Shown here in pieces: positions 1 through 51,876 of a stretch of 51,876 nucleotides of DNA. The notes under the pieces were generated by a model. That model was not told the origin of the DNA. It did not search any database and saw only the letters and a list, made by a program, of their open reading frames with translations. The translations under genes were made by a program, and so were the position numbers. Origin of the DNA: a virus; IMG/VR virus record IMGVR_UViG_3300035698_034991, positions 1 to 51,876 of that record. One strand, given 5' to 3'. Numbering within the stretch: the first letter of the stretch is position 1; each line of letters opens with the position of its first letter.

Positions 1-71
1 AAATTATTGGATTAAATCGAATGAAATCGTTGAAATTAGGATGATTTAGTGCCTTAAAATACCTTTAATTG

Positions 72-101
72 GTTTAAAACAGTGTCAAGATTTGTTATAA
101 T
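72..101 (+). promoter_or_regulatory. Early-type promoter for the first gene
   Basis: GTTTAAAA at 72-79 and TATAAT at 96-101 are 24 bp apart start-to-start. The same 24-bp arrangement recurs nine more times on the plus strand of this window. The -35-like GTTTA core with a consensus -10 resembles T4 early promoters, which are read by host sigma70 polymerase. An AAGGAAAGAGGGG ribosome-binding region lies between it and the ATG at 128. Confidence 0.7.
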
Positions 102-127
102 TAAAGTAAGGAAAGAGGGGATAAACA

Positions 128-1168
128 ATGTATTCTAACAGCTCAATTAGCACCTATCGTCACTGCTCACGTTGTCACGCCGAACTTACCGACCCTGCGT
201 CACAAGAGTGTGGCATTGGCCCGGTTTGCAGAAAGAAAAATAACAGTCTTTATGCGAGAGCTATCATGGCAAACCTTCCCGTGGTAAGTGCTCTGGTTCT
301 TGGGACACACGAAGATTCGCTCCACCCGGATATCCAAAGTCGATTTTCTAAGTTTAAGAAGAGGTTTGTAAAAAAATCGCAAAAGGTCCAGGCCAATAAT
401 CTCGAAAATGATTCACTTAAGCTTTGCGGAGCTGATTTCCGGGATGAAGTCAAAGACATAGATTTGTTTTTGAGTTACAAAAATCAACCTGGAATTCGTG
501 ATCGGTTGATTAAAATCGTTGAGTCGCTCGGCTATATCGGTCTTGCCAGCATCCTTGAAGGCCGAGCTTCAAAATCCAAAGCAAAAGTTTGGTTTGAAAA
601 TGGTAAGCTTTGGCTTGAAGGCACAAGTTGTAAATTTGGCTGGCGAGCCATGCGTCAAATCCGTGGTATTTCTACTCCTCGATACCGAGGCGACAAAACG
701 CCATACTCGGCCCCGGCTGCCGAATATGAAAAATTCTTAGCTAATGTTAGCAAATATTGGCCGATGTATGATGCTGATTTGTCCGCAGTGTCCAAACAGG
801 CTGAGGAATATTTTGTAGCCCGGCTTGAAGAATGGGTCAAACCGGATTCGCCCAGTGTGGAACCAACTACAAAGGCACCGTTAGCACCACCGCCTAAACC
901 CATCACTCCTGTTCAGACCTTTTCCCAGGCTCCGTGTCAAATCCTAAATCAAAAGGATGATTTTGTTTTGAGTTTCACTTGGGATAAATCAAAAAACATG
1001 TTTGCTTTTATCAAAGAGCTTAAGGTGGTAAATTGCAAAGAGCGCAAGTATAGCCCCAAAACCAAAGCCTGGACTTTCAAAAACAAACACAAGGAGTATA
1101 TCCTTGAAGTTCTTGAAAAATACTCCTGGGAACATCGAACAGCCGACCAAGTGGCCGCCAAAATTTGA
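128..1168 (+). CDS. Zinc-finger (DUF6011-like) protein with C-terminal HARP-like domain
   Basis: This 346-aa protein has a clear strong ribosome-binding site. Residues about 13-36 carry Cys residues in the pattern CxxC...GxGPVC, which matches the short zinc motif of DUF6011-type phage proteins. A Pro-rich linker follows at about 250-265. The C-terminal 60 residues (FTWDKS, then YSPKTKAW) resemble the HARP domain of SMARCAL1-type annealing helicases, which binds forked or single-stranded DNA, but no helicase domain is present. A DNA-binding role in replication or repair is an inference. It is the first gene after a promoter, and the next gene starts 4 bp after its stop, so it probably leads an operon. 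Confidence 0.6.
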   Translation: MYSNSSISTYRHCSRCHAELTDPASQECGIGPVCRKKNNSLYARAIMANLPVVSALVLGTHEDSLHPDIQSRFSKFKKRFVKKSQKVQANNLENDSLKLCGADFRDEVKDIDLFLSYKNQPGIRDRLIKIVESLGYIGLASILEGRASKSKAKVWFENGKLWLEGTSCKFGWRAMRQIRGISTPRYRGDKTPYSAPAAEYEKFLANVSKYWPMYDADLSAVSKQAEEYFVARLEEWVKPDSPSVEPTTKAPLAPPPKPITPVQTFSQAPCQILNQKDDFVLSFTWDKSKNMFAFIKELKVVNCKERKYSPKTKAWTFKNKHKEYILEVLEKYSWEHRTADQVAAKI

Positions 1169-1172
1169 ACAG

Positions 1173-1502
1173 ATGTATGATTACAGCCACAAGCGTTATT
1201 CTACTGTCCGCCCGGTTCCTTTGTTGGAACTGGGAGACCTTATCAAATATCAAAATAACAACACCCTCTGTTTGCTTTTGGAAGAACCAAGAATTAACCT
1301 TGATCGATGCCGCATTAAAATAAAGTGCCTTTATCTTGAAGTAGAAACCATGATAGATAAGCCACTTGCGATGTTTTATTTTTGTTCTAAGATATACCGA
1401 AAAGGAAAGATAATTTGGGACAACATACAGGAGCTTGAAAACAGCGATCGCATAGCCATTGACGATCGAGTTTTACAAACTTATTATAAAGATTGGATGT
1501 AG
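1173..1502 (+). CDS. Small phage protein of unknown function
   Basis: This 109-aa protein is not recognised. The ATG at 1173, 4 bp after the preceding stop, is preferred over an in-frame ATG at 1104 that would overlap the upstream gene by 65 bp. It looks beta-rich: a GDLIKY turn is followed by an LLLEEP stretch and a basic IKIKCLYLE strand. That layout (GxL...L.LE...R.KCLY) also occurs in the 87-aa protein at 4033, suggesting a loose family of small SH3-barrel-like phage proteins; this is inference. It is translationally linked to its neighbours on both sides. Confidence 0.7.
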   Translation: MYDYSHKRYSTVRPVPLLELGDLIKYQNNNTLCLLLEEPRINLDRCRIKIKCLYLEVETMIDKPLAMFYFCSKIYRKGKIIWDNIQELENSDRIAIDDRVLQTYYKDWM

Positions 1503-1507
1503 TCACT

Positions 1508-1816
1508 ATGTGGAAGCTGTATGTGGATGATGTTCGCAACCCGCCTGACACAACTTGGATAATTGCTCGAACCTCGTCGGAAGCAATTGTAATTTGTAAA
1601 AATCAAAAAACAATGCCAGGTATAATGAGCCTGGACCACGACCTTGGCGGCGAAGATACTATAATGACATTTTTGAAAGAGCTGTTCGAGTATTGGTGCG
1701 AACATTTTAACTCAAAAGAAACAATCCCGAAATACGTCGTACATAGCGCAAATCCAATTGGCAGTAAAAATGCAATTTCTTTTATGGAATCTTGGAAGAG
1801 ATCAATAGATTTGTAA
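1508..1816 (+). CDS. cREC-type receiver-like domain protein (predicted RNA cyclic-phosphate processing)
   Basis: This is a 102-aa single-domain protein. The ATG at 1508 lies 5 bp past the preceding stop; a TTG at 1493 is the alternative. Visible motifs are an acidic DD with RNPP at residues 7-13, SLDHDLGGEDT at 41-51 and VHSANPIG at 78-85. These match the divergent receiver domain that I recall as cREC_REC, 'cyclic-phosphate processing receiver domain', proposed from comparative genomics to act in RNA repair. The family assignment is firm from the motifs; the biochemical activity is a prediction from the literature. It fits the other RNA-repair genes at 5206, 7621, 9180 and 12266. Confidence 0.7.
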   Translation: MWKLYVDDVRNPPDTTWIIARTSSEAIVICKNQKTMPGIMSLDHDLGGEDTIMTFLKELFEYWCEHFNSKETIPKYVVHSANPIGSKNAISFMESWKRSIDL

Positions 1817-1861
1817 AAGTGGTTTATTTCTCCACCAAGACAGGTTAGTATATTAAAAGTA

Positions 1862-2005
1862 ATGAATCTAAAAATTGTTAAATCTAATATGAAAGTTGAA
1901 TCTTTACCGGGGTTGAAAAACTATCTGCTGAAAGTGTTTAGTTGGGTTATCTTAATTACTGTAATGGCACTTGGTTTGCTGACAATTTTTTTGCTTGCGG
2001 TCTAA
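1862..2005 (+). CDS. Small single-pass membrane protein
   Basis: This is a 47-aa protein starting with ATG at 1862. The N-terminal 25 residues are basic and polar. One hydrophobic helix follows at about residues 27-47 and runs to the C-terminus, giving an N-in small inner-membrane protein. Its stop at 2003-2005 sits 1 bp before the ATG of the exonuclease gene, which supports it being a real, coupled gene. No function can be assigned. Confidence 0.55.
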   Translation: MNLKIVKSNMKVESLPGLKNYLLKVFSWVILITVMALGLLTIFLLAV

Positions 2006-2006
2006 A

Positions 2007-2615
2007 ATGACAGATGTAAAAAAATACTTTGTATTCGATTGTGAAACAGGTGGTATAAAGTCAGATAATTCATTACTGACTTTATATGGGATGGTTTTAG
2101 ATTCAACATTTAAGCCGGTTGATACAATTGATTTGAAAATAAAACCTGCCGATGGCTTGTATAAGGTTGATCCACGAGCGCTGGTGGTTAACAATATAGA
2201 TCTAGTCGAACACGATAAGCATGCCATTCTCGAATCCGAGGCCGCAGTTATGTTCAACGATTTTTCTGTTAGGCATGCCTTCGGTAAAAAGATGGTGCCG
2301 ATAGGACATAATGTTGCTTTTGATATAAAATTTGTTAAAAAGCATCTTCTTAAAAAGTCTAACCGTCGGCTTGGCCATTGGGGTGCATATTACTCACATA
2401 GAGTTTTGGACACCGGCACGATCGCTCATTTTATGGCAATGACAGGGCATTTGCCCCCGGCTCTGAGTTGCAGTTTGGGTTCTCTTGCCGAGTATTTTAA
2501 ACTGGATTATTCAAAGGCACACAACGCTGATTTTGATGCCAAACTAACGTTAGAAGTTTTAAAAAAATTAATGAAATTGTCAATGACAAACGAGAATAGC
2601 AGCAATAATAAATAG
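2007..2615 (+). CDS. DnaQ-like 3'-5' exonuclease (DEDDh)
   Basis: This 202-aa protein is a complete DEDDh exonuclease domain. Exo I is FDCETGG with D11 and E13, Exo II is GHNVAFD with D106, and Exo III is H172 followed four residues later by D177. The fold matches the proofreading subunit epsilon and RNase T group, which remove nucleotides from 3' ends with two metal ions. The family A polymerase at 10103 has no exonuclease domain, so this protein could proofread for it in trans, or it could trim RNA 3' ends; neither is shown by the sequence. The ATG at 2007 is used; TTG at 1995 would overlap the small membrane gene. Confidence 0.85.
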   Translation: MTDVKKYFVFDCETGGIKSDNSLLTLYGMVLDSTFKPVDTIDLKIKPADGLYKVDPRALVVNNIDLVEHDKHAILESEAAVMFNDFSVRHAFGKKMVPIGHNVAFDIKFVKKHLLKKSNRRLGHWGAYYSHRVLDTGTIAHFMAMTGHLPPALSCSLGSLAEYFKLDYSKAHNADFDAKLTLEVLKKLMKLSMTNENSSNNK

Positions 2616-2626
2616 AAAGGGCGTAA

Positions 2627-3253
2627 ATGAGGTACATCGTAAATATAGATCCTAGAGTTAGACTAACCAAGCCAGAAGAATCACTGGATTTGCCAGTGTA
2701 TGTGGTTTTTAGCGGAAATTTTAATGAAGAAAGCGCTAAGAAATTTAGACACGAAATTGAAATTGCCGAGGCCCACGCAGTGAAGTCGGAGCAAAATATC
2801 ATTCCTGTTGTTATTGATTCATACGGCGGTTCTGTCTATTCTCTTTTGTCGATGATTGACACAATTGACAATTGCAAGATTCCCATTGCCACTATTGTTG
2901 AGAGTAAAGCCATGTCCTGCGGCGCCATTCTGTTTTCTTGTGGAGCAGAAGGTCATCGGTATGTCGCTCCCAATGCTACGGTTTTAATTCATGACGTATC
3001 TTCCTTTTCTCAGGGTAAGGAAGCTGACATAAAAGCAGATTCCGACGAGACTACAAGGCTAAATAGACTTATCTATAAGCGAATGGCAGAAAATTGTGGC
3101 AAGGAAAAGGATTATTTTTATGATAAAGTAACAGAGCGACGAGGAGCCGATTGGTACCTTACAGCCAAAGATTGCCTTAAGCACAACCTTGCAAACCATG
3201 CAAAAATTCCCTCGATCGATGTGGAAATCGGAGTTAAGTGGTCGTTCGAATAA
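2627..3253 (+). CDS. ClpP-like serine protease
   Basis: The 208-aa length is normal for ClpP. Visible landmarks are the SYGGSV oxyanion loop at 65-70, the nucleophile Ser97 in KAMSCG, and His122 in LIHDVSS. An Asp in the following RGADWYL region is the likely third member. Members of this family cut proteins inside a barrel fed by an ATPase, and phage homologues also act as prohead proteases. No capsid or ClpX-type gene is next to it here, so a role in remodelling host proteins is as likely as capsid maturation. The gene has a GAAAGGG ribosome-binding site. Confidence 0.85.
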   Translation: MRYIVNIDPRVRLTKPEESLDLPVYVVFSGNFNEESAKKFRHEIEIAEAHAVKSEQNIIPVVIDSYGGSVYSLLSMIDTIDNCKIPIATIVESKAMSCGAILFSCGAEGHRYVAPNATVLIHDVSSFSQGKEADIKADSDETTRLNRLIYKRMAENCGKEKDYFYDKVTERRGADWYLTAKDCLKHNLANHAKIPSIDVEIGVKWSFE

Positions 3254-3264
3254 AGTAATTTACG

Positions 3265-4017
3265 ATGAGAAAACGAATTATTTGCATTGGTGATATTCAT
3301 GGCATGCTTGAGGAATTCGTCCAACTGATAAACAAAACAAAATATATTCAAGGAGTTGATAGATGCGTGCTGTGCGGGGATCTTGTAGATCGAGGCCCCC
3401 AAACAGCCGAGGTGATTGAGTATGCGATTTCCATTGGCGCCGAGCTTGTCATTGGAAATCATGACGACAAGTACATTCAGTATAAAAAGCGTTATATAGA
3501 CAAAACAGCAGATATTCCTGTTGTCTTTTCCGATAGTCAGCAAAAAATTTGGGACTCATTAAATGATGAACATTTAAAATATTTAGAAAATGGCAAATAT
3601 TGCTTAGAGCTGCCAGAGTATAATGCAGTAGTCGTACATGCCGGAGTCATCCCTAGCAACAAAAAATTGACAGACAGGCCTCGAATAGAATATCTTCTTA
3701 CAAGGTATATTGATAAAAATACACACGAGCGGACCCGACTTCCTAATGATTTCTCAAAGCCGAAAAATTCTGTTCATTGGACCGACCTATATGAAGGTGT
3801 GATCGATATAGTTTATGGGCACGATGTCTATTCGTTTAATAAACCTGCAATAAGGATTTCGAAGCGTGGAGGCCGTACTATAGGAATTGACACAGGGGCG
3901 GTGTATGGCGGGAACTTAACTGCTTTAGTTTATAACAGTGATGGGACCGAGGAATTTATTCAAGTAAAATCCAGAGAAGCTTGGAAAGGCTTCGTTCTTA
4001 CAAACCCGTCGAGGTGA
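3265..4017 (+). CDS. PPP-family metallophosphatase (Ser/Thr phosphatase or Ap4A hydrolase-like)
   Basis: This 250-aa protein has the classic PPP signatures in order: GDIHG near residue 9, GDLVDRG near 39, GNHD near 66, and later VHAG and GHD. These form the two-metal centre of the lambda phosphatase and ApaH group. The substrate may be phosphoproteins, diadenosine tetraphosphate or 2',3'-cyclic phosphates, since PPP-type enzymes of the Pnkp group act on RNA ends. The sequence alone does not decide. Its place among RNA-repair genes makes the last option worth testing. Confidence 0.85.
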   Translation: MRKRIICIGDIHGMLEEFVQLINKTKYIQGVDRCVLCGDLVDRGPQTAEVIEYAISIGAELVIGNHDDKYIQYKKRYIDKTADIPVVFSDSQQKIWDSLNDEHLKYLENGKYCLELPEYNAVVVHAGVIPSNKKLTDRPRIEYLLTRYIDKNTHERTRLPNDFSKPKNSVHWTDLYEGVIDIVYGHDVYSFNKPAIRISKRGGRTIGIDTGAVYGGNLTALVYNSDGTEEFIQVKSREAWKGFVLTNPSR

Positions 4018-4032
4018 AACAAGTATTTATCT

Positions 4033-4296
4033 ATGGTTTTTTATTGTAAAGTGGGCGAACTTCTCAGGGTTGATCCTTTGGTAGAGGAGATTCATAAAGA
4101 ATATTTTAAGGTTGTAACAAAAATTCCATTCATCGAAGCTATTAAAAGTTCGAATAAAAAAACAATAGAAATACCTCAAAATTCCATTGTTATGGCCCTA
4201 GAAGCGTCCGTTCCGCCTTGGTATGCATCAGACCGAATTAGGTGCCTGTATAACGACACGGTTGTTTTTATTGGTAGAAAGTTTTTGAAAAAATAG
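4033..4296 (+). CDS. Small phage protein, unknown
   Basis: This is an 87-aa protein that I do not recognise. It looks beta-rich, with a KVGELLRV opening and a C-terminal RIRCLYNDTVVFIG segment, as expected for a small SH3-like barrel. It resembles the protein at 1173 in layout but not closely in sequence. It lies 15 bp after the phosphatase gene and 3 bp before the truncated macrodomain, within the same transcription unit. Confidence 0.65.
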   Translation: MVFYCKVGELLRVDPLVEEIHKEYFKVVTKIPFIEAIKSSNKKTIEIPQNSIVMALEASVPPWYASDRIRCLYNDTVVFIGRKFLKK

Positions 4297-4299
4297 AAA

Positions 4300-4407
4300 A
4301 TGGAAAAACTTAAAATTATAAAAGGCAATTTGTTTGAGGTCAGTGACAACCTATGCCACGGGGTGAATTGTTCAATACCTGTATTGCAAACTAACATAAT
4401 TGCATGA
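4300..4407 (+). pseudogene. Truncated macrodomain 5' fragment (35 codons)
   Basis: The ATG at 4300 opens 35 codons ending in TGA at 4405-4407. The first 24 residues align with the start of the intact macrodomain at 5206: KIIKG.LF, then D, HG and N are shared, and 16 bases (TTAAAATTATAAAAGG) are identical. After residue 24 the homology stops and an unrelated tail follows. The stop overlaps the ATG of the HNH gene. The simplest reading is a remnant of a macrodomain gene disrupted by the HNH insertion, with an intact copy just downstream. Confidence 0.7.
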
Positions 4408-5222
4408 TCCCAAACATTACACAACGAAAATGTCCTCAGTGTTTTGTTGATATTTTCTACAAGATAAAATACGAATGCATCCGTGCTGAAAAAAACAATA
4501 GCGTTTGTTCAAAATGCCGATATAAAAATCTAGGCCGACGCAATAAAGAAAAATCTAAAATATCTTACAAACAAAAACAAAAAATTATTAATTTGTTGAA
4601 AACGAATTTAACACATAGCGAAATAAAAGAAAAAATAGGTATAAACTGCTCTAACGCTCTGCTTACTAAATTTGCCAAAGAAAATAATCTGCAACGGAAA
4701 TTTCCAAAAAAACTTGAATTTGTTGATAGCAAACACGCAAAATGTAGCAAATGTTTTAACACTAAACCTTTATGTCGTTTTAAGGTAAATCGCTGCTATA
4801 ACAATGTAATGAGAGTGGGGTATTTCTCGTTTTGCAAGTCTTGTTATTACAAGCAAGAACATGAAGCTATTAATAATAATCCTGGTCGTCACTTTCGAGA
4901 GAAGATTAAAAATATCAAAAGGCGTTGTAAAAAAAATAATATTCCATTTAACTTGACAGCCAAGTTTTTACTAAATTTATATTATAAACAAAACGCATTG
5001 TGCTTTTATACGGACGAAAAGATGATTCTTAAGAAGGGGGTTGGCCTACACCGGCCCACTCTTTCGGTAGACCGAGTAATCCCCAAACAAGGATATGTTA
5101 AGTCAAACGTTGTTCTGTGTGCATATATTGTTAATAGAGCTAAGTTTGATCTTACGTTGGAAGAGATTAAAAAATGGATGCCGAACTGGTATGAAAGGAT
5201 AGAACATGACAGGTGTTGTTAA
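4404..5222 (+). CDS. HNH homing endonuclease
   Basis: This 272-aa protein begins with CPQC and CSKC zinc-like pairs, then a helix-turn-helix-like segment near residues 55-95. A second cysteine set (CSKC, CKSC) lies near 115-150. The C-terminal nuclease shows SVDRVIPKQGYVKSNVVL, the DR.....GY...N.. pattern of His-Asn-His homing enzymes. A conventional first His is replaced by the SVDR context, as in many phage relatives. It starts within the stop of the macrodomain fragment and ends 17 bp inside the intact macrodomain gene, so it is wedged between the two copies. Base composition is more AT-rich than its neighbours, consistent with transfer. Confidence 0.8.
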   Translation: MIPNITQRKCPQCFVDIFYKIKYECIRAEKNNSVCSKCRYKNLGRRNKEKSKISYKQKQKIINLLKTNLTHSEIKEKIGINCSNALLTKFAKENNLQRKFPKKLEFVDSKHAKCSKCFNTKPLCRFKVNRCYNNVMRVGYFSFCKSCYYKQEHEAINNNPGRHFREKIKNIKRRCKKNNIPFNLTAKFLLNLYYKQNALCFYTDEKMILKKGVGLHRPTLSVDRVIPKQGYVKSNVVLCAYIVNRAKFDLTLEEIKKWMPNWYERIEHDRCC

Positions 5223-5688
5223 AATTATAAAAGGAGACCTTTTTTCTTGTCAAGATCATATGGCCCATGGTATTAATGTTTGTGGGGTTTTTGGTAAAGG
5301 GGTGGCAGTAATTTTCAAGAAACATTTTCCAGAAATGTATCAAGCGTACCGAATAGACTGTCAAGAAAATAAAATTGTGCCTGGTGATTGTTGGGTCTGG
5401 AAAGAAAATGAAGGACTTGTTGTTGAAAATAACAATGTTTTAGAACGACAAGATCGAATGATTTTCAACCTAGCAGTTAAAGATCACTGGAAGTTCCCAG
5501 CAACTTATTCGGCTGTTGAACAAAGCATGAGAAGGTTGGTTTTTTATATGGTGAAAAATAAAATAAAATCTGTGTCAATGCCCTGGATAGGTTGCGGGCT
5601 TGGCGGACTAGAAAAAGACAAGGTTGCCGATGTAATTAAAGGCGCAATAAAAAATAAAAATGTTGCAATAAACATTTATGAATTATGA
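5206..5688 (+). CDS. Macrodomain protein (ADP-ribose-1''-phosphate phosphatase / TARG1-like)
   Basis: This 160-aa protein is a single macrodomain. GDLF at 10-13 and HGINVCGVFGKGVA at 21-34 form the ADP-ribose-binding loop, and PWIGCGLGGLEKDKV near 125-140 forms the second loop. This pattern is closest to Poa1p/TARG1/DarG-type domains, which hydrolyse ADP-ribose-1''-phosphate or remove ADP-ribose from macromolecules. ADP-ribose-1''-phosphate arises in tRNA splicing and repair when Tpt1 removes a 2'-phosphate, so an RNA-repair role is plausible. Reversal of host ADP-ribosylating toxins such as DarT is an alternative. The start overlaps the HNH gene by 17 bp. Confidence 0.85.
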   Translation: MTGVVKIIKGDLFSCQDHMAHGINVCGVFGKGVAVIFKKHFPEMYQAYRIDCQENKIVPGDCWVWKENEGLVVENNNVLERQDRMIFNLAVKDHWKFPATYSAVEQSMRRLVFYMVKNKIKSVSMPWIGCGLGGLEKDKVADVIKGAIKNKNVAINIYEL

Positions 5689-5702
5689 ATTCTGTATTTT
5701 GT

Positions 5703-5737
5703 GTTTAAAACTATATTTTTCTGGGTAAGGGTATAAT
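5703..5737 (+). promoter_or_regulatory. Possible promoter, non-standard spacing
   Basis: GTTTAAAA at 5703-5710 and TATAAT at 5732-5737 resemble the recurrent early promoter, but the start-to-start distance is 29 bp instead of 24. The -10 is a perfect consensus in the gap before the small membrane gene. Only the -10 element is convincing. Confidence 0.4.
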
Positions 5738-5767
5738 GAACATTAAATGTTTAGAAAGGTAAAAGAT

Positions 5768-5944
5768 ATGTTAGATAAGAAACTTTTAAAAAACACGGCG
5801 GCAGTATTTGTGGTGCTGTTGCTTCTTGCTGTAGTGTTGTATGGCGTTCCGTCTCTGCTGACAGTTGCAAAGCTGGCCGGTGTGTCGGTTCTTGCTACTT
5901 GGCTACTTCCCAAAGCGTACAATTTTGTCAAAAGCAAGCTATAA
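5768..5944 (+). CDS. Small membrane protein
   Basis: This is a 58-aa protein. The ATG at 5768 has AGAAAGG 8 bp upstream; an in-frame ATG at 5747 is possible but would lie almost at the predicted transcription start. A strongly hydrophobic segment spans about residues 10-45 and is long enough for one or two membrane helices with a Pro/Gly turn (YGVPS). The tail is basic. Small phage membrane proteins often act on lysis timing or superinfection, but nothing specific is visible. It forms a monocistronic unit with its own terminator. Confidence 0.6.
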   Translation: MLDKKLLKNTAAVFVVLLLLAVVLYGVPSLLTVAKLAGVSVLATWLLPKAYNFVKSKL

Positions 5945-5960
5945 AAGAAAATAAAGCCTG

Positions 5961-5999
5961 AGCAGGCTGCACACCGCAGCCTGCTTAGATTTTATTTTG
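5961..5999 (+). terminator. Rho-independent terminator
   Basis: AGCAGGCTGC at 5961-5970 and GCAGCCTGCT at 5976-5985 make a perfect 10-bp stem with loop ACACC. A T-rich tail (TTTTATTTT) follows from 5991. It ends the transcript of the small membrane gene. Confidence 0.9.
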
Positions 6000-6019
6000 A
6001 ATTTACATTTAGAGGCAAG

Positions 6020-6718
6020 ATGAGCAAAAGGCAAACTGGGTTATATAAAAATTTTTTTGACAGAACTACTGGGTTGCCCCTATTAACGCCCAGGGTGACT
6101 TTACCTCACTGGTTAGATAGTGACGTTTTTAAGCTTTGGCCACGGAAACTTAATGAAACGAAGAAACATTCGCATATCTGGGTAAGGTGGAACATTGACT
6201 TGACCTCCCGTCGTGCGAACCCACGTTCATCGTGGGACTTCGACGATCAGGTCGATATAATAAGACTATACTCGCTTGACAGCGGCAGCAATTGGCAAGA
6301 GGTCAATTTCACCTCTCTCTATAAACCAAAGAAGTATATTAATACAGAGCACAAGCTATTTGACGAAGCCGTTGAAAAGTCAAGGCAAACCATATATCGC
6401 CTAAGAGCAAAAGCTCGTCGAGAGGTCAAGAAGAAACAGGCAGAAGAATTAGGCGTGACCTTTAAAGAATATAGCAAAAGTCTTTCTGAAATTACTCGCC
6501 TGGCAGCTGAGAAGAAGAAGAAGTTAAAGAAAGTTGATGACACCAAACGAAGGATTCAGGTCGGCCCTGTCCTTGCTGAATTAAAAGAGGAGTTGGATTG
6601 CCTGATGATGGAGTTGCAAGACCCACATAGTAATTTAAGTTTAACACACATCGACAACAGTACAAGAAATCTTAAAAAAGCCATTCAAGTTTTATTGAAA
6701 TGGCGAGGCAACAAATGA
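6020..6718 (+). CDS. Unknown phage protein with basic coiled-coil middle
   Basis: This 232-aa protein is not recognised. The first 100 residues are rich in Trp and aromatic residues (for example IWVRWNID). Residues about 115-180 are Lys/Arg/Glu-rich and heptad-like, so a charged helical or coiled-coil region is likely. There is no signal peptide or membrane segment. AGAGGCAAG upstream of the ATG is the ribosome-binding site. The stop overlaps the start of the next gene by the ATGA arrangement, so the two are co-translated. Confidence 0.7.
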   Translation: MSKRQTGLYKNFFDRTTGLPLLTPRVTLPHWLDSDVFKLWPRKLNETKKHSHIWVRWNIDLTSRRANPRSSWDFDDQVDIIRLYSLDSGSNWQEVNFTSLYKPKKYINTEHKLFDEAVEKSRQTIYRLRAKARREVKKKQAEELGVTFKEYSKSLSEITRLAAEKKKKLKKVDDTKRRIQVGPVLAELKEELDCLMMELQDPHSNLSLTHIDNSTRNLKKAIQVLLKWRGNK

Positions 6719-7134
6719 GCAACGCTTTCGTTTCATTACTTTTAGAGCACCTTGGTAATATAGACCAGAGTAAGGAAACTTTTGTTTATATGAAAAGGGG
6801 AATTGCCCACCCGAGCCCCCTTATTCGTGAAGGTGCAATTTGTGGAATGGAATTAATGAATTTCCATGGAGCTGAGTGCTCCGAAGAAATGAAAGAAATT
6901 TTAATTAAAATCTCGAAAGAAGACCCTAGTAAAATAATTCGTGACTGTGCGCTTTCCATATACACAACTTTGTTCTGTGTTTTAGCGAGCGTCGCAACCA
7001 TTTTGGTGTTCCTTGGTCTTGTTGTGATCTATATTTTTGCACCGAAAGAGCAAAAATGGGAAAGAGTGGCAGAGTATTTTGATTTGATTGAAGATTCAAT
7101 GCGACGAGCCGGGCTATTTAGAAGGGTTGGCTGA
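6715..7134 (+). CDS. HEAT-like protein with one membrane segment
   Basis: This is a 139-aa protein. ATG 6715 overlaps the previous stop (ATGA); an in-frame ATG at 6700 is the alternative. Residues about 25-80 look like two HEAT-type helical repeats (HPSPLIREGAICGM, then DPSKIIRDCALS). A hydrophobic helix at about 88-112 is followed by a charged tail. It may present a small helical-repeat platform at the membrane; the partner is unknown. A 7-bp inverted repeat, 7126-7132 with 7136-7142, spans the stop codon. Confidence 0.6.
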   Translation: MSNAFVSLLLEHLGNIDQSKETFVYMKRGIAHPSPLIREGAICGMELMNFHGAECSEEMKEILIKISKEDPSKIIRDCALSIYTTLFCVLASVATILVFLGLVVIYIFAPKEQKWERVAEYFDLIEDSMRRAGLFRRVG

Positions 7135-7315
7135 CAGCCAACGAAGAAGGTTGCTACCCTCGGCTAATAAAAAATGAAAAAAGTATATCAAAAATATACT
7201 TATTCTTAGTCTAAATCAAAAACAGGATAAAGCTAAAATATGCTCGAAGCCAAACAAAGCCAACAAACCTATTCCAGCCTGTTTTGTGAATTTAATATAT
7301 TAAGGTAGTCAAACA
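7135..7315 (+). other. Non-coding gap with hairpins
   Basis: No convincing gene is seen in these 181 bases. AAGTATAT (7181-7188) and ATATACTT (7194-7201) form a perfect 8-bp inverted repeat. It precedes the small basic gene at 7316, which has AAGG 12 bp before its ATG. No 24-bp-spaced early promoter is present. Confidence 0.4.
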
Positions 7316-7573
7316 ATGAAAAAAATACAGAAGAAGAATAGAAATCAGCTTTTAGAGACTGTTCGTGACACAATCTACGAAGTTCTTGAAGAAGAACTTG
7401 ATAGAAAAATTACAGCAGTCAAGACTGGCAAAATGAAAAAAATTGCCGAGACTCGTGCCCGCAAAGTGCGAAACAACAAGGTGCTTAAATCTTTGCAGGA
7501 AAAAAAGCAAAAGATTAAGAAGTTATACCGAGATATTCTCGAAAAAGAAAACGAAGTAAAAAAATCAAAATAA
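7316..7573 (+). CDS. Small Lys-rich helical protein
   Basis: This 85-aa protein is extremely rich in Lys and Glu and almost entirely helical in appearance. Two heptad-like stretches lie at about 8-40 and 55-82. It has no cysteine and no membrane segment. A small nucleic-acid-binding or scaffold protein is a guess from charge alone. A strong terminator follows 9 bp after the stop, making this a single-gene unit. Confidence 0.6.
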   Translation: MKKIQKKNRNQLLETVRDTIYEVLEEELDRKITAVKTGKMKKIAETRARKVRNNKVLKSLQEKKQKIKKLYRDILEKENEVKKSK

Positions 7574-7581
7574 ACTTTAAT

Positions 7582-7604
7582 ACCCAGGGAAACCTGGGTT
7601 TTTT
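7582..7604 (+). terminator. Rho-independent terminator
   Basis: ACCCAGG at 7582-7588 and CCTGGGT at 7593-7599 pair perfectly around a GAAA tetraloop, followed by a run of T. It separates the Lys-rich gene from the Thg1-like gene, which starts 17 bp later. Confidence 0.92.
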
Positions 7605-7620
7605 ATGATATCATCGTTTA

Positions 7621-8352
7621 ATGGGAGATAAAACTTCACTTGGCGACCGTATGAAAAAACACGAAAGTGTTTATAAATTTTCTTTACCTCATCGCATGCC
7701 GATAGTTTGTCGGCTCGACGGAAAAGCTTTTCATACCTATACATCCGGGTGCAAGGAATTGTTTTGCAAAAGTTTGAACCAAGTAATGGATCAGACTGCA
7801 ATAAAACTATGCAAAGAAATCCAGGGCGCACAAATGGCGTATGTCCAGAGTGATGAAATTTCCATTTTGATTCACCCGTATAAAAAGTTTGCAAGTCAGG
7901 CCTGGTTTGATAATGAAGTTCAAAAAATATCAAGTGTAACAGCCGGAATTGCCTCTTCTACTTTTACAATGCTGTCGGATAAAATTTCTTTTAATGGTGG
8001 CCAGATCAAGCCTGCTGTTTTTGATTCGAGAGTTTTTGGCCTGCCCGAAAATGAAGTTTGTAATTATTTGGTTTGGAGGCAGAAAGATTGTGAAAGAAAC
8101 TCAATTTCTTCTGCTGCACAGTATCATTATTCAGCAAAAGAATTGCATGGAAAAAATTCGCAACTAAAAAAGGAAATGCTGCTTAGATGTAACTATGACT
8201 GGGAGATGTCAGAGCCAGGATTTAGATTTGGAAGAACTATTCTACCGACAGAAACATTTGAAGGCCGGAAAACTTGGGCCGTAAGCGAAGAGACATTGGT
8301 TTTTTCGGAGCAGCGGAAATTCGTTAATGATTTACTTCTATGTGAAGAATAA
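7621..8352 (+). CDS. thg1: Thg1-like protein (3'-5' RNA polymerase / tRNA-His guanylyltransferase family)
   Basis: The 243-aa protein is of normal Thg1/TLP length. The metal-binding motif RLDGKAFHTYT places Asp33, and YVQSDEISIL gives Asp78-Glu79; these correspond to the three catalytic carboxylates of human Thg1. Thg1 adds G-1 to tRNA-His. Bacterial and archaeal Thg1-like proteins add nucleotides in the 3'-5' direction to repair truncated tRNA 5' ends. The neighbouring nucleotidyltransferase and RNA ligase favour the repair role. No tRNA-His is seen in the window. TATGAT at 7604 lies only 17 bp before the ATG and there is no ribosome-binding site, so the mRNA may have a very short leader. 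Confidence 0.9.
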   Translation: MGDKTSLGDRMKKHESVYKFSLPHRMPIVCRLDGKAFHTYTSGCKELFCKSLNQVMDQTAIKLCKEIQGAQMAYVQSDEISILIHPYKKFASQAWFDNEVQKISSVTAGIASSTFTMLSDKISFNGGQIKPAVFDSRVFGLPENEVCNYLVWRQKDCERNSISSAAQYHYSAKELHGKNSQLKKEMLLRCNYDWEMSEPGFRFGRTILPTETFEGRKTWAVSEETLVFSEQRKFVNDLLLCEE

Positions 8353-8363
8353 AACAAGCAAAA

Positions 8364-9089
8364 CTATTTTTTGCCTATTGTCATAAGGTTGTCATAGCTG
8401 GTAATTTTTGCATCATAGAGCTTTTGAAGCGTGCCGTTTCTTCTGAGAATTTTGTATGTTAGGTTTTCGACGGAATACTCACCACCGGACTCTAGGCCAC
8501 AACTTCTCATTTTTTTCAATTTCTTACTTAGCAGCTCCGCTGATTCAATTGTCTTTTCAAACTTACCATCTTCAAGCCTTGCAACCACGAAGTCATCTAT
8601 TAGACGCATAATAACTTTTGATTTTTTAGTTATCGCTTCTTTGTTTATAAAAGGTTTCGATTTTTGTGGTTCAACAACCCATTCGTTGTTTGTGATGCTA
8701 TAAACGCCCGAGGAGTGATGTACTTCGCTGGCATCTTCCACATAAACTTCAACATCGTAATCATAAATTTTAATTTCGTGCAAGTTATTCCATAGGTTTT
8801 TTCGTGCGCTAAAATATGTTTCAACCAAATCGACATTTTCATCAACCAAAGAATAATCTATAACAAGATGTAGATCAATATCGCTATATTTAGACCAATT
8901 GTAATTGGCCAAGCTTCCAGTGAATTTAATATCTTCAAGCTCAGCCCAGGGAATATCCAGGTCTTTATAGAAGTCTTTGGCGATCTTAATGAGCTGTTTT
9001 CTAATTTTTGGATTTAGTTTTTTATCTTTTGTCCAGATATCCGAATTTAAACTATTCTTAACAGTAAGGCTTTTTAGATCAATGGACAT
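8364..9089 (-). CDS. Pol-beta-type nucleotidyltransferase
   Basis: This is a 241-aa protein. ATG 9089 begins MSIDLK; an in-frame upstream start at 9134 would add a hydrophobic 15-residue stretch and is less likely. GSL at residues 58-60 and D70-x-D72 (SDIDLHLVID) are the signature of the Pol-beta nucleotidyltransferase superfamily, which includes CCA-adding enzymes, kanamycin nucleotidyltransferases and MNTs. A third carboxylate is likely in the YDVEVYVED strand. It is the only minus-strand gene among these repair genes and lies between Thg1-like and RNA ligase genes. Nucleotide addition to RNA 3' ends is plausible but unproven; an antitoxin-like MNT role is the alternative. Confidence 0.8.
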   Translation of the reverse strand: MSIDLKSLTVKNSLNSDIWTKDKKLNPKIRKQLIKIAKDFYKDLDIPWAELEDIKFTGSLANYNWSKYSDIDLHLVIDYSLVDENVDLVETYFSARKNLWNNLHEIKIYDYDVEVYVEDASEVHHSSGVYSITNNEWVVEPQKSKPFINKEAITKKSKVIMRLIDDFVVARLEDGKFEKTIESAELLSKKLKKMRSCGLESGGEYSVENLTYKILRRNGTLQKLYDAKITSYDNLMTIGKK

Positions 9090-9179
9090 GATGATAAATA
9101 TTAATATGAAAGATAAAAAGTAGATTAAAATCATTTATTCTAAAATATGTTATATTCTCTCTAATGAAAGTAGTTTATT

Positions 9180-9824
9180 ATGGCTAGCATGGAAAGGAAA
9201 AAATATCCAAAGACGCCACATCTAGGCTGTAGCCCAGGAGCAAGCAGTAAAGCCACTGTGGTTGATAGTGATAGCTTTTTTCTAAACAAAGAAATTGTAA
9301 TAACCGAAAAAATGGATGGTGAATGCACGGGGCTTACCTCAAACATTTGCCATGCAAGGTCTATTGAAAGTGCGGATCATTCATCGAGGCACTGGGTCAA
9401 GGGCCTTCATTCACAAATTAAAAACGATATACCAGTAGGTTGGAAAATATTTGGAGAAAATATGTTTGCAAAGCACACGATTCAATATTGTAATTTAAAA
9501 TCTTATTTTTTAGCTTTTAATGTTTGGAACAACAATATGGAGTGCTTAGACTGGGAAACAACAAACGAATGGTTTGACAAACTTGGGTTATCTTCACCAA
9601 AATGTCTGTATTTGGGTGTATGTGAAAAAAATACCATTAAGCGTTTTTCTGACGATTTTAATAGTGACAAGAATAAGGCCGAAGGGTTTGTCGTGCGAAC
9701 GACAAGCTCTTTTAAGTACGATCGTTTCGGCACGCACGTAGCCAAGTGGGTCAAGAAGGATTTTATTCAAACAAAACATGACTGGAAACATGGTGAAGTA
9801 ACGAAGAATCGTATGGTAAGATAA
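9180..9824 (+). CDS. RNA ligase (covalent nucleotidyltransferase family)
   Basis: This 214-aa protein shows all main ligase motifs. Motif I is EKMDGE with the adenylated Lys44, motif III is IFGENM at 90-95, motif IV is EGFVVR at 168-173, and motif V is KWVKK at 189-193. The opening YPKTPHLGCSPG is typical of the bacterial/phage RNA ligase family (PF09414-like). There is no OB-fold or kinase domain. The enzyme would seal 3'-OH/5'-phosphate RNA ends using ATP. It lies between the nucleotidyltransferase and polymerase genes. ATG 9189 is an alternative start. No standard 24-bp promoter precedes it, although TATATT occurs at 9151. Confidence 0.88.
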   Translation: MASMERKKYPKTPHLGCSPGASSKATVVDSDSFFLNKEIVITEKMDGECTGLTSNICHARSIESADHSSRHWVKGLHSQIKNDIPVGWKIFGENMFAKHTIQYCNLKSYFLAFNVWNNNMECLDWETTNEWFDKLGLSSPKCLYLGVCEKNTIKRFSDDFNSDKNKAEGFVVRTTSSFKYDRFGTHVAKWVKKDFIQTKHDWKHGEVTKNRMVR

Positions 9825-9836
9825 GACTGTAGATAA

Positions 9837-10103
9837 ATGTCAGATTTCCCAAAAATGCCAAAAATTAAAAAAAAGGTCGTATATCAAAAAGTCCTTGGGC
9901 GGACTCTCCTTCGTGGCCAATGCTTTATTTCATTCGAGGAAAAGTCATCGCACGTCGAAGACCCGAATATATTTATTGTTTCCGGGACTGGCAAATGCTT
10001 TTCTTGCGTATCCCTAAAAACAGGCTGGCCAGGGTCTAAAAGACTTGCCGATGAGAACGTTTGCCCGGTAGATATTACTATTTGCTGGGAAGATGTAATT
10101 TAG
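9837..10103 (+). CDS. Unknown small protein upstream of DNA polymerase
   Basis: This 88-aa protein is not recognised. It looks beta-rich with a Lys-rich start and two Cys close together (CFSC). Its TAG stop shares a base with the GTG start of the polymerase gene (TAGTG), so translation is coupled and the product may be made in proportion to the polymerase. It lies 12 bp after the RNA ligase gene. Confidence 0.65.
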   Translation: MSDFPKMPKIKKKVVYQKVLGRTLLRGQCFISFEEKSSHVEDPNIFIVSGTGKCFSCVSLKTGWPGSKRLADENVCPVDITICWEDVI

Positions 10104-11383
10104 TGGAAATTTTACTACAACGCAGACTTCTAGGTATTAAAAAATTCGATTTGCTGATAAATAGCAATGGTGAGGTGCAGAAGCATTATTCCGATTTTGT
10201 CGGAAAGTCTAAACCGGAACGCCTGGTAATACCTAGTAAAGATTATTGGCAGATATGTAAGCTGTATGGTCTTCCGTATCGAACATTCCCACCGGAAAGA
10301 TTTAAAAAAGCTTATGAGCTTATCCAAAATCACGAGGCGGAAAAGCCCGGACCTTTGAAAAAGGATTTCCCATGGCAAAAAGTCATACCGAAAAAAATAT
10401 ACAACGATGAGCTTGAGAAAATAACAAAATTGGTATTTGAAGACTGTAAAAAATTATCATTCGAATATTATTTTAATTTTTTCAAATCGTATGAGGTGCT
10501 TTTCAAAAACCTGAATCGTGCAGTAATTGACATGGACCTATATCAGCAATTTACCAACGATGGAAACGAAGCATCAAGTAAGTCAATCTTAAAAACGTTT
10601 GAGCCTGGGATAAAACATCTAAATAAACATTATTGCAAAAAGATAAAATATGATCGGACATCTTCACTTACCGGAAGGCTTGGTATTCAGGAGGGTCCGG
10701 CCATTCTTCATCTTCGAAAAGATTATAGAAAGGTTGTTAAATCTCTCTGGGGTGACAATGGCACCGTTTATTATTTGGACTTTAAATCTCTTGAACCTAG
10801 AATTTTACTTGCGATGAAAGAAAATGCAAGTGAAATCCCCAAAGACATTTATCTTGCCTCGGCAAAGGATTTAAATCTTGATGCTAAAAAACATCGTTCT
10901 GCCATTAAAACTTCTATTATTTCTATGATGTATGGAGCAACCAACGATGTCCTGATTAGAAACCTAAAAAAAGAAATTGATTACCCAGAGGAGTTTGTCC
11001 ATTCTATAAAAGAACATTTCGGTGTCGAATCTTTAAAAGAAAGCCTAAAAAAAGAATATGAGGAAAACGACGGATTAATGATAAGAAATTTATATGGCCG
11101 ACCCATCTTTGCGTCAGCCGCAGCGCCCTATGTCCTCGTTAACTACTTTATTCAGTCCACCGCTGTTGATATTGCCTTACAGGGATTTACAAATATTGTT
11201 AAAAAACTAAAACAGTCAAACGGTTTAGATTTGATCCGCCCATTATTTGTACTGCATGATGCTTTGATTTTAGATGTTCACAATAGCGTTGAACACGTCT
11301 TGCCAAAAATAGCAAATTTTGGAAGCAAAAACATTCCCAAGCTTGAAAATGTAAATTTTTGGATCGACGTTGAAAGGCTATAA
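10103..11383 (+). CDS. Small family A DNA polymerase (palm/fingers only)
   Basis: This is a 426-aa protein. The GTG at 10103 overlaps the previous stop and is preferred to an earlier TTG. Motif A is YLDFKSLEPRILL near residue 226, motif B is KHRSAIKTSIISMMYGA near 262-280, and motif C is LHDALIL near 384. TGRLG upstream of motif A matches the conserved TGR of Pol I. Both catalytic Asp residues are present, but motif C has HDA in place of HDE. No 3'-5' or 5'-3' exonuclease domain exists and the N-terminal 180 residues are unfamiliar. It may be a replicative or gap-filling enzyme, with the DEDDh protein at 2007 a possible separate proofreader. Confidence 0.85.
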   Translation: MEILLQRRLLGIKKFDLLINSNGEVQKHYSDFVGKSKPERLVIPSKDYWQICKLYGLPYRTFPPERFKKAYELIQNHEAEKPGPLKKDFPWQKVIPKKIYNDELEKITKLVFEDCKKLSFEYYFNFFKSYEVLFKNLNRAVIDMDLYQQFTNDGNEASSKSILKTFEPGIKHLNKHYCKKIKYDRTSSLTGRLGIQEGPAILHLRKDYRKVVKSLWGDNGTVYYLDFKSLEPRILLAMKENASEIPKDIYLASAKDLNLDAKKHRSAIKTSIISMMYGATNDVLIRNLKKEIDYPEEFVHSIKEHFGVESLKESLKKEYEENDGLMIRNLYGRPIFASAAAPYVLVNYFIQSTAVDIALQGFTNIVKKLKQSNGLDLIRPLFVLHDALILDVHNSVEHVLPKIANFGSKNIPKLENVNFWIDVERL

Positions 11384-11441
11384 GTTTTTTAAACAATTTC
11401 TTTGATGCAGGATAAACTTGTAAGTAACGAGGTTTAATATT

Positions 11442-11735
11442 ATGACTGACAAAGATAAACAAGGTACTAGCAACCTTAAATTAAGTGACGAATCGATTGC
11501 ATTGGTTCGTGAATTGGTGCAACTTTCAATTCTAACGGGAACTAACCTGGTGGATCATATGAGAGCAGTTCAATTGAATGTGTCCGACGGTTTTGTATAT
11601 CCAACTGAGGATTATGTTCTTGCATACAATGCTCAAATTGAAGAGCTATCCAAAAAGGCCGAGGAGATGCAGGCTAAAGCGCAGGAGGCCGAAGCAAGCG
11701 ACCCGGCGCCCGAACTTGCCGAAGCAAAGAACTAA
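11442..11735 (+). CDS. Small acidic helical protein
   Basis: This 97-aa protein is not recognised. Residues 12-60 look alpha-helical and mixed. The C-terminal third is a Glu/Ala-rich heptad stretch (about 65-95) ending in an acidic low-complexity tail. The ATG is preceded by AACGAGGTTTAAT. Its stop overlaps the stop of the convergent gene by 4 bp. Confidence 0.6.
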   Translation: MTDKDKQGTSNLKLSDESIALVRELVQLSILTGTNLVDHMRAVQLNVSDGFVYPTEDYVLAYNAQIEELSKKAEEMQAKAQEAEASDPAPELAEAKN

Positions 11736-12190
11736 ATTAGTTTGGCAGTTAGGTTGGGTCTGTAGATATAACCAAGCCCTTTGGTTGTAACTACTTCCGC
11801 TGCGTTCATTTCTTGGCGTTCTTTCACGATGTCATAGACCGCATAATTGCCCGTGGCGATCACAATTTCTCCAAATGGAACCTTTTTTATGTAGGTTCCA
11901 AATTTGGACTTGTCCTTTTTAAAAAACATAAATGGACAAAGTTGCCCCCATACTCCATCACGAGTGGAAAAATGATAGACACCACCAATACTATTATGAT
12001 CAGGGTTTTCTTCTCTGGTGATCTTGAGAAGGTTTCCGGCTAATTTGTCACTATGAACAATCGTCCACGATGGGCTATTGTGTTTTTTACTATTGTTAAA
12101 TGAATGGTGTCCGTGCTTTCTTCTCCATTTAGCAAGAGCGCCAGCAACACCAGGTGCAAGGGGTGTATTTTTTTTACTTTTATGCGCCAT
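11732..12190 (-). CDS. Unknown protein, minus-strand singleton
   Basis: This 152-aa protein is not recognised. The first 45 residues are Lys/His/Ser-rich and probably flexible. The middle (GGVYHFSTRDGVWGQLCPF) and the stretch FGEIVIATGNYAVYDIV look like a small beta domain. It is convergent with the preceding gene and divergent from the 2H phosphoesterase gene, whose promoter lies in the gap between them. Confidence 0.6.
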   Translation of the reverse strand: MAHKSKKNTPLAPGVAGALAKWRRKHGHHSFNNSKKHNSPSWTIVHSDKLAGNLLKITREENPDHNSIGGVYHFSTRDGVWGQLCPFMFFKKDKSKFGTYIKKVPFGEIVIATGNYAVYDIVKERQEMNAAEVVTTKGLGYIYRPNLTAKLI

Positions 12191-12229
12191 ACCATATTAT
12201 TATAGAGAATTAATATAAAGTTTTAAACA

Positions 12230-12259
12230 GTTTATAGACTAGGTGTTTTTTGATATTCT
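12230..12259 (+). promoter_or_regulatory. Early-type promoter of the 2H phosphoesterase gene
   Basis: GTTTATAG at 12230-12237 and TATTCT at 12254-12259 are 24 bp apart start-to-start, as in the recurrent motif. Only 6 bp separate the -10 from the ATG at 12266, so transcription should start at or next to the start codon, giving a leaderless message. Confidence 0.65.
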
Positions 12260-12265
12260 TTTTGT

Positions 12266-12658
12266 ATGTATACCGCTGTAGTTCTGGACGAAGAAAGCCG
12301 TGAAAAGATAATTAAGGTCTTTTCACCTATCGTGCCTGATGATTGGGAAATCATTGCCCATCACATGACTATTAATATGGGTAAGATTGAAAAGGGTCCA
12401 ATTGCCAATAGAACCGAGATGCCCAGAAAATACCTGGGAGCTACGGCATTAATGACCGTTGTGGGCCTTGCACAAAATGATAAAGTTATTGCTGTTGAGG
12501 TTGAATCCTCGATACCAAGCAAGAATTTAAATCCACATATCACCATTGCAGTAAATCGTTCTGCCGGAGGCAAACCTTCGATGAGTAACAAGCTTAAAAC
12601 TTTTACAACAATAAAAGACATTTTTATTGTTTTTGGTACGATTCAGGAGATCGGATAA
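12266..12658 (+). CDS. 2H phosphoesterase, tRNA-ligase CPD-like
   Basis: This 130-aa protein has two HxT motifs, H33-M-T35 in HHMTI and H91-I-T93 in NPHITIAV, which define the 2H phosphoesterase fold. Surrounding residues (AVVLDEES at the start, AVEVES before the second motif, GGKPSMSN after it) resemble the cyclic phosphodiesterase domain of fungal tRNA ligase Trl1. That domain opens 2',3'-cyclic phosphates to 2'-phosphates before sealing. This is the healing step that would precede the RNA ligase at 9180. The gene has its own promoter with almost no leader. Confidence in the fold is high, in the CPD subtype moderate. Confidence 0.82.
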   Translation: MYTAVVLDEESREKIIKVFSPIVPDDWEIIAHHMTINMGKIEKGPIANRTEMPRKYLGATALMTVVGLAQNDKVIAVEVESSIPSKNLNPHITIAVNRSAGGKPSMSNKLKTFTTIKDIFIVFGTIQEIG

Positions 12659-12671
12659 TATACTTATAAAT

Positions 12672-12917
12672 GTGATAAACAGAAAAGTAAAACCAGATAC
12701 AAATTTGGAGAAAGTTATTCTTGGTTTATTTTTTATTGTTTTGATGCTTACTGGCGCAGTATTTCTGTTTGTGGGCTATGCTTTTGTTATGCTTGTTCTT
12801 TTCCTGAAGGTGGCATTTGAAATGTTTTTAGCGGTTGGCGAAATACTTTTTAATAAAAATAAAAAATTAAGTAAAACTACAAGCATTCCGGCAAAGCCGA
12901 GACTGGACCAGTTATGA
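12672..12917 (+). CDS. Membrane protein, about 81 aa
   Basis: The start is uncertain: GTG 12672 is used here, while TTG 12627 or 12633 would overlap the 2H gene. An AGGAGA lies at 12645, too far for 12672. Two hydrophobic stretches, near residues 15-38 and 40-55, suggest one long or two short membrane helices, followed by a basic tail. Its TGA stop overlaps the ATG of the next small gene (ATGA). Confidence 0.5.
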   Translation: MINRKVKPDTNLEKVILGLFFIVLMLTGAVFLFVGYAFVMLVLFLKVAFEMFLAVGEILFNKNKKLSKTTSIPAKPRLDQL

Positions 12918-13057
12918 ATAAATCTAATAGCAAAAAAATAAAATATGATTTTATATTTAAAAAAATATGGTCTGAAATTGATCTTGGTGAAGGACGAAAA
13001 GTCTATTTGTCGAATCGAATTTTAGTTTCACAAAACTCATACTCACAAGGAATTTAA
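12914..13057 (+). CDS. Small basic protein, 47 aa
   Basis: ATG at 12914 overlaps the stop of the membrane protein gene (ATGA), which is the main argument that it is translated. The product is Lys-rich at the N-terminus, with no membrane segment or motif. No function can be assigned. Confidence 0.45.
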   Translation: MNKSNSKKIKYDFIFKKIWSEIDLGEGRKVYLSNRILVSQNSYSQGI

Positions 13058-13060
13058 ACT

Positions 13061-13136
13061 TGCGTCGCCAATGCCTGATAGGCCAGGCCTAGTCTGATCG
13101 CACAAGGCTTACATTTTTGCAACAATGGTTAAGCCT
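13061..13136 (+). other. Structured non-coding region upstream of the tRNA
   Basis: TGCG (13061-13064) pairs with CGCA (13099-13102) around a GCCT-GAT-AGGC hairpin. AGGCTTA (13105-13111) pairs with TAAGCCT (13130-13136). It does not fold as a second tRNA cloverleaf. It may be a 3' UTR structure of the preceding operon or a small RNA; no T-run marks a terminator. Confidence 0.35.
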
Positions 13137-13167
13137 GGAAGCACTTTGCTACAAGCGTATTAAGTCT

Positions 13168-13197
13168 GTTTATAATACAAACCATTAGGGTTATAAT
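13168..13197 (+). promoter_or_regulatory. Early-type promoter for tRNA-Arg
   Basis: GTTTATAA at 13168-13175 and TATAAT at 13192-13197 have the recurrent 24-bp spacing. Transcription would start about 36 bp before the tRNA. Just after the -10, TACAAAC upstream and GTTTGTA (13198-13204) form a 7-bp inverted repeat around it, which could hold a regulatory site. Confidence 0.65.
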
Positions 13198-13240
13198 GTT
13201 TGTAGGGTTACGAACTGAATGAGATTGAAAATATAAATAC

Positions 13241-13316
13241 GCTCTCGACGCCGACAGGAACGGCAGCAGAACTTCTAATTCTGACTTTGTGGGTTCGAGT
13301 CCTACCGAGAGCGCCA
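13241..13316 (+). tRNA. tRNA-Arg (anticodon UCU) with encoded CCA
   Basis: This is a 76-nt cloverleaf. The acceptor GCTCTCG pairs with CGAGAGC, and discriminator G is followed by encoded CCA at 13314-13316. The D-stem is GCCG/CGGC, the anticodon stem CAGAA/TTCTG with loop CTTCTAA (anticodon TCT, U33, A37), and the T-arm GTGGG-TTCGAGT-CCTAC. It reads AGA, a codon common in AT-rich phage genes. Position 8 is A where U is usual, and C-1 could pair with G73, extending the acceptor stem. An HNH gene starts 7 bp downstream. Confidence 0.9.
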
Positions 13317-13322
13317 GATAAA

Positions 13323-13673
13323 ATGAAAAAAATTTGTTCAAAATGTTTCATTGAAAAAGATGAAAATAAATTTTATAAAAAAACAAAAAGCCTGAGACAA
13401 ACATATTGTAAGCCTTGTTTTAATTCGTATTGCGTAAAGAGATGGAAAGATAAAAAAACTTACTACATTAAACAAATGGGAGGGGAGTGTCAGGATTGTC
13501 ATAGAAAATATCATGATGTTGTTTATGACTTTCATCATATTGGAAAAAAAGAATTTGAATGGGACAAGCTTAGAAAATTAAAAAAAGAGACAATAGAAAA
13601 TGAATTAAAAAAGTGTGTTTTGTTATGCTCAAATTGTCACAGGCTTAGACATAAAAAGGATCGGGGAAAATAA
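13323..13673 (+). CDS. HNH endonuclease next to the tRNA
   Basis: This 116-aa protein starts with ATG 13323, 7 bp after the tRNA CCA. Zinc-binding pairs CSKC, CKPC and CQDC precede a DFHHIGKK segment, and CVLLCSNCHRLRH closes the HNH fold, with FHH as the first His and the last His in NCHRLRH. This matches short phage HNH proteins of the homing type. It is strongly AT-rich compared with neighbours. It is probably co-transcribed with the tRNA, and its target may be this tRNA locus in related phages; that is inference. Confidence 0.82.
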   Translation: MKKICSKCFIEKDENKFYKKTKSLRQTYCKPCFNSYCVKRWKDKKTYYIKQMGGECQDCHRKYHDVVYDFHHIGKKEFEWDKLRKLKKETIENELKKCVLLCSNCHRLRHKKDRGK

Positions 13674-13729
13674 GCTTGCCAATCTTTAAGATTTCTAACA
13701 TGCCTGCCAGAGTTACTTCGAACAAATAT

Positions 13730-13825
13730 GTCAAAAGCGTACTAAATATGGTACTGTTTTGGCGCATTAAAAATAAAAATAAAATATATGAGTCAAAAGC
13801 GTACTAGAAATGGTACTGTTTTGAC
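13730..13825 (+). repeat. Two 34-bp palindromic direct repeats
   Basis: Copies at 13730-13763 and 13792-13825 match at all but a few positions and are 62 bp apart. Each is itself an imperfect inverted repeat: GTCAAAA..GTAC...GTAC..TTTTGAC. The second copy forms codons 2-13 of the gene at 13788. The first copy in the matching frame reads a similar peptide and then stops, so it looks like a duplicated 5' end. Together they could be an operator pair or scars of a short tandem duplication. Confidence 0.75.
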
Positions 13826-14090
13826 AAGCCTGACAGAGAAAACAATGAAGAAGCGTAAAGAAAAAATTGCAAATGCAGAGACAGCCGTCACTGCTAGCCA
13901 ATCAGAAGATGATTTGCATGAGTTTTTTGACCTGCTTGACAAGTCAGAGGATTCTATAAAACCCATTGGCAAAGAACTGCTGAACCGGATTGAGTCATTG
14001 GTTAACGGACTTACGGTTGATATGAATTCTCCTTTAGAAGATCAAAACCCGTCGGTCGACAGCCCACCTAAAGTGAAAGAGAGAAAATAA
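13788..14090 (+). CDS. Unknown 100-aa protein with repeat-encoded N-terminus
   Basis: The protein is basic over residues 1-30 and acidic/polar after that, with a helical DDLHEFFDLLDKSED segment. Residues 2-13 are encoded by the second palindromic repeat. The last base of its TAA is the first base of the next ATG (TAATG), so the two genes are coupled. It is not recognised; a small DNA-binding regulator acting on its own repeats is a guess. Confidence 0.6.
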   Translation: MSQKRTRNGTVLTSLTEKTMKKRKEKIANAETAVTASQSEDDLHEFFDLLDKSEDSIKPIGKELLNRIESLVNGLTVDMNSPLEDQNPSVDSPPKVKERK

Positions 14091-14419
14091 TGTTCCCGCC
14101 AGAATTACTAGAAAAACTCAAACAGGAAGAAAAAGCAAGAATGAAAACTTCCTATGGTAGATACAGATATCGACTTGCCAATTGGGATCAACATGCCCGC
14201 AACCAGCTTGATTTTTCTTAGTACCTTAAACATGAACGTCTTTCGTGGAAACTTAAAGCTAAAAAAAATCAAGCTCTGTCGAGGATGCAGCATCATTTTT
14301 GGTGGGTTGTTCATAATTGCCTTGCACATATTCTAATTGGCATGTTGCCCATCCAAACAACATTTAAATTTCACGACTACACTTCGGATAAAATTAACTC
14401 AAAGAACGAGCATGGTTAA
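14090..14419 (+). pseudogene. Conserved phage gene interrupted by an in-frame amber codon
   Basis: From ATG 14090 the frame reads 43 codons to TAG at 14219-14221, then continues open for 65 more codons to TAA at 14417-14419. The downstream part contains WWVVHNCLAHILIGMLP and FHDYTSDKI, a pattern familiar from small phage proteins (HN..AHP..G...P, HDWT). The next gene starts at 14412 and overlaps the TAA by 8 bp, the normal spacing here, so the 330-bp frame is the ancestral gene. Either it is broken by a nonsense mutation, the amber is read through, or translation restarts at ATG 14285. Many other genes here end in TAG, so the code is not generally recoded. Confidence 0.65.
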
Positions 14420-14681
14420 ATTAGATATAGAAAATCGTGTCTTTATTGACAAAGATGGGCACGAGATTGCTCTTTATAAAAGGGTGTTGGTTTCAAGGAC
14501 ATCGGGCGGGTACAGCCCAGGCTGGGTTTTGGAAACAAGGGATTATAAAAAATTCCCATTGTCCGAGGATAGTCTGTGTTACGTTATTCTGGAAGAAAAA
14601 TCTGATATCCCAAACATGGCAAAATACAAATCAGTTTGTTGGGGGGAGCTTTTCCCATGCCCTGAAGGAGTTGAGTTTTGA
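14412..14681 (+). CDS. Unknown small beta-rich protein
   Basis: This is an 89-aa protein. ATG 14412 overlaps the preceding stop by 8 bp, and an earlier TTG at 14337 is unlikely. It looks like a small barrel: VFIDKDGHEIALYKRVLVSR, then GWVLETRDYKKFPL with an SEDSLCYVILEE strand. A KOW/Tudor-like fold is possible but not identified. It is part of a five-gene coupled run from 13788 to 15078. Confidence 0.6.
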   Translation: MVKLDIENRVFIDKDGHEIALYKRVLVSRTSGGYSPGWVLETRDYKKFPLSEDSLCYVILEEKSDIPNMAKYKSVCWGELFPCPEGVEF

Positions 14682-14687
14682 GGTTGG

Positions 14688-14858
14688 TTGATTAAAAATT
14701 GTAAATGGGTGTTATTTTTTTTACTACCGTGGCCTTTTATGATCTTGGTACTTGCGTATGTTGGAATTAAAAAATGCATAGAGAAAAGAAGGCAGAAAGA
14801 CATCTCGGAAGACTGTGATAGTGCCGCCCCAATAGGTGGGAAGGTGGATGATGAGTAA
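14688..14858 (+). CDS. Small single-pass membrane protein
   Basis: This 56-aa protein has a TTG start at 14688, 6 bp after the previous stop; GTG 14709 is an alternative. One hydrophobic helix (residues 7-26, WVLFFLLPWP and on) is followed by a basic KRRQK stop-transfer and an acidic tail. Its TAA lies inside the next gene, an 8-bp overlap. Function unknown. Confidence 0.5.
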   Translation: MIKNCKWVLFFLLPWPFMILVLAYVGIKKCIEKRRQKDISEDCDSAAPIGGKVDDE

Positions 14859-15078
14859 AATATTTAAATTTAGAATTCTTGGTTCGGTTACCGAATATGA
14901 ACATGTTGAGTCACACATCAGCAACCTGAAGCCTACTTTGATAGAGCTGTCCGAACCAGCGCCGGAAATAATCGAGTTTACTATTTGCGCAAAATCAAAA
15001 AAACGAGCGATTCATAAACTGAATCGAGCAATATGCTGGTTTAGTAATAACCACGGCTTTGACAATTATAACGATTAA
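14851..15078 (+). CDS. Unknown small protein
   Basis: This is a 75-aa protein. ATG 14851 overlaps the upstream stop by 8 bp; ATG 14848 is equally possible. It has a beta-alpha layout (FKFRILGSVTEYEHVESHI, then EFTICAKSKKRAIHKLNRAI) without recognisable motifs. It ends 4 bp inside the convergent last virion gene. Confidence 0.55.
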   Translation: MSKIFKFRILGSVTEYEHVESHISNLKPTLIELSEPAPEIIEFTICAKSKKRAIHKLNRAICWFSNNHGFDNYND

Positions 15079-17474
15079 AAATCTATTTTGATCTTAAAAA
15101 GAAATTTATCGCCACTTCGCTTTAAAATCGGCTGCGCCAAACGACTCTTTGCGATAACATTTAGGTTATCATCATGAATGTTGATACCAGTTATCCAGGT
15201 TGCTTTTTCGTCATTTACATTTGCTAGGCCACCACCAGAATCGAATGCAGTAAATGATGGATTTGACGAGGTAGTTTCTCTCATTGCCCGTGCGAAAGCG
15301 TTTATTGAAAGAACATGGATATTTTGCTCACCCTCCAGGCTAACCTCGTAACCATTCTCTCCAAAGAAAAACAAGTTTGGATGCTTGATTAAAACGATTC
15401 CTTCATCATAAAAAACATTTCCGATCGAGGCCCAGGTAGCATGTGATCCGGTAACGTCCGCTCTGTATAGATTTCCATATCCATCATCTTTTATGGTCAT
15501 TCCAAATTTGCCATCAGAGTATGCAACAGACGGATCTACTATTTTAAGAGTGCCCGGTTTAATTCTGTTTCCGTAGTAAAGATTGGAAACGTCAAAAAAT
15601 ACTATTTGATTAGAGCTGTTATCTCTTGTCCTATGCAGGACTGCTAAACTATCGTTTGGCCTGCTAACTAAGTTTTTGTCTGGCTGCGGCCCCAGAAGGT
15701 CGTCAACGATATCATTTGAGGTTGTTACCTCGGTCACCGCCAAACGCCCGCCGACGTTACTTTTTATAGTTTTGGTAGATTCCAGCCCTATTCCCTCTGT
15801 CCCAAGGGCCAATGGCACAATATTATTCAAAGACACTACGCCATGTTCTTCAACCCCGAGGTCATCTATAAATCTCGAACTGGACAACTCGCTAAGAAGA
15901 CTGAAGTTTGGTAAAAAGTCACCGTTGTCGCAAGGAAGAATGGTGTGCAACCTCCTCTTGTTAGACCCGTCGGCATATAGAAAATCGTTAGCACTTAAAA
16001 CTGTTGAATTGGGCGGCTCAAATGTAGAACCAGTCAGTTCCCACAATCTAGGGTAGTTTCCAGTGGCAAAATCTCTAACATAGTTTTCCAGATTCACGTA
16101 ATGGCCACCGGCCCCGAAAGCCATGTCGGCAGCAAAGGGAGTTGTGCTAGTTCCATTTCTTTCAAAGAACGGAGTAATCATTAATCCGCCGAACGAACCT
16201 TCAAACTGCCTATATGGGCTTTCTTCGGTAAAAAACGGAGGAAGGTAGAATTTAATGTTATCTAAAGTTTCTGGTCCGGTGCCCCGCCGTTCGGCGATCT
16301 CGTCAATGGTGAGATACTTATCATACATTTTTATGTCACTAACTTCTGCATTAAGTGGGTGAGTAAAGGAAAAATCTATTGGCCCAAACACCGAAGCGGC
16401 ATTATTTAATTCGAGCAATCCTTCCCTTGTAGCTGTATCCGCTGCAAAGAATCTATCCATTGCACTTGTATCGGCATTCTCTCCCTCGTAGTAATTTCCA
16501 ACTACCAGCACTGAAGGGTCACCATCGCCAGGGTCTCTTCTGCCAACAAGAAGGGACTCAGTAATCGCAAATGTATTGCTTGTGTTTCCGTCTACAATTA
16601 TTGAACCAGAACCAAAATTGTAATTTTCACCACCCCACCTGAAAGTCACATGATGCCAACGATTTCTATCCAGAGCATTGTCCGAGGACCAGAATGTTGA
16701 TGCGATGCCGTCGCTAAGTTCTGACGGAGGTAAATCGGCACCACCACTTATGGCCAGCGCTACTCGAAACCCGGACGGGTAACCGTTAATATCTTTCCGT
16801 GAGCCAGTATGCAACGATAGGGCATAAGCACCAGTCAATTGCATTAGGCAACCAGCTTTATAAGATCCTGTTGCGCTGTCCTGAACATATTTTGGTTTAA
16901 TCCAAAAATCAAAACTAAATGCGCCCGAAAGTTCATAAACCGATGGCTCCCCAGAACCTGTCACCGATCCACTATTTGGATATAGTATAGCGGAGCCAGA
17001 AGGCACCGTGTCGCTCGTAAAAAAATTAAGGCAGTGATAGTTCGTATAATTAAAGTGTGCGCTAGGAGAGACGGTCCTGTAGTAAGGCATGAGAGTCTTT
17101 TTTACTACATTTTTTCTTAGGGTGTTTGAACTAAATCTAAATGATGGAGTAAATCTTATTATTTCTTGCGTTTGTCTCTTGCGAGCTGACGCAGGTTGCT
17201 TGAAGACAGCGCTCATGTAGGCATCCACATCTGAATTAATATTGGATGACGTGGAGTTTAAAGAAATGCTCCTTAACTCATCAACGTTTTGATTTTCAAA
17301 AAATGATTTATTAAATAAAGATAATGGCTGAACTTCTTTTTCGAAGTTTGATTGCCTAGCAAATACATTGACCGTGCCGGTTGTACCTGTAGAGCTGGAG
17401 ACAAACGTTCTTTTAGGGTTGGTAACCAACGTAAAAAGCTCGAAGTTGTCAGGTGTGAGTTTTTCAATAGCCAT
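15075..17474 (-). CDS. Large virion protein with LamG-like domain (tail/baseplate)
   Basis: This 799-aa protein has no signal peptide. Residues about 150-390 show the layout of a concanavalin/LamG jelly-roll: FSFDFWIKP, WHHVTFRW, then SDIKMYDKYLTIDEI, which often binds glycans. The C-terminal 220 residues (a DDGYGNLYRADV segment, GNVFYDEGIVLIKHP, and a final AQPILKR..FKIKIDF) resemble the end of the 402-aa protein at 20344, so both share a baseplate-type module. A role in adsorption or tail-fibre attachment is inferred. It is the last gene of the late minus-strand cluster. Confidence 0.75.
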   Translation of the reverse strand: MAIEKLTPDNFELFTLVTNPKRTFVSSSTGTTGTVNVFARQSNFEKEVQPLSLFNKSFFENQNVDELRSISLNSTSSNINSDVDAYMSAVFKQPASARKRQTQEIIRFTPSFRFSSNTLRKNVVKKTLMPYYRTVSPSAHFNYTNYHCLNFFTSDTVPSGSAILYPNSGSVTGSGEPSVYELSGAFSFDFWIKPKYVQDSATGSYKAGCLMQLTGAYALSLHTGSRKDINGYPSGFRVALAISGGADLPPSELSDGIASTFWSSDNALDRNRWHHVTFRWGGENYNFGSGSIIVDGNTSNTFAITESLLVGRRDPGDGDPSVLVVGNYYEGENADTSAMDRFFAADTATREGLLELNNAASVFGPIDFSFTHPLNAEVSDIKMYDKYLTIDEIAERRGTGPETLDNIKFYLPPFFTEESPYRQFEGSFGGLMITPFFERNGTSTTPFAADMAFGAGGHYVNLENYVRDFATGNYPRLWELTGSTFEPPNSTVLSANDFLYADGSNKRRLHTILPCDNGDFLPNFSLLSELSSSRFIDDLGVEEHGVVSLNNIVPLALGTEGIGLESTKTIKSNVGGRLAVTEVTTSNDIVDDLLGPQPDKNLVSRPNDSLAVLHRTRDNSSNQIVFFDVSNLYYGNRIKPGTLKIVDPSVAYSDGKFGMTIKDDGYGNLYRADVTGSHATWASIGNVFYDEGIVLIKHPNLFFFGENGYEVSLEGEQNIHVLSINAFARAMRETTSSNPSFTAFDSGGGLANVNDEKATWITGINIHDDNLNVIAKSRLAQPILKRSGDKFLFKIKIDF

Positions 17475-17533
17475 GATTTAATTGCGGTACAAATAAGTAG
17501 TTTATAATAAAATTTATATATTTGCTATTATTA

Positions 17534-19393
17534 TTATTTGTCTTGTTGGCTTAAATGTTTTATGTATAATCTCTGCCCTGCATCATAGATCTTATACCAA
17601 CCAAGTTCAGCTGCATGCTCGCTCATAGACAATTTTCTTTCATCCATGTTTGCTCGACATCTTAGTCTGTTGTAAGTCTCAAATCCGTCGGACCATTTCC
17701 ACCCAAGAGTCTCCCTGGTTTTGACAAATTCTTTATTGAGGAGGTGATTGCCTGTACCATATCGAAGGTCCACCCAATTATGAATTTCTGTGATGCTTGA
17801 ATCCAGGTGATTCTTTTCAAGATGAGATAGTAGTTTGCTAAACCCTCCTACTACACTTGTGTCCGTTTTCGAACAAAATCTATCGATCTTGCAAATATTT
17901 TTCTTTTGCTTGAAAGAAAGTAGGGATACAAGTTCGTCATTGTAAAACAGCCCAATATGTCTAGTATTTATCGAACCCATAAGATGATTACGGCTAAGAA
18001 ATTCCGAAGCTACTAAATTCTTGACGGTTCGTACCGTGCATTTGCGAGCATAAATTTTATTTACCGTGCGACCGTCGGCATTGCCAACAATGGATTTAAC
18101 AATATGTGGTCTGCTACGAATTTCATCACCTCTAATCTGCATAATGCGCAAGTTAGCCTCTTCGAACTCTTTTCTAAGGCCGAAGTGATACCACCTATCT
18201 TTTTGTATGTTTTCGCCATGCCAATACAACCCATCAACATTAAGGTATGTGGTATTATTAAGTTTAAAATCGGGTCGACGAAGAGATTTAATCTGTTTCG
18301 GAGATTTGTTATAGTGTTTAATATCAAGAAGCTGCTCGGCAAGAGTTTCTAAGCTGGATTTGCTTTCTTTATGGTTATCAACAAACTTAAGCAGGCTTTC
18401 TTCGGAAAAAAACGTTCCGCCAATGCTGTGACAATAGCGTGTCACTGTTATGATCGAGGGCCTTGGCCTTGGCTGTTCCCGTAACCATTTTGCAACGCTA
18501 CCCCCTGTTTCTTTGACCTTGTATTGAATTAGCAATTCGTGCGGTTGCTCTACTCCATAATTTTGCTTAAGAGTTTTTTTAATTTTTTCTTTTATTACCG
18601 CTGAGCCAAGCGGGGTTGTTGCACCGAAGCGTTCTAGGCAAGTAGCCTCTCTTTTTTCTTTAATTTTCCTGGCTTCAATTGGGTTGCTTAACTTTTCTAG
18701 GTGTGATTTGCTAATTTTATCTTTTACGCTTTGGAGTTGCGACACATGCTCAACTCCGTAACGCTCCAGGAGGGTGGATTTAGTTTTCGCCTGCACTTCC
18801 TTAGAATTCCAAGTATAATCAACTCCGTATTTTTCTTTTACCGATTTTTTTAATTTATCTTGAACGGACTTATTCTGCATTGGGTTTTTCACACCAAACC
18901 TAGCTAAGTTTGATTGCACTATCTTCTTTCGTACTTCTGCGCTTTGAAAAGAGCACTCAACTCCGTATCGATCGATATTTGTTTTTTTAGTTTTGTTCTT
19001 TATTATTTTGCTTTTTGAGGGGTTGTCCACTCCGTAGTTTTTTAAACACCCGGTCCTTCTTTTTTGTTTTATTTTTTCTGCTTTTTCCGGGTCGGCAAAG
19101 TTTCTCTTGTGCGCTTTGGAAATTTTTTCTCTAACTGATTTAAGTTGCGACTGATGCTCAACTCCGTATTTTTTTAATAAAGTCTCTTTTCGCCTTTGGG
19201 CCGCTCTGTTTGGATGAGCAGATTTTTCAATATACACTTTATTTGGAACAGACCAGAAATGGTCTTTTTCCACAAGGTCGTAGAATTTTGATTTTTTTTT
19301 CCAACCACCCCAACCATCTTTACATAGCTGTATGTCCTCACGGCCTTGTTCAACAAAACGCCTCAAAGCAATATCAAAAGTTATTTTTTTCAT
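17534..19393 (-). CDS. Repeat-rich homing endonuclease (VSR-like nuclease) with C-terminal GNAT-like domain
   Basis: This is a 619-aa protein. Residues about 65-265 hold seven or more copies of a roughly 30-residue unit built on YGV..(P/S)Q....V..KI, typical of DNA-binding repeats in phage homing enzymes. Residues about 335-440 resemble an EDxHD/VSR-like nuclease (RRPDFKLNNTTYLNVDGLYWHGE, then LRIMQIRGDEI). The last 170 residues (NHLMGS..HIGLFYNDELVSLLSF, GGFSKLL) look like an acetyltransferase-type fold; the role is unknown. It is a paralogue of the protein at 22400. It sits between two virion genes, has a -10-like TATGAT upstream, and is probably selfish. Confidence 0.75.
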   Translation of the reverse strand: MKKITFDIALRRFVEQGREDIQLCKDGWGGWKKKSKFYDLVEKDHFWSVPNKVYIEKSAHPNRAAQRRKETLLKKYGVEHQSQLKSVREKISKAHKRNFADPEKAEKIKQKRRTGCLKNYGVDNPSKSKIIKNKTKKTNIDRYGVECSFQSAEVRKKIVQSNLARFGVKNPMQNKSVQDKLKKSVKEKYGVDYTWNSKEVQAKTKSTLLERYGVEHVSQLQSVKDKISKSHLEKLSNPIEARKIKEKREATCLERFGATTPLGSAVIKEKIKKTLKQNYGVEQPHELLIQYKVKETGGSVAKWLREQPRPRPSIITVTRYCHSIGGTFFSEESLLKFVDNHKESKSSLETLAEQLLDIKHYNKSPKQIKSLRRPDFKLNNTTYLNVDGLYWHGENIQKDRWYHFGLRKEFEEANLRIMQIRGDEIRSRPHIVKSIVGNADGRTVNKIYARKCTVRTVKNLVASEFLSRNHLMGSINTRHIGLFYNDELVSLLSFKQKKNICKIDRFCSKTDTSVVGGFSKLLSHLEKNHLDSSITEIHNWVDLRYGTGNHLLNKEFVKTRETLGWKWSDGFETYNRLRCRANMDERKLSMSEHAAELGWYKIYDAGQRLYIKHLSQQDK

Positions 19394-19495
19394 ATTAAAA
19401 TAACTATATCATAGGAACGGTAAGCTTTGAACTAGCCAGCAATAAAATAGATGAAATTGTTGGAATTAAATTTACAATAAAAAGCCGTAATTGTG

Positions 19496-19813
19496 TTATT
19501 TGGTGAGATAATCAATTAAATTCTTGTTGTCATTCAAAACTTGTATTAACCGAGGAGCAAGGGCGCTTACAAAATCTTCAAGCAGTTCTTCGTTTTTAAT
19601 AATTTTATCGATATGAGCATCATCAAGAATGCCATGCAATACTTCATGCAGCAAGGTTTCTTTTTGAAAATCTTTGGAAATCTCTGGGTCAATATAGATT
19701 TTCGATTTAGTATAATCAATGCAACCATAAGCATCACAAGGTGCGTCAGCAAGAAGACCTGCGTCGTCCCCTAAAATCATTTCATATTCTCTATTTCCGA
19801 TTTTTATTTTCAT
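19496..19813 (-). CDS. HExxH metallopeptidase-like protein
   Basis: This is a 105-aa protein. ATG 19813 overlaps the stop of the upstream gene by ATGA, which decides the start. LLHEVLHGILDDA gives H56-E57 and H60, the zincin motif. A preceding YIDPEISKDFQ strand is typical of small phage ImmA/IrrE-like or SprT-like domains. The third zinc ligand is not obvious. Members of these groups cut regulators or DNA-bound proteins; the target is unknown. It is paired with a zinc-finger gene inside the virion cluster. Confidence 0.7.
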   Translation of the reverse strand: MKIKIGNREYEMILGDDAGLLADAPCDAYGCIDYTKSKIYIDPEISKDFQKETLLHEVLHGILDDAHIDKIIKNEELLEDFVSALAPRLIQVLNDNKNLIDYLTK

Positions 19814-20277
19814 TTTGTTTTTCCAAGGTTTGCTACTCTCTGGTCTGTTTTGGCAAAAAGACCATTCGTCCAAGCTTTTTTACCTGAAGCCCATTTAAAT
19901 TTTTTTCCATATAAGGGATGGTACTTTCCGCTTTTTGAACAGGATACAGAGCAAAATTTAGTCTGGTTTCTATAAAGGCGTGTAAAAGATTTCTTGCACA
20001 TTGGACAAGGTTTTGAAATATATTTGTCCGAATGCCCACGCTTAAATGCCTCTCCGCATTTTACGCAACAAAAATCCCCCGTTTTACCTTGCTGGCTCAG
20101 GCGTTTTGTAAATGATTTATTGCACCATCCACAAGCAGCCAAAAATGTGCCCTTTTTGGTTTTTTGTAGTCCACGAGTTAGCATAGCACATCGTCGAGAA
20201 CAGAATTTTTGTGATTTGCAGGAAGGGATATAACCTTTGCTGCACTTGTTGCAATTTTTCTCGGTTTTTATAGGCAT
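19810..20277 (-). CDS. Multi-zinc-finger protein with NUMOD3-like tail
   Basis: This 155-aa protein has four Cys-rich units: CNKC..FCSRRC, CGWC..FCCVKC, CPMC, then FCSVSC. Each looks like the small treble-clef finger seen in phage homing enzymes. The end (KWASGKKAWTNGL) resembles a NUMOD3-type DNA-binding element. No nuclease domain is visible, so it may be a degenerate or split homing protein. It starts just downstream of a strong hairpin after the 402-aa virion gene and overlaps the peptidase gene. Confidence 0.65.
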   Translation of the reverse strand: MPIKTEKNCNKCSKGYIPSCKSQKFCSRRCAMLTRGLQKTKKGTFLAACGWCNKSFTKRLSQQGKTGDFCCVKCGEAFKRGHSDKYISKPCPMCKKSFTRLYRNQTKFCSVSCSKSGKYHPLYGKKFKWASGKKAWTNGLFAKTDQRVANLGKTK

Positions 20278-20313
20278 AAAACCTCTTTCGCTTATTAGTA
20301 TAGCGAAAGAGGT
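20278..20313 (-). terminator. Hairpin terminator after the 402-aa virion gene
   Basis: ACCTCTTTCGCT at 20281-20292 and AGCGAAAGAGGT at 20302-20313 form a perfect 12-bp stem. On the minus strand the stem ends in GGTTTT, a short U-tract, directly before the ATG of the zinc-finger gene. It should reduce late transcription into the inserted genes. Confidence 0.75.
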
Positions 20314-20343
20314 CTAACATTGTATGGTGTAAACTTAGCCGGC

Positions 20344-21552
20344 CTATTTCCGACGGTAGTGAATTCTCTTCTTCTTTGAAGCGTAGTCTAACCTAATTTT
20401 AAAGGTTATATCACGTTCGTCGTCCTTTAAGACAGGACGGCTAAGTTTTGCACACGCAAGAAGGTTATCAAATGCATCGTACAACCCTAAACTTGTAACA
20501 AAAGTGAAGCTTCTTTGGGTTTCTTCTTGACCTTCGTCAACAACAACGATCCTACCATCGGAGTTTAGATAAGTTGGATTGCTTGAGTAATTGAATTCAT
20601 CGGCAGATAACCTCGAAAAGAACAAGGTGCTGTTGATGTTTGTAATATTTTGAAACGTTATAGCGGTTTCGTCTAACGTACCCGAAGCAAATCTTGTTCC
20701 GGCCAAATGGTCGATAATGTCGTCAACGGAAGCTGCTGACAGGAGCCCTCCTAGACTTGCGCTAAAGTTTGTAACCCCGGTTGGTGATACTGCGTCGATT
20801 GTGCCCGACAAGACTCCGCCCTGGTCAAAACTTCTTGAAACATCTAGCACTAAAATGCCTTTGTCGATAAAGAGTAGTCCAAGTGGGTTGCTTGTGTTCG
20901 CAGAATCCACAATGGTTGAAACCTGCCCACCAAATGTAAATTGTTTATTCACGCTTGAGTTTATGTCTGTAAGAATTTTTGAACCAGACTGCGGGGGTTG
21001 GGCGAGGTTAGTGTCTGCCGTAATGTCATCAACATTTGATGCCGACGGAAAATACTTAATAGCGAAAGTTTCTCTTTTGATTTGGTCCCTAGAAAAAAGC
21101 CTTTTGAAACAGATGAACATTGCTTCGTTGATGCTGAACCCGGTTGACCCAGACTGCGCTGTGAAAACCGAGTCTGCATTACCAAGGAGATTCTGCGCCA
21201 TAAGCCTATAGATATCAATTTTCTCTCTCATCATTACGGTAGAGGGAGGAAAAATAATTTTTCCATTTGAATCAACTGAAGTGGAGGTTGTTGTTACAAC
21301 CTCGGAATTAACCGACAGCCCGACGGTTGTGTCAAATACAGGGTTGGCAGTTTGCAATGAAAAATCTTGATCATATACGGTTTGAAAAAGAGAGCTGGTA
21401 ACCCCAGGCCCAACACCGCCAGTAACAAAAACCTGGTATTTCCTTCTTGTTGAAGAGGAGGAGACATCGGTATTAACGATATCCACCAATTGATTTAGAA
21501 AACTTCTTGATGTTTTGATGTCTTCTGCATTAAATTCTTTAAACGTTGCCAA
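20344..21552 (-). CDS. Virion protein (baseplate/tail)
   Basis: This is a 402-aa protein. The N-terminal 55 residues are helical with FLNQLVDIVNTDVSSSSTRRKYQVFVTGG. The rest is Ser/Thr/Asp-rich and beta-like. The C-terminus reads SFTFVTSLGLYDAFDNLLACAKL, then RPVLK and TFKIRLDY with a basic tail, a recurrent ending of phage baseplate and tail proteins. It shares this ending with the 799-aa protein at 15075 and a GLLFIDKGILVLDV strand similar to that protein's GNVFYDEGIVLI. It is part of the late minus-strand cluster. Confidence 0.7.
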   Translation of the reverse strand: MATFKEFNAEDIKTSRSFLNQLVDIVNTDVSSSSTRRKYQVFVTGGVGPGVTSSLFQTVYDQDFSLQTANPVFDTTVGLSVNSEVVTTTSTSVDSNGKIIFPPSTVMMREKIDIYRLMAQNLLGNADSVFTAQSGSTGFSINEAMFICFKRLFSRDQIKRETFAIKYFPSASNVDDITADTNLAQPPQSGSKILTDINSSVNKQFTFGGQVSTIVDSANTSNPLGLLFIDKGILVLDVSRSFDQGGVLSGTIDAVSPTGVTNFSASLGGLLSAASVDDIIDHLAGTRFASGTLDETAITFQNITNINSTLFFSRLSADEFNYSSNPTYLNSDGRIVVVDEGQEETQRSFTFVTSLGLYDAFDNLLACAKLSRPVLKDDERDITFKIRLDYASKKKRIHYRRK

Positions 21553-21599
21553 TTTCTTTGATCCTTCCGGTCCTAAACCGTACCCTTGTAATTATAGTC

Positions 21600-22313
21600 T
21601 TATGTGTTTTTGTTTATTTGTACTTCAAACTCAACAACTGTACCCGACTGCACGCCCGAGAGCTTTACAAATGTGCTTATTAGGTTTTTATTATATGTCG
21701 CACCAAAAATTTGAAATTGAGATTCGGTTATAGCTTTTGTAGCTAGTGTCAAAGTAATTCTTGAGCCGCCGACTGATGTTTCGCCTGCATCTCTTGTTAG
21801 AATATAGGTTGTTCGTTGTTGCCCGTCGATATCATCTGGTGATGAACCAACAACCTGTAGGAACTGGTTATTCATTTCAACAACAAAAGCCTGGTCTCTG
21901 AGTTCTACATCAATCGATGTTTCGTCCTGAATAGTCTGTGAGAATGTTAGCGTTCTTTGCTTTTGTGTGGTGTTACCAATTGAAACAACATTTGTAGCTG
22001 CGTCGACACCTTCGCCACTAAAGTCAATAACAGGCAACCGAATAAGGTTTGGATTTGAAACAGAAATAAGGCGATATTTTTGTGCCAAGCCCTGATTAGT
22101 TAAGGCTTCAAAAACAGGGGTATTCTTTTCAAGTTTTTCTTTGCCAACAGTTCGGCCAAACTTTTGAATAATAGTGTAATCAACCTCATCGTCACCGGGG
22201 GCAAATTTTACTATTGAAAAGCTGCCATCGTTTCTGCTTAGAAATTCTCGTCCCTTGTCTGTGAGAACTGCGTCCAGGATAATATTGTTCGTATCGCCTT
22301 GTAAAAAACCCAT
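21600..22313 (-). CDS. Virion protein (tail/baseplate, conserved in large phages)
   Basis: This is a 237-aa protein. The opening is a conserved phage tail signature: NIILDAVLTDKGREFLSRND and then FAPGDDEVDYT. The remainder is beta-rich with Thr and Ser and ends in TVVEFEVQINKNT. It is likely a small baseplate or tail-associated subunit. It is the last gene read before the inserted, oppositely oriented homing endonuclease at 22400, whose promoter lies in the gap. Confidence 0.72.
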   Translation of the reverse strand: MGFLQGDTNNIILDAVLTDKGREFLSRNDGSFSIVKFAPGDDEVDYTIIQKFGRTVGKEKLEKNTPVFEALTNQGLAQKYRLISVSNPNLIRLPVIDFSGEGVDAATNVVSIGNTTQKQRTLTFSQTIQDETSIDVELRDQAFVVEMNNQFLQVVGSSPDDIDGQQRTTYILTRDAGETSVGGSRITLTLATKAITESQFQIFGATYNKNLISTFVKLSGVQSGTVVEFEVQINKNT

Positions 22314-22356
22314 TTTGTAACATTCCTTTGCTTATTCGTATGTTGAGAATAAGTAT

Positions 22357-22386
22357 GTTTATATAAGATTTTACGTCTGATATAAT
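22357..22386 (+). promoter_or_regulatory. Early-type promoter of the homing endonuclease
   Basis: GTTTATAT at 22357-22364 and TATAAT at 22381-22386 show the 24-bp spacing. It faces against the late virion cluster, so the endonuclease can be made early and its transcript runs opposite to late transcription. Confidence 0.72.
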
Positions 22387-22399
22387 TTTTTGTATAGAA

Positions 22400-24139
22400 A
22401 TGTCAGTAATACAACTAAAAGAATTTAAATCTGGCTCGGCAAACAGAATTACAAGAAAAGAATTGGTTCTTGAGTGTGACACATGCCAAAAAAGATTTGA
22501 AAGAATAAGCAATGTTCCTCGCTCTTTAAAAAGAAAGGTGCATTTTTGCACCAATTCCTGTGCGGCCAAATATAAAATGGAACATTCTGAGCAGGTTAAG
22601 AAGACTATTAACAACTTACACGCTCATCATGAAAAAATGAAAAGCAATAAATCCTATGCCAAGAAAATTGCAAAGCAGAAAGAAGAAACCTGCCTGCAAA
22701 AATATGGTGCAAAGACTCCCTTGGAAAGCAGAGAAATACGGGGTAGATGCACAAAAACCATGATAGAAAACTACGACGTCGACAATCCCCAAAAATCAAA
22801 AAAGATACAAGAGAAAACCAGGCGAACTAACCGCAAGAAGTACAACTCCAACTCTCCTTTTGGTTCCAGGGATGTTCAGGCCAAAGCCAAAGAAGCAATT
22901 AAAAAGAAATATGGCGTCGAGCATGTTATGCACTCGCCACAAGTGCGTAAAAAAATAAAAAAAACAAATCTCGAACGATACAAGGTGGAAAACCCAGGCA
23001 AGCTTGAAATTTTTATAGACAAGGCTAAAAAAACCAATGTTGAAAAATATGGAACCGATCATCCTATGAAGCAGGATGCTTTCAAGAAAAGTTTTCAAAA
23101 GAGGTTTTTTAAAACCCATGGTGTGACCGGGCCGTTTGCACTTGAAAAGGTCCGACTGTCACTAATGAAGCGCTTTGTTGAAACCGAGAGTGAATGCCTG
23201 AAAGACTGGTGGGATAAACAGCCAGAGCCAAAGCCAGCTCTTTCAACCTTATACCAATCAACAAAGCAAAAAACAATTTCCAAAAAGTTCTTACAAGAAT
23301 TAATTGACAATTACAAAGACAATAAAACTAAACTTGAAGTCGCAGCTGAGCAATTGCTTGAAATAAAACATTACAACAGGTCCCCCAAGGAAATTGCATC
23401 TTCACGCCGCCCTGATTTCAAACTCAGTGACGCCATCTTTCTCAACGTTGATGGGCTTTATTGGCATTCGGAACAGCAAAAGGAAGATCGATACCATCTT
23501 AACCTTCGTAAAGAATTTGAATCCGCCAACCTGAGAATCCTCCAGTTTAGAGGCGATGAAATTCGAAATAAACCCCAGGTTGTTAAATCCATTGCTAATA
23601 ATGCGCTTGGTAAAACCGCAACAAAAGTGTTTGCTCGTAAGTGTAAAATTGAAGTCTTGAAACACAAGGAAGCTGAGGTATTTCTTAATGAAAACCACCT
23701 TATGGGTTCAACAAACGCAAAACATTTGGGACTGTTTTATCTTGGGGAGTTGATTACCTTGCTTTCCTACAAACAAAAGAAAACTGTTTGTAAGATTGAA
23801 AGATTCTGCTCGAAAATAAATACAACATGTGTTGGAGGTTTTAGCAAATTGTTGTCATACCTCGAAAAGAATTGTTTGAATTCGAGAACAACCGAAATCC
23901 ATAACTGGGTGGACCTTAGATATGGAACCGGGGAACACCTTGCAACCAAGAGCTTTGTCCGGGCTAGGGAAACCCTTGGCTGGAAATGGACCGATGGATT
24001 CGAAACATTCAACAGACTTAGTTGTAGAGCCAATATGGATCACAGAAAACTAAACCAACAGGCTCACGCAGATGAGCTTGGTTGGTATAAAATTTATGAT
24101 GCAGGGCAAAGGTTGTGGGTAAAATCTTTAGCACTCTAA
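22400..24139 (+). CDS. Repeat-rich homing endonuclease, paralogue of the gene at 17534
   Basis: This is a 579-aa protein. An N-terminal zinc finger (LECDTCQKRF with CTNSC) comes first. At least six repeats of the KYG/YKVENP type fill about 75-240. The VSR-like nuclease core (RRPDFKLSDAIFLNVDGLYWH, LRILQFRGDEI) lies near 330-400. The C-terminal acetyltransferase-like domain is about 65-70 percent identical by eye to the paralogue. It is inserted between two virion genes on the opposite strand with its own early promoter. Confidence 0.75.
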   Translation: MSVIQLKEFKSGSANRITRKELVLECDTCQKRFERISNVPRSLKRKVHFCTNSCAAKYKMEHSEQVKKTINNLHAHHEKMKSNKSYAKKIAKQKEETCLQKYGAKTPLESREIRGRCTKTMIENYDVDNPQKSKKIQEKTRRTNRKKYNSNSPFGSRDVQAKAKEAIKKKYGVEHVMHSPQVRKKIKKTNLERYKVENPGKLEIFIDKAKKTNVEKYGTDHPMKQDAFKKSFQKRFFKTHGVTGPFALEKVRLSLMKRFVETESECLKDWWDKQPEPKPALSTLYQSTKQKTISKKFLQELIDNYKDNKTKLEVAAEQLLEIKHYNRSPKEIASSRRPDFKLSDAIFLNVDGLYWHSEQQKEDRYHLNLRKEFESANLRILQFRGDEIRNKPQVVKSIANNALGKTATKVFARKCKIEVLKHKEAEVFLNENHLMGSTNAKHLGLFYLGELITLLSYKQKKTVCKIERFCSKINTTCVGGFSKLLSYLEKNCLNSRTTEIHNWVDLRYGTGEHLATKSFVRARETLGWKWTDGFETFNRLSCRANMDHRKLNQQAHADELGWYKIYDAGQRLWVKSLAL

Positions 24140-24179
24140 AGGCTAGCAATAGCTCAAACAGGTTAGAAGAAAGAGGTCT

Positions 24180-26030
24180 TTATCCACGGGCAAGAGTCCC
24201 CAAAACTCTCTTTACTCCGTCCTTTTCGCTTGGCAATCTCTTGTCCTTTAGTTTTACCTTTACCACTTGTTGTTCTTGCAAATCAATGTTTATTAATTGC
24301 AGGCGGTATTCAGAGTTTCCATCTGTTTTAATAAGGCCAAGGTCGTTCTCATCACTGTCAGACAGCGAGAGAAATTCTGGGTTGAAAACAATTTTAGCTT
24401 CTTTGTGGCCGGAAGTTTTTATTGTATCAACAAAAGTATCTTCTTGAAGGAATGCATTTGGGTAGGCTTTTGGAGCACCCGATAAGGATATGAGTGTTTT
24501 TTCAAGCTTGTTCGTATACCTGTTAAATGAAACATGGAACTGTGTTGAGTAGTTTGATGAATACCCGTGTGCGTCTAATGCAACCACAGAATAAATAAAA
24601 GATGAATCCTTTGTGAATTCTCTATCAATAAAATAATTTTTTGGAGAAGGTACATTTTGAACCAAGCGAGGATCCGGTGTTTCATTAAGGGGTGTTTTAA
24701 TTGTACTGTCATCGAAACTATACATCTTTATAAGTTGGAACGGTTCGGTAATGGTGCTTCGACGGAAAAGCTGGAAATGTTTGATGTCTCGTTGGGGGTT
24801 GACTGGAAAATTCCACATTATCCTTGCGGCTTGATTCGTCACGCACCAATCCACGTTAAAATCCGCAGGCGGCGGCGGCGGAACGGCCTCCTCGGTTGTG
24901 GTCGTAAACTGCTCGCTCGGCTGTGATGAAACTAGAAAGCTTAAAGCAACTACCGAATTTGTTTCCGAGTCCTCAACTTGAAGTTCCACGAAAGCAATGG
25001 ATCGAATTGAATATACATATCTTGCTCCATATCTCACTTTCAAATCAGCTCCAGAATTTGCTCTTGGGTTTTCTATTATAATTGGGTCTTTGGGGATCAG
25101 TTCGCCATTTTGATTAAGTTCCCATTTATCAACAACATACCCAATGACCTGCACGGTTGAATCAAAAGCATTAGGATCTATTTTTCTAAAATTTAGAAAC
25201 TCCAAAACTTCAAAGTCATAATCCCGACCGTCAAGCAATGTGGCGTTCTTGTTTGCCACGGCCTCTTGTTGTATTTGCTCAACCTGGCTAAGAAATTTTG
25301 AAGACTCCTCGTTGTAAATATTCAAACTGTTTTGTGCTGATGTTTGAAGAGCTTTGTGAATAATTTTGTTATTGATCCGTGTTCTAACTTTAAGGGAGCT
25401 AATTTCTTTTATAGTGTCTTTTATTTTCTTTTCCCTCTTTCGCCCGTCGAAAAAGGTATATCCTTCGTTTGAATAATTTGAAAATGCACTCTTGAGAAAG
25501 TTGGTTGAAATGTTTGAAGCCGTTTTACTTTTATTGAATGCTGCATTTAGATCCTTAATGACATCCATTTTTGATTCATCTCGGTCGGCATCTTTATTGT
25601 TGCGTAATTCACTAAGTGCTCGTTTAACAAAAAAGTCAAGTCGCTTCGATGCGTCCGTATCTTGGAAATAGAGATTTGTAAAGCTATCACCCGTGAATGT
25701 CTGCTCGTTATGAACCTTATCTAAATTATCTGCAATCTTAACATTGTCTATAATCGCATTGTTCTTTCCCAAATTACGTTTTTCGTCTATTGTAGGTTTC
25801 CAAGAAAACCTAACAAACCTAGGCGTAAATCTTTGAAAATTGATAGAATCGATAAAAAAATTGTCGAACGACCCAGCTGGCCTCCGCTGAATAAATTTAG
25901 GAGAATCAAGCCCACTGGCATTTTCACGCTCATCAGGTTTAAAGAAATTGTAATCAAATGAGACTTCAAAATCTTCCACTTCTGGAACATCAACATTTGC
26001 AATTCTGCGACTGGGTAAACTTTCAACCAT
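24180..26030 (-). CDS. Virion protein with FN3-like domain
   Basis: This is a 616-aa protein. The first 90 residues are Phe/Asp/Asn-rich. Residues about 150-280 are helical (many K, N, Q), possibly coiled-coil. A five-proline run near 388-392 links to an FN3-like domain at about 395-500 (IMWNFPVNPQRDIKHFQLFRRS, FIYSVVALDAHGY). Such domains in phage tails promote surface contacts. It lies 13 bp from the 1416-aa gene and is transcribed after it. Confidence 0.72.
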   Translation of the reverse strand: MVESLPSRRIANVDVPEVEDFEVSFDYNFFKPDERENASGLDSPKFIQRRPAGSFDNFFIDSINFQRFTPRFVRFSWKPTIDEKRNLGKNNAIIDNVKIADNLDKVHNEQTFTGDSFTNLYFQDTDASKRLDFFVKRALSELRNNKDADRDESKMDVIKDLNAAFNKSKTASNISTNFLKSAFSNYSNEGYTFFDGRKREKKIKDTIKEISSLKVRTRINNKIIHKALQTSAQNSLNIYNEESSKFLSQVEQIQQEAVANKNATLLDGRDYDFEVLEFLNFRKIDPNAFDSTVQVIGYVVDKWELNQNGELIPKDPIIIENPRANSGADLKVRYGARYVYSIRSIAFVELQVEDSETNSVVALSFLVSSQPSEQFTTTTEEAVPPPPPADFNVDWCVTNQAARIMWNFPVNPQRDIKHFQLFRRSTITEPFQLIKMYSFDDSTIKTPLNETPDPRLVQNVPSPKNYFIDREFTKDSSFIYSVVALDAHGYSSNYSTQFHVSFNRYTNKLEKTLISLSGAPKAYPNAFLQEDTFVDTIKTSGHKEAKIVFNPEFLSLSDSDENDLGLIKTDGNSEYRLQLINIDLQEQQVVKVKLKDKRLPSEKDGVKRVLGTLARG

Positions 26031-26043
26031 AAACTTCCACTCT

Positions 26044-29000
26044 CTAAATGACGTTTTCTATACTTATGAAATAGTCTTCAAAAATTAACTCATTATTGTC
26101 TTTGGTTTTCAAAAACAATTTGTCCCCTTTTCTAACAAACCTATCTTGAACAAAGGTTTGCTCAAGGGCTAGCTTGCCACTTTCCGTCTCCCTGGTAAGC
26201 TCTTCGTCAATTTCAAACTCTTCAACGTTGAATGGGATATGAAAAATTCTATCAAACATCTTTGGACTAACTATTTGATTTCTTAATCTTGCTGGTTCAA
26301 ATACCATATCGCCATAAACAAACACCCTTAACATGTCCTTAGCTTGATCGTCGAATTCAGCATCTTTAAGCAGTTCGAGAATTGGCTTGTTTGGGATATC
26401 AATGTTTAACACATCTCGTATATAGGAATAAATTATGTCGACAAACTCCTGGTCCAGAGTCGAACCAGGTTCTACCGTCTGCCTTGTGAATGTTTCCTCT
26501 CCAAGCTTCATTCCAGTGAGAAGCCTTATATAAAGCTCAAGCAAGCTACTCGAAGAGTGGTTTTCCACAATGCTTCTTTTTTGCTCGTTTGTTAGGAAAT
26601 CATATTTTTCGTTATTTACGATATCTTGATAGGTTATTTTTTTACTATTTGAAATATTTTCGTAATCTTCAATTGAAATTCTATTAACGATGCGATCAAA
26701 AGGTTCGTTTTCTTTTGGTTGGGTAACAAGTATTTTATTTTCATCTTGAAACAAACTCAAGTCAAAAAAGAAAGACTGAGGCTTAAAAACAATGTCGTCA
26801 AAACGCTGATCTCTTTTATATACGTTTACCGAAATCACATCAAATTGCTTTGTTTTAAACGTGTTAGCACTAATCGCCGCCTGAGATATTCTCTCAGATA
26901 ACTGCTTGGAGAACCCAGCAGGTATTCCAACAGACATAATTTTCATTTTCTGCTCAGCTTGGTTTTGAGAAAGATAGTTGTTTTGTGATAAGAATGAATA
27001 TAAGGCAATGCGTGTTTCAGACTGAACAATCTCAGAATCTAAATACCAGGTGTTGTTTCGCTTGCCAATTTGTCCAAAGCTTTTTGTTCTGTTTTTAAAA
27101 TTGTCAATTAAAAAAGCGGAGGTTCTGACCTGCGAAGGATTTTTTACTATTTCCAAATCTTCCAATGTGTTATCTTCAAGAAAAGAATTTAGAGTGTCCG
27201 AATTGTATGTGTTTAGAACTCTTGTTTTCGCTTCTCTGACCTGGGATTCAATAACCTTTAGAATATTATTAATATTGCCTATGATAACATCCTCTGTTTG
27301 AATTTTATTTTTAATTGTAACAAGGGCATTTCTTAGATTTACTGTGCCCTTTTTAAAGTAAAGAGGGTTAATGCTAGCCACGCCGACCTTTTTAATGAGT
27401 CCCGACCCAACAAATGCTGAGGCTATGTTTAGCTGTAGCAGGTCTTTTTCTTCTTTTGATTTTCCTTTGTTATAAATACCGCCGTAGCCGGCTGGACCAT
27501 ATCCGGAGCGACTTGAGTCACCGGAGCTTTTTATGGTGGTTGAGCCGTAATGTCTCATGCGGTTGAACGCACCCCAGTTTTGATAACCTGAATTTGTTGC
27601 CGAGGTGGATTTTTCTAAGATATTTGATGTTATTATTTGACTAGGCAACCCGGTTGCAAAATACAAATCTGCGACACTGAATGACTTGGTGACCACGAGG
27701 TCATCAATAATATCAGCAACAAAGTTATTCTTTTCGGAGTTTACAGTAATTAGGAAATTCCGCCTAGCGGGCGACCTAATAAAGCTTGAAAAGCTATATT
27801 TGGATACATAGCTTGAAAGGATTTCGAACGCTAGAAGCAATTGTGTTGAAGTGCTGACAAAATTATATCTCGTTCGCCCGCTTTGGTCATCTAGCAAATA
27901 TTTACCATCACCATTAACGCTTGCTGATTGAGCAAAGGAATTTGCTAGGTTTACATATTCTTTTATAAAGTTTGAAACAGCAGACGCCTGCGGGTCGATG
28001 TTTGAAAGCAACACCTTAACAACTGCCTGCCAACTTGTGGTTATAGTTGTTTCATTTTGCTCTGTGGCCGAGAGTCCTAATCTTAAGTATGGCGAAACAG
28101 CGCCAGTATTCTGACTTGAAAACACAGACAGTTTATTTCCCTGCTGTTTTGATTTTTGAGCAACACCTAAACCTATTTTTGGAACAGGGGTAGTCAGCTC
28201 CAGAACTTTATTTGCAATATCCTGCGCAAGTTTTTCAATGTAAGGTCGCAGGGTTCTTAATCCGCCAAGCAAACTCACCTTTTCTCCCTCTTTTACTTGA
28301 ATTTCGGAAAAGTTTTCAATCAAAGGAATCTCTTCTCCCAATTGCTTAAAAATAGGTTTTATATCTTCGAAGTTATTTGAGGCAAGGCCTGTAAGCAAAC
28401 AAAATTGAAACAGTTTGCTTTTTAGTTTGTTGTCAGTGTTGGCAAGTTTAAAAACCGCAGTTACAATTGCTTGATCACGATTTATTTTTGAAACATTGGT
28501 TAGGTTTTCAACCGAGTTTTTCACGGAAGATAAAAACTTGTCATTCATTTCCGATGGTGATATATCGGAATTTTTGTTCAAACTAAAAAGCTTGGAAATG
28601 ATGCTTCTAGCATTTTTCGATTTTGCTGAAAACAAGTTTGAATAGTTGACAATCGGAGCGGTGTTAAATTTGTTGTTAGAGATTTCCAACAAGCTGTCAG
28701 TGAAATAGGAGCTTCCTGGGATATAAGTTTGATTGTCTTCACCAGCGTCAACGTATTTCCTTTCAAAAGGCAGAATTGGCACGTCGTTTGTTGATAAAAT
28801 TGTTGTAAGCGAAAGCAATGACTCGTCACCTAGTATCTTTTCAAATATATCGCTCCCCGGAATACCAATAATGTTATCAAAGGGGGAGCCTGTATCTCCA
28901 CTGGCAAAATCATCTTGTAGCTTTCTCTGGTTTTCAGGTATGCCCAAAGCTCTGGAAACTCTATATTCTTTACTTAGAATTGTAGTAAGAAGTTTGATTC

Positions 29001-30294
29001 GATCATCCGGATTATTTGGTAAAGAATTTAGAAACCCATTAAAGAACGACCGCTCTGTTGAGTTTGTCGCCACAGAAGTAGAACGAATTTGGTCTATTGT
29101 AAATGAAAACCCATCATTCAAGGTGTAGCTTTTGTCAATTGAAATTGGATTCTCATCGTTCTCTCTGTCGGGATCAACCAGACCAAGTAGATTTGTTGAG
29201 TAATTTTCTGAGATTTCTTTAAAGTCTGCAAGAAGTTGCATGATGATTTTTGTGTCGGAGGAAATTTCAAATTGTTCTTTAGTGAATTGCATTCTTTGCT
29301 GATAGAAATCCTCTAAAGATAAAAGCTGGTTCTTAAACTTTGATTTTGGGATATTTTTTATATCGAGAAGATTTTTTAAAGTTTCCGCCGAGCTTATGAA
29401 CTGTTTATAATATCCAACAGTCCTTTCCGTTTTTGACAATTCGTTGTTGATGTTTTTTTCAAACTTATCGATTTGACTATTAATTACCTGTTGCTTTGAC
29501 GGCCTCTTTGCTGCCTTCTTGGCAGCAATAAGAGCCCGTTGCCCATACTGTCCATAACCGTAACTGCTATATTTTTCAATATTTTTTTGTCTTGTCTCGT
29601 CCTTGCTTTTACTTTCATTAATATTTTCAAGTAGGCCATTGAGCGTTTCTCTTCTGAGTAAAAGGGAGTTGTATTGAATGTCAATTAATTTGCCAGCAGG
29701 TGTAAAGTCGTCAAAGAATTTTTTTGTTATAATATTTCTTTTCCAAATTGGCTTAAAATCAGTGACTTGTAAAATCTCAGGAACAAAAGAAGAAATGCCG
29801 TTTTTTTCGACAGGAACAAAAGTTCCGTTTTCGATTTTCGTCTCCGAAACATCCAGGGTGTCGTCGGAATAGGTTTCGCTTGCGGGCCTAAAGATAAAAG
29901 GAATTTGAATTCTTATCGGCATTATAGGCATTTGAAGCCTCAATGGTGTTCGTATTTGAGCTACGGTAAGTGTAAGTGGCAAATTCACCAGCGGAAGCGT
30001 GAGTTGTAAAACAGGCCTTGAGGAATTGATGGCCTTAACACTTCGGTTGCGCACGGTTGTAACTGCTTGAATTGTTCCCCTCCGTCTTGCACGACGGGTG
30101 GTTTGGCTTGCAGCACCCAAGGTAGAAAAAACCGAAGCTAGATTTTGGGCGTCGCCTTTCTTGGAGTTATTTTTATCCCCGGCTGCTACTCTTGGATCAC
30201 CTGCTAGATTTTGGGCGGCCTGGACAGTCATGTTGCCAATTCGCATCCGGCTTACATTAACATTTTTGTTGTTTTTGCTAGATCTTTTAGCCAT
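26044..30294 (-). CDS. Giant virion structural protein (1416 aa)
   Basis: This is the largest protein in the window. The first 60 residues are basic and low in complexity. A hydrophobic Pro/Leu stretch at about 95-135 (LQLTLPLVNLPLTLTVAQIR and on) is unusual for a soluble virion protein and could be an insertion or packing element. Long helical regions follow at 190-400, and a Gly/Ser/Tyr-rich patch (YGPAGYGGIYNKG) lies near 940. No enzymatic motif is seen. Size and position between FN3-containing proteins suggest a baseplate or tail component; the assignment rests on context. Confidence 0.68.
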   Translation of the reverse strand: MAKRSSKNNKNVNVSRMRIGNMTVQAAQNLAGDPRVAAGDKNNSKKGDAQNLASVFSTLGAASQTTRRARRRGTIQAVTTVRNRSVKAINSSRPVLQLTLPLVNLPLTLTVAQIRTPLRLQMPIMPIRIQIPFIFRPASETYSDDTLDVSETKIENGTFVPVEKNGISSFVPEILQVTDFKPIWKRNIITKKFFDDFTPAGKLIDIQYNSLLLRRETLNGLLENINESKSKDETRQKNIEKYSSYGYGQYGQRALIAAKKAAKRPSKQQVINSQIDKFEKNINNELSKTERTVGYYKQFISSAETLKNLLDIKNIPKSKFKNQLLSLEDFYQQRMQFTKEQFEISSDTKIIMQLLADFKEISENYSTNLLGLVDPDRENDENPISIDKSYTLNDGFSFTIDQIRSTSVATNSTERSFFNGFLNSLPNNPDDRIKLLTTILSKEYRVSRALGIPENQRKLQDDFASGDTGSPFDNIIGIPGSDIFEKILGDESLLSLTTILSTNDVPILPFERKYVDAGEDNQTYIPGSSYFTDSLLEISNNKFNTAPIVNYSNLFSAKSKNARSIISKLFSLNKNSDISPSEMNDKFLSSVKNSVENLTNVSKINRDQAIVTAVFKLANTDNKLKSKLFQFCLLTGLASNNFEDIKPIFKQLGEEIPLIENFSEIQVKEGEKVSLLGGLRTLRPYIEKLAQDIANKVLELTTPVPKIGLGVAQKSKQQGNKLSVFSSQNTGAVSPYLRLGLSATEQNETTITTSWQAVVKVLLSNIDPQASAVSNFIKEYVNLANSFAQSASVNGDGKYLLDDQSGRTRYNFVSTSTQLLLAFEILSSYVSKYSFSSFIRSPARRNFLITVNSEKNNFVADIIDDLVVTKSFSVADLYFATGLPSQIITSNILEKSTSATNSGYQNWGAFNRMRHYGSTTIKSSGDSSRSGYGPAGYGGIYNKGKSKEEKDLLQLNIASAFVGSGLIKKVGVASINPLYFKKGTVNLRNALVTIKNKIQTEDVIIGNINNILKVIESQVREAKTRVLNTYNSDTLNSFLEDNTLEDLEIVKNPSQVRTSAFLIDNFKNRTKSFGQIGKRNNTWYLDSEIVQSETRIALYSFLSQNNYLSQNQAEQKMKIMSVGIPAGFSKQLSERISQAAISANTFKTKQFDVISVNVYKRDQRFDDIVFKPQSFFFDLSLFQDENKILVTQPKENEPFDRIVNRISIEDYENISNSKKITYQDIVNNEKYDFLTNEQKRSIVENHSSSSLLELYIRLLTGMKLGEETFTRQTVEPGSTLDQEFVDIIYSYIRDVLNIDIPNKPILELLKDAEFDDQAKDMLRVFVYGDMVFEPARLRNQIVSPKMFDRIFHIPFNVEEFEIDEELTRETESGKLALEQTFVQDRFVRKGDKLFLKTKDNNELIFEDYFISIENVI

Positions 30295-30295
30295 G

Positions 30296-32764
30296 TTACA
30301 TCACCACCGAGTTTGTTTTTAATTCAGGCCCTCTGCTATAATCAAAAAACACTGGCACTATATAATAAGTCAGCTCCCCACATTCCTGGTTTGTTAGATT
30401 ATCAACAAATTGAAAATAGTTTGATTTTGATATGTTGTGTGATTTTCCCACGATAGTCCTCATGCCTAGTATTTCTAAAACAATTAGGAAGTGGTCAATT
30501 TTATTTGCGTCGCCCTGAACTTTCCATTGAACAAGCATTTTACTTTCTCCGAAATTGGATGCTTTGCCCGAAAACAGCGAAGGTAATACTTCTGCAAGGG
30601 AAACGGTCGAGGACTGACTATCAACGATCTTGCCAAATGTGAAGCTGTCTTTCGAATAATTTCTGGATAAGGAGCCTTCACTGACCAAATTTCCTCTTTG
30701 TAAAGTAATGGGGTGCTTCCATCGATTTGGTGTAAGAGTATAGCTAACGTTGGTCCTGACAGGCACGGTTTTGTTTAGCGTTGGAAACATTGTTTCAGCA
30801 TCTCTTGCGTGCGCAGTAAATGTGTATTTGTAAACAAGGCCGGCCTGTAAAGGTTTGACTGAGCGCACTCTGCCAAATTTCTTATCTGAAAATTCCGGAC
30901 TGGAAATTATTCCAAATTCTTCGTTTTCTCCTGTTGTTAAATTCCTACGAGTCACCCTTACCCCGAAGAGGTTTTGTAGAGTTTCTCTGTTTTTGATTAC
31001 TTGATCTTGAAATTCAGCCGTAATTCCCTGTTCCTCCAAGAAAGATTTTATCAAGTCTCCCTGGGTTTGAATTACATTTTTATTTACTGTGAATTTTATG
31101 TCAATGTCATCGCCTGATTGTTCAACCGTCGGGTTGCTAATTTCTAATTCGAGGACACTCGCTGCAATGGGATTATACTCCACTATTAAATTGTTTGCAG
31201 CCGATTCTTCATTGCCGTCAGGGAAGATCAATAGGACTCTGTATTCATATATTCTATCTGGCTTTAAATTTACATCTTCGATGATAATTGGTGCGTTGGA
31301 ACTAGCCTCCAGCAGAACGGTTTCACTGCCTTCGCCAGCTGGCTTAACAACGGAGAAGTTCCGTTCTTTTATTGTTAGGTCTTTTCTAAGGAGCCGTAGA
31401 GCTATCGGCCCTGACGGCACATCTAAAATTGTTATCGACAGGCCGTTGTCTTGTAATTCCTCGGAGATACTAAGGAAATGTGGTTGCCGTCTAAATTTGC
31501 TTTTTCTAAATGGCGGTGATTTTTGTTTTACAACGCTCGATGCGAAATCGGCGCCAAGAATATCGCTACTGTTGGCTGCAATTGCCCTGTATATTATAGG
31601 GCTTGTCGAAGCAAAGATATCATCAACCTTTTTATAGCCCTGACCTTTTTCTAAGGCAACTTCCCCAACAAAATCGTATTGTGCATCAATTTTTGGCGAA
31701 CTCTTATTCAATTCTTTCCGATACAGGGCAACTTTTGTTGCATTCTCATCAATTTGTTTTATGTTGAGTGTGGTCCGCCCGAGCGCCCCCACGTTAAAAG
31801 CTATCATTTCAGGGGCTTCAACAGGTATTTCTAATTTTGCGATATTTTCACTATGACTCACAGGTCGAGATATTGTTTGAACATCAAGCTGATCAGAGTT
31901 TTGTAGTTCGAAAATAAAAAAGAACTGGTCTTCTGTAAGGTCTCCCATTGGAATTTTAATTGTTTCAACAATCTCAATCCAGGTTGCCTCTTCTTTAACA
32001 GGCACATTGAAGAATACGGAATTCTTAAGCTGGTCTTGATTGGAATAATTTCTTTGTGAAAGAAGCGAAGCGACAAGCGGTGAACCGGACTTTATGTTCG
32101 TTTGGTTTGACGGCGCTCGTTTTGAAGTGACCCCATTCATAGCTTTTACCGCCGAAGAAATAGAATTGGTTCTTTGACCAACGAATGCCGCCGGGTCTTG
32201 GTTTTTGCTAAACAGTAGGTTGTTTGAAGCCAATTTAAAGTTTGTCTTTATTTCAGCTCCGGTAGAGTCTCGAACAATAGAGGGGAGTCTGGAAATGTTA
32301 CGATCCAACACAGGCATGGTAATGTTTCGATCACGCATAGTTTGAACTCTCACCGGCTTAATGGTGATTTTCCTAGTGCTCATCGGTCTGTCTGTAAACC
32401 TAGATTTAGCAAAGCCCAGCGTTCTGTTGTTTGGTATTTTCTTTGTTATATCACTGATATAGGTTAGGATTCTGTTGGCGGACTCTTGTCTTAAAACATC
32501 TTTTGTCAGCGATCGCCGCATTCGAAGTCTTTTGTGAATTAGGGCTGGGTTAAGGTTTGTAAATGACTTTATTGCTCTTCTGGGCTGAGGCTCGATCACA
32601 ACAGAAATTAAGGTTTTATAAGCCCTGCTCATAATCGCCTTGGTTGGGTCAACTCGATACCTCACCTTATAAACGAAATAACCGTCTTGGGTAATTTTTT
32701 CTAGTTTTGCAAAGTTTTTAGTAACTTCGATAACATTTGCATCTCTTTTTATTAAAGCTCTCAT
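30296..32764 (-). CDS. Virion protein with FN3-like repeats (822 aa)
   Basis: This is the first gene of the minus-strand virion cluster. The N-terminal 220 residues are Arg/Thr/Asn-rich. Several FN3-like beta modules follow, for example RIYEYRVLLIFPDGNEES and LVYKYTFTAHARDAE, with a final segment near 750-820 (VQWKVQGDANKIDHFLIVLE, ending YYIVPVFFDYSRG). It ends 1 bp before the start of the giant protein gene. Its own promoter must lie in 32765-32968, but no clear minus-strand element was identified. Confidence 0.7.
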   Translation of the reverse strand: MRALIKRDANVIEVTKNFAKLEKITQDGYFVYKVRYRVDPTKAIMSRAYKTLISVVIEPQPRRAIKSFTNLNPALIHKRLRMRRSLTKDVLRQESANRILTYISDITKKIPNNRTLGFAKSRFTDRPMSTRKITIKPVRVQTMRDRNITMPVLDRNISRLPSIVRDSTGAEIKTNFKLASNNLLFSKNQDPAAFVGQRTNSISSAVKAMNGVTSKRAPSNQTNIKSGSPLVASLLSQRNYSNQDQLKNSVFFNVPVKEEATWIEIVETIKIPMGDLTEDQFFFIFELQNSDQLDVQTISRPVSHSENIAKLEIPVEAPEMIAFNVGALGRTTLNIKQIDENATKVALYRKELNKSSPKIDAQYDFVGEVALEKGQGYKKVDDIFASTSPIIYRAIAANSSDILGADFASSVVKQKSPPFRKSKFRRQPHFLSISEELQDNGLSITILDVPSGPIALRLLRKDLTIKERNFSVVKPAGEGSETVLLEASSNAPIIIEDVNLKPDRIYEYRVLLIFPDGNEESAANNLIVEYNPIAASVLELEISNPTVEQSGDDIDIKFTVNKNVIQTQGDLIKSFLEEQGITAEFQDQVIKNRETLQNLFGVRVTRRNLTTGENEEFGIISSPEFSDKKFGRVRSVKPLQAGLVYKYTFTAHARDAETMFPTLNKTVPVRTNVSYTLTPNRWKHPITLQRGNLVSEGSLSRNYSKDSFTFGKIVDSQSSTVSLAEVLPSLFSGKASNFGESKMLVQWKVQGDANKIDHFLIVLEILGMRTIVGKSHNISKSNYFQFVDNLTNQECGELTYYIVPVFFDYSRGPELKTNSVVM

Positions 32765-32888
32765 TTAGCTTTTACCTCATCCCAACTACTATTACTCATT
32801 TATTGTATAAATAGGCCGCTGTTTAGTTTCAATATTATTATAATGCGGCAAATTGAAATATTATAATTTTCTTCACGAGGTTATTACC

Positions 32889-32918
32889 GTTTATATAAAA
32901 GAAGCTGTATGCTATGAT
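32889..32918 (+). promoter_or_regulatory. Early-type promoter for the primase / Mre11-Rad50 operon
   Basis: GTTTATAT at 32889-32896 and TATGAT at 32913-32918 follow the 24-bp rule. It drives the plus-strand operon from 32969 and lies in the divergent gap between early and late blocks. Confidence 0.7.
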
Positions 32919-32968
32919 GAATAGTAGAATAAGATTCAAGTTTATCATACCAATAAAACGAGGAAACA

Positions 32969-33379
32969 ATGGAAGAAATCAGCAAAGAACTGGTAAAATA
33001 TCTAACCCCTTTGGGCAGCGTTGTCTATGTTCAGAATTCCGGGCGTGATCGACATCGTGGTACACAGCACATTGCGGTTGTTAGCGACGCAGCATTGGAG
33101 TTTTTTGAAAATGCTAATGGCAAAATTGTTACAATGGAAAAAGTAAAAGAGCTTGCTCAAAACCGTGAGCTGGGCGAAGCATTTCTAACAAACGGAGTCC
33201 AGGGCGTAGTTCTATCAAGCTTTCATGTTAAAAACTCCGAAAAACACAGCGAAGAGCTTGTTAAGAGTGGTGAGATTAAATCTGTTGATGAGGCAGCGCC
33301 TACTGTTTATTCGCTACTTTTTATGGATGACGTAATTGTAATCTCGGATATCAAACATTTTAATGTTCTGCAAAGCTAG
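32969..33379 (+). CDS. Unknown protein heading the replication operon
   Basis: This 136-aa protein is not recognised. It looks like a mixed alpha/beta domain with VVYVQNSGRDRHRGTQHI near the start and a YSLLFMDDVIVISD strand pair near the end. There is no membrane segment. AAACGAGGAAACA is a good ribosome-binding site. The primase gene begins 2 bp after its stop, so a role in replication is plausible by context only. Confidence 0.65.
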   Translation: MEEISKELVKYLTPLGSVVYVQNSGRDRHRGTQHIAVVSDAALEFFENANGKIVTMEKVKELAQNRELGEAFLTNGVQGVVLSSFHVKNSEKHSEELVKSGEIKSVDEAAPTVYSLLFMDDVIVISDIKHFNVLQS

Positions 33380-33381
33380 GT

Positions 33382-34395
33382 ATGAATCATTACACCGAAG
33401 GAAAATTTATTTCTTTCATCAAGAAAGTTTTTCATGATACCAAACTCGATGGCCGAGGCAATAACATTATGGTTGTATGCCCAATGTGTCAGTCATTTAA
33501 GGGTACAGGTTATTCAAAACAAAAGTTGTCAATCAAAACAAGCAAGCCATTCATAGTCCATTGCTGGGTCTGCGGTTATAAAAATAAGGATGTGTATAAA
33601 ATCATTCGAAAATGGTTTCCTGATTTCTTAAATGAATATAAGACCAATTTCCTAGATGCAGAAGAGATCATAACGGTAGAAAAAGAAACCAAAAAAACTT
33701 TCGAGCCTGTAAAGCTACCAGCAGGTTTTAAAATGCTTGGCTCCGAATTGGATGGGTTCGACGATCTTGGTAAGTTTAGAGCAAAATATTACCAAGGTTG
33801 TTTAGATTATTTAAAATCTCGTGGTATAAAAAATAAAAGTGAATTGTGGTATTGGAAATTTGGCGCAACGTTGAATTATAAAGAAGGATGCAGGGACCGA
33901 ATAATAATTCCTTCGTTTGATATAGATGGCAAACTTTCTTATTGGACTGGTAGGTCTCTTGATGAAAAGAGCAAAAGGAGATATAAAAATCCTATTTGTG
34001 ATCGAAGAAATGTTATATTTAATGAAATTAATGTTGATTGGAGCAGCCCTCTGACTTTGGTTGAAGGCCCATTTGACCTTATAAAATGTAATCAAAATGC
34101 AACCTGCCTGCTCGGGTCGGAGCTGACGCTAGAATATACCTTAATGCAAAAAATTATAATGAACAAAACTCCGGTAGTTTTGGCTTTTGATCCTGAAAAA
34201 AAAGCACAAAACAAACAGCTTTATCTTGCAAAAAGGTTTTCCGAGTTCGACGTTGATGTAAAAATTGTTGAATATAAAAACAAAGACAGGGACGTTGGCG
34301 ACCTGTGTCAAAATGAGTTTAATGATCTGCTAGAATCAGCTAAGGTATATTCAGCGAGTTATCGCCTACGAAGAAAAATTGCTTCAATAGTATAA
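33382..34395 (+). CDS. DnaG-type DNA primase (zinc finger plus Toprim)
   Basis: This is a 337-aa protein. A CHC2-like zinc finger uses C33-x2-C36 and HC61-x2-C64 (CPMC, HCWVC). The Toprim core shows LVEGPFDL near 225-232 and an AFDPE strand near 270, followed by a KDRDVGDL acidic site. It is shorter than bacterial DnaG and lacks a helicase-binding domain, as in phage T4 gp61-like enzymes. It makes RNA primers for lagging-strand synthesis. It is co-transcribed with the Mre11-Rad50 fusion. Confidence 0.85.
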   Translation: MNHYTEGKFISFIKKVFHDTKLDGRGNNIMVVCPMCQSFKGTGYSKQKLSIKTSKPFIVHCWVCGYKNKDVYKIIRKWFPDFLNEYKTNFLDAEEIITVEKETKKTFEPVKLPAGFKMLGSELDGFDDLGKFRAKYYQGCLDYLKSRGIKNKSELWYWKFGATLNYKEGCRDRIIIPSFDIDGKLSYWTGRSLDEKSKRRYKNPICDRRNVIFNEINVDWSSPLTLVEGPFDLIKCNQNATCLLGSELTLEYTLMQKIIMNKTPVVLAFDPEKKAQNKQLYLAKRFSEFDVDVKIVEYKNKDRDVGDLCQNEFNDLLESAKVYSASYRLRRKIASIV

Positions 34396-34398
34396 AAA

Positions 34399-34605
34399 AT
34401 GATAAAAAATATAAAAATACCAATACCAGCCGAACATCTCCGTCGACTGTATTCGACGGAGCGTAAAAGTACGACCGAAATAGCTAAAATGTTCGTGCGC
34501 TCAAGTGTAACAATTTCTTCAAGACTAAAAGAGAACGGTGTTGCCATCAGAACACCCTTGGAGAGAAAAACTGGAAAGCTATTGAAAGAAATGAACACCG
34601 TATGA
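34399..34605 (+). CDS. Small helix-turn-helix protein
   Basis: This is a 68-aa protein. Residues about 14-50 form an HTH-like pattern (LRRLYSTERKSTTEIAKMF, then SSVTISSRLKENG) seen in small phage DNA-binding proteins. The rest is basic. Its stop overlaps the start of the Mre11-Rad50 gene by 4 bp. Regulation of its own operon is a reasonable inference. Confidence 0.65.
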   Translation: MIKNIKIPIPAEHLRRLYSTERKSTTEIAKMFVRSSVTISSRLKENGVAIRTPLERKTGKLLKEMNTV

Positions 34606-37600
34606 AGATTTGTCAAATTAGTGATATACATTGGCGAGGTATTAGTCGCCACGGAGAATACACAAAAGCCTTTGAACAACTTTTTAAGGATTTGCGTGAG
34701 ATTAAGCCAGATATTATTGTTAACTGCGGCGACACTTTCCATACAAAAACGCAGGGAATCTCACCGGAAATCGTTGAAAGGTTATCTTGGATGTTTCGTG
34801 GGTTGGCAGAAATTGCTCCCACGTATTCAATCCTTGGAAATCACGATGGTAACCTCACCAATCTAGGCCGCCAAGATATAATCACGCCGATTCATACTGC
34901 AATCGCACACCCAAATGCCAGAATTCTTCGGAAATCTGAAATGTTTAAAATCGAAGAATTTCCCTTCGATGCTTACTTCGGAGTCTTCTCACCATTTGAC
35001 AAGAAAAATTGGGACAAACTAAAGCCAATTAAGGGTGCTTTAAATATCGCCTTATTCCATGGTGCAGTTCAAAGTACAAAATTTGAAAATAACTTTGCCC
35101 TTCCGTTGGAAAACTGCGAGGCAAAGATAAAAGACTTTAATGGTTTTGATTTTACTTTTCTAGGAGATATTCACAATCAACAATTTCTTGCCGGGCGACC
35201 GGATAAGAATGGTGAAGAAAAGCCTTGTATGGGTTACCCAGGCTCACTAATTCAACAAAACTTTGGTGAAGGGGAAACAAAAGGCTACCTCGTCTGGGAC
35301 ATTAAATCAAAGGAAGATTGGGATGTTAAGTTTAAGGAACTGGAAAACTTTAGTCCGTTTTTAACCGTCGGTTGGGAAGGTACCGCTGAGGCCACGGTTG
35401 GTAAAATCATCGAAAGCCGGGGAACGAAGGCTTTCTTTCCTGGTTCGAGATTCAGGGTTTCTTCATCCTACGCAATTCCCAGTCCGCAATTGCGCAAGCT
35501 AACTCACAGCCTAAAAGAGACGCATAAGGCAGCTGAGGTTACCTTTAAATACGATTTAGTTTCTAGGATGGATCATATTGAATCCAATAACCTAAAAATA
35601 TCTAAAAAGGGCCTCAAGCAAGACCCGGATGCTATTGTTGGGTTGTACCTTGAGTACATAAAAGCCCATGCTTCAAATTATAATTTTGATACCGCACAAC
35701 TCGACGAAGCAGAAGCAATAATTCGAGGTCATGTAGCAAAAACGGCATTCCACAGTGACGATCCACCGCTAGGAGAAAAGAAGTGGGTAATCAAGTCAAT
35801 GGAGTTTGATAATCTGTTTCGCTATGGAGAAAACAACAAAATAGATTTTACAGACCTGGAAGGTGTTGTTGGAATCTTCGGCGCCAATAAATTAGGCAAA
35901 TCCTCTATTGTCGGAGCACTTATGTTTATATTGTTCAACACGACAGATCGGGGACCACGTAAAAATGCTCACATTATTAACGCAAATAAATCATATGGCA
36001 AGGGCTCGGTTCGCCTTTCGTTGGACGATGTAGAATATATTATTGAGCGTCGAACAGAACGTGTTATTCCTAAAAAAACATCCACAAAAGTTCCAAATGA
36101 CAAAACCACCACGTCTGTAGATTTTTGGAAAGTTGCCTGGGATGAGGCAGAAGGATGTGAGAAAAGAATACCAATGAACTCGATTAGCCGAGACGATACT
36201 GACAAGGAAATTCGCAAGCTCATCGGAACGGCGAGCGACTTTCTAATGACGGCGTTTTCCTCGCAAGGTTCGATAGACTCGTTTATTAAAGAAGGGCCAA
36301 CAGAAAGGAAGAAAATTCTTTCGAGGTTCTTAGAGTTGGATATTTTTGAAAAACTCTATTATCTTTGTAAAGAAGACTATAATGTTCTAAATGCCAAAGG
36401 CAAGGCATTGTCACCAGAGTCAATAAAGCAGATTGCCGAAACCGCCCGGACACAAATAATCAAACATGAGACCGACCTTAGCGTACTGGGTGAAAAAATT
36501 GAAAAAGCTCGTGGTAAAAAGGACGAATACAAACTGTGGATGATGCAACATGAGCAAAATGCGGCCAATGTTGATCTGGCACATCTCAACAAGGCCAAGG
36601 CTAAGATAAAGTCTTTAGAAGAAGACCACGAAAATAAAAAGAATGAACTCGAAGAAATCCGAAGCGAAATTTTGGAGATTGGCGAAAGGCTAAAAACTAC
36701 AAAGTCGGATAAATCGAAAATTGATATTGAAAATCTAAAAAGTGATTTGACGAAGTTCGAATCGCTGAAGTCAGCAGTCAATGATCTTAGGCATGAATTA
36801 AATTCCGAGGAGTTGCTGCTCCAAAACCAAAAGAAAAACATTAAAAAACTAACAGTTGTTCCTTGTGGGGATGAATTTCCGAGCTGCCACTATATTAAAG
36901 ATGCACACCGTGATAAGAAAAAAAGTGCAAAGCAGGAGGAGTTAGTTAATAAGCTAAGTGAGCAGTACCAAAACAACGAAAAATCCCTTGAAAAGTATGT
37001 CTCAAAAAATATCAAAGAAAACATTGAGAAATACAACAAACTAGAAAAAGAAAAATATGTTCTCGAATCAAAGCTTGCGTCGCTGCGAATTGGTAGAGAT
37101 AATATTCGTGCGCAGATTACAATCACCAAGGCCGAGGTCGTCAAGCTCAAAAAAGATCTGGCAGCACTTCAAAAAACTGTTGATGTATTGGAGGGTGAGG
37201 AATTCGAAAGAAAGAAGGCGTCGATCACCCAGGTTCGAAGCTCAATACAAGACCTTGAAAATAAAAAACAGAAGATTTGGGTTGACCTTGGCGGCAAAAA
37301 AGAACAACTTAAACAATTTTTGGAAGAAGAAAAAGAAACAAAGTCTATTCTTAAAAAACTAAAGATTTATGATTCAATCTCTTCGGCTTTTTCGAAAACC
37401 GGGATTCCTGCAATGGTTTTGAAATCACAGCTGCCAGCGATTAATCAAGAGCTAGAAAAAATACTTGACAGCGTTGTTGATTTTAGAATTGACCTTGAAA
37501 CCGATGTAAGTTCAAATGTTATGGACGTTTATATCAAAGACGGACATAGCAGCAGAATAATTGAGTTGGCTTCTGGAATGGAAAAAACTATTGCCAGCAT

Positions 37601-37841
37601 GGCTTTGAGAGTTGCACTAATCAACTTATCATCTTTGCCTAAATCTGATATACTAATTTTAGATGAAGGTTTCGGCGCACTTGATGAAGAAAATATGCAA
37701 AGCTGTATGGAAATACTTTCTTTTTTGAGAGGTTATTTCAAAACAATATTGGTAATCTCGCATATCACAGCCGTTAAAGAGGTAGCTGATAGAATTATTG
37801 AAATTAAAAACACTGGAGTAGAGTCCAGCGTTTACGTCTAA
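34602..37841 (+). CDS. Single-chain Mre11-Rad50 (SbcD-SbcC / gp47-gp46) fusion nuclease
   Basis: This is a 1079-aa protein. The N-terminal ~330 residues are a complete Mre11/SbcD phosphoesterase: SDIHW, NCGDTFH, LGNHDG, LFHGAV and FLGDIHNQ. The Rad50/SbcC part follows. Walker A GANKLGKSS lies near 428-436, the Q-loop FSSQGS next, and long coiled coil from 590-940 carries a CGDEFPSC hook near 755. The signature ELASGMEKT lies near 988, Walker B ILILDEGFGALD near 1018, and the H-loop VISH after it. T4 and bacteria encode these as two proteins. It should process DNA ends for recombination-dependent replication. The start overlaps the HTH gene by 4 bp. Confidence 0.93.
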   Translation: MKICQISDIHWRGISRHGEYTKAFEQLFKDLREIKPDIIVNCGDTFHTKTQGISPEIVERLSWMFRGLAEIAPTYSILGNHDGNLTNLGRQDIITPIHTAIAHPNARILRKSEMFKIEEFPFDAYFGVFSPFDKKNWDKLKPIKGALNIALFHGAVQSTKFENNFALPLENCEAKIKDFNGFDFTFLGDIHNQQFLAGRPDKNGEEKPCMGYPGSLIQQNFGEGETKGYLVWDIKSKEDWDVKFKELENFSPFLTVGWEGTAEATVGKIIESRGTKAFFPGSRFRVSSSYAIPSPQLRKLTHSLKETHKAAEVTFKYDLVSRMDHIESNNLKISKKGLKQDPDAIVGLYLEYIKAHASNYNFDTAQLDEAEAIIRGHVAKTAFHSDDPPLGEKKWVIKSMEFDNLFRYGENNKIDFTDLEGVVGIFGANKLGKSSIVGALMFILFNTTDRGPRKNAHIINANKSYGKGSVRLSLDDVEYIIERRTERVIPKKTSTKVPNDKTTTSVDFWKVAWDEAEGCEKRIPMNSISRDDTDKEIRKLIGTASDFLMTAFSSQGSIDSFIKEGPTERKKILSRFLELDIFEKLYYLCKEDYNVLNAKGKALSPESIKQIAETARTQIIKHETDLSVLGEKIEKARGKKDEYKLWMMQHEQNAANVDLAHLNKAKAKIKSLEEDHENKKNELEEIRSEILEIGERLKTTKSDKSKIDIENLKSDLTKFESLKSAVNDLRHELNSEELLLQNQKKNIKKLTVVPCGDEFPSCHYIKDAHRDKKKSAKQEELVNKLSEQYQNNEKSLEKYVSKNIKENIEKYNKLEKEKYVLESKLASLRIGRDNIRAQITITKAEVVKLKKDLAALQKTVDVLEGEEFERKKASITQVRSSIQDLENKKQKIWVDLGGKKEQLKQFLEEEKETKSILKKLKIYDSISSAFSKTGIPAMVLKSQLPAINQELEKILDSVVDFRIDLETDVSSNVMDVYIKDGHSSRIIELASGMEKTIASMALRVALINLSSLPKSDILILDEGFGALDEENMQSCMEILSFLRGYFKTILVISHITAVKEVADRIIEIKNTGVESSVYV

Positions 37842-37885
37842 GACCTGCAAATAAAATAAAAAGAATCTAAACTAAAAGGTAAAGA

Positions 37886-38365
37886 ATGAACAAAGAACAC
37901 GATTATCATAAGGAAGAAGTCTTCGAACGCCCAATCGAGGCCGGACATACTTCACAGCTGCCACAGCATGTTGAACCAGAAGATCAAGATCCTACCCTGT
38001 CTGACAACTTTGAGTTGATAGCTCCAGGTTTGGATGTTCAACCGAGGAGCATTGTGCTTCCTAAATTCGTTTTCAACAATGGGTTAGGATACAAAGAAAA
38101 AGGCCTCCTGCTCCTCGGTTATGAGGCCGATCACATGAGCCAAATTTATTCAAAAATCTTAAAAGCTGCCAATGATGGTTTCAAGAAATTTGAAATAGCA
38201 TTCAAGGATTTGGAAACCAACAAAGTTGTTTCGGTGTGGAAGTTTTATGACGCACGGATTCATGCGGTTGATTTCGGGTTTGTTGCAACGGAAAAGGCCG
38301 AGCATGGCGAGCTTGCTGTTGAGGTCGACTATAGGCATTTGGAAATTGATGGGACGGGACTGTAA
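37886..38365 (+). CDS. Unknown phage protein
   Basis: This is a 159-aa protein. The first 55 residues are acidic and polar (His, Glu, Gln) and probably disordered. The rest resembles a compact alpha/beta domain with LLLLGYEADHMSQIYSKIL and a FGFVATEKAEHGELAVEVDY ending. It is not recognised. AAAAGGTAAAGA precedes the ATG. It overlaps the next gene by 17 bp. Confidence 0.65.
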   Translation: MNKEHDYHKEEVFERPIEAGHTSQLPQHVEPEDQDPTLSDNFELIAPGLDVQPRSIVLPKFVFNNGLGYKEKGLLLLGYEADHMSQIYSKILKAANDGFKKFEIAFKDLETNKVVSVWKFYDARIHAVDFGFVATEKAEHGELAVEVDYRHLEIDGTGL

Positions 38366-38684
38366 AGTCAAACCAGGCGTTCTTGCTGTCTCCAGAGGGT
38401 TTGTTTGCACGGCAATTCCTTTCAATTATTCAAATGAACAAAACAATCCTTTTGAGAATAGAAAAACATTGAGAGAACTTTTCGTTGAAGAAGGGGAGGT
38501 AATATTTTTACTTTCTGAAGATTTAATTCTGAACGCTCTTGCCGCAGATGGCCGCAAAGAGGACTGGCACATAGTAAATTTCCTAAAAGGCACTACACCT
38601 TGTTTTATTTATAGCACCCTGCCCCCGAGTAGTTATTTCGAAATTGTTGATAACTGTGAAAAATACAAACAATACATTCGCTGA
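38349..38684 (+). CDS. Unknown small beta protein
   Basis: This is a 111-aa protein. ATG 38349 overlaps the preceding gene by 17 bp; an earlier in-frame start would overlap by 140 bp and is rejected. It opens with KVKPGVLAV and carries an EEGEVIFLLSED stretch, the same PGxL...EGxxFxL layout as proteins at 49510 and 49914. This suggests a dispersed family of small barrels. Function unknown. Confidence 0.6.
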   Translation: MGRDCKVKPGVLAVSRGFVCTAIPFNYSNEQNNPFENRKTLRELFVEEGEVIFLLSEDLILNALAADGRKEDWHIVNFLKGTTPCFIYSTLPPSSYFEIVDNCEKYKQYIR

Positions 38685-38982
38685 AATCAACCCTGATGTT
38701 GTTTTGCATAAAGGGATGTTAATAAAAATCAGCATGCATGGTTGCAAGAAATACAATACTTTTATTTGGGCCAAGCGCCCACATAAAAGCGACGCCCTGT
38801 GGTTTGACTACGAGCAGATTTATCTTTTAGTAAAAAAGACTTTTGTAAAACATTTTACGCCGATGCTGGCAGGTTCCTCGACGTGGTTTGATTGCAATTT
38901 GCAACTTCTAGGGAATACAGAAATTTTTGAAATTTCTTTTAATGCAGATGACCCAATGAACATTATCGAAATTATCAAATAG
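38656..38982 (+). CDS. Unknown small protein
   Basis: This is a 108-aa protein. The GTG at 38656 is chosen with low certainty (TTG 38644 or 38647 are possible), and all overlap the preceding gene. HKGMLIKISMHG near the start and two Trp-containing strands (FIWAKRP, LWFDYEQIY) suggest a small beta domain related in layout to the preceding protein. The next promoter begins 1 bp after its stop. Confidence 0.55.
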   Translation: MKNTNNTFAEINPDVVLHKGMLIKISMHGCKKYNTFIWAKRPHKSDALWFDYEQIYLLVKKTFVKHFTPMLAGSSTWFDCNLQLLGNTEIFEISFNADDPMNIIEIIK

Positions 38983-38983
38983 A

Positions 38984-39013
38984 GTTTACAATTCAAACAC
39001 TTGATGCTATCTT
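38984..39013 (+). promoter_or_regulatory. Early-type promoter
   Basis: GTTTACAA at 38984-38991 and TATCTT at 39008-39013 follow the 24-bp rule. GTTTAC is the exact -35 core of T4 early promoters. It drives the 105-aa gene at 39068. Confidence 0.65.
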
Positions 39014-39067
39014 AAATAAATAGTTCGCATGTCACGGTAGGCAGAAAATTCTAAGGAAGGTAATATA

Positions 39068-39385
39068 ATGAGCGATGAGCAAGATAAAAACAATGACAGT
39101 AAAGTCTCCCGACATAAACGGAGGACGGAAAGAAACAAGACTAGGACTATGAAACACATATATAAATTGCTTGACTTGTATGAGAAGGGTGTACTCCAGG
39201 GCTATACCCACTCCAGTTGGAATGAACTCGCTGCGGTGTTCCGTCAATTGTCGCCTTTTCTTGAACCAGAGGAACATCAAATGCTTGGCAGTCTTTGGTC
39301 GACGACCTGGATGGAACCAGCAAACCTGGACCAAACGACCGAGGCGGTCGCCTCGATTAAAGATAGGTTGGAATATAGAAATTAA
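39068..39385 (+). CDS. Unknown 105-aa protein
   Basis: The first 30 residues are highly charged (Asp/Lys/Arg). The rest is helical with HIYKLLDLYEKGVLQGYTHS and an EPEEHQMLGSLWS segment. It is not recognised. AAGGAAGGTAATATA is the ribosome-binding region. It is a single-gene unit between a promoter and a terminator, which suggests a strongly expressed early product; that is inference. Confidence 0.65.
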   Translation: MSDEQDKNNDSKVSRHKRRTERNKTRTMKHIYKLLDLYEKGVLQGYTHSSWNELAAVFRQLSPFLEPEEHQMLGSLWSTTWMEPANLDQTTEAVASIKDRLEYRN

Positions 39386-39427
39386 ACGATAGGCCTTCCC
39401 TTCTATCGTTGCTCGACCTCCGTCGAG
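39385..39427 (+). other. Two consecutive hairpins after the 105-aa gene
   Basis: AACGATAG (39385-39392) pairs with CTATCGTT (39403-39410), and CTCGAC (39412-39417) pairs with GTCGAG (39422-39427). Neither has a T-run. They stand in series before the terminator at 39431 and may protect the 3' end of the transcript. Confidence 0.65.
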
Positions 39428-39430
39428 TTG

Positions 39431-39466
39431 AACCCTGCCAGTACCCTACCCTGGCAGGGTTTTATT
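39431..39466 (+). terminator. Strong rho-independent terminator
   Basis: AACCCTGCCAG at 39431-39441 and CTGGCAGGGTT at 39451-39461 form an 11-bp GC-rich stem followed by TTATT. The next promoter starts at 39470, so the units are cleanly separated. Confidence 0.93.
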
Positions 39467-39469
39467 ATG

Positions 39470-39499
39470 GTTTATTTGCCATGTTTATTGTGTTATGAT
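39470..39499 (+). promoter_or_regulatory. Early-type promoter for the deaminase operon
   Basis: GTTTATTT at 39470-39477 and TATGAT at 39494-39499 follow the 24-bp rule. They lie directly behind the terminator and 27 bp before the deaminase ATG. Confidence 0.7.
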
Positions 39500-39525
39500 A
39501 TAGTATAGTACCCAGCCAGGAAAGC

Positions 39526-39984
39526 ATGATAAAGCATCTAAAAAACGCACGTAAATTTGCCCACGAATACAACTTTGATTCTGGGCTGGAATATAATTTA
39601 TGTGCAATCATCGTTAAGGGTGGAAACATTTTAAGTGTTGGGCATAACAAAAGATCTACAAACGCATTTGTTGAGCACTTTGCAGACTTGGCCCGAGGCG
39701 AAAGAGATTGCTGCTTGTCAGCACACGCAGAACTCGACGCAATTTGTGCGGCACGAACAAAAAATGATTTGCGAAAATCAAAAATATATGTTACCAGAAT
39801 TAAATCTTCAGGAGAACTTGGGATGGCTCGGCCTTGTCCAATTTGCGAACTTGCAATAAAAAGCTATGGAATCAAACGGGCATATTACACGATTGATAAT
39901 TTTCATTATGGGGTAACGAGGCCGGGAAACCTCGAAGAGACTAAAGACCAAATTATTAGACACAAATTTCAAGATCAACTTTAA
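39526..39984 (+). CDS. Cytidine/dCMP deaminase-like zinc enzyme
   Basis: This 152-aa protein has the deaminase zinc site. H67-A-E69 supplies a ligand and the proton shuttle, and PCPIC supplies C104 and C107. The spacing and length fit dCMP or cytidine deaminases, which feed dUMP to thymidylate synthesis. RNA-editing or tRNA adenosine deaminases share the site and cannot be excluded. CAGGAAAG is the ribosome-binding site. It is followed by AlkB and UvdE genes, a DNA metabolism and repair context. Confidence 0.82.
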   Translation: MIKHLKNARKFAHEYNFDSGLEYNLCAIIVKGGNILSVGHNKRSTNAFVEHFADLARGERDCCLSAHAELDAICAARTKNDLRKSKIYVTRIKSSGELGMARPCPICELAIKSYGIKRAYYTIDNFHYGVTRPGNLEETKDQIIRHKFQDQL

Positions 39985-40002
39985 AATAACGAAGGATAGA
40001 AA

Positions 40003-40155
40003 ATGAACAACCGTAATAAAATTTCCGATAGCCTAATATCAATTGGGGACTTCATGTTTCGACTGTCAGTTTGGATGGCTGTTTTCTGTGTGCTAGGCTT
40101 TGCATCTATAATCGGAGCAACTTGCATCCTCGTCGAGCTATTGTCAGCCCTTTGA
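40003..40155 (+). CDS. Small single-pass membrane protein
   Basis: This 50-aa protein starts with ATG 40003 preceded by GAAGGA. A polar N-terminus of about 20 residues is followed by a continuous hydrophobic helix (about 22-46) to the C-terminus. Nothing more specific can be said. It lies between the deaminase and AlkB genes in the same unit. Confidence 0.6.
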   Translation: MNNRNKISDSLISIGDFMFRLSVWMAVFCVLGFASIIGATCILVELLSAL

Positions 40156-40184
40156 AGACCGTTTGATGTGTGGGGAAATACAAT

Positions 40185-40790
40185 ATGAAACTCATAGACC
40201 TGGAAAATGATTGTTGGATATGCTTCGCCGCAGGCTTTTTTAAGGACGAAAAGCTATTGAGTCAGGTTTATAAAGACAGCGTAAAAGATCTAAGCCAGCA
40301 AGAGCTTTTTTTCTACGGGAAGAAAATATTAATGCCAAGACTGACGGCATGGTATGGTGAAAAAGAATATAAATATTCTGGAACTGTCAATGTCCCGAAA
40401 AAGATGCCACCATCAATTCTAAAAATTAGAAATGAAATTGAAAATTCATTTTCGCACCTCCCTGGCTTTGGACAAGAAAAGCCTGTCTTAAATTCAGTTT
40501 TATGCAATTATTATAGAGATGGGGGTGACAGTATAAATTGGCATTCGGACGACGAAAGCATGCTTGGACCAACTGAAAAAAACGTATTGATCGCCTCGGT
40601 CACTTTTGGGTACGAGAGAAGGTTTATTCTAAAAAACAAACAAACAAAGCAAAAAATGACGATTATGTTAGGACAAGGTGACGTATTGGTCATGGGCGGT
40701 CAGGCCCAGAAGTATTGGGTTCATAAAATCCCAAAGACATCCAAGGCGACGGAGCCAAGATTAAATCTAACATTTAGGGTTATAAAATAG
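40185..40790 (+). CDS. alkB: AlkB-like Fe(II)/2-oxoglutarate dioxygenase
   Basis: This is a 201-aa protein. ATG 40185 has a GGGGA upstream; GTG 40170 is the alternative. Iron ligands are H120 and D122 in NWHSDDE and H180 in WVHKIP. R192 in PRLNLTFR binds 2-oxoglutarate. These match AlkB/ALKBH2 enzymes, which oxidatively remove alkyl groups from bases in DNA or RNA. The substrate-recognition region YSG...P resembles ALKBH2/3. With the UV endonuclease nearby, repair of the phage genome is likely; RNA demethylation is also possible given the RNA-repair genes. Confidence 0.9.
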   Translation: MKLIDLENDCWICFAAGFFKDEKLLSQVYKDSVKDLSQQELFFYGKKILMPRLTAWYGEKEYKYSGTVNVPKKMPPSILKIRNEIENSFSHLPGFGQEKPVLNSVLCNYYRDGGDSINWHSDDESMLGPTEKNVLIASVTFGYERRFILKNKQTKQKMTIMLGQGDVLVMGGQAQKYWVHKIPKTSKATEPRLNLTFRVIK

Positions 40791-40800
40791 GAGATGGGAA

Positions 40801-41091
40801 ATGTTTGAGCCGTTTAAAAAGAAAGAGAAAATGACAAAACGGATTACACTGCCGAAAGTCGAGCGATGCCGGACGAAACATGCAACAATCAAAAATGAAC
40901 ATAACCCAGGTAGTTTATCCGCTCTTGTCCTCGGCTGCAAATGCCCGGTAATTGATAATCATCACGGTGACGGATACCGCCATTGGCCAGGAAAGCCAGA
41001 AAAAGAACGAGTCTGGGCTATTTCCGGTAATTGTGCAATGCATGGAGAAGTAGGCCGGTATAAAGAGCTTAGGGAAATACTAGGGGAATGA
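40801..41091 (+). CDS. Unknown small Cys/His-rich protein
   Basis: This is a 96-aa protein. A conserved-looking phage segment, LGCKCPVIDNHHGDGY, and a later NCAMHG supply Cys and His residues that could bind one zinc. The N-terminus is Lys-rich. Similar short phage proteins exist, but I know no function. GGAG lies 10 bp before the ATG. Confidence 0.65.
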   Translation: MFEPFKKKEKMTKRITLPKVERCRTKHATIKNEHNPGSLSALVLGCKCPVIDNHHGDGYRHWPGKPEKERVWAISGNCAMHGEVGRYKELREILGE

Positions 41092-41110
41092 TATTAGAAG
41101 AATATTGGTT

Positions 41111-41140
41111 GTTTATATATGGCAAAAAATATGATATTCT
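41111..41140 (+). promoter_or_regulatory. Early-type promoter for the UvdE / IF-1 operon
   Basis: GTTTATAT at 41111-41118 and TATTCT at 41135-41140 follow the 24-bp rule. AAAGGTTGG then precedes the ATG at 41162. Confidence 0.7.
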
Positions 41141-41161
41141 ATTATAAAGGTTGGTAAAATA

Positions 41162-42109
41162 ATGAATCTAGGTTACGCCTGTATAAATATGGAATTAAGC
41201 TCCGGCCCAAAGAAGCACCGGGTCACCACTAATCGCTCAATGATCAAAAGAACGTTCATGGAGCGAGGCATTGCATATGCTTCCGAGCTTACATTAAAAA
41301 ATGTAACAGATTTGGAAAAAATATTACACTGGAACGAAAACCACGGCATTAAATTCTTTAGAATCTCTAGCGAAATATTTCCTTGGGCGAGCGAATACGA
41401 TATTAGCAATATGCCAGATATTGAGGCCATATCCGCTGCTTTAAAACGTGCTGGGGATTTTGCTACGAAAAACAACCATCGTATCACGTTTCATCCTGGT
41501 CCGTTTAACAAGCTATGTTCGCCCGCAGAACGAGTTGTGAAAAACACAATTACTGACTTAGAAATTCATGGTAAAGTTTTTGATCTTATGGGATTGTCAA
41601 GGACGCCATATAACAAAATCAATATCCATGTCGGCGCTGCATACGATGATAAATCAAAAGCTTTAAATGATTTTTGTCGCAATTTTGATAGGTTACCTAG
41701 CTCGGTGAAATCAAGGCTAACAGTTGAAAATGATGATAAACCCAGCCTGTATTCGGTGAAAGACCTTTATAATGGGGTATATGAAAAAATTGGCATTCCA
41801 ATTGTTTTTGATTATCATCATTGGAATTTCAGAAATGATGGTGAAAGTCAAGAAGAGGCCTTGTGTGTTGCATTAGAAACCTGGGGGAACATAACCCCTG
41901 CTGTCCATTACAGCGAAACAAAAAGAAATGCGGACGGTACGGATTACAACCGTCCGAACGCTCATTCCGATTACCTGTATAACTTCATTGACACCTATGG
42001 TAAAAATATCGACGTAATGATTGAGGCCAAAGCAAAAGAACAAGCACTATTGCGCTACAGAAGAGACTGGCCCGAGGGAAGAGAGTTGGTATTCAGTGCA
42101 AGGAAATAA
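41162..42109 (+). CDS. uvsE: UV-damage endonuclease UvdE/UvsE
   Basis: This 315-aa protein is of normal length for the bacterial UVDE TIM-barrel. Recognisable family segments are the opening LGYACIN, FFRISSEIFPWAS, RITFHPGPFNKL, INIHVGAAYDDK, LTVENDD, IVFDYHHWNF and VHYSET. These carry the three-metal site His, Glu and Asp residues. The enzyme nicks DNA 5' to UV photoproducts and starts an alternative excision repair route. It heads an operon with a zinc-ribbon protein, nucleotidyltransferase and IF-1. Confidence 0.92.
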   Translation: MNLGYACINMELSSGPKKHRVTTNRSMIKRTFMERGIAYASELTLKNVTDLEKILHWNENHGIKFFRISSEIFPWASEYDISNMPDIEAISAALKRAGDFATKNNHRITFHPGPFNKLCSPAERVVKNTITDLEIHGKVFDLMGLSRTPYNKINIHVGAAYDDKSKALNDFCRNFDRLPSSVKSRLTVENDDKPSLYSVKDLYNGVYEKIGIPIVFDYHHWNFRNDGESQEEALCVALETWGNITPAVHYSETKRNADGTDYNRPNAHSDYLYNFIDTYGKNIDVMIEAKAKEQALLRYRRDWPEGRELVFSARK

Positions 42110-42111
42110 AT

Positions 42112-42342
42112 ATGAATAATAAAAACAGTGCGGGCTCGCTCTTGGAAAAGAGGCTACTCTCTAAGAAAATTGACAAAGCAACCAAAGCAGGGAAGTTTTT
42201 ATATAAATGCCTTGGTGGCGCTGAGCAGCCAAGGGGATGTGGGAATATCTGGTCTGAAAGTGCTTTTTCTGGGCACTCAACAAAATGTCCAAAATGTGAA
42301 AACAAATATTTCAAATGGTTAAATTATTGCGATGACAAATGA
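42112..42342 (+). CDS. Small zinc-ribbon protein
   Basis: This is a 76-aa protein. Cys residues in YKCLGG...RGCGNIW and KCPKCENKY form a single zinc-ribbon-like site over residues 32-66. The N-terminus is Lys-rich. It is probably a small nucleic-acid-binding protein. It starts 2 bp after the UvdE stop and overlaps the next gene by 11 bp. Confidence 0.65.
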   Translation: MNNKNSAGSLLEKRLLSKKIDKATKAGKFLYKCLGGAEQPRGCGNIWSESAFSGHSTKCPKCENKYFKWLNYCDDK

Positions 42343-42790
42343 AACAAAAATAGAAAATAGAATCGTTGCCGTATCTGGCGGCTTTGATCCACTACATTCG
42401 GGGCATGTCAAAATGCTGGTCGGCGCAAGAAATTTTGGTAAAGTTATTGTTATTTTAAATTCTGATGAGTGGATTTATAGAAAAAAAGGATACTTACTAG
42501 AGTCGTTCGAAAGCAGAAAAGAAGTTTTGCTGGAGTTGAAGAGTGTGCACGGTGTAGTCTCGGTTGACGATACAGATGGAACAGTTATATCCGCCTTGGA
42601 AAAAATAAAGCCAGACGTCTTCGTCAACGGCGGCGAGCGGGGAACAAGGAACACTCCAGAAAGAGAGTATTGTTTCCGTGAAAAAATAGCCATGGTCTAC
42701 GGTGTCGGCGGCTTTGAAAGAGAGCAAATTTCTTTAAATATTAAAGAAAAGATTTTTGACATCCTAGAGAAAAGAAAGAAGGAGGAGTAG
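42332..42790 (+). CDS. HxGH nucleotidyltransferase (RfaE/TagD-like cytidylyltransferase family)
   Basis: This is a 152-aa protein. GGFDPLHSGH gives H22-x-G-H25, the signature of the cytidylyltransferase-like Rossmann family. The downstream VNGGERG corresponds to the usual substrate loop. Relatives make CDP-glycerol, CDP-ethanolamine, ADP-heptose or NAD. The closest look is to ADP-heptose synthase (RfaE C-terminal domain), so surface sugar modification or cofactor synthesis is possible. ISxxR near the C-terminus, usual in this superfamily, is not evident. It is coupled to IF-1 by TAGTG. Confidence 0.75.
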   Translation: MTNETKIENRIVAVSGGFDPLHSGHVKMLVGARNFGKVIVILNSDEWIYRKKGYLLESFESRKEVLLELKSVHGVVSVDDTDGTVISALEKIKPDVFVNGGERGTRNTPEREYCFREKIAMVYGVGGFEREQISLNIKEKIFDILEKRKKEE

Positions 42791-43032
42791 TGAGTTCGGA
42801 TCATATAGAAATAGAAGGTGTTATTGTAAGTAGCACAAAAGGCATATTCCAGGTTGAAATAGACCAAGAACAGGAAGATAAGAAGGCAATGATAATCTTA
42901 TGCACCATCGCAGGCAAACTTCGGAAAAATAGAATTAAATTGCTTATTGGCGACAATGTAAAGGTGAAGGTCAGCCCATATGATTTATCAAGGGGGATAA
43001 TCTACTTCCGAAATAAGAAACTAAGAGATTAG
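42790..43032 (+). CDS. infA: Translation initiation factor IF-1
   Basis: This 80-aa protein has the whole S1/OB-fold of IF-1. IEIEGVIVSS, FQVEI, an ITAHxSGKMRKN-like segment (here IAGKLRKNRIKLLIGD), VKVKVSPYDLSRGII and FRNK line up in order with bacterial IF-1. A 10-residue charged insertion (DQEQEDKKAM) lies before the third strand. IF-1 binds the ribosomal A site and steers start-codon choice, so a phage copy could bias host ribosomes toward phage mRNAs, including leaderless ones. The GTG start overlaps the preceding stop. Confidence 0.85.
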   Translation: MSSDHIEIEGVIVSSTKGIFQVEIDQEQEDKKAMIILCTIAGKLRKNRIKLLIGDNVKVKVSPYDLSRGIIYFRNKKLRD

Positions 43033-43049
43033 GCCAATAGAAAATAAAA

Positions 43050-43364
43050 ATGTTTGAAAAGATAAAAAAAATTCAAAAACAATTATTCTGCAAACACCTC
43101 CACACTAAAAAGAATAGATTGGCCGGGTATGTTAAAAACCCAAATCATCGTGTTACACGATATATGGTTCATGGTCCAAAGTGGTTGGGGACTTTTTTTA
43201 CTGTGAGCAAATGCTCCAGGTGTGGGAAATCGAGAAAAATCGAAGAACCTAACGGGCGGGAAGAAGCCTTTCAGAGCTTTGTAAATAACCCGCCGCAAGG
43301 CGGGACCGGGGCGGCCAGTTCCGTAAAGAAGGCTCAAAAGGCCGGCCCGTCGGGCTCTTTCTAG
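43050..43364 (+). CDS. Unknown protein with zinc-binding pair
   Basis: This is a 104-aa protein. CKHLHTKK near 14-21 and CSRCGKSRKI near 54-63 could hold one zinc ion. The last 30 residues are Gly/Pro/Lys-rich and flexible. The final codons also form a GCCCG-CGGGC hairpin followed by TCTTTCT (about 43346-43364), a possible terminator overlapping the stop. Function unknown. Confidence 0.6.
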   Translation: MFEKIKKIQKQLFCKHLHTKKNRLAGYVKNPNHRVTRYMVHGPKWLGTFFTVSKCSRCGKSRKIEEPNGREEAFQSFVNNPPQGGTGAASSVKKAQKAGPSGSF

Positions 43365-43504
43365 GAAATTTATTTATTACAGTCCGCCACGCAACCATTT
43401 TATATAAAACCCAGCACAAGCCATCCTCATGGCCGTATCGTCGATGAATTTATTCAATGATTTCAACGAAATACATTTGCTAACAGGTTGCAAATACTTT
43501 AAGT

Positions 43505-43750
43505 ATGGATAGAGTTTTTCGAATTCGGCAGTGGAAATCGGCTGGTGTTGTAATGCCTGATCGATTTTCTGAATACAAAAAGGATGATCGCAAGCTTTTT
43601 GATAACAAAAAAGCTTTTGATAGGAAGTTAAAGCAAATGACTAAATTTGCTAAGCAGATTAATAACGAATACGTTAAGCTCAAGATTGTCGGCGAAGAAT
43701 TCATTAAGGGCGTATGGATTCCTATAAACTGCTACCCGGAAGACAGTTAG
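43505..43750 (+). CDS. Unknown small basic protein
   Basis: This is an 81-aa protein. Lys/Asp-rich helices span residues 22-58, and a short beta end (VGEEFIKGVWIPINCYP) follows. It has no known motif. A weak version of the recurrent promoter (ATTTATTC at 43448, TACATT at 43472, 24 bp apart) lies upstream. The 140-bp gap before it contains nothing else recognisable. Confidence 0.6.
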   Translation: MDRVFRIRQWKSAGVVMPDRFSEYKKDDRKLFDNKKAFDRKLKQMTKFAKQINNEYVKLKIVGEEFIKGVWIPINCYPEDS

Positions 43751-43797
43751 AATAATATTTTATAATATGGTGGTGTTCTAGGTATGTTGATGTTATA

Positions 43798-44148
43798 ATG
43801 AATAAAATGACAAGAAAAAGAAAAGAAACAAAAACCTACAATCTTAGTTGCCCGGACAGCAAAGAAGGTGGTGTTTTTAGTTATTTTAAGGTCTGCGTTT
43901 GGTTTGAGAATATGGAAATCGGCAAGGGAGAACCAGGCCAGCAAGATTTTATTCGAGCAAGGAAAGAAGCTTTGGGAAATAAAGACACACCGACGGTAAA
44001 TAAAATCGACGATTACCTTATTTTCAAGCCAATTTCTGATGAACCGAGACGACTCCGAAGAAAAACAAAACCTTATGCGCTATTTTCGATAATAAACCAA
44101 AAAGGTGTGAGAGAATCTTTAAATAGTGAATTGAAGTGTAAAATTTAG
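43798..44148 (+). CDS. Unknown protein
   Basis: This is a 116-aa protein. It is Lys/Arg-rich at both ends, with a central FSYFKVCVWFENMEIGKGEPG beta segment and YLIFKPISDEPRRLRRKTKP. It is not recognised. TATAAT ends directly before the ATG at 43798, so the true start may be ATG 43807 or initiation may use another promoter. Confidence 0.55.
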   Translation: MNKMTRKRKETKTYNLSCPDSKEGGVFSYFKVCVWFENMEIGKGEPGQQDFIRARKEALGNKDTPTVNKIDDYLIFKPISDEPRRLRRKTKPYALFSIINQKGVRESLNSELKCKI

Positions 44149-44228
44149 CATTTATCCTGACATATTTTATTTATTCCATTAGTCAAAGAATTGCTTTCCA
44201 CGGTACTCTATTTATATTATGAGGAAAC

Positions 44229-44426
44229 ATGGACTCTGAAGAAAATCAAGGATTTTGGAAATGGCTTAGGGACAAGGCCCGCAGCGAAAGCCATAAGAAA
44301 CCTTTCGAGCCAATTCCTTTGCATATATCAATAGACATGCCCGGCGCAGACGAAAAAGAATCAGACCGACGACCTGGCGTCACCGAGGTCGACTTTGAAG
44401 TCGAAAGCATTGTATTTGAGTCATAA
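44229..44426 (+). CDS. Small acidic protein
   Basis: This is a 65-aa protein. The N-terminal WKWLRDKARSE helix is followed by an acidic, Pro-rich tail (PGADEKESDRRPG, TEVDFEVES). No motif or membrane segment is present. GAGGAAAC precedes the ATG. It ends 4 bp before the next gene. Function unknown. Confidence 0.6.
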   Translation: MDSEENQGFWKWLRDKARSESHKKPFEPIPLHISIDMPGADEKESDRRPGVTEVDFEVESIVFES

Positions 44427-44430
44427 AATA

Positions 44431-44775
44431 ATGGCATATTCAGATAAACAAATGACTAGCTTAACGATGGAAATCGAAGCAATCAACGATTTAATTCAGG
44501 CAACCGAATCAATTCTTTTTAAAGAACTGAGAGGTGATATTAAGTCTAAAAACCATGTTTATAATATTGATTTTGCGATGCCGTTTGAGTTTAGTAAAAT
44601 TAAAAACAAAAAGTTAAAACTGCCTGCCATTTTAGAACTTTATCATGACTGGGCTCGACGAGCCTACATGATGTGTGTTCAAAATAGAGGAAAGCTTAAA
44701 AATGGGCCAATGAGGCAAATTGCTCTTGAACGCCTAGAGCAAGTAAAAACAATCAGCCTGCTGTTTTCTTTATAG
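44431..44775 (+). CDS. Unknown helical protein
   Basis: This is a 114-aa protein. ATG 44431 is used; an in-frame ATG at 44395 would overlap the upstream gene. It is mainly alpha-helical: EIEAINDLIQATESILFKEL, LPAILELYHDWARRAYMM, and LERLEQVKTISLLF. A four-helix bundle is likely. Its stop lies 1 bp from the stop of the convergent minus-strand gene. Confidence 0.6.
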   Translation: MAYSDKQMTSLTMEIEAINDLIQATESILFKELRGDIKSKNHVYNIDFAMPFEFSKIKNKKLKLPAILELYHDWARRAYMMCVQNRGKLKNGPMRQIALERLEQVKTISLLFSL

Positions 44776-44776
44776 G

Positions 44777-45319
44777 TTACTTAACAATCTTTTTTATTCG
44801 CTTGGCAAGCAAGTAGCACTCGGAAAAGCTCGCAAACGAAACAGAATCGTGGAAAACGAATGATTCAAACAAGGACAGTACATCATCCCCGAGCGCACCT
44901 GATGTCTGCCAGTTCTGCTTTCGCTCAGCCCACTTCTTTTGTGTTGTGCCTTCGGGTTTGCCAGGTAGATCCCAGTAGCAATATTCCTCAAACCAGTCAG
45001 GCTTATTTTTTTGATTTATTACCGACTTGATAATAATGTTTGGGCCGTACAGGCTTGTGTAAATCATTCCATCTGGAGACGCCCACGCCCTAAAACCCGA
45101 ATCAATATTAATTCTTAGTTTTAGAATATGTACTTTTCTATAATTGTAAATTATTTGTTCTACATTGCTTTGTTTTTGCTTCGCTGTTGCGTACTGCCTT
45201 AGCATTGGCTTGAAGTATGCAGAATACGTCGCAGCAACAAGAGCGTCATCAATATATTTTATTGCAAGGTGAAGTTTCCCAGCAGGAAATCTCACACCGC
45301 CCTTAATCGAAATACTCAC
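44777..45319 (-). CDS. Unknown protein, last of the minus-strand group
   Basis: This is a 180-aa protein. It has mixed alpha/beta composition and many Trp/Tyr residues. WFEEYCYWDLPGKPEGTTQK and KKWAERKQNWQ are distinctive patches. There is no signal peptide or known motif. It lies 18 bp downstream of the 71-aa gene in the same direction, so it is probably co-transcribed with it and with the two genes upstream. Confidence 0.6.
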   Translation of the reverse strand: MSISIKGGVRFPAGKLHLAIKYIDDALVAATYSAYFKPMLRQYATAKQKQSNVEQIIYNYRKVHILKLRINIDSGFRAWASPDGMIYTSLYGPNIIIKSVINQKNKPDWFEEYCYWDLPGKPEGTTQKKWAERKQNWQTSGALGDDVLSLFESFVFHDSVSFASFSECYLLAKRIKKIVK

Positions 45320-45337
45320 TTTACCTATTGAGGAAGA

Positions 45338-45553
45338 TCAAAATGGCGCATAAATTACAAACCCGGATTCGTCTTTGTCCCACTGAATACTTTTGCCATT
45401 GAAAGATTGACCCTTAAGGCTATTAACTCTTACAGCTGGGCAGTTTCGGCCTTTTGTAAAATTGTTATTATAATTATATTCAACTTTTAGCTTGTGAGAT
45501 TCTGCCTCTTCGATAAATTGTTCTTGTTCTTCGCTTAGATTATAATGTGCCAT
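45338..45553 (-). CDS. Small protein behind a (TTTG)9 tract
   Basis: This is a 71-aa protein. An acidic helix (SEEQEQFIEEAESHKL) is followed by a beta region with an Asn-rich YNYNNNF patch. The ribosome-binding site AGGAG lies 9 bp upstream of the ATG. Just before that is a nine-unit tetranucleotide tract, so the distance to upstream signals can vary by slippage. Function unknown. Confidence 0.6.
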   Translation of the reverse strand: MAHYNLSEEQEQFIEEAESHKLKVEYNYNNNFTKGRNCPAVRVNSLKGQSFNGKSIQWDKDESGFVIYAPF

Positions 45554-45566
45554 TTTTGCGCTCCTA

Positions 45567-45602
45567 TTTGTTTGTTTGTTTGTTTGTTTGTTTGTTTGTT
45601 TG
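45567..45602. repeat. Tetranucleotide microsatellite (TTTG)9
   Basis: Nine perfect TTTG units run from 45567 to 45602, then TTTTG. It lies between two minus-strand genes, 14 bp upstream of the start codon at 45553. As mRNA it reads (CAAA)9, an unstructured A-rich leader. Perfect tracts this long are rare in compact phage genomes. Confidence 0.95.
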
Positions 45603-45609
45603 TTTTGCT

Positions 45610-45885
45610 TTAATGTTTTTTACTACGATCAGAATCTGTCTTTGCGGATTCTAAATTTTCAATTCTAGTTACTAGATTTTCAATTGTTGTTGCTGATAAA
45701 CCAACAGTCACTTTCGTGTTTTCAGCATAAATCGAAAGTTGGTCAGCTAACTCTCTTAGTTTTTTTACAAGCTCTATCTCGGCTGTGTATTTCCTCCACG
45801 TCGTGCGCTTAGCCTTTGCTGTTCGCCAACGTACAGGCCGCTTTCTCCTTCTGGATGCTGGATTGGCAAACTTAAATTTATTCAT
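45610..45885 (-). CDS. Small basic coiled-coil protein
   Basis: This is a 91-aa protein. ATG 45885 overlaps the preceding stop by ATGA, which decides the start. Residues 1-33 are Arg/Lys/Trp-rich (RRRKRPVRWRTAKAKR) and probably bind nucleic acid. Residues about 35-85 form heptads (VKKLRELADQLSIYAEN, IENLVTRIENLE), a likely coiled coil. Function unknown. Confidence 0.6.
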   Translation of the reverse strand: MNKFKFANPASRRRKRPVRWRTAKAKRTTWRKYTAEIELVKKLRELADQLSIYAENTKVTVGLSATTIENLVTRIENLESAKTDSDRSKKH

Positions 45886-46328
45886 TTTCTTTTCTTTCTT
45901 GTTTTCCGACGCACTTTTGGCTTTGCAAATTCCTTCTTCGATTTCGTCGCACGCTTCGTTGAGACTTTTCTTCGGTCTTTGCTTGCTGTACGGCCTGGGC
46001 CGTCGGCTACTTTGGCCTTTTTCTTTGTAGGGCAAGCTCTGCCGTCGTGACCAACCTCACCACAAACGCCGCATTTCTTGCTGGAGTTTTTATCTTCTAC
46101 AATCGGCTCCGGGGTTGCTTCTTCCTCGACCGGCAGAAGATGTCGCATGCTTTTGGGGCACGGCCCCTCTCCGCACATGAAATTAGACCAGGCTATAAAC
46201 TTTTTATTGCGGCTAACAGCACCTTTGCTGTATTGATCCTGACAGGTTTCGCCACACCAAAAGAAAAATTTCTCATTGCTATGGTTAATCTTCTTTTTGC
46301 AGTGCCAACATTCAAATATGTCAATCAT
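45882..46328 (-). CDS. Zinc-knuckle protein with basic tail
   Basis: This is a 148-aa protein. ATG 46328 is used; a GTG at 46373 would extend it by 15 residues. A first finger uses CWHCKKK and FWCGETC near residues 7-31. A CCHC zinc knuckle, CGVCGEVGHDGRAC, lies near 86-99. The last 50 residues are almost pure Lys/Arg/Ser/Ala. Zinc knuckles bind single-stranded RNA or DNA, so a nucleic-acid chaperone or packaging role is plausible. It heads the minus-strand group and diverges from the L12-like gene. Confidence 0.7.
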   Translation of the reverse strand: MIDIFECWHCKKKINHSNEKFFFWCGETCQDQYSKGAVSRNKKFIAWSNFMCGEGPCPKSMRHLLPVEEEATPEPIVEDKNSSKKCGVCGEVGHDGRACPTKKKAKVADGPGRTASKDRRKVSTKRATKSKKEFAKPKVRRKTRKKRK

Positions 46329-46438
46329 GTTAATGTGTTTTCCATCTATGTGGCTGTTTGCTAAGTTTCGCACAAAAAAGGGTGGTTTTAAACTTATTTA
46401 TCTTGGTTGGTAAATCAGGCTGCCAAGGTTGAAAACCT

Positions 46439-46468
46439 GTTTATATTCTTTGTACGATGCTGTAATAT
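46439..46468 (+). promoter_or_regulatory. Early-type promoter for the L12-like / DnaJ unit
   Basis: GTTTATAT at 46439-46446 and TAATAT at 46463-46468 follow the 24-bp rule. Transcription would start close to 46474, where an in-frame ATG lies, and the better start with a ribosome-binding site is at 46516. Confidence 0.68.
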
Positions 46469-46515
46469 AGTATATGAAACACAGTGCGTCCCGTCGAAAG
46501 GAAACAAGGAACATA

Positions 46516-46959
46516 ATGGAAGCTGAATTGGAGACAATGCCGTATCAACATACAATGATGGACGACATTGAAGAGGTTTCAAAAATCGAGGGAGTCCGAG
46601 TCGCTTTCGTTAATTTTGAAACTGAGCGTATTATTATGGCTTTACCTTCGGACAAAGCCGGACATCAGGAAATATTAGATAGAATAACATTCTTTGATGC
46701 AACGGAGCGTATCCAAGTGGTTTCGGCAGATTTTACTTCGGGTGAAATCACAATAAAGTTCCTCCCAAAAGGGATGACGAAAATACTATCCTTGACTTCT
46801 GCCTATTTTACCAAAAAAGAGGTGGAGTTAATCCTGACGGGGAACCGCATTGCTGCTATCAAATTAGTAAGAGGTAGAACTAACTGCGGGCTGAAAGAGG
46901 CTCTCAACGCTGTTGATAGATACAAGCAACTTCACAAGGGTTCTAAATTTACCTCCTGA
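46516..46959 (+). CDS. Protein with ribosomal L7/L12 C-terminal-like domain
   Basis: This is a 147-aa protein. ATG 46516 has AAGGAA upstream; ATG 46474 would add 14 residues but sits at the predicted transcript start. Residues about 100-138 (EVELILTGNRIAAIKLVRGRT, GLKEALNAVD) match the L7/L12 C-terminal domain, including the IKxVR and GLKEA core that contacts translational GTPases. The first 95 residues are a separate alpha/beta domain. It may recruit EF-Tu, EF-G or IF2 in phage-infected cells. Short L12-like segments also occur in unrelated proteins, so the role is uncertain. Confidence 0.7.
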   Translation: MEAELETMPYQHTMMDDIEEVSKIEGVRVAFVNFETERIIMALPSDKAGHQEILDRITFFDATERIQVVSADFTSGEITIKFLPKGMTKILSLTSAYFTKKEVELILTGNRIAAIKLVRGRTNCGLKEALNAVDRYKQLHKGSKFTS

Positions 46960-47001
46960 GAGGTTCACAATTGACAGTCGATGCACTACACTATCCAATA
47001 G

Positions 47002-48081
47002 ATGAACCAGGATTATTATAAAGTTTTAGGCGTTGAAAGATCTGCAACCAAAGAGGAAATCAAGAAAGCTTTTCGAAAGCTTGCACTAAAACACCACCCT
47101 GATCGGAATCCGGATAACAAGGCCGATGCCGAGAAGTTATTCAAGAAAATTTCCGAAGCTTATCAAACTTTAAGTGATGATGCAAAGCGCAAAACCTATG
47201 ACAACCCAAGTGCAGGCTTTAATCCATTCGCAAACGGAAATTCTTCAAGTCCTTGGGGTAACGACATTTTTGATACGTTCTTTAGAAACGCACCATTCGT
47301 CCAGCAGGCCCACCGGCACCACACACAACGAAAGCAGAAGGGAAAAGATATCCAGAAGGAGTTGGAAATTTCCTTATGGGATGCAATGAATGGCGCAACT
47401 AGAAAAATAAAACTCATTAAAAATAAAACGTGCCGGTCCTGTAAAGGATCAAGAGCGAGCAAAGCATCGGGAAGCGAAGAAATTTGCCCGCAATGCAATG
47501 GCGTTGGTCGCTGTGTAGCCGTATCCGGCAGGATGCAAATAGAAACTCCTTGTTCACGTTGTGCCCAACGGGGAAAGGTTGTTGTTAAGCCATGTGAGCC
47601 TTGTAACGGGAAAGGCTTTATACGAGAAACCGAAGAAACTAATCTAAAAATTCCGCCAGGAATTGCTGATGGTAATGTGCTAAGGGCTGAGGGCATGGGT
47701 GAGGAGGGTGCGAATTCAGGCCCTAATGGTAATCTTTTTGTTTTGGTGAAGACCAAACAGGACTTAAGATTTACCAGAAAAGGGAATGACCTTCATATAA
47801 CTGTGGAAGTTCCTGTGATAAAATCAATTCTCGGCGGTCGGGTCGTCGTCCCCACGCTGCTTGATGGCGTAGGGGATTTGGAGGTTGAGGTTGAGAACGG
47901 AATTGCAAATTGCCCTGTGAAGAATATTGAAAAGCATGGATTTGTAGACCTAAAAACAGGTCAGCGAGGAAGGCAGGTTGTGAAGTTCACCCCAGAAATA
48001 TTAAATAAAAATTCTTTAAACCAAGGGCAAATAGAAAAGCTCTGCGAACTACAGGAAGTTTTTGAGAGCGAAAAAAGCTAA
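47002..48081 (+). CDS. dnaJ: DnaJ (Hsp40) co-chaperone
   Basis: This 359-aa protein is a full type A DnaJ. The J domain (1-70) has HPD at 32-34. A short G/F region (about 72-95, FNPFANG, FDTFF) follows. Four CxxCxGxG-type zinc motifs lie at about 137-205, though the first (CRSCKGSRA) and third (CSRCAQRG) deviate. Both beta C-terminal domains are present. It stimulates DnaK ATPase and delivers unfolded proteins. A phage copy could direct host DnaK to virion assembly or replication complexes. No grpE or dnaK is seen here. Confidence 0.95.
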
Positions 48082-48089
48082 TTTAGATA

Positions 48090-48566
48090 ATGCTACCAAG
48101 AGAGAAAACATTAAATTTACTATACCCCTTCCTTTCGAATATAAAAGAGGGCCATGAGTTTTTTAATAACAACTTAAAAACAGGAGCGGCCTTTTCACTT
48201 AAAGAGGATATGAAATATTGTGTATATTCATACGCAAAAACTAATAAACTACTCACCGAGTGCGACCTAAATTTCAATTCAAATACAGTAGACCTGATTA
48301 AGACGTTATGGATCAATGAGAATAATATTCGACTATACGAATACGCACAGTGCGATCAAACCTGGTTTATTTCAATGGCTGACGATTTAATAAATTTCTG
48401 GTCTAACCCTGCCCTGGGCCAAAAAAACAAAAGATATTTTGAACTGGAGGGCATTCGGCTAATCAAAGTTTATGCTCCGGGCAATCATGTAGCTTATTTA
48501 TCTTATATCACGTCAACGGCGTCGCCGCTCTCTAAAGAGGTAATTTTACCACCAGGAAGAAGATGA
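48090..48566 (+). CDS. Unknown protein
   Basis: This 158-aa protein is not recognised. It has a Phe/Asn/Tyr-rich composition with CVYSYAKTNKLLTECDLNF in the middle and a C-terminal IRLIKVYAPGNHVAYLSYIT strand pair. It is the first of five overlapping or adjacent small genes, and its stop overlaps the next start by 4 bp. The KTGAAFSL segment resembles the EGTxFxL pattern of proteins at 49510 and 49914. Confidence 0.65.
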   Translation: MLPREKTLNLLYPFLSNIKEGHEFFNNNLKTGAAFSLKEDMKYCVYSYAKTNKLLTECDLNFNSNTVDLIKTLWINENNIRLYEYAQCDQTWFISMADDLINFWSNPALGQKNKRYFELEGIRLIKVYAPGNHVAYLSYITSTASPLSKEVILPPGRR

Positions 48567-48955
48567 CTTTAATCGAAGCGTATAAGCCGGGCGACCTACT
48601 TTTGCTGAATCATAGATGGTTTGTTGATTTTTGCATCAACATCCAAGGGACGCAGATGGGAATGTCGAGCTTCATAAAGAAATTATCGGACTCGAAAAAA
48701 GATCGTACAATGATTTATCAGCCTGCCTTACTCCTTGAAATATGTAAACGAAAGTTTTATTTTGATCGTCTTCACGGGCAGGAGAGTGTGCCAAATATGG
48801 TCATTTTTAAAATCTTGGTAGAAGGAACAGTGCTCGAAAGAGCGTTTTGTCAAAAATCCAAAGTGCTCCCATATTTAATCGTTGATAAGAGAAATTTCAA
48901 GCAGGCCATTCAGGCCAACAAAACCTATTACGAATATCAAAGCCTACTTCTATGA
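48563..48955 (+). CDS. Unknown protein
   Basis: This is a 130-aa protein. It opens with YKPGDLLLLNHRWFVDFCINI, a beta-hairpin-like start, and has a conserved-looking VPNMVIFKILVEGTVLERAF stretch. ATGA overlaps link it to both neighbours. No known domain is visible; the PGDLLLL...EGT layout again suggests the small-barrel family. Confidence 0.62.
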   Translation: MTLIEAYKPGDLLLLNHRWFVDFCINIQGTQMGMSSFIKKLSDSKKDRTMIYQPALLLEICKRKFYFDRLHGQESVPNMVIFKILVEGTVLERAFCQKSKVLPYLIVDKRNFKQAIQANKTYYEYQSLLL

Positions 48956-49326
48956 ACCTCAACGAACCATTAAAGACAGTAATCATTTTTCAGCAGGATA
49001 ACGACATGCCCGTCGAAAAAATGGTCGAAGCCGCTGCACATGCATTACTAAGGGTTGAATCCGAATGGTATTTTTTACTAGATATGTCAAATCAGTATCG
49101 AAAACCTTTGAAGGCGTCACTCCCGAAGTGCTCAATTAAAACAGTTATAGACAATGAAGATTTTGATCAAATAATAGAAAAGTGTAAGAAAGAAGGGCTT
49201 CCGTATGGCGTTGAACGTGCTTTCAAACGCAAGTCCAACAATCCAATTGTTTGCCTGGTTGTCGGACCAGACCTGAATTCAAAGGTAAATAAAGTTACTA
49301 GAAAGCTTAAAAAGCTTAAACAATGA
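48952..49326 (+). CDS. PTH2-like protein (peptidyl-tRNA hydrolase 2 fold)
   Basis: This is a 124-aa protein. The order of elements fits PTH2: a first strand LKTVIIFQQDNDMPVEKMVE, then AAAHALL (like the QxxHA helix), DFDQIIEKCKKEGLPYGVERA, and a final strand CLVVGPDLNSKVNKVT like the AIGP motif. PTH2 releases peptides from stalled peptidyl-tRNAs. The catalytic Lys near the start of the first helix is not clearly conserved and the DAG motif is absent, so it may be inactive or a DUF2000-type relative. It sits near DnaJ and the L12-like gene. Confidence 0.58.
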   Translation: MNLNEPLKTVIIFQQDNDMPVEKMVEAAAHALLRVESEWYFLLDMSNQYRKPLKASLPKCSIKTVIDNEDFDQIIEKCKKEGLPYGVERAFKRKSNNPIVCLVVGPDLNSKVNKVTRKLKKLKQ

Positions 49327-49472
49327 AAATCCGCTCCAAAACAACCCAAACAGAAAGATTTAGGCGTCGACGAAGACGTATGCAATTGGCGTTACTTGTT
49401 CAATACTTAACTTTGGAAAGATATAAAAAAATTGCAAAAATTTTACAAACATTTAAAAATGAACTTCCATGA
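49323..49472 (+). CDS. Tiny Arg-rich protein
   Basis: This is a 49-aa protein. ATG 49323 overlaps the previous stop (ATGA). A run of Arg at residues 14-19 and an otherwise helical, very basic sequence suggest nucleic-acid or ribosome binding. No more can be said. Confidence 0.5.
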   Translation: MKIRSKTTQTERFRRRRRRMQLALLVQYLTLERYKKIAKILQTFKNELP

Positions 49473-49509
49473 TGGATACTCCACTAGCCGCTACTGAGTT
49501 TGATATGAA

Positions 49510-49920
49510 ATGCCAGAGCTAAAGTCGGTCATAAGAAAAGGTCAGCTCTGGGTGCATTCGGATGCTATGGGTGCGTTTTTTGTGCAGACATTTAAAAACC
49601 CTGATGAAATTTCGAACGTAAATCCTCTTGCTTTGGCCGAAGAACGCTCTTTGTTCGATGGCGAAATGAAAATATTTTACCAGGGCGCAACATTTCTTAT
49701 ATTGGATGAACCAAACCCTTTTGGGAATATTTACCAGCATTCTAATTGGGCGAAGGCCATTGCAGAACTGGTAGAGCAAGGCGATAGTTTTTATTCGATA
49801 AAAGTTTTGGTTAGCAATCCATCAGTTGTGGTTGCCGATCTGCCAGTAAGCTGCAAACCAGAGGTTCTTCATATTATTGTCAATAAATCATTGTTTTTCG
49901 ATAATTTAAAACAATGTTAA
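49510..49920 (+). CDS. Unknown small beta protein
   Basis: This is a 136-aa protein. SVIRKGQLWV near the start and YQGATFLILDEPNPFG in the middle give a G-L...GxTFxxLDEP layout shared with the next gene and, loosely, with 38349. It is likely a small barrel of a family spread over this window. Start and stop are tightly packed, with the next gene overlapping by 7 bp. A preceding 37-bp gap can only encode a 16-codon peptide. Confidence 0.62.
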   Translation: MPELKSVIRKGQLWVHSDAMGAFFVQTFKNPDEISNVNPLALAEERSLFDGEMKIFYQGATFLILDEPNPFGNIYQHSNWAKAIAELVEQGDSFYSIKVLVSNPSVVVADLPVSCKPEVLHIIVNKSLFFDNLKQC

Positions 49921-50330
49921 GTGAAGATAAACAAAATATTTTGCCGATTGTTACAATCCCTAGAACAAAATTTTATAGTTTGTATATTGTAAATCTTGGC
50001 AATTTATTAAACAATAGAAACCTTAGAGCGGCTCCGTATAATATTGATAAAATAGGCATTAATCTTCCAGGTCGTTTGGTTGCAGACCCCAGTGAAACTA
50101 TTAGCAGAACAGACATACTACTGAAAGAAGGCACCACATTTATTTTGTCAGGAGAACCAGAATTTTGTTTTGATTTTTCTATTATTAATGTGTATAGGTG
50201 TAAATACCTTGTGACAGACAACGCCCAGCGGCTCGTCTTTGTGGCTTATAGATTACTGGCCAAGGCCAAAAACTCCGGCTCATTACCTAAACACAACCCT
50301 TGGCTTGGCGAAGCCTGTCTTGGCCGATGA
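49914..50330 (+). CDS. Unknown small beta protein, neighbour paralogue
   Basis: This is a 138-aa protein. LLKEGTTFILSGEP matches the YQGATFLILDEP segment of the preceding protein, supporting tandem duplication with strong divergence. The C-terminal region (RCKYLVTDNAQRLVFVAYRLL) is beta/alpha. Function unknown. It ends the operon; the next gene has its own promoter. Confidence 0.62.
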   Translation: MLSEDKQNILPIVTIPRTKFYSLYIVNLGNLLNNRNLRAAPYNIDKIGINLPGRLVADPSETISRTDILLKEGTTFILSGEPEFCFDFSIINVYRCKYLVTDNAQRLVFVAYRLLAKAKNSGSLPKHNPWLGEACLGR

Positions 50331-50401
50331 TCCGACAGCTATTGTTGTAACGAACAAACATTTATTGAACAATGCTATGATTACAATAGATTTTATTTAA
50401 G

Positions 50402-50431
50402 ATTTATTTCCGCCGCTCTTTAAGATATAAT
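50402..50431 (+). promoter_or_regulatory. Early-type promoter with near-leaderless start
   Basis: ATTTATTT at 50402-50409 and TATAAT at 50426-50431 keep the 24-bp spacing, with A in place of the first G. Only 8 bp separate the -10 from ATG 50440, so the peptidase message should be leaderless or nearly so. Confidence 0.65.
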
Positions 50432-50439
50432 ATTTGTAT

Positions 50440-51132
50440 ATGAAAAAGCTTGAAAAAATTCACAAAAAAGGAATTTTCTTTCTAACTTTTAAAGACAGGT
50501 ACGACCTCTGTATGCACTTTTTAAGGCTGCAAGAGTATTATGAATCGCCTGTCTATAAAGACTCCTGGTTTACAATTGTTGAATACATGGACTGGTATTC
50601 CAGAGAGCACGGTGATGGCACTTTCACATATCCAGGGGATTGGAGTGGGTTTAATGTTCCTAGCAAGACTATTCGCTCTTTGTATGGCCACAACCCTCAT
50701 TACCGACCTGATAACCCTTCCAAACCTGGCTACATTCTTGATCCAAACAATTATGATAGAACTATGTGGCAGGTAAAAAACCTGATCGAAGCCACTCATG
50801 ATGGAGAGTATTATCTTATTGGGTGTCTTGACGAAAAATCAAGCGTAATGAAACATGAAATTGCTCATGCTTTATTTTACCTTGATGCAGAATACAAAGA
50901 GGAGCAGAGTGCGAACCTTAGAGAAGCTCCGAAAGACCTTGTAAAGACTATTTCGGACGTTCTTGTAGAAATGGGTTATCATAAGTCAGTAATCGAAGAT
51001 GAATTTCAGGCTTATATGTCAACTGGGTTAAGCGAAAAAATGAACTTGCCAGAAATTCCCCAGGACGAAGTTAAGCAGTGTCGTGACAAGTTCGAAGAAA
51101 CGTTCAAAAAATTCTATAAAGAAGAGGGTTAG
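50440..51132 (+). CDS. HExxH zinc metallopeptidase-like protein
   Basis: This is a 230-aa protein. ATG 50440 is used; TTG 50434 is the only earlier option. VMKHEIAHALFYLD gives H139-E140 and H143, and a Glu in the later VIEDEFQAYM helix is a likely third ligand, the gluzincin arrangement. The N-terminal 130 residues are rich in Tyr and Trp and include a DWYSREHGDG patch. There is no signal peptide, so it acts in the cytoplasm. The substrate is unknown. Its mRNA appears to lack a leader. Confidence 0.75.
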   Translation: MKKLEKIHKKGIFFLTFKDRYDLCMHFLRLQEYYESPVYKDSWFTIVEYMDWYSREHGDGTFTYPGDWSGFNVPSKTIRSLYGHNPHYRPDNPSKPGYILDPNNYDRTMWQVKNLIEATHDGEYYLIGCLDEKSSVMKHEIAHALFYLDAEYKEEQSANLREAPKDLVKTISDVLVEMGYHKSVIEDEFQAYMSTGLSEKMNLPEIPQDEVKQCRDKFEETFKKFYKEEG

Positions 51133-51135
51133 AAC

Positions 51136-51603
51136 ATGGGGATGCTTATTTTTTGTATTGCCGGGATTTCTTTTGGGACGTGCGCATTCGCCTGGGTTTC
51201 AATACTTAGACCACAGATGATTTACAGGGAATGGTGTAAAGACACACCAATGATCGAAACGGTTAATAGCAGGCATGGCTCAGGGCCTTACAGAAGCAAA
51301 ATAACCGAGATAGAGAAGATAAAAAAACCAAAAAATGTTATCGCTCGCATTAAATGCAAGCATAAAATAAAGCTAAAAAAATGCATCGGCTGGACATGGC
51401 CACTAGAGGATTGTCCAACGTATTACGTTTTTGATTCAGCATGCACAAGATGTGGTGAAAGAAATCCAAGGTTTATGATAAAAAATAAACGCCGAGCGCT
51501 AAGTTTTCAGTTTATACATGATGCTGAAAAATATTTTTCTAAAAACAGAGGGCCTAATCAGGAGCCCAGAAACGGTATAATGCGACCGGGTGGTAAAAGA
51601 TAG
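51136..51603 (+). CDS. Membrane-anchored protein with zinc-like site
   Basis: This is a 155-aa protein. A hydrophobic helix at residues 3-25 anchors it, with the rest in the cytoplasm. Residues about 73-118 hold IKCKHKIKL, KKCIGW, EDC and CTRCGERNP, enough ligands for one zinc ribbon. It starts 3 bp after the peptidase gene and is co-transcribed. It is not recognised. Confidence 0.6.
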   Translation: MGMLIFCIAGISFGTCAFAWVSILRPQMIYREWCKDTPMIETVNSRHGSGPYRSKITEIEKIKKPKNVIARIKCKHKIKLKKCIGWTWPLEDCPTYYVFDSACTRCGERNPRFMIKNKRRALSFQFIHDAEKYFSKNRGPNQEPRNGIMRPGGKR

Positions 51604-51634
51604 ATAATTAAAGTATAAACAGCAAGGAGAGAAA

Positions 51635-51876
51635 ATGAAAAAAGCAATTTGGGAATTTTATTTAGATAAGAAAAGTGAATATCGCTGGAAGGCGATGGAT
51701 AAAAATGGAAACATCCTGTTTGTTAGTGCCGAAGGTTATAAAAACAAACAGGATGCCGAGCAATGTGCAAAAAGGGCAGGGTGGGGACCAAAGAAAGATG
51801 CAGATTCTACAACCTTTATCAAAAGCAAACCAAAGAAAAAAAATGTGGTTGAGGTGGTAAAAAGTTGGTTTTCCAA
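51635..51876 (+). CDS. DUF1508/YegP-like protein (partial, runs off the window)
   Basis: AAGGAGAGAAA precedes ATG 51635, the best ribosome-binding site in this stretch. The visible 80 residues begin with WEFYLDKKSEYRWKAMDKNG and continue with a GYKNKQDAEQCAKRAG segment, the pattern of the DUF1508 (YegP) domain: a beta-hairpin with WR, N-G, GY and a helix. Bacterial YegP-type proteins have no settled function. The reading frame is still open at the last base, so the C-terminus is missing. Confidence 0.7.
   Translation, partial: MKKAIWEFYLDKKSEYRWKAMDKNGNILFVSAEGYKNKQDAEQCAKRAGWGPKKDADSTTFIKSKPKKKNVVEVVKSWFS

Follow-up and report, generated by a model that had tools for sequence, protein, structure and literature searches.

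Described repair systems and the locus analysed

Phage T4 repairs tRNA with Pnkp and Rnl1. Large-phage RNA-repair repertoires with the families considered here are already in print: for jumbo phages, RNA ligase, 2H phosphoesterase, cREC, macrodomain, Pol-beta nucleotidyltransferase and Thg1 have been proposed to serve in tRNA repair and counter-defence (Iyer et al. 2021, PMC7824862). That complement has RlaP as its partner nucleotidyltransferase and, as a rule, a polynucleotide kinase alongside the ligase, whereas Thg1 is sporadic, occurring in a few jumbo phages (section 3.4.9). Bacterial Thg1 neighbourhoods, according to an excerpt of PMC2904730, contain a persistent kinase partner, an RNA ligase and a macrodomain.

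The window, i.e. the whole stretch of DNA that was analysed, is the linear virus record IMGVR_UViG_3300035698_034991 of 51,876 bases. It is a fragment of a phage genome, probably of a large uncultured phage, and one relative of this phage is a 206.5-kb contig. The features of interest are:

1508..1816, + strand: cREC (cyclic-phosphate processing receiver-like) protein; PF20274 3.5e-19, phrog_1479; motifs DDVR, LDHD, HSANP
2010..2615, + strand: DEDDh exonuclease; PF00929 1.1e-8, phrog_192 2.6e-22
3265..4017, + strand: PPP-type metallophosphatase (NinI/ApaH-like); PF00149 1.5e-13, phrog_246 4.6e-29
5206..5688, + strand: macrodomain of DarG/TARG1 type; PF01661 6e-11, PADLOC DarG 1.6e-35, 5m31 8.5e-20
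7621..8352, + strand: Thg1-like protein (TLP), 3'-5' RNA polymerase; PF04446 7.5e-26, phrog_4717 4.1e-72
8364..9089, - strand: Pol-beta-fold nucleotidyltransferase (NT), phrog_36119 family; phrog_36119 2e-42, alignment, model
9180..9824, + strand: Rnl2-type RNA ligase; PF09414 2.1e-27, phrog_24030 3.1e-58
10091..11383, + strand: short family-A DNA polymerase (PolA), within the block, not RNA repair; PF00476 1.7e-9
12266..12658, + strand: 2H phosphoesterase, CNPase/fungal tRNA-ligase CPD fold; alignment, model, fold matches

A preliminary description had combined cREC, macrodomain, Thg1, NT, ligase and 2H in one RNA-repair set. All six proteins were found where it had placed them, with their motifs (profile searches, motif check and, for 2H, fold), and the PPP and DEDDh genes that it named beside them are also present (PF00149, PF00929). 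Profile searches recovered the named families, except that the Pfam matches of the NT (0.0012, weak) and the 2H protein (E 0.0078) were below cut-off; these two calls draw on alignments and models as well. The single set was supported for a block of ligase, Thg1, NT and 2H, which is kept in one relative, and not for macrodomain, cREC, PPP and DEDDh. Part of the named enzymes probably form one set, and at least one enzyme probably handles a different type of damage.

The locus resembles the jumbo-phage complement (PMC7824862) in its ATP-dependent RNA ligase and its cyclic-phosphate openers (2H, cREC), and also in having a macrodomain, a Pol-beta nucleotidyltransferase and Thg1, but its NT matches phrog_36119 and no family with the name RlaP, and a kinase was not found in the fragment or its four relatives. 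With T4 it shares a phage-encoded ligase, here with a predicted role on cleaved tRNA; it differs in that the ligase matches PF09414 only, Pnkp was not found, and Thg1, NT and 2H are extra. The preliminary description had seen a solution different from and larger than that of T4, and such a repertoire has already been described for jumbo phages (PMC7824862). As in the bacterial neighbourhoods (PMC2904730, excerpt), Thg1 lies near an RNA ligase and a macrodomain, whereas the kinase partner persistent there was not found in the window, whose macrodomain is of DarG type. We favour, with a probability of roughly 0.53, a mixed accessory/replication region that carries two unlinked counter-defence activities, a tRNA end-repair kit and a DarG-type macrodomain.

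The block around the RNA ligase

The ligase has the motifs EKMDGE, HARS, FGEN, EGFVVR and AKWVK, whose motif residues are invariant in 7 sequences. It gave no profile match to the T4 Rnl1 family; with E values as high as 1 admitted, PF09414 is still its sole Pfam hit. The Thg1 protein keeps the metal carboxylates D33, D78 and E79 (alignment, motif check), and its closest solved structure is 4kgk of the Bacillus thuringiensis TLP (E 5.1e-51, against 3.3e-10 for 3otb); judged by this closeness and the kept carboxylates, it is a TLP. An excerpt of the literature on that nearest solved relative describes 5'-end tRNA repair as its activity. In the alignment to 4kgk, K43 of the B. thuringiensis protein is not kept, E46 being aligned there with a lysine one position before; GTP activation by the B. 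thuringiensis TLP is independent of K43 according to an excerpt of PMC3701042.

In the NT, the residues G58, S59, D70 and D72 of a GS...DID motif are invariant in 37 aligned sequences. Its model has a pLDDT of 90, and the weak Foldseek matches include Pol-beta-type nucleotidyltransferases; superposition on 2rff (Z 6.8, rmsd 4.0 over 102 residues) is weak by itself. The GS...DxD motif and the predicted fold together place the protein in the Pol-beta superfamily. Of the Pfam families that it hits with an E value of 1 or less, none is named RlaP, and the protein falls in phrog_36119 instead.

The 2H protein, the weakest call of the preliminary description, was confirmed by its predicted fold. It has HMT at position 33 and HIT at 91 (motif check), the second H of the 2H motifs being Y in one of 14 aligned sequences (L195). 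Its model (pLDDT 89) aligned with CNPase at Z 12.8 and with residues 646-831 of the fungal RNA kinase entry 6u05 at Z 10.7, a domain which we take to be the CPD of fungal tRNA ligase. The likeness to both consists in the 2H fold and the two HxT motifs; the window protein differs in being stand-alone, with 130 aa and 12-17% identity, and its function is predicted.

Four related records (G001, G021, G022 and G023; 31 to 206 kb, possibly incomplete) were compared with the window. The gene series of the window, Thg1(+), NT(-), ligase(+), PolA, g11442, 2H, recurs in G023 with unchanged strands and with identities of 68% for the NT, 42% for the ligase and 49% for the 2H protein. PolA has relatives in G023 and G021, and the 2H gene position is common to the window, G021 and G023. 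Thg1 in G023 is a remnant of 90 aa, the N-terminal part, and in L224/L225 it is truncated to a C-terminal part of 78 aa; because of these truncations Thg1 is dispensable there.

In more distant loci the partners vary. Phage L273 has NT(-), ligase(+), PTH2 and PNKP within 8 kb, the huge phage LR756508 has ligase, cREC and PNKP within 3 kb, and L002 has an intact Thg1, ligase, ADP-ribosylglycohydrolase and a HAD-like DxD ORF (by eye), all in 6 kb. Thg1 was present in the fetched flanks of 6/80 ligase loci and 1/80 NT loci (G023 in both), with a one-sided p of 0.029 without G023 and of 0.059 once a duplicate was merged. A PF09414 ligase over cut-off was seen in three of 13 virus records chosen by Thg1 as against eight of 16 chosen by primase, so there is no general bond between Thg1 and ligase. 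The NT has relatives encoded in 261 stretches of virus contigs; a ligase of the window type lay near it in one of the best 80 NT loci (G023) and was not found in the other 79.

Bacterial relatives of the ligase, members of the same family and 39-50% identical to that of the window, have a kinase domain nearby in 74/80 loci, nearly always in the adjoining ORF, and the HD + kinase protein beside them was confirmed by Pfam in all five cases checked. Among virus loci of the ligase family a kinase domain was nearby in only 5/80, and a comparable kinase was not found in the window or its four related records. Profiles PF13671 (kinase), PF01885 (KptA/Tpt1) and PF01139 (RtcB) gave no match at E 0.001 in these five, in line with the remark of the preliminary description that no 5'-OH kinase or Tpt1 is visible. 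The 51,876 bases form a linear record, so this absence holds for the fragment and not for the whole phage.

The macrodomain and the upstream genes

The macrodomain matches the solved Thermus aquaticus DarG macrodomain (5m31) with E 8.5e-20. Its K92 corresponds to the catalytic K80 of DarG, and N24 and W95 to N22 and W83 (DarG catalytic residues as given in an excerpt of PMC5179494); with these positions kept it belongs to the same macrodomain class as the DarG antitoxin. Unlike DarG, it is a stand-alone protein of 160 aa; of the 329 positions in the PADLOC DarG model, 2-144 are matched, and the C-terminal, DarT-binding domain is absent. Such a protein fits removal of ADP-ribose from DNA. The known source of ADP-ribose-1''-phosphate is KptA/Tpt1. 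The clearance of this compound, proposed in the preliminary description, is not supported, the macrodomain being of DarG type and KptA/Tpt1 not having been found in the window and the four related records.

The DEDDh protein had been considered as a possible member of the repair set; it matches phrog_192, 'DNA polymerase exonuclease subunit', and probably does the proofreading for the short PolA, outside RNA repair. The nearest solved relatives of the PPP protein are the putative Ap4A hydrolase 2qjc (2.3e-20) and also 1g5b (5.7e-8), and a role as end phosphatase is possible. No relative of cREC, PPP or macrodomain was found in G021, G022 and G023, which argues against their place in the repair set; G021 starts at PolA, so the region upstream is absent from it.

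Competing explanations and significance

In the mechanism that we infer, for the substrates and the joint action as well as for the role against defence, the 2H enzyme would open 2',3'-cyclic phosphates, the Thg1-like polymerase would regrow missing 5' nucleotides on a template strand, lost nucleotides at the 3' end may be restored by the NT, and the ligase would join 5'-phosphate to 3'-OH. A 5'-OH kinase might be encoded on the unsequenced part, be borrowed, or be needless if the break bears a 5'-phosphate. The macrodomain would take ADP-ribose off DNA and so counter DarT-like toxins, and cREC and the PPP phosphatase are possible feeders of either kit, with no tie seen in the window. It is quite improbable that the block is a kinase-free system rebuilding both tRNA ends, with Thg1 regrowing the 5' side (3'-to-5'), the phrog_36119 NT the 3' side, and the ligase, released from the kinase usual next to its bacterial relatives, sealing 5'-phosphate/3'-OH breaks; if true, the phage could reverse defences that cut and also nibble tRNA.

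The region may instead be a chance assortment, in which a large phage keeps accessory enzymes with separate jobs within 11 kb of its replication region and no joint pathway exists. We give this some, if limited, credence: genes for PolA, Clp protease, HNH and DEDDh are interspersed among the candidate repair genes (profile annotation of the window), the NT is on the opposite strand, Thg1 decays in relatives, and cREC (in 66 phage records), macrodomain and NT occur far beyond the set, co-carriage of other families having been counted in part of their records. Thg1, ligase, cREC, NT and macrodomain occurred jointly in none of the 48 records searched whole. Against chance speak the order and strands of Thg1, NT, ligase and 2H in G023, the NT and ligase as neighbours again in L273 with PTH2 and PNKP, and the ligase with cREC and PNKP in LR756508. 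The opposite extreme, one RNA-repair pathway of all six proteins with PPP and DEDDh that also clears ADP-ribose-1''-phosphate, is very unlikely given the DarG-type macrodomain, the DEDDh family and the relatives in which no cREC, PPP or macrodomain counterpart was found, although every family is present in the window, ligases, 2H, cREC, macrodomain, RlaP (Pol-beta) and Thg1 have been proposed in print as jumbo-phage RNA repair, a distance of 1.6 kb separates macrodomain from Thg1 in L009, and macrodomain and ligase are reported operon partners of bacterial Thg1 in the excerpt of PMC2904730.

Counter-signalling appears unlikely; in this reading 2H and cREC would degrade cyclic nucleotide or cyclic ADP-ribose signals of defence systems, signals made of ADP-ribose or dinucleotides would be the substrates of macrodomain and PPP, and RNA would be left to ligase and Thg1 alone. 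The 2H fold does recur in Acb1, an anti-CBASS nuclease (Z 7.8), and in a phosphodiesterase from a Burkholderia phage (Z 7.9), phage cREC is often fused to Nudix (PMC9503650, excerpt), and Ap4A hydrolases are among the nearest solved relatives of PPP, but the 2H model is nearer to CNPase and 6u05 than to Acb1, and its gene stays near the ligase in G023. For the NT, it is doubtful, though compatible with the other readings, that it is an AMP-transferring (MNT-/DrrA-like) enzyme blocking a host protein, e.g. a HEPN ribonuclease, with the ligase a mere neighbour. Its profile matches to SidM_N/DrrA, its structural similarity to MNT antitoxins and to aminoglycoside nucleotidyltransferases, and its wide occurrence away from the window-type ligase point that way. 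Every one of these matches is weak (no Foldseek E below 0.003; Z no higher than 6.8 over the catalytic part), and in both G023 and L273 the ligase is close to the NT.

We return to a tRNA end-repair kit beside a DarG-type macrodomain: the region is probably a real system of an already known kind together with an anti-DarT enzyme. A counter-DarT role for phage macrodomains is conceivable according to an excerpt of PMC9503650, and a stand-alone DarG-type macrodomain with its catalytic residues is a candidate anti-DarT enzyme, with relatives, by sequence only, in 424 phage records. If the syntenic core is a working unit, the phrog_36119 NT family, other than RlaP, would be a possible repair partner, and phage Thg1 would gain a testable role.

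The phage of the window and its further genes

The record is linear, with 51,876 bases and 38.7% G+C, and all genes named in the preliminary description are present in it with intact motifs. Relatives of the phage were obtained through a primase scan. One contig, G021 (206,528 bases), has relatives of the window genes from PolA through the DnaJ gene, and two others, G022 (48,480 bases) and G023 (64,585 bases), have large parts in common with the window. Since the relatives include the 206,528-base contig, the window is probably a piece of a phage of at least 200 kb. No relative of cREC, PPP, the macrodomain, DEDDh or Clp was found in G021-G023, G021 starting at PolA with the Thg1-nucleotidyltransferase-ligase part falling outside it. 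PolA gave no match among 50,697 phage records, and SbcC and Clp no relatives in scans of virus contigs.

Further features of the window
4404: shorter HNH/homing-like gene
13241-13316: tRNA-Arg(TCT), the sole tRNA detected
13317: shorter HNH/homing-like gene, recognised by eye alone
15075-32764, minus strand: five long ORFs of 402 to 1416 amino acids, with relatives in G021-G023
17534-19393 and 22400-24139, on opposite strands: two long homing/HNH-endonuclease-like genes
47002-48081: DnaJ-like gene, full length

The five long ORFs have no family match above the cut-off (for the 1416-residue ORF in a Pfam search alone), and a tRNA-His that Thg1 could mature is absent from the tRNAs detected in the window. 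Of the best 80 virus loci of the nucleotidyltransferase, 6 have a relative of the window's DnaJ in their flanks and 7 have one of the window's Clp protease.

Assignment of the enzymes

The macrodomain is of the DarG type. The solved chains that match best are the DarG macrodomain of T. aquaticus (5m31, E 8.5e-20), a further macrodomain protein (7omu), TARG1 and the DarG macrodomain of M. tuberculosis (5m3i), the DarG names being those of the available text of PMC5179494; the PADLOC DarG model matches at 1.6e-35. Residues K92, N24 and W95 correspond to the catalytic K80 and to N22 and W83 of DarG, of which N22A and K80A are described as strongly inhibitory and W83A as having little or no effect (PMC5179494, available text). 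Because of this type, and because KptA/Tpt1 was not found in the window or in the virus records G001 and G021-G023, removal of ADP-ribose from DNA is preferred to the clearance of ADP-ribose-1''-phosphate proposed in the preliminary description, a reading that was rejected. Relatives of the macrodomain occur in 424 phage records, by name 125 of Escherichia and 74 of Salmonella. In the accessible parts of the literature, the phage anti-DarT protein AdfB works through DarT binding (PMC11481870), and for phage macrodomains macromolecular targets are considered conceivable and small ADP-ribose derivatives are favoured (PMC9503650). An RNA-repair role of the DEDDh protein, which had been thought a possible member of the repair set, was rejected, the protein matching a polymerase exonuclease family.

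The earlier statement that no 5'-OH kinase or Tpt1 is visible in the window holds, the kinase being likewise not found in the window, G001, G021, G022 and G023, where RtcB was not found either. The kinase would be encoded on the missing part of the phage, or the breaks would be such as require no kinase. Thg1-like proteins are described as activating 5'-monophosphorylated tRNA and repairing truncated 5' ends (PMC3701042, available text).

The Pfam match of the 2H protein is weak (E 0.0078), and its predicted model (pLDDT 89) resembles CNPase over residues 1-130 (128 aligned residues, Z 12.8, rmsd 3.7) and residues 646-831 of 6u05, a fungal RNA kinase entry (Z 10.7), with lower scores against Acb1 (Z 7.8) and LigT (Z 6.5). 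Enzymes of the CNPase and CPD type open a 2',3'-cyclic phosphate and leave a 2'-phosphate. Matches of the 2H profile to interferon gamma and Myb among solved sequences were taken as spurious. The nucleotidyltransferase model (pLDDT 90) has a general and weak likeness to Pol-beta-type nucleotidyltransferases, and its identification as RlaP was rejected, there being no profile match. For the ligase, single-sequence search gave no solved relative, and its profile gave a weak DNA-ligase match and nothing else among solved structures.

Gene order and neighbourhoods in relatives

The order in G023 is g6020, g7316, a Thg1 remnant, the nucleotidyltransferase on the minus strand, a 362-residue ORF, ligase, PolA, g11442, a minus-strand ORF and 2H, with identities to the window of 68% (nucleotidyltransferase), 49% (PolA), 49% (2H) and 42% (ligase). 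The Thg1 frame of G023 has 90 residues, and its similarity to the window Thg1 is confined to residues 1-75. In L224 and L225, counted as one phage (99.9% alike over 2 kb), Thg1 is reduced to a 78-residue C-terminal piece immediately before the ligase, and in the locus L002 an intact Thg1 lies 2.2 kb before it. With an intact gene in the one and remnants in the others, Thg1 is a recurrent neighbour of a ligase of the window's type, yet one that is lost.

Features of related loci
L077:5100-6188 (G023): 362-residue ORF just ahead of the ligase, without a Pfam match; by eye it has a GS...DID motif
L077:11184-12176 (G023): tyrosyl-tRNA synthetase-like gene (PF00579, 3.4e-48), 1.6 kb after 2H
L002:7239-8661: following Thg1 and ligase, an ADP-ribosylglycohydrolase (PF03747) and a minus-strand ORF in which a HAD-like DxD motif was recognised by eye
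L009:5079-10816: macrodomain within a likely NAD-salvage run, then Thg1, by eye
L067:8001-10956 (LR756508, 484-kb phage record): a run of RNA ligase, cREC and PNKP genes, all on the same strand
L273:7520-14998: minus-strand nucleotidyltransferase, ligase, PTH2 and PNKP (kinase and HAD phosphatase) within 7.5 kb

The 362-residue ORF, for which no relative was found in the other loci scanned, is possibly a second nucleotidyltransferase, and the pair in L002 may take the place of a macrodomain and a phosphatase. By eye, the run in L009 contains ORFs resembling nicotinamidase, PRPP synthetase, NAMPT and NadE. The RNA-repair gene set is fuller in L273 than in the window, and in LR756500 the ligase adjoins an HD-kinase protein.

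Neighbourhoods were counted by running our own profiles over fetched flanks, the ligase and nucleotidyltransferase loci being the best 80 of each in virus contigs; the cREC profile was built on 3 sequences and that of the macrodomain on 1, so that relatives will be missed. The kinase profile was made from three in-frame kinase domains; its controls were the Thg1, nucleotidyltransferase and 2H loci listed below and 33 shorter primase loci, with no match in the last.

Genes in the flanks of fetched loci (NT, nucleotidyltransferase)
Virus ligase, best 80: Thg1 6, cREC 2, macrodomain 4, NT 2, 2H 4, kinase 5
Virus NT, best 80: Thg1 1 and ligase 1 (both G023), cREC 1, 2H 4, macrodomain 0, kinase 1
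Thg1, 20: ligase 1, macrodomain 1, kinase 3 (two from one contig)
2H, 13: kinase 1; Thg1, cREC, macrodomain, NT and ligase 0
Bacterial ligase, 80 (L295-L374): Thg1 1; cREC, macrodomain, NT and 2H 0; kinase 74

In the bacterial loci the kinase domain is nearly always in the ORF adjoining the ligase, and all five such ORFs submitted to Pfam have HD and AAA_33. We favour, with a probability of about 0.53, a mixed region in which a tRNA end-repair kit (2H, Thg1, nucleotidyltransferase and ligase) accompanies an unlinked DarG-type macrodomain. That these are accessory enzymes assorted by chance, with no joint pathway, we consider rather unlikely. The kinase counts, with a domain near the ligase in 74 of 80 bacterial and 5 of 80 virus loci, weigh slightly for the mixed region and slightly against chance assortment.

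Co-occurrence in whole records and relation to known systems

Whole records were searched for 48 of the 71 first listed; the 23 omitted were all contigs below 40 kb, of which size L002 and L024 were deliberately kept. At E 0.001, cREC was present in 12 of the 48, Thg1 in 24, the PF09414 ligase in 31 (30 over cut-off), phrog_36119, the nucleotidyltransferase family, in 8 and the macrodomain in 9 (7 over cut-off).

Records with each family, by way of selection
Thg1-chosen, n=13: ligase 3, cREC 2, NT 2, macrodomain 1
Ligase-chosen virus contigs, n=7: Thg1 1, cREC 1, NT 0, macrodomain 0
Primase-chosen, n=16: Thg1 2, ligase 9 (8 over cut-off), cREC 1, NT 1, macrodomain 3 (1 over cut-off)
Phages of 317-735 kb, n=12, chosen by ligase (ten), 2H (one) or NT (one): ligase 12, Thg1 8, cREC 8, NT 5, macrodomain 5

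Thg1, ligase and cREC occur together in 6 of the 48 records (G012, G019, W04, W06, W09 and W10, each of at least 157 kb), in 2 with the nucleotidyltransferase and in 2 with the macrodomain, but in none with both. Much of the co-occurrence may have its source in genome size. A general bond of Thg1 and ligase in phages was rejected, PF09414 being in 3 of 13 Thg1-chosen virus records vs, over the cut-off, 8 of 16 primase-chosen ones (two-sided p 0.25). Ten named jumbo phages contained Thg1 in 4, ligase in 5 and cREC in 4. Ligase was present in 4/4 with vs 1/6 without Thg1 (one-sided p 0.024), in a sample picked by accession, where phage G and XacN1 were previously known Thg1 matches and one further phage has a Caulobacter host, Caulobacter phages being already in the Thg1 match tally; minus phage G and XacN1 the values are 2/2 vs 1/6 (p about 0.11, hand calculation).

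For the Thg1-nucleotidyltransferase-ligase order no description was found in the accessible part of the literature on related subjects, subscription journals lying mostly outside its coverage. The RNA repair list for jumbo phages in PMC7824862 comprises ligases, kinases, 2H, cREC, KptA, macrodomain, RlaP, CCA enzyme, Thg1 and PTH2, and the available texts of two other papers hold sirtuin-cREC-ligase neighbourhoods (PMC9503650) and a proposal from 2010 of Thg1 with kinase, macrodomain and ligase (PMC2904730). Since such repertoires are covered by these sources, the RNA-repair genes of the window would belong to a kind of system already known from jumbo phages.

Follow-up and report, generated by a model that had tools for sequence, protein, structure and literature searches.

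Results

The window, by which we mean the whole stretch of DNA analysed here (the 51,876-base virus record IMGVR_UViG_3300035698_034991), carries phage replication and homing-endonuclease genes; it is a piece of the genome of a bacterial virus, probably a large tailed phage. Genes of a repair type are clustered in about 12-13 kb of it, and include a cREC domain, a metallophosphatase, a macrodomain, three neighbouring genes that are the focus of this study, a 2H phosphodiesterase and a tRNA-Arg (UCU). The three central genes encode a Thg1-like protein (TLP), a predicted 3'-5' nucleotidyl polymerase (7621..8352, + strand), a Pol-beta-fold nucleotidyltransferase (NT) of the phrog_36119 family (8364..9134, - strand, with a start possibly at 9089) and a core-only ATP-dependent RNA ligase (9180..9824, + strand), exactly at the coordinates and on the strands given in the initial annotation. 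That annotation also held that the trio does not form one operon, and we agree: TLP and NT converge and NT and ligase diverge, an arrangement that rules out a single operon. Just 5' of the TLP gene lies a terminator-like hairpin (7582..7599, + strand), the one hairpin found against a mean of 2.3 in shuffled sequences, a count not above chance; a promoter scan of the window likewise gave no excess over shuffles. Further upstream, a gene of unassigned function (6020..6718, + strand) has matches in the loci L001/L047 and L177 (24.9% identity), and similar genes sit upstream of a TLP or TLP fragment in two relatives. Elsewhere in the window, two homing-endonuclease-like genes (17534-19393 and 22400-24139) stand amid large, probably structural genes, and 40170-40790 encodes an AlkB-like 2OG-Fe(II) oxygenase; a gene for an oxygenase of the same kind lies between TLP and ligase in the phage locus L057 (11704-12318).

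The TLP matches the Thg1 Pfam model (7.5e-26; 91 bits against a cut-off of 29.2), the tRNA-His guanylyltransferase family phrog_4717 (4.1e-72) and, across residues 6-238, its closest solved relative BtTLP (PDB 4kgk/4kgm; 5.1e-51). We aligned it with 81 other viral and 71 genomic sequences, 153 in all. The catalytic residues D33, D78 and E79, described earlier as intact, are indeed present in the window protein, and none of the 152 other TLPs departs from them; R31, S77, K102 and R137 are also kept in a full-length, open frame. Together, the Pfam score, the predicted metal carboxylates (D33, D78, E79) and the predicted transfer-site residues (R31, K102, R137) place the protein in the Thg1/TLP family, and the absence of the HINNLYN motif (WRQKDCERNSI in the window, WRQADCHINNLYN in 3otb) marks it as a TLP rather than a eukaryotic Thg1. 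Relatives occur in 125 of 50,697 phage records; four large phage records (G051, G052, G053 and G057) carry a second, more distant TLP beside the main one, and two of these (G051 and G052) have a TLP at 7-9 kb from a ligase.

The one odd point of the window TLP is a change in the activation-site loop. BtTLP and the phrog_4717 phage TLPs resemble it in their full-length match, their metal and nucleotidyl-transfer residues and their lack of HINNLYN, but they have K/R and P in this loop where the window protein has E46 and L47. Lysine K43 of BtTLP aligns with E46 without gaps, at a position occupied by K or R in 73 of the 81 other viral TLPs and in 70 of the 71 genomic ones; the following position is P in 80/81 and 71/71, respectively. 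The window protein therefore departs from the subtype with a basic residue at the K43 site and BtTLP-type ATP-dependent 5' activation. According to passages of a review (PMC6471195), K43 of BtTLP is required for activation with ATP and dispensable with GTP. Since E46 replaces this ATP-activation lysine, the aligned residues suggest a TLP with an intact metal site in which ATP-dependent activation is in doubt; K45, which adjoins E46, could compensate for the lost lysine. In a phylogenetic tree, the window TLP falls in a clade of four (window, L001, L057 and L118; SH-aLRT 95), with an end branch of 2.06 against a median of 0.54, a length that our quick tree may inflate.

The initial annotation described the two genes next to the TLP as a GSL/DxD nucleotidyltransferase and a complete ligase. 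For the ligase this is borne out by the motifs and not by the domain content. It matches PF09414 (2.1e-27, spanning residues 37-191) and phrog_24030 (3.1e-58), and K44-x-DGE, the EN of GEN (E93-N94), EGxVxR (E168-G169) and K189 are invariant in 13 sequences. These residues (K44, D46-E48, E93-N94, E168-G169 and K189), which we take to represent motifs I, III, IV and V, identify it as a predicted PF09414-type ligase. Its 214 aa make up a catalytic core without a C-terminal domain. T4 Rnl2 has a C-terminal domain after the catalytic core, and the core-only window ligase accordingly differs from the two-domain ligases of the T4 Rnl2 kind.

The description of the middle gene as a GS/DxD nucleotidyltransferase is upheld by the invariance of G58, S59, D70, D72 and E114 in 50 sequences and by an AF2 model (pLDDT 95.2) that has a Pol-beta palm at about residues 27-140 followed by a helical C-terminal part. 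The best profile match is phrog_36119 (2.3e-42), a family with no function assigned there; PADLOC and NCBIfam gave no match at 0.01, and Pfam only weak ones below the cut-off (best SidM_N, 0.0014). The nearest solved folds, at low significance, are aminoglycoside adenylyltransferases and MNT proteins. Like NT, these AadA/ANT and MNT-type enzymes have a Pol-beta palm followed by helices (AAD(9), 1.6e-3; 2rff, Z 7.3 over 102 residues, rmsd 3.9); however, the TM score with AAD(9) is only 0.27, and NT finds clear structural matches only among similar phage proteins. Neither RlaP nor a CCA enzyme appeared among the structural matches listed, and the RlaP Pfam model was absent from the Pfam matches up to E 1, although HMMER filters may drop weak matches. 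Unlike what is expected of RlaP, the distribution of NT does not follow that of PF09414 RNA ligases.

The family is common, with at least 588 relatives in our scan, and its company does not support the joint role in repair that had been suggested for it. TLP was found in 0/50 NT records with a query that was positive in 50/50 TLP records, PF09414 ligases in 0/50 NT records (RtcB and Rnl1 lay outside this search), and NT in 4/50 ligase records, so that we reject NT as a proven repair partner. NT and ligase are head to head in two relatives (L177 and L190), and a distance of 1-2 kb in records of 44-65 kb is weak evidence. The protein probably works on its own as an adenylyl- or nucleotidyltransferase, in a family that usually occurs without TLP or ligase.

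Other genes in the cluster could act on RNA ends. A small gene (12266..12658, + strand) has two HxT motifs, H33-x-T35 and H91-x-T93, invariant in 9 sequences, and its AF2 model (pLDDT 89.2) matches fungal RNA kinase and mouse CNPase in Foldseek with a probability of 1.00 (best E 2.9e-3); the motifs on this modelled CNPase-like fold indicate a 2H phosphodiesterase of the CNPase / tRNA-ligase-CPD type. The cREC domain (1493..1816, + strand; PF20274, 4.1e-19) is predicted to process cyclic phosphates, and in LR756508 (L045) a cREC gene adjoins a ligase of the window ligase's subfamily. The calcineurin-like metallophosphatase (3265..4017, + strand; Metallophos, 1.5e-13) is similar to ApaH/PrpE and to the phosphatase portion of bacterial Pnkp (NCBIfam PRK00166, 7.5e-23; bacter_Pnkp, 3e-17 at positions 185-417 of 851), both matches falling below the curated cut-offs. 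Together with the tRNA-Arg (UCU) gene (13241..13316, + strand; ARAGORN, Rfam RF00005 at 42 bits), these three form a plausible end-cleaning set. No polynucleotide kinase was found among the 47 window proteins scanned, in a record that is a fragment. The macrodomain (5206..5688, + strand; PF01661, 6e-11) is closest to that of the antitoxin DarG (PADLOC DarG, 1.6e-35; NCBIfam DarG, 1.4e-33, below the cut-off) and was the only one of eight proteins scanned to match a defence library; standing alone, it may serve counter-defence against DarT-type toxins rather than RNA repair.

The pairing of TLP and ligase, which the initial annotation had linked to 5' repair, recurs well beyond the window. PF09414 ligases are present in 26/50 TLP records against 0/50 NT records, and in 15/28 against 0/14 when records of 100-220 kb are compared, a contrast that may partly reflect lineage, the NT records being a control of other phage types. 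The two genes are less than 3 kb apart in 5 of the 26 records, where random placement predicts 1.55, and the combined p for proximity is 0.0027 over the 26 records, 0.0038 without a near-duplicate and 0.0087 when the window's TLP clade is also left out, in tests that treat records as linear and placement as uniform and that ignore phylogeny. Seen from the ligase side, 16/50 records of the ligase subfamily have a TLP match, and proximity is weak (p 0.017, 0.039 without two window relatives, 0.15 without a further fragment). A Rnl2-type ligase lies within 6 kb in 11 of the best 80 bacterial/archaeal TLP loci, and in five of these 11, all of the Ruminococcus type, it abuts the TLP. Thus, TLP and RNA ligase co-occur more often than expected by chance, in phages and in bacteria. 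In the window's own TLP clade, the ligase is within 2.3 kb in the window, L001 and L057, and no ligase was found near the TLP in L118. Among 68 neighbouring ORFs of sister-clade TLPs (7 phage loci), 6 encode PTH2 and 3 a Phe-tRNA-synthetase domain. The window has its own peptidyl-tRNA hydrolase PTH2 (48952-49326); near it lies a gene (50434-51132) of a family without Pfam or NCBIfam match, whose relatives sit just upstream of TLP in four phage loci (L049, L056, L058 and L059).

Conservation of the whole trio is a different matter, and our gene-order comparison does not support it. Among 25 loci found with a structural-region gene, most of them in short records, TLP, NT or window-type ligase occur in one alone (L177/G001), and its TLP is a fragment. 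Several large genes of this relative are 46-83% identical to those of the window, and the order is the same: 6020-like gene, 7316-like gene, TLP, NT on the opposite strand, ligase, family A polymerase and 2H. Only 90 aa long, its TLP frame aligns with residues 1-76 and stops before S77-D78-E79, and the tail was not found in the sequence examined. Between NT and ligase it has an extra gene that we call Pol-beta-like from a GS...DxD stretch read by eye. This gene (L177 8845-9933, 362 aa, just upstream of the ligase) has no Pfam, PADLOC or NCBIfam match and one other relative, in the TLP locus L105; kinship with NT was considered, and hhalign found no relation. A second relative (L001/G003) has the 6020-like gene, with TLP (50%) and ligase (42%) 2.2 kb apart and no NT; a third (L190/G002) lacks TLP, and its NT and ligase stand head to head. 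In two more records (G008 and G175), TLP is reduced to a C-terminal piece next to the ligase. The contig of the nearest relative, G150 (206 kb, 89% in the structural gene), starts at the polymerase gene beside the ligase's place, and therefore the absence of the trio there means little. A pol A query returned no relatives.

Discussion

On balance, we lean towards the view that the cluster is part of the RNA-repair toolkit of a large tailed phage, in which TLP and ligase share a pool of damaged tRNAs. The gene identities, the active-site residues and the statistical link between TLP and ligase form the basis of this view, and from them we infer activities, substrates and an order of steps. Host defence or wear would cut or trim tRNAs; the 2H phosphodiesterase, perhaps with cREC and the metallophosphatase, would clean the RNA ends; TLP would use a template to put back lost 5' nucleotides in the 3'-5' direction; and the ligase would join breaks with a 5'-phosphate and a 3'-OH. 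On this view, TLP and ligase lie together since both draw on one supply of damaged tRNAs, and a given substrate need not meet both enzymes. In this respect, passages of PMC6471195 describe TLPs as preferring 5'-truncated tRNAs in vitro and their repair as templated. Points against the toolkit view are that the 47 window proteins scanned included no polynucleotide kinase, that proximity is weak when counted from the ligase side, and that TLP is truncated in G001 and a mere C-terminal piece in G008 and G175.

The initial annotation went further and proposed that lost 5' nucleotides are replaced before sealing. Refilling the 5' end and then sealing is possible, and the evidence does not support it as an explanation of the pairing, given that the repair known for TLPs in vitro depends on a template and is described best for 5'-truncated tRNAs, which need no sealing. 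Coupling of TLP to ligation would presumably require a gap with a template strand facing it, and we regard it as very improbable that TLP refills the 5'-phosphate side of such a gap, with the opposite strand as template, before the ligase seals it. Adjacency and enzyme chemistry are compatible with this order, and TLPs can add many templated nucleotides, BtTLP even on an external template (passages of PMC6471195). Nevertheless, breaks in the anticodon loop give no template. An ATP-dependent ligase should not accept a 5'-triphosphate unless two phosphates are removed, and we could assign no enzyme here to that task. Yet it is in a 5'-triphosphate that Thg1/TLP products end, according to part of PMC8131947. 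A strict order of refilling and sealing is thus problematic both because 5'-truncated tRNAs need no sealing and because a 5'-triphosphate is unfit for the ligase.

There are two other explanations. It is unlikely, albeit conceivable, that TLP, NT and ligase arrived independently and lie together by chance in an accessory region of variable content, with no common pathway. The gene content of the region does vary, with an extra Pol-beta-like gene in G001, no TLP in L190 and no NT in L001, and the convergent and divergent orientations leave the three genes outside one operon; however, chance does not account readily for TLP-ligase co-occurrence and proximity that recur in unrelated phages and bacteria. 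It is rather improbable that the TLP is decaying in the window's lineage, its activation impaired and the gene persisting by chance or because it still has some residual function. E46 and L47 in place of the near-invariant K/R and P, the long end branch, the truncated orthologue in G001 and the TLP pieces that adjoin the ligase in G008 and G175 all point in this direction, but the frame is full-length and retains R31, D33, S77, D78, E79, K102 and R137. Moreover, K45 adjoins the lost position, the branch length may be inflated, and the lysine is dispensable for GTP-dependent activation in BtTLP (passages of PMC6471195).

RNA ligases of the window type and Thg1-family enzymes go through a common intermediate, AppRNA. 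It is tempting to imagine that the core-only ligase charges AppRNA and that a transfer-only TLP, marked by E46, adds nucleotides to it, an idea to which we give a very slim chance. The opposite direction, in which App made by a TLP is used for ligation, was proposed in 2010 (in passages of PMC2904730), and we found no earlier proposal of the ligase-to-TLP direction in the literature searched. With its TLP lacking the lysine for ATP activation and a core-only ligase close by, the window makes this idea of shared AppRNA directly testable. As to why phages and bacteria carry 3'-5' polymerases, the statistical link between TLP and ligase in both groups makes tRNA repair a stronger answer.

The association of TLP with ligase and a proposed role in RNA repair were already described in 2010 and 2021, and phage TLPs are annotated in many genomes. 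Passages of the 2010 study (PMC2904730) describe neighbourhoods in bacteria where Thg1 lies near genes for polynucleotide kinase, MACRO and RNA ligase, and give an RNA-repair reading that includes phage 201phi2-1. The window resembles the neighbourhoods described there in having TLP, ligase and macrodomain in one stretch, and differs in that no polynucleotide kinase was found in this fragment, in the additional NT, cREC and 2H genes and in a macrodomain of the DarG-like kind. The jumbo-phage RNA-repair sets reported in 2021 (in parts of PMC7824862) include ATP-grasp RNA ligase, Pol-beta NTase, Thg1, 2H, cREC, Macro, calcineurin phosphatase, tRNAs and PTH2, the same enzyme classes as in the window. 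HNH-fused relatives of Rnl2 are also described in jumbo phages there, and in SCTP-2 we saw such a relative weakly. In contrast to the sets in those parts of PMC7824862, the window NT is not recognised as RlaP, and TLP, NT and ligase are immediate neighbours. What our analysis adds to these systems is a quantified link between TLP and ligase and one unusual change in a TLP active site.

Follow-up and report, generated by a model that had tools for sequence, protein, structure and literature searches.

A single-chain viral Mre11-Rad50 nuclease with a CX6C hook, and apparent exchange of hook cassettes among related viruses

The window (the whole stretch of DNA analysed here, a 51.9-kb virus record) carries a fusion ORF that stays open across 1079 codons and that, with a probability of roughly 0.78, encodes a single-chain R555-like viral Mre11-Rad50 (SbcD-SbcC) nuclease whose CX6C hook comes from a two-class, repeatedly exchanged hook system. 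The fusion as such was described in 2011 by Yoshida, Claverie and Ogata for Mimivirus R555 together with twelve more cases, one of them in Bacillus phage 0305phi8-36; their survey also found carriers among plasmids, bacteria and eukaryotes, and used metagenomes to argue that fused genes are abundant in aquatic viruses (PMC3175470). The novelty that the original prediction implied for the fusion is therefore not upheld, the architecture being both published and common in viral contigs.

Domain layout, predicted fold and catalytic motifs

That Mre11 and Rad50 lie in a single 1079-aa chain, nuclease then ATPase, is borne out by the single ORF and by Pfam and PHROG (Table 1). Pfam places Metallophos at residues 1-155 (48.9 bits) and SbcC_Walker_B at residues 982-1039 (29 bits), both above cut-off, and a PHROG_77 SbcC match spans residues 389-1073 (1.4e-53); the R555-type trait, a Metallophos nuclease followed in the same frame by an SbcC/Rad50 ATPase, is present. 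By sequence, the closest solved relative is the archaeal Rad50 3aux (1.8e-13, phmmer). An AlphaFold2 model of the monomer, built with 59 family members, has a mean pLDDT of 84.6 and a pTM of 0.48, a long flexible rod being expected to score a low pTM. Using Foldseek, the nuclease core of this model was found to resemble T. maritima Mre11 3thn and S. aureus SbcD 7dog (TMt 0.68-0.69), the Rad50 heads were matched at TMt of about 0.6-0.7, and the top BFVD structural matches were fused-length proteins of Tupanvirus, Harvfovirus, Catovirus and the phages pT24 and PTm1. The helix-loop-helix that follows the nuclease would be expected to dock at the base of the Rad50 coil.

Table 1 Fusion gene, its predicted domains and the gene directly upstream (residues refer to the fusion protein).
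Feature	Position	Strand	Basis or remark
Primase-like gene, directly upstream of the fusion	33382..34395	+	PHROG_47 3e-36
mre11-rad50 fusion gene	34602..37841	+	1079 aa plus stop; one uninterrupted frame
Mre11/SbcD-type nuclease domain, residues 1-240	34602..35321	+	Pfam Metallophos, motif invariance, Foldseek
Capping region and helix-loop-helix, residues 241-384	35322..35753	+	AlphaFold2 secondary structure; helices 342-355, 364-384
Interdomain linker, residues 385-393	35754..35780	+	AlphaFold2, pLDDT about 64
Rad50 N-lobe, residues 394-590	35781..36371	+	Walker A GANKLGKSS (427-435), Q-loop Q555
Coiled coil, N-terminal arm, residues 591-752	36372..36857	+	AlphaFold2 helices
Hook tip loop, residues 753-765, C755/C762 CX6C VPCGDEFPSCHYI	36858..36896	+	AlphaFold2; class survey
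Coiled coil, C-terminal arm, residues 766-930	36897..37391	+	AlphaFold2 helices
Rad50 C-lobe, residues 931-1079	37392..37838	+	SGME 991-994, Walker B LILDEG, D-loop LDE, H1054

The Mre11 motifs of the window protein read D8-x-H10, G43-D-T-F-H47, G79-N-H-D82, H153 and G188-D-I-H191, and its Rad50 motifs comprise Walker A K433, Q555, the signature S991-G-M-E994, the Walker B/D-loop D1021-E1022..L1027-D1028 and H1054. In the 208 fused ORFs listed from our scans, Mre11 D8, H10, D44, H47, N80, H81, D82, H153, D189 and H191 are invariant, as are Rad50 K433, Q555, G992, E994, D1021 and E1022, and H1054 is found in 207 of them, the remaining one having a gap. The full set of Rad50 ATPase motifs was rightly predicted, with Walker A, Q-loop, SGxE signature, Walker B, D-loop and H-loop all found, but the claim of all five Mre11 motifs stands only for DxH, GDxxH/D, GNHD and HG: motif V is GDIH in 208/208 listed fused ORFs, the window included, and not the canonical GHxH. 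This His-to-Asp change was noted earlier for Mimivirus R555 (PMC3175470), and T5-type D12 relatives have GDLH (G-D-x-H). Since such a motif V is shared with R555 and the T5-type D12 relatives, the window nuclease is classed as an R555-type variant rather than a canonical Mre11. By analogy with its relatives, the fusion protein would have metal-dependent nuclease activity.

Prevalence of the fusion and integrity of the junction

Fused homologs are present in hundreds of IMG/VR contigs, and at least 208 distinct full-length fused ORFs, the window's among them, were recovered from different contigs of viral records, the 208-ORF sample being the best 80 matches of each scan. The assembly error or frameshift suspected at the Mre11-Rad50 junction is excluded by this count, and the search for the fused architecture in other genomes shows it to be very common in viral contigs. 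Other fused homologs include those of Microcystis phage Mel-JY01 (1066 aa), LR756508, LR756501 (1202 aa), pT24 (1310 aa) and XacN1 (1099 aa). The relatives were recovered with an alignment query instead of a single-protein query; single-protein scans with rare peptides of P0001 yielded no relatives in viral or genome contigs. A plasmid search gave weak Rad50 C-lobe matches only, and the phage collection held no close DNA relative of window positions 12000-36999.

In the AlphaFold2 model, the linker of about 9 residues (385-393) after the cap and helix-loop-helix fits the expectation for R555-type proteins, in which 9-12 residues were estimated to bridge a gap of ~28 A (PMC3175470). The family junction has the consensus R391-N392-[VI]-x-W395 (R391 in 205, N392 in 201 and W395 in 207 of the 208 listed ORFs), from which the window departs with G391 and E392 while keeping W395. 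We also considered whether cleavage of the chain or an internal restart yields separate Mre11 and Rad50 in the cell. The linker region of the window does contain an AGGAG ahead of an in-frame ATG (M400), but the 23-nt spacing between them is too long for a ribosome site, and the junction R, N and W are conserved at the protein level in the family. No conserved internal restart was found, a Shine-Dalgarno sequence with a start near the junction being present in 4/208 listed homologs; an internal translation start is thus rejected as a general feature, separate products are highly improbable, and the fixed 1:1 stoichiometry that had been proposed is a fair inference.

Several homologs are interrupted elsewhere in the gene. 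One fused homolog (L018:4980-9263) has a ~340-aa in-frame insert with a LAGLIDADG domain, which splits Walker A between GK and SS (GPNRIGK/ALDINT...PTHN/SSIVGA, slashes marking the ends of the insert) and begins with Ala, not Cys or Ser; this is evidently an intein. Two further fused genes (L002:3560-4600 and L074:5560-5830) share an interruption site immediately behind the catalytic GDIHxxQ motif, the L002 interruption containing an endonuclease-like ORF and that of L074 measuring ~200-270 nt only. Both are probably mobile introns, and Rfam searches of L002 and of the L074 interruption matched no intron family. The LR756508 fusion gene is likewise broken by an endonuclease-like ORF.

Hook classes and their exchange among related viruses

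The hook of the window protein, C755-GDEFPS-C762, has six residues between its cysteines (CX6C), and here the sequence and the predicted tip-loop position agree with the original prediction: the AlphaFold2 monomer forms an antiparallel coil whose tip bears both cysteines, within a loop of 13 residues (753-765) that joins helix 709-752 to helix 766-800. When modelled likewise, the CXXC relative L068 also carries its hook on a loop flanked by two long helices. The CXXC motif has been called 'absolutely conserved' in Rad50. The window hook is indeed wider than this, but it is not peculiar to the phage, and its reading as a private oddity is ruled out: CX6C is the majority type in the sample (131 of the 208 listed fused ORFs, followed by 58 CXXC, 13 CX7C, 1 CX8C and 5 other, with CX6-8C together at 145), although these fractions are not prevalences, given that the sample holds the best 80 matches per scan. 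Nor is the wide hook a consequence of fusion, an explanation rejected on finding CX7C in an unfused Moorella phage SbcC and CXXC in other fused phage proteins; the unfused phage gp46/D13-type proteins examined have CXXC. A word search of the literature found no paper on CX6C hooks, which is weak evidence of novelty; one candidate, PMC12153180, concerns hinge-less SMC proteins of actinobacteria, not wide-hook Rad50.

The two main classes differ in more than cysteine spacing. Their consensus sequences are PCGxxfpxCKFI for CX6C and HeYDPdCxfCxxNkFVKdA for CXXC, and among the listed ORFs the C-terminal arm exceeds the N-terminal arm by +2 in 109/131 CX6C and by +11 in 47/58 CXXC proteins. Between the 5th percentile and the median, arm length differs by seven residues, in line with a preserved coil register. 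Some tips are altered: L041 and L047 have PCGPDCGLR, and L069, L070 and L180 have PEFLRGCKC or PGFLRGCKC, in which the first hook cysteine is absent. As the latter three retain one cysteine at the usual place, the cysteine pair is not strictly required.

The hook and coil were excluded from a head-only tree of 600 columns, on which hook class switches at least 14 times, or 12 times with branches below 80-95 support collapsed. Shuffled class labels average 50.6 changes on the same tree, so that hook class is heritable yet often switching. Among pairs matched for head identity, those of one class share 70-95% identity over the hook tip (746-768) and those of different classes 33-39%; where heads are at least 90% identical, the hook region 722-796 has a median identity of 79% within a class (70 pairs) versus 41% between CX6C and CXXC (10 pairs). 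Family-wide, the coiled coil (591-930) evolves far faster than both heads; near the hook it is about 24-30% identical where heads are 75-85% identical, and the hook tip stays conserved within each class.

The clearest case is the pair L053 (CX6C) and L068 (CXXC), whose heads are 97% identical and whose contigs share about 85% DNA identity along their length. Codon-window identity between them is mostly 78-95%, drops to 22-57% at residues 733-785 and is 65-73% just after. The L053 hook is closest to that of L102 (65% hook, 82% head), and the L068 hook is closest to that of L100 (77% hook, 88% head) and is also near that of L101. A chimeric assembly is unlikely, since another contig, L098 (131 kb), carries the L053 protein at 100% and the L068 hook resembles those of L100 and L101. 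Further mixed-class pairs exist (L151/L208, L148/L223, L029/L142, L062/L271 and L054/L164), in which drift and replacement are inseparable because the coil differs too, and the sharp divergence boundary is seen in L053/L068 only. Some tract divergence in the older pairs is ordinary drift, as the near-hook coil is fast-evolving even within a class. In the window itself no swap is visible, its near kin all being CX6C. Given the differing hooks on 97% identical heads and the restriction of divergence to the hook tract in L053/L068, hook cassettes appear, from these sequence comparisons, to have been exchanged many times among related viruses.

These patterns could instead reflect an ordinary viral fusion with neutral drift of the hook loop and class changes by small in-place indels, with no cassette exchange. 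The fusion is already known (PMC3175470), coils drift fast, and both hook motifs share a flanking KF[IV]KDA and differ in total length by about three residues. We nevertheless regard this as unlikely: same-class tips rank with the most conserved stretches of the arm, arm offsets are fixed per class, the hook DNA of L053/L068 is replaced although the adjoining DNA is near 85%, and each of these two hooks is nearest to an other-lineage hook of its own class. Cassette exchange thus remains our preferred reading. More tentatively, and at somewhat less than even odds, the hook may be an exchangeable dimerisation cassette that comes in two or more classes differing in chemistry and excluding one another, with short-tract recombination switching class and thereby blocking mixed dimers, or shared hook inhibitors, with co-infecting relatives or hosts.

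As to hook chemistry, the wide CX6C hook would bind metal and is a candidate zinc hook, conserved loop cysteines alone being no proof of zinc, and the fusion protein is predicted to dimerise through it. A disulphide between the cysteines, or a different metal or Fe-S cluster held by them, would make the tip redox-switched rather than zinc-clamped; the pair may also have some other role that involves no metal. Disulphides are uncommon in the cytoplasm, and the same coil-tip place in the models, the exchange with CXXC on near-identical heads and the usual retention of the cysteines suggest equivalent function. A redox-switched tip is therefore quite improbable, despite the wider spacing and PCG motif, which set it apart from the CXXC hairpin seen in known hooks (PMC5093744).

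Genomic setting, proposed mechanism and known systems

The fusion of Microcystis phage Mel-JY01 likewise has a primase-like gene upstream, and that of LR756508 is preceded by a similar ORF. No obvious Shine-Dalgarno sequence occurs close before the fusion ATG in the window (34571-34602, GAAATGAACACCGTATG). Downstream lies a strong UV-damage endonuclease UvdE gene (41162-42109, Pfam 5.9e-66), with dCMP deaminase and AlkB-like genes near it; together with the primase, these would fit a block of replication and repair genes. None of the window ORFs scanned was identified as a recombinase. Elsewhere, the window has a pair of large, related ORFs of HNH/homing-endonuclease type that point in opposite directions and are separated by about 3 kb (17534-19393, minus strand, and 22400-24139, plus strand; PHROG_3339), and three large ORFs of 616, 1416 and 822 aa with no PHROG match (24180-32764, minus strand), possibly virion proteins. 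Genes for a Thg1-like tRNA-His guanylyltransferase and an RNA ligase and a tRNA-Arg(TCT) (7621-8352, 9180-9824 and 13241-13316) form a possible tRNA repair set, and 46474-46959 gives a weak, sub-cut-off match to the ribosomal protein L7/L12 C-terminal domain.

Our model of the mechanism is drawn from homology to T4 gp46/47 and to SbcCD, whose working is established knowledge (for T4 also PMC13402864). Two chains would most likely build one M2R2 machine in which the nuclease domains pair, ATP pairs and closes the ATPase heads, and the arms of the coiled coil, each of about 160 residues, join at the tip hook. ATP hydrolysis would then drive processive 3'-5' trimming and endonuclease action, while arms and hook tether DNA. 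By this analogy, the enzyme may serve in replication and DNA tethering, opening, trimming and tethering phage DNA ends for recombination-dependent replication and repair, like T4 gp46/gp47. The CX6C-type and CXXC hooks would act as alternative cassettes on the same heads, each class keeping its own arm offset. Switching between them on nearly identical heads amounts to a natural hook-replacement experiment, with a laboratory precedent in the replacement of the hook by an SMC-type hinge (PMC6969161), and lets one test whether hook chemistry or mere tip dimerisation matters. For biochemistry and structural work, enzymes with Mre11 and Rad50 in one chain are handy as well.

Among known systems, Mimivirus R555 shares with the window protein an N-terminal Mre11 and C-terminal Rad50 in one chain, a short linker after the cap/HLH and a motif V whose first His is replaced by Asp; its type is abundant in aquatic viral metagenomes, and giant-virus fused proteins are the top BFVD matches of the window. 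The two differ in length (1079 aa in the window, 1351 aa in R555), in source (phage versus giant virus) and in the wide CX6C hook of the window, the R555 study making no mention of hooks or zinc (PMC3175470). T4 gp46/gp47 and T5 D13/D12 represent the same two enzymes in a phage replication/recombination setting, but as two separate genes rather than a single ORF, and the unfused gp46/D13-type relatives examined differ from the window in hook class. E. coli SbcCD and cellular Mre11-Rad50 agree with it in domain order within the complex, ATPase motifs, coil and tip hook, whereas the canonical complexes have two chains, a GHxH motif V and a CXXC zinc hook (PMC5093744, PMC6969161) instead of the C755/C762 tip. 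The proteins of Mel-JY01, LR756508, LR756501, Tenacibaculum phage pT24 and Xanthomonas phage XacN1 are fused like that of the window, and all have CXXC hooks; XacN1, with a GHFH motif V, probably represents a separate fusion event. Conversely, Moorella phage MTATph1 has a window-like wide hook, VPCNDKLKPSC (CX7C), in an SbcC encoded separately from SbcD, so that the wide hook is not tied to fusion.
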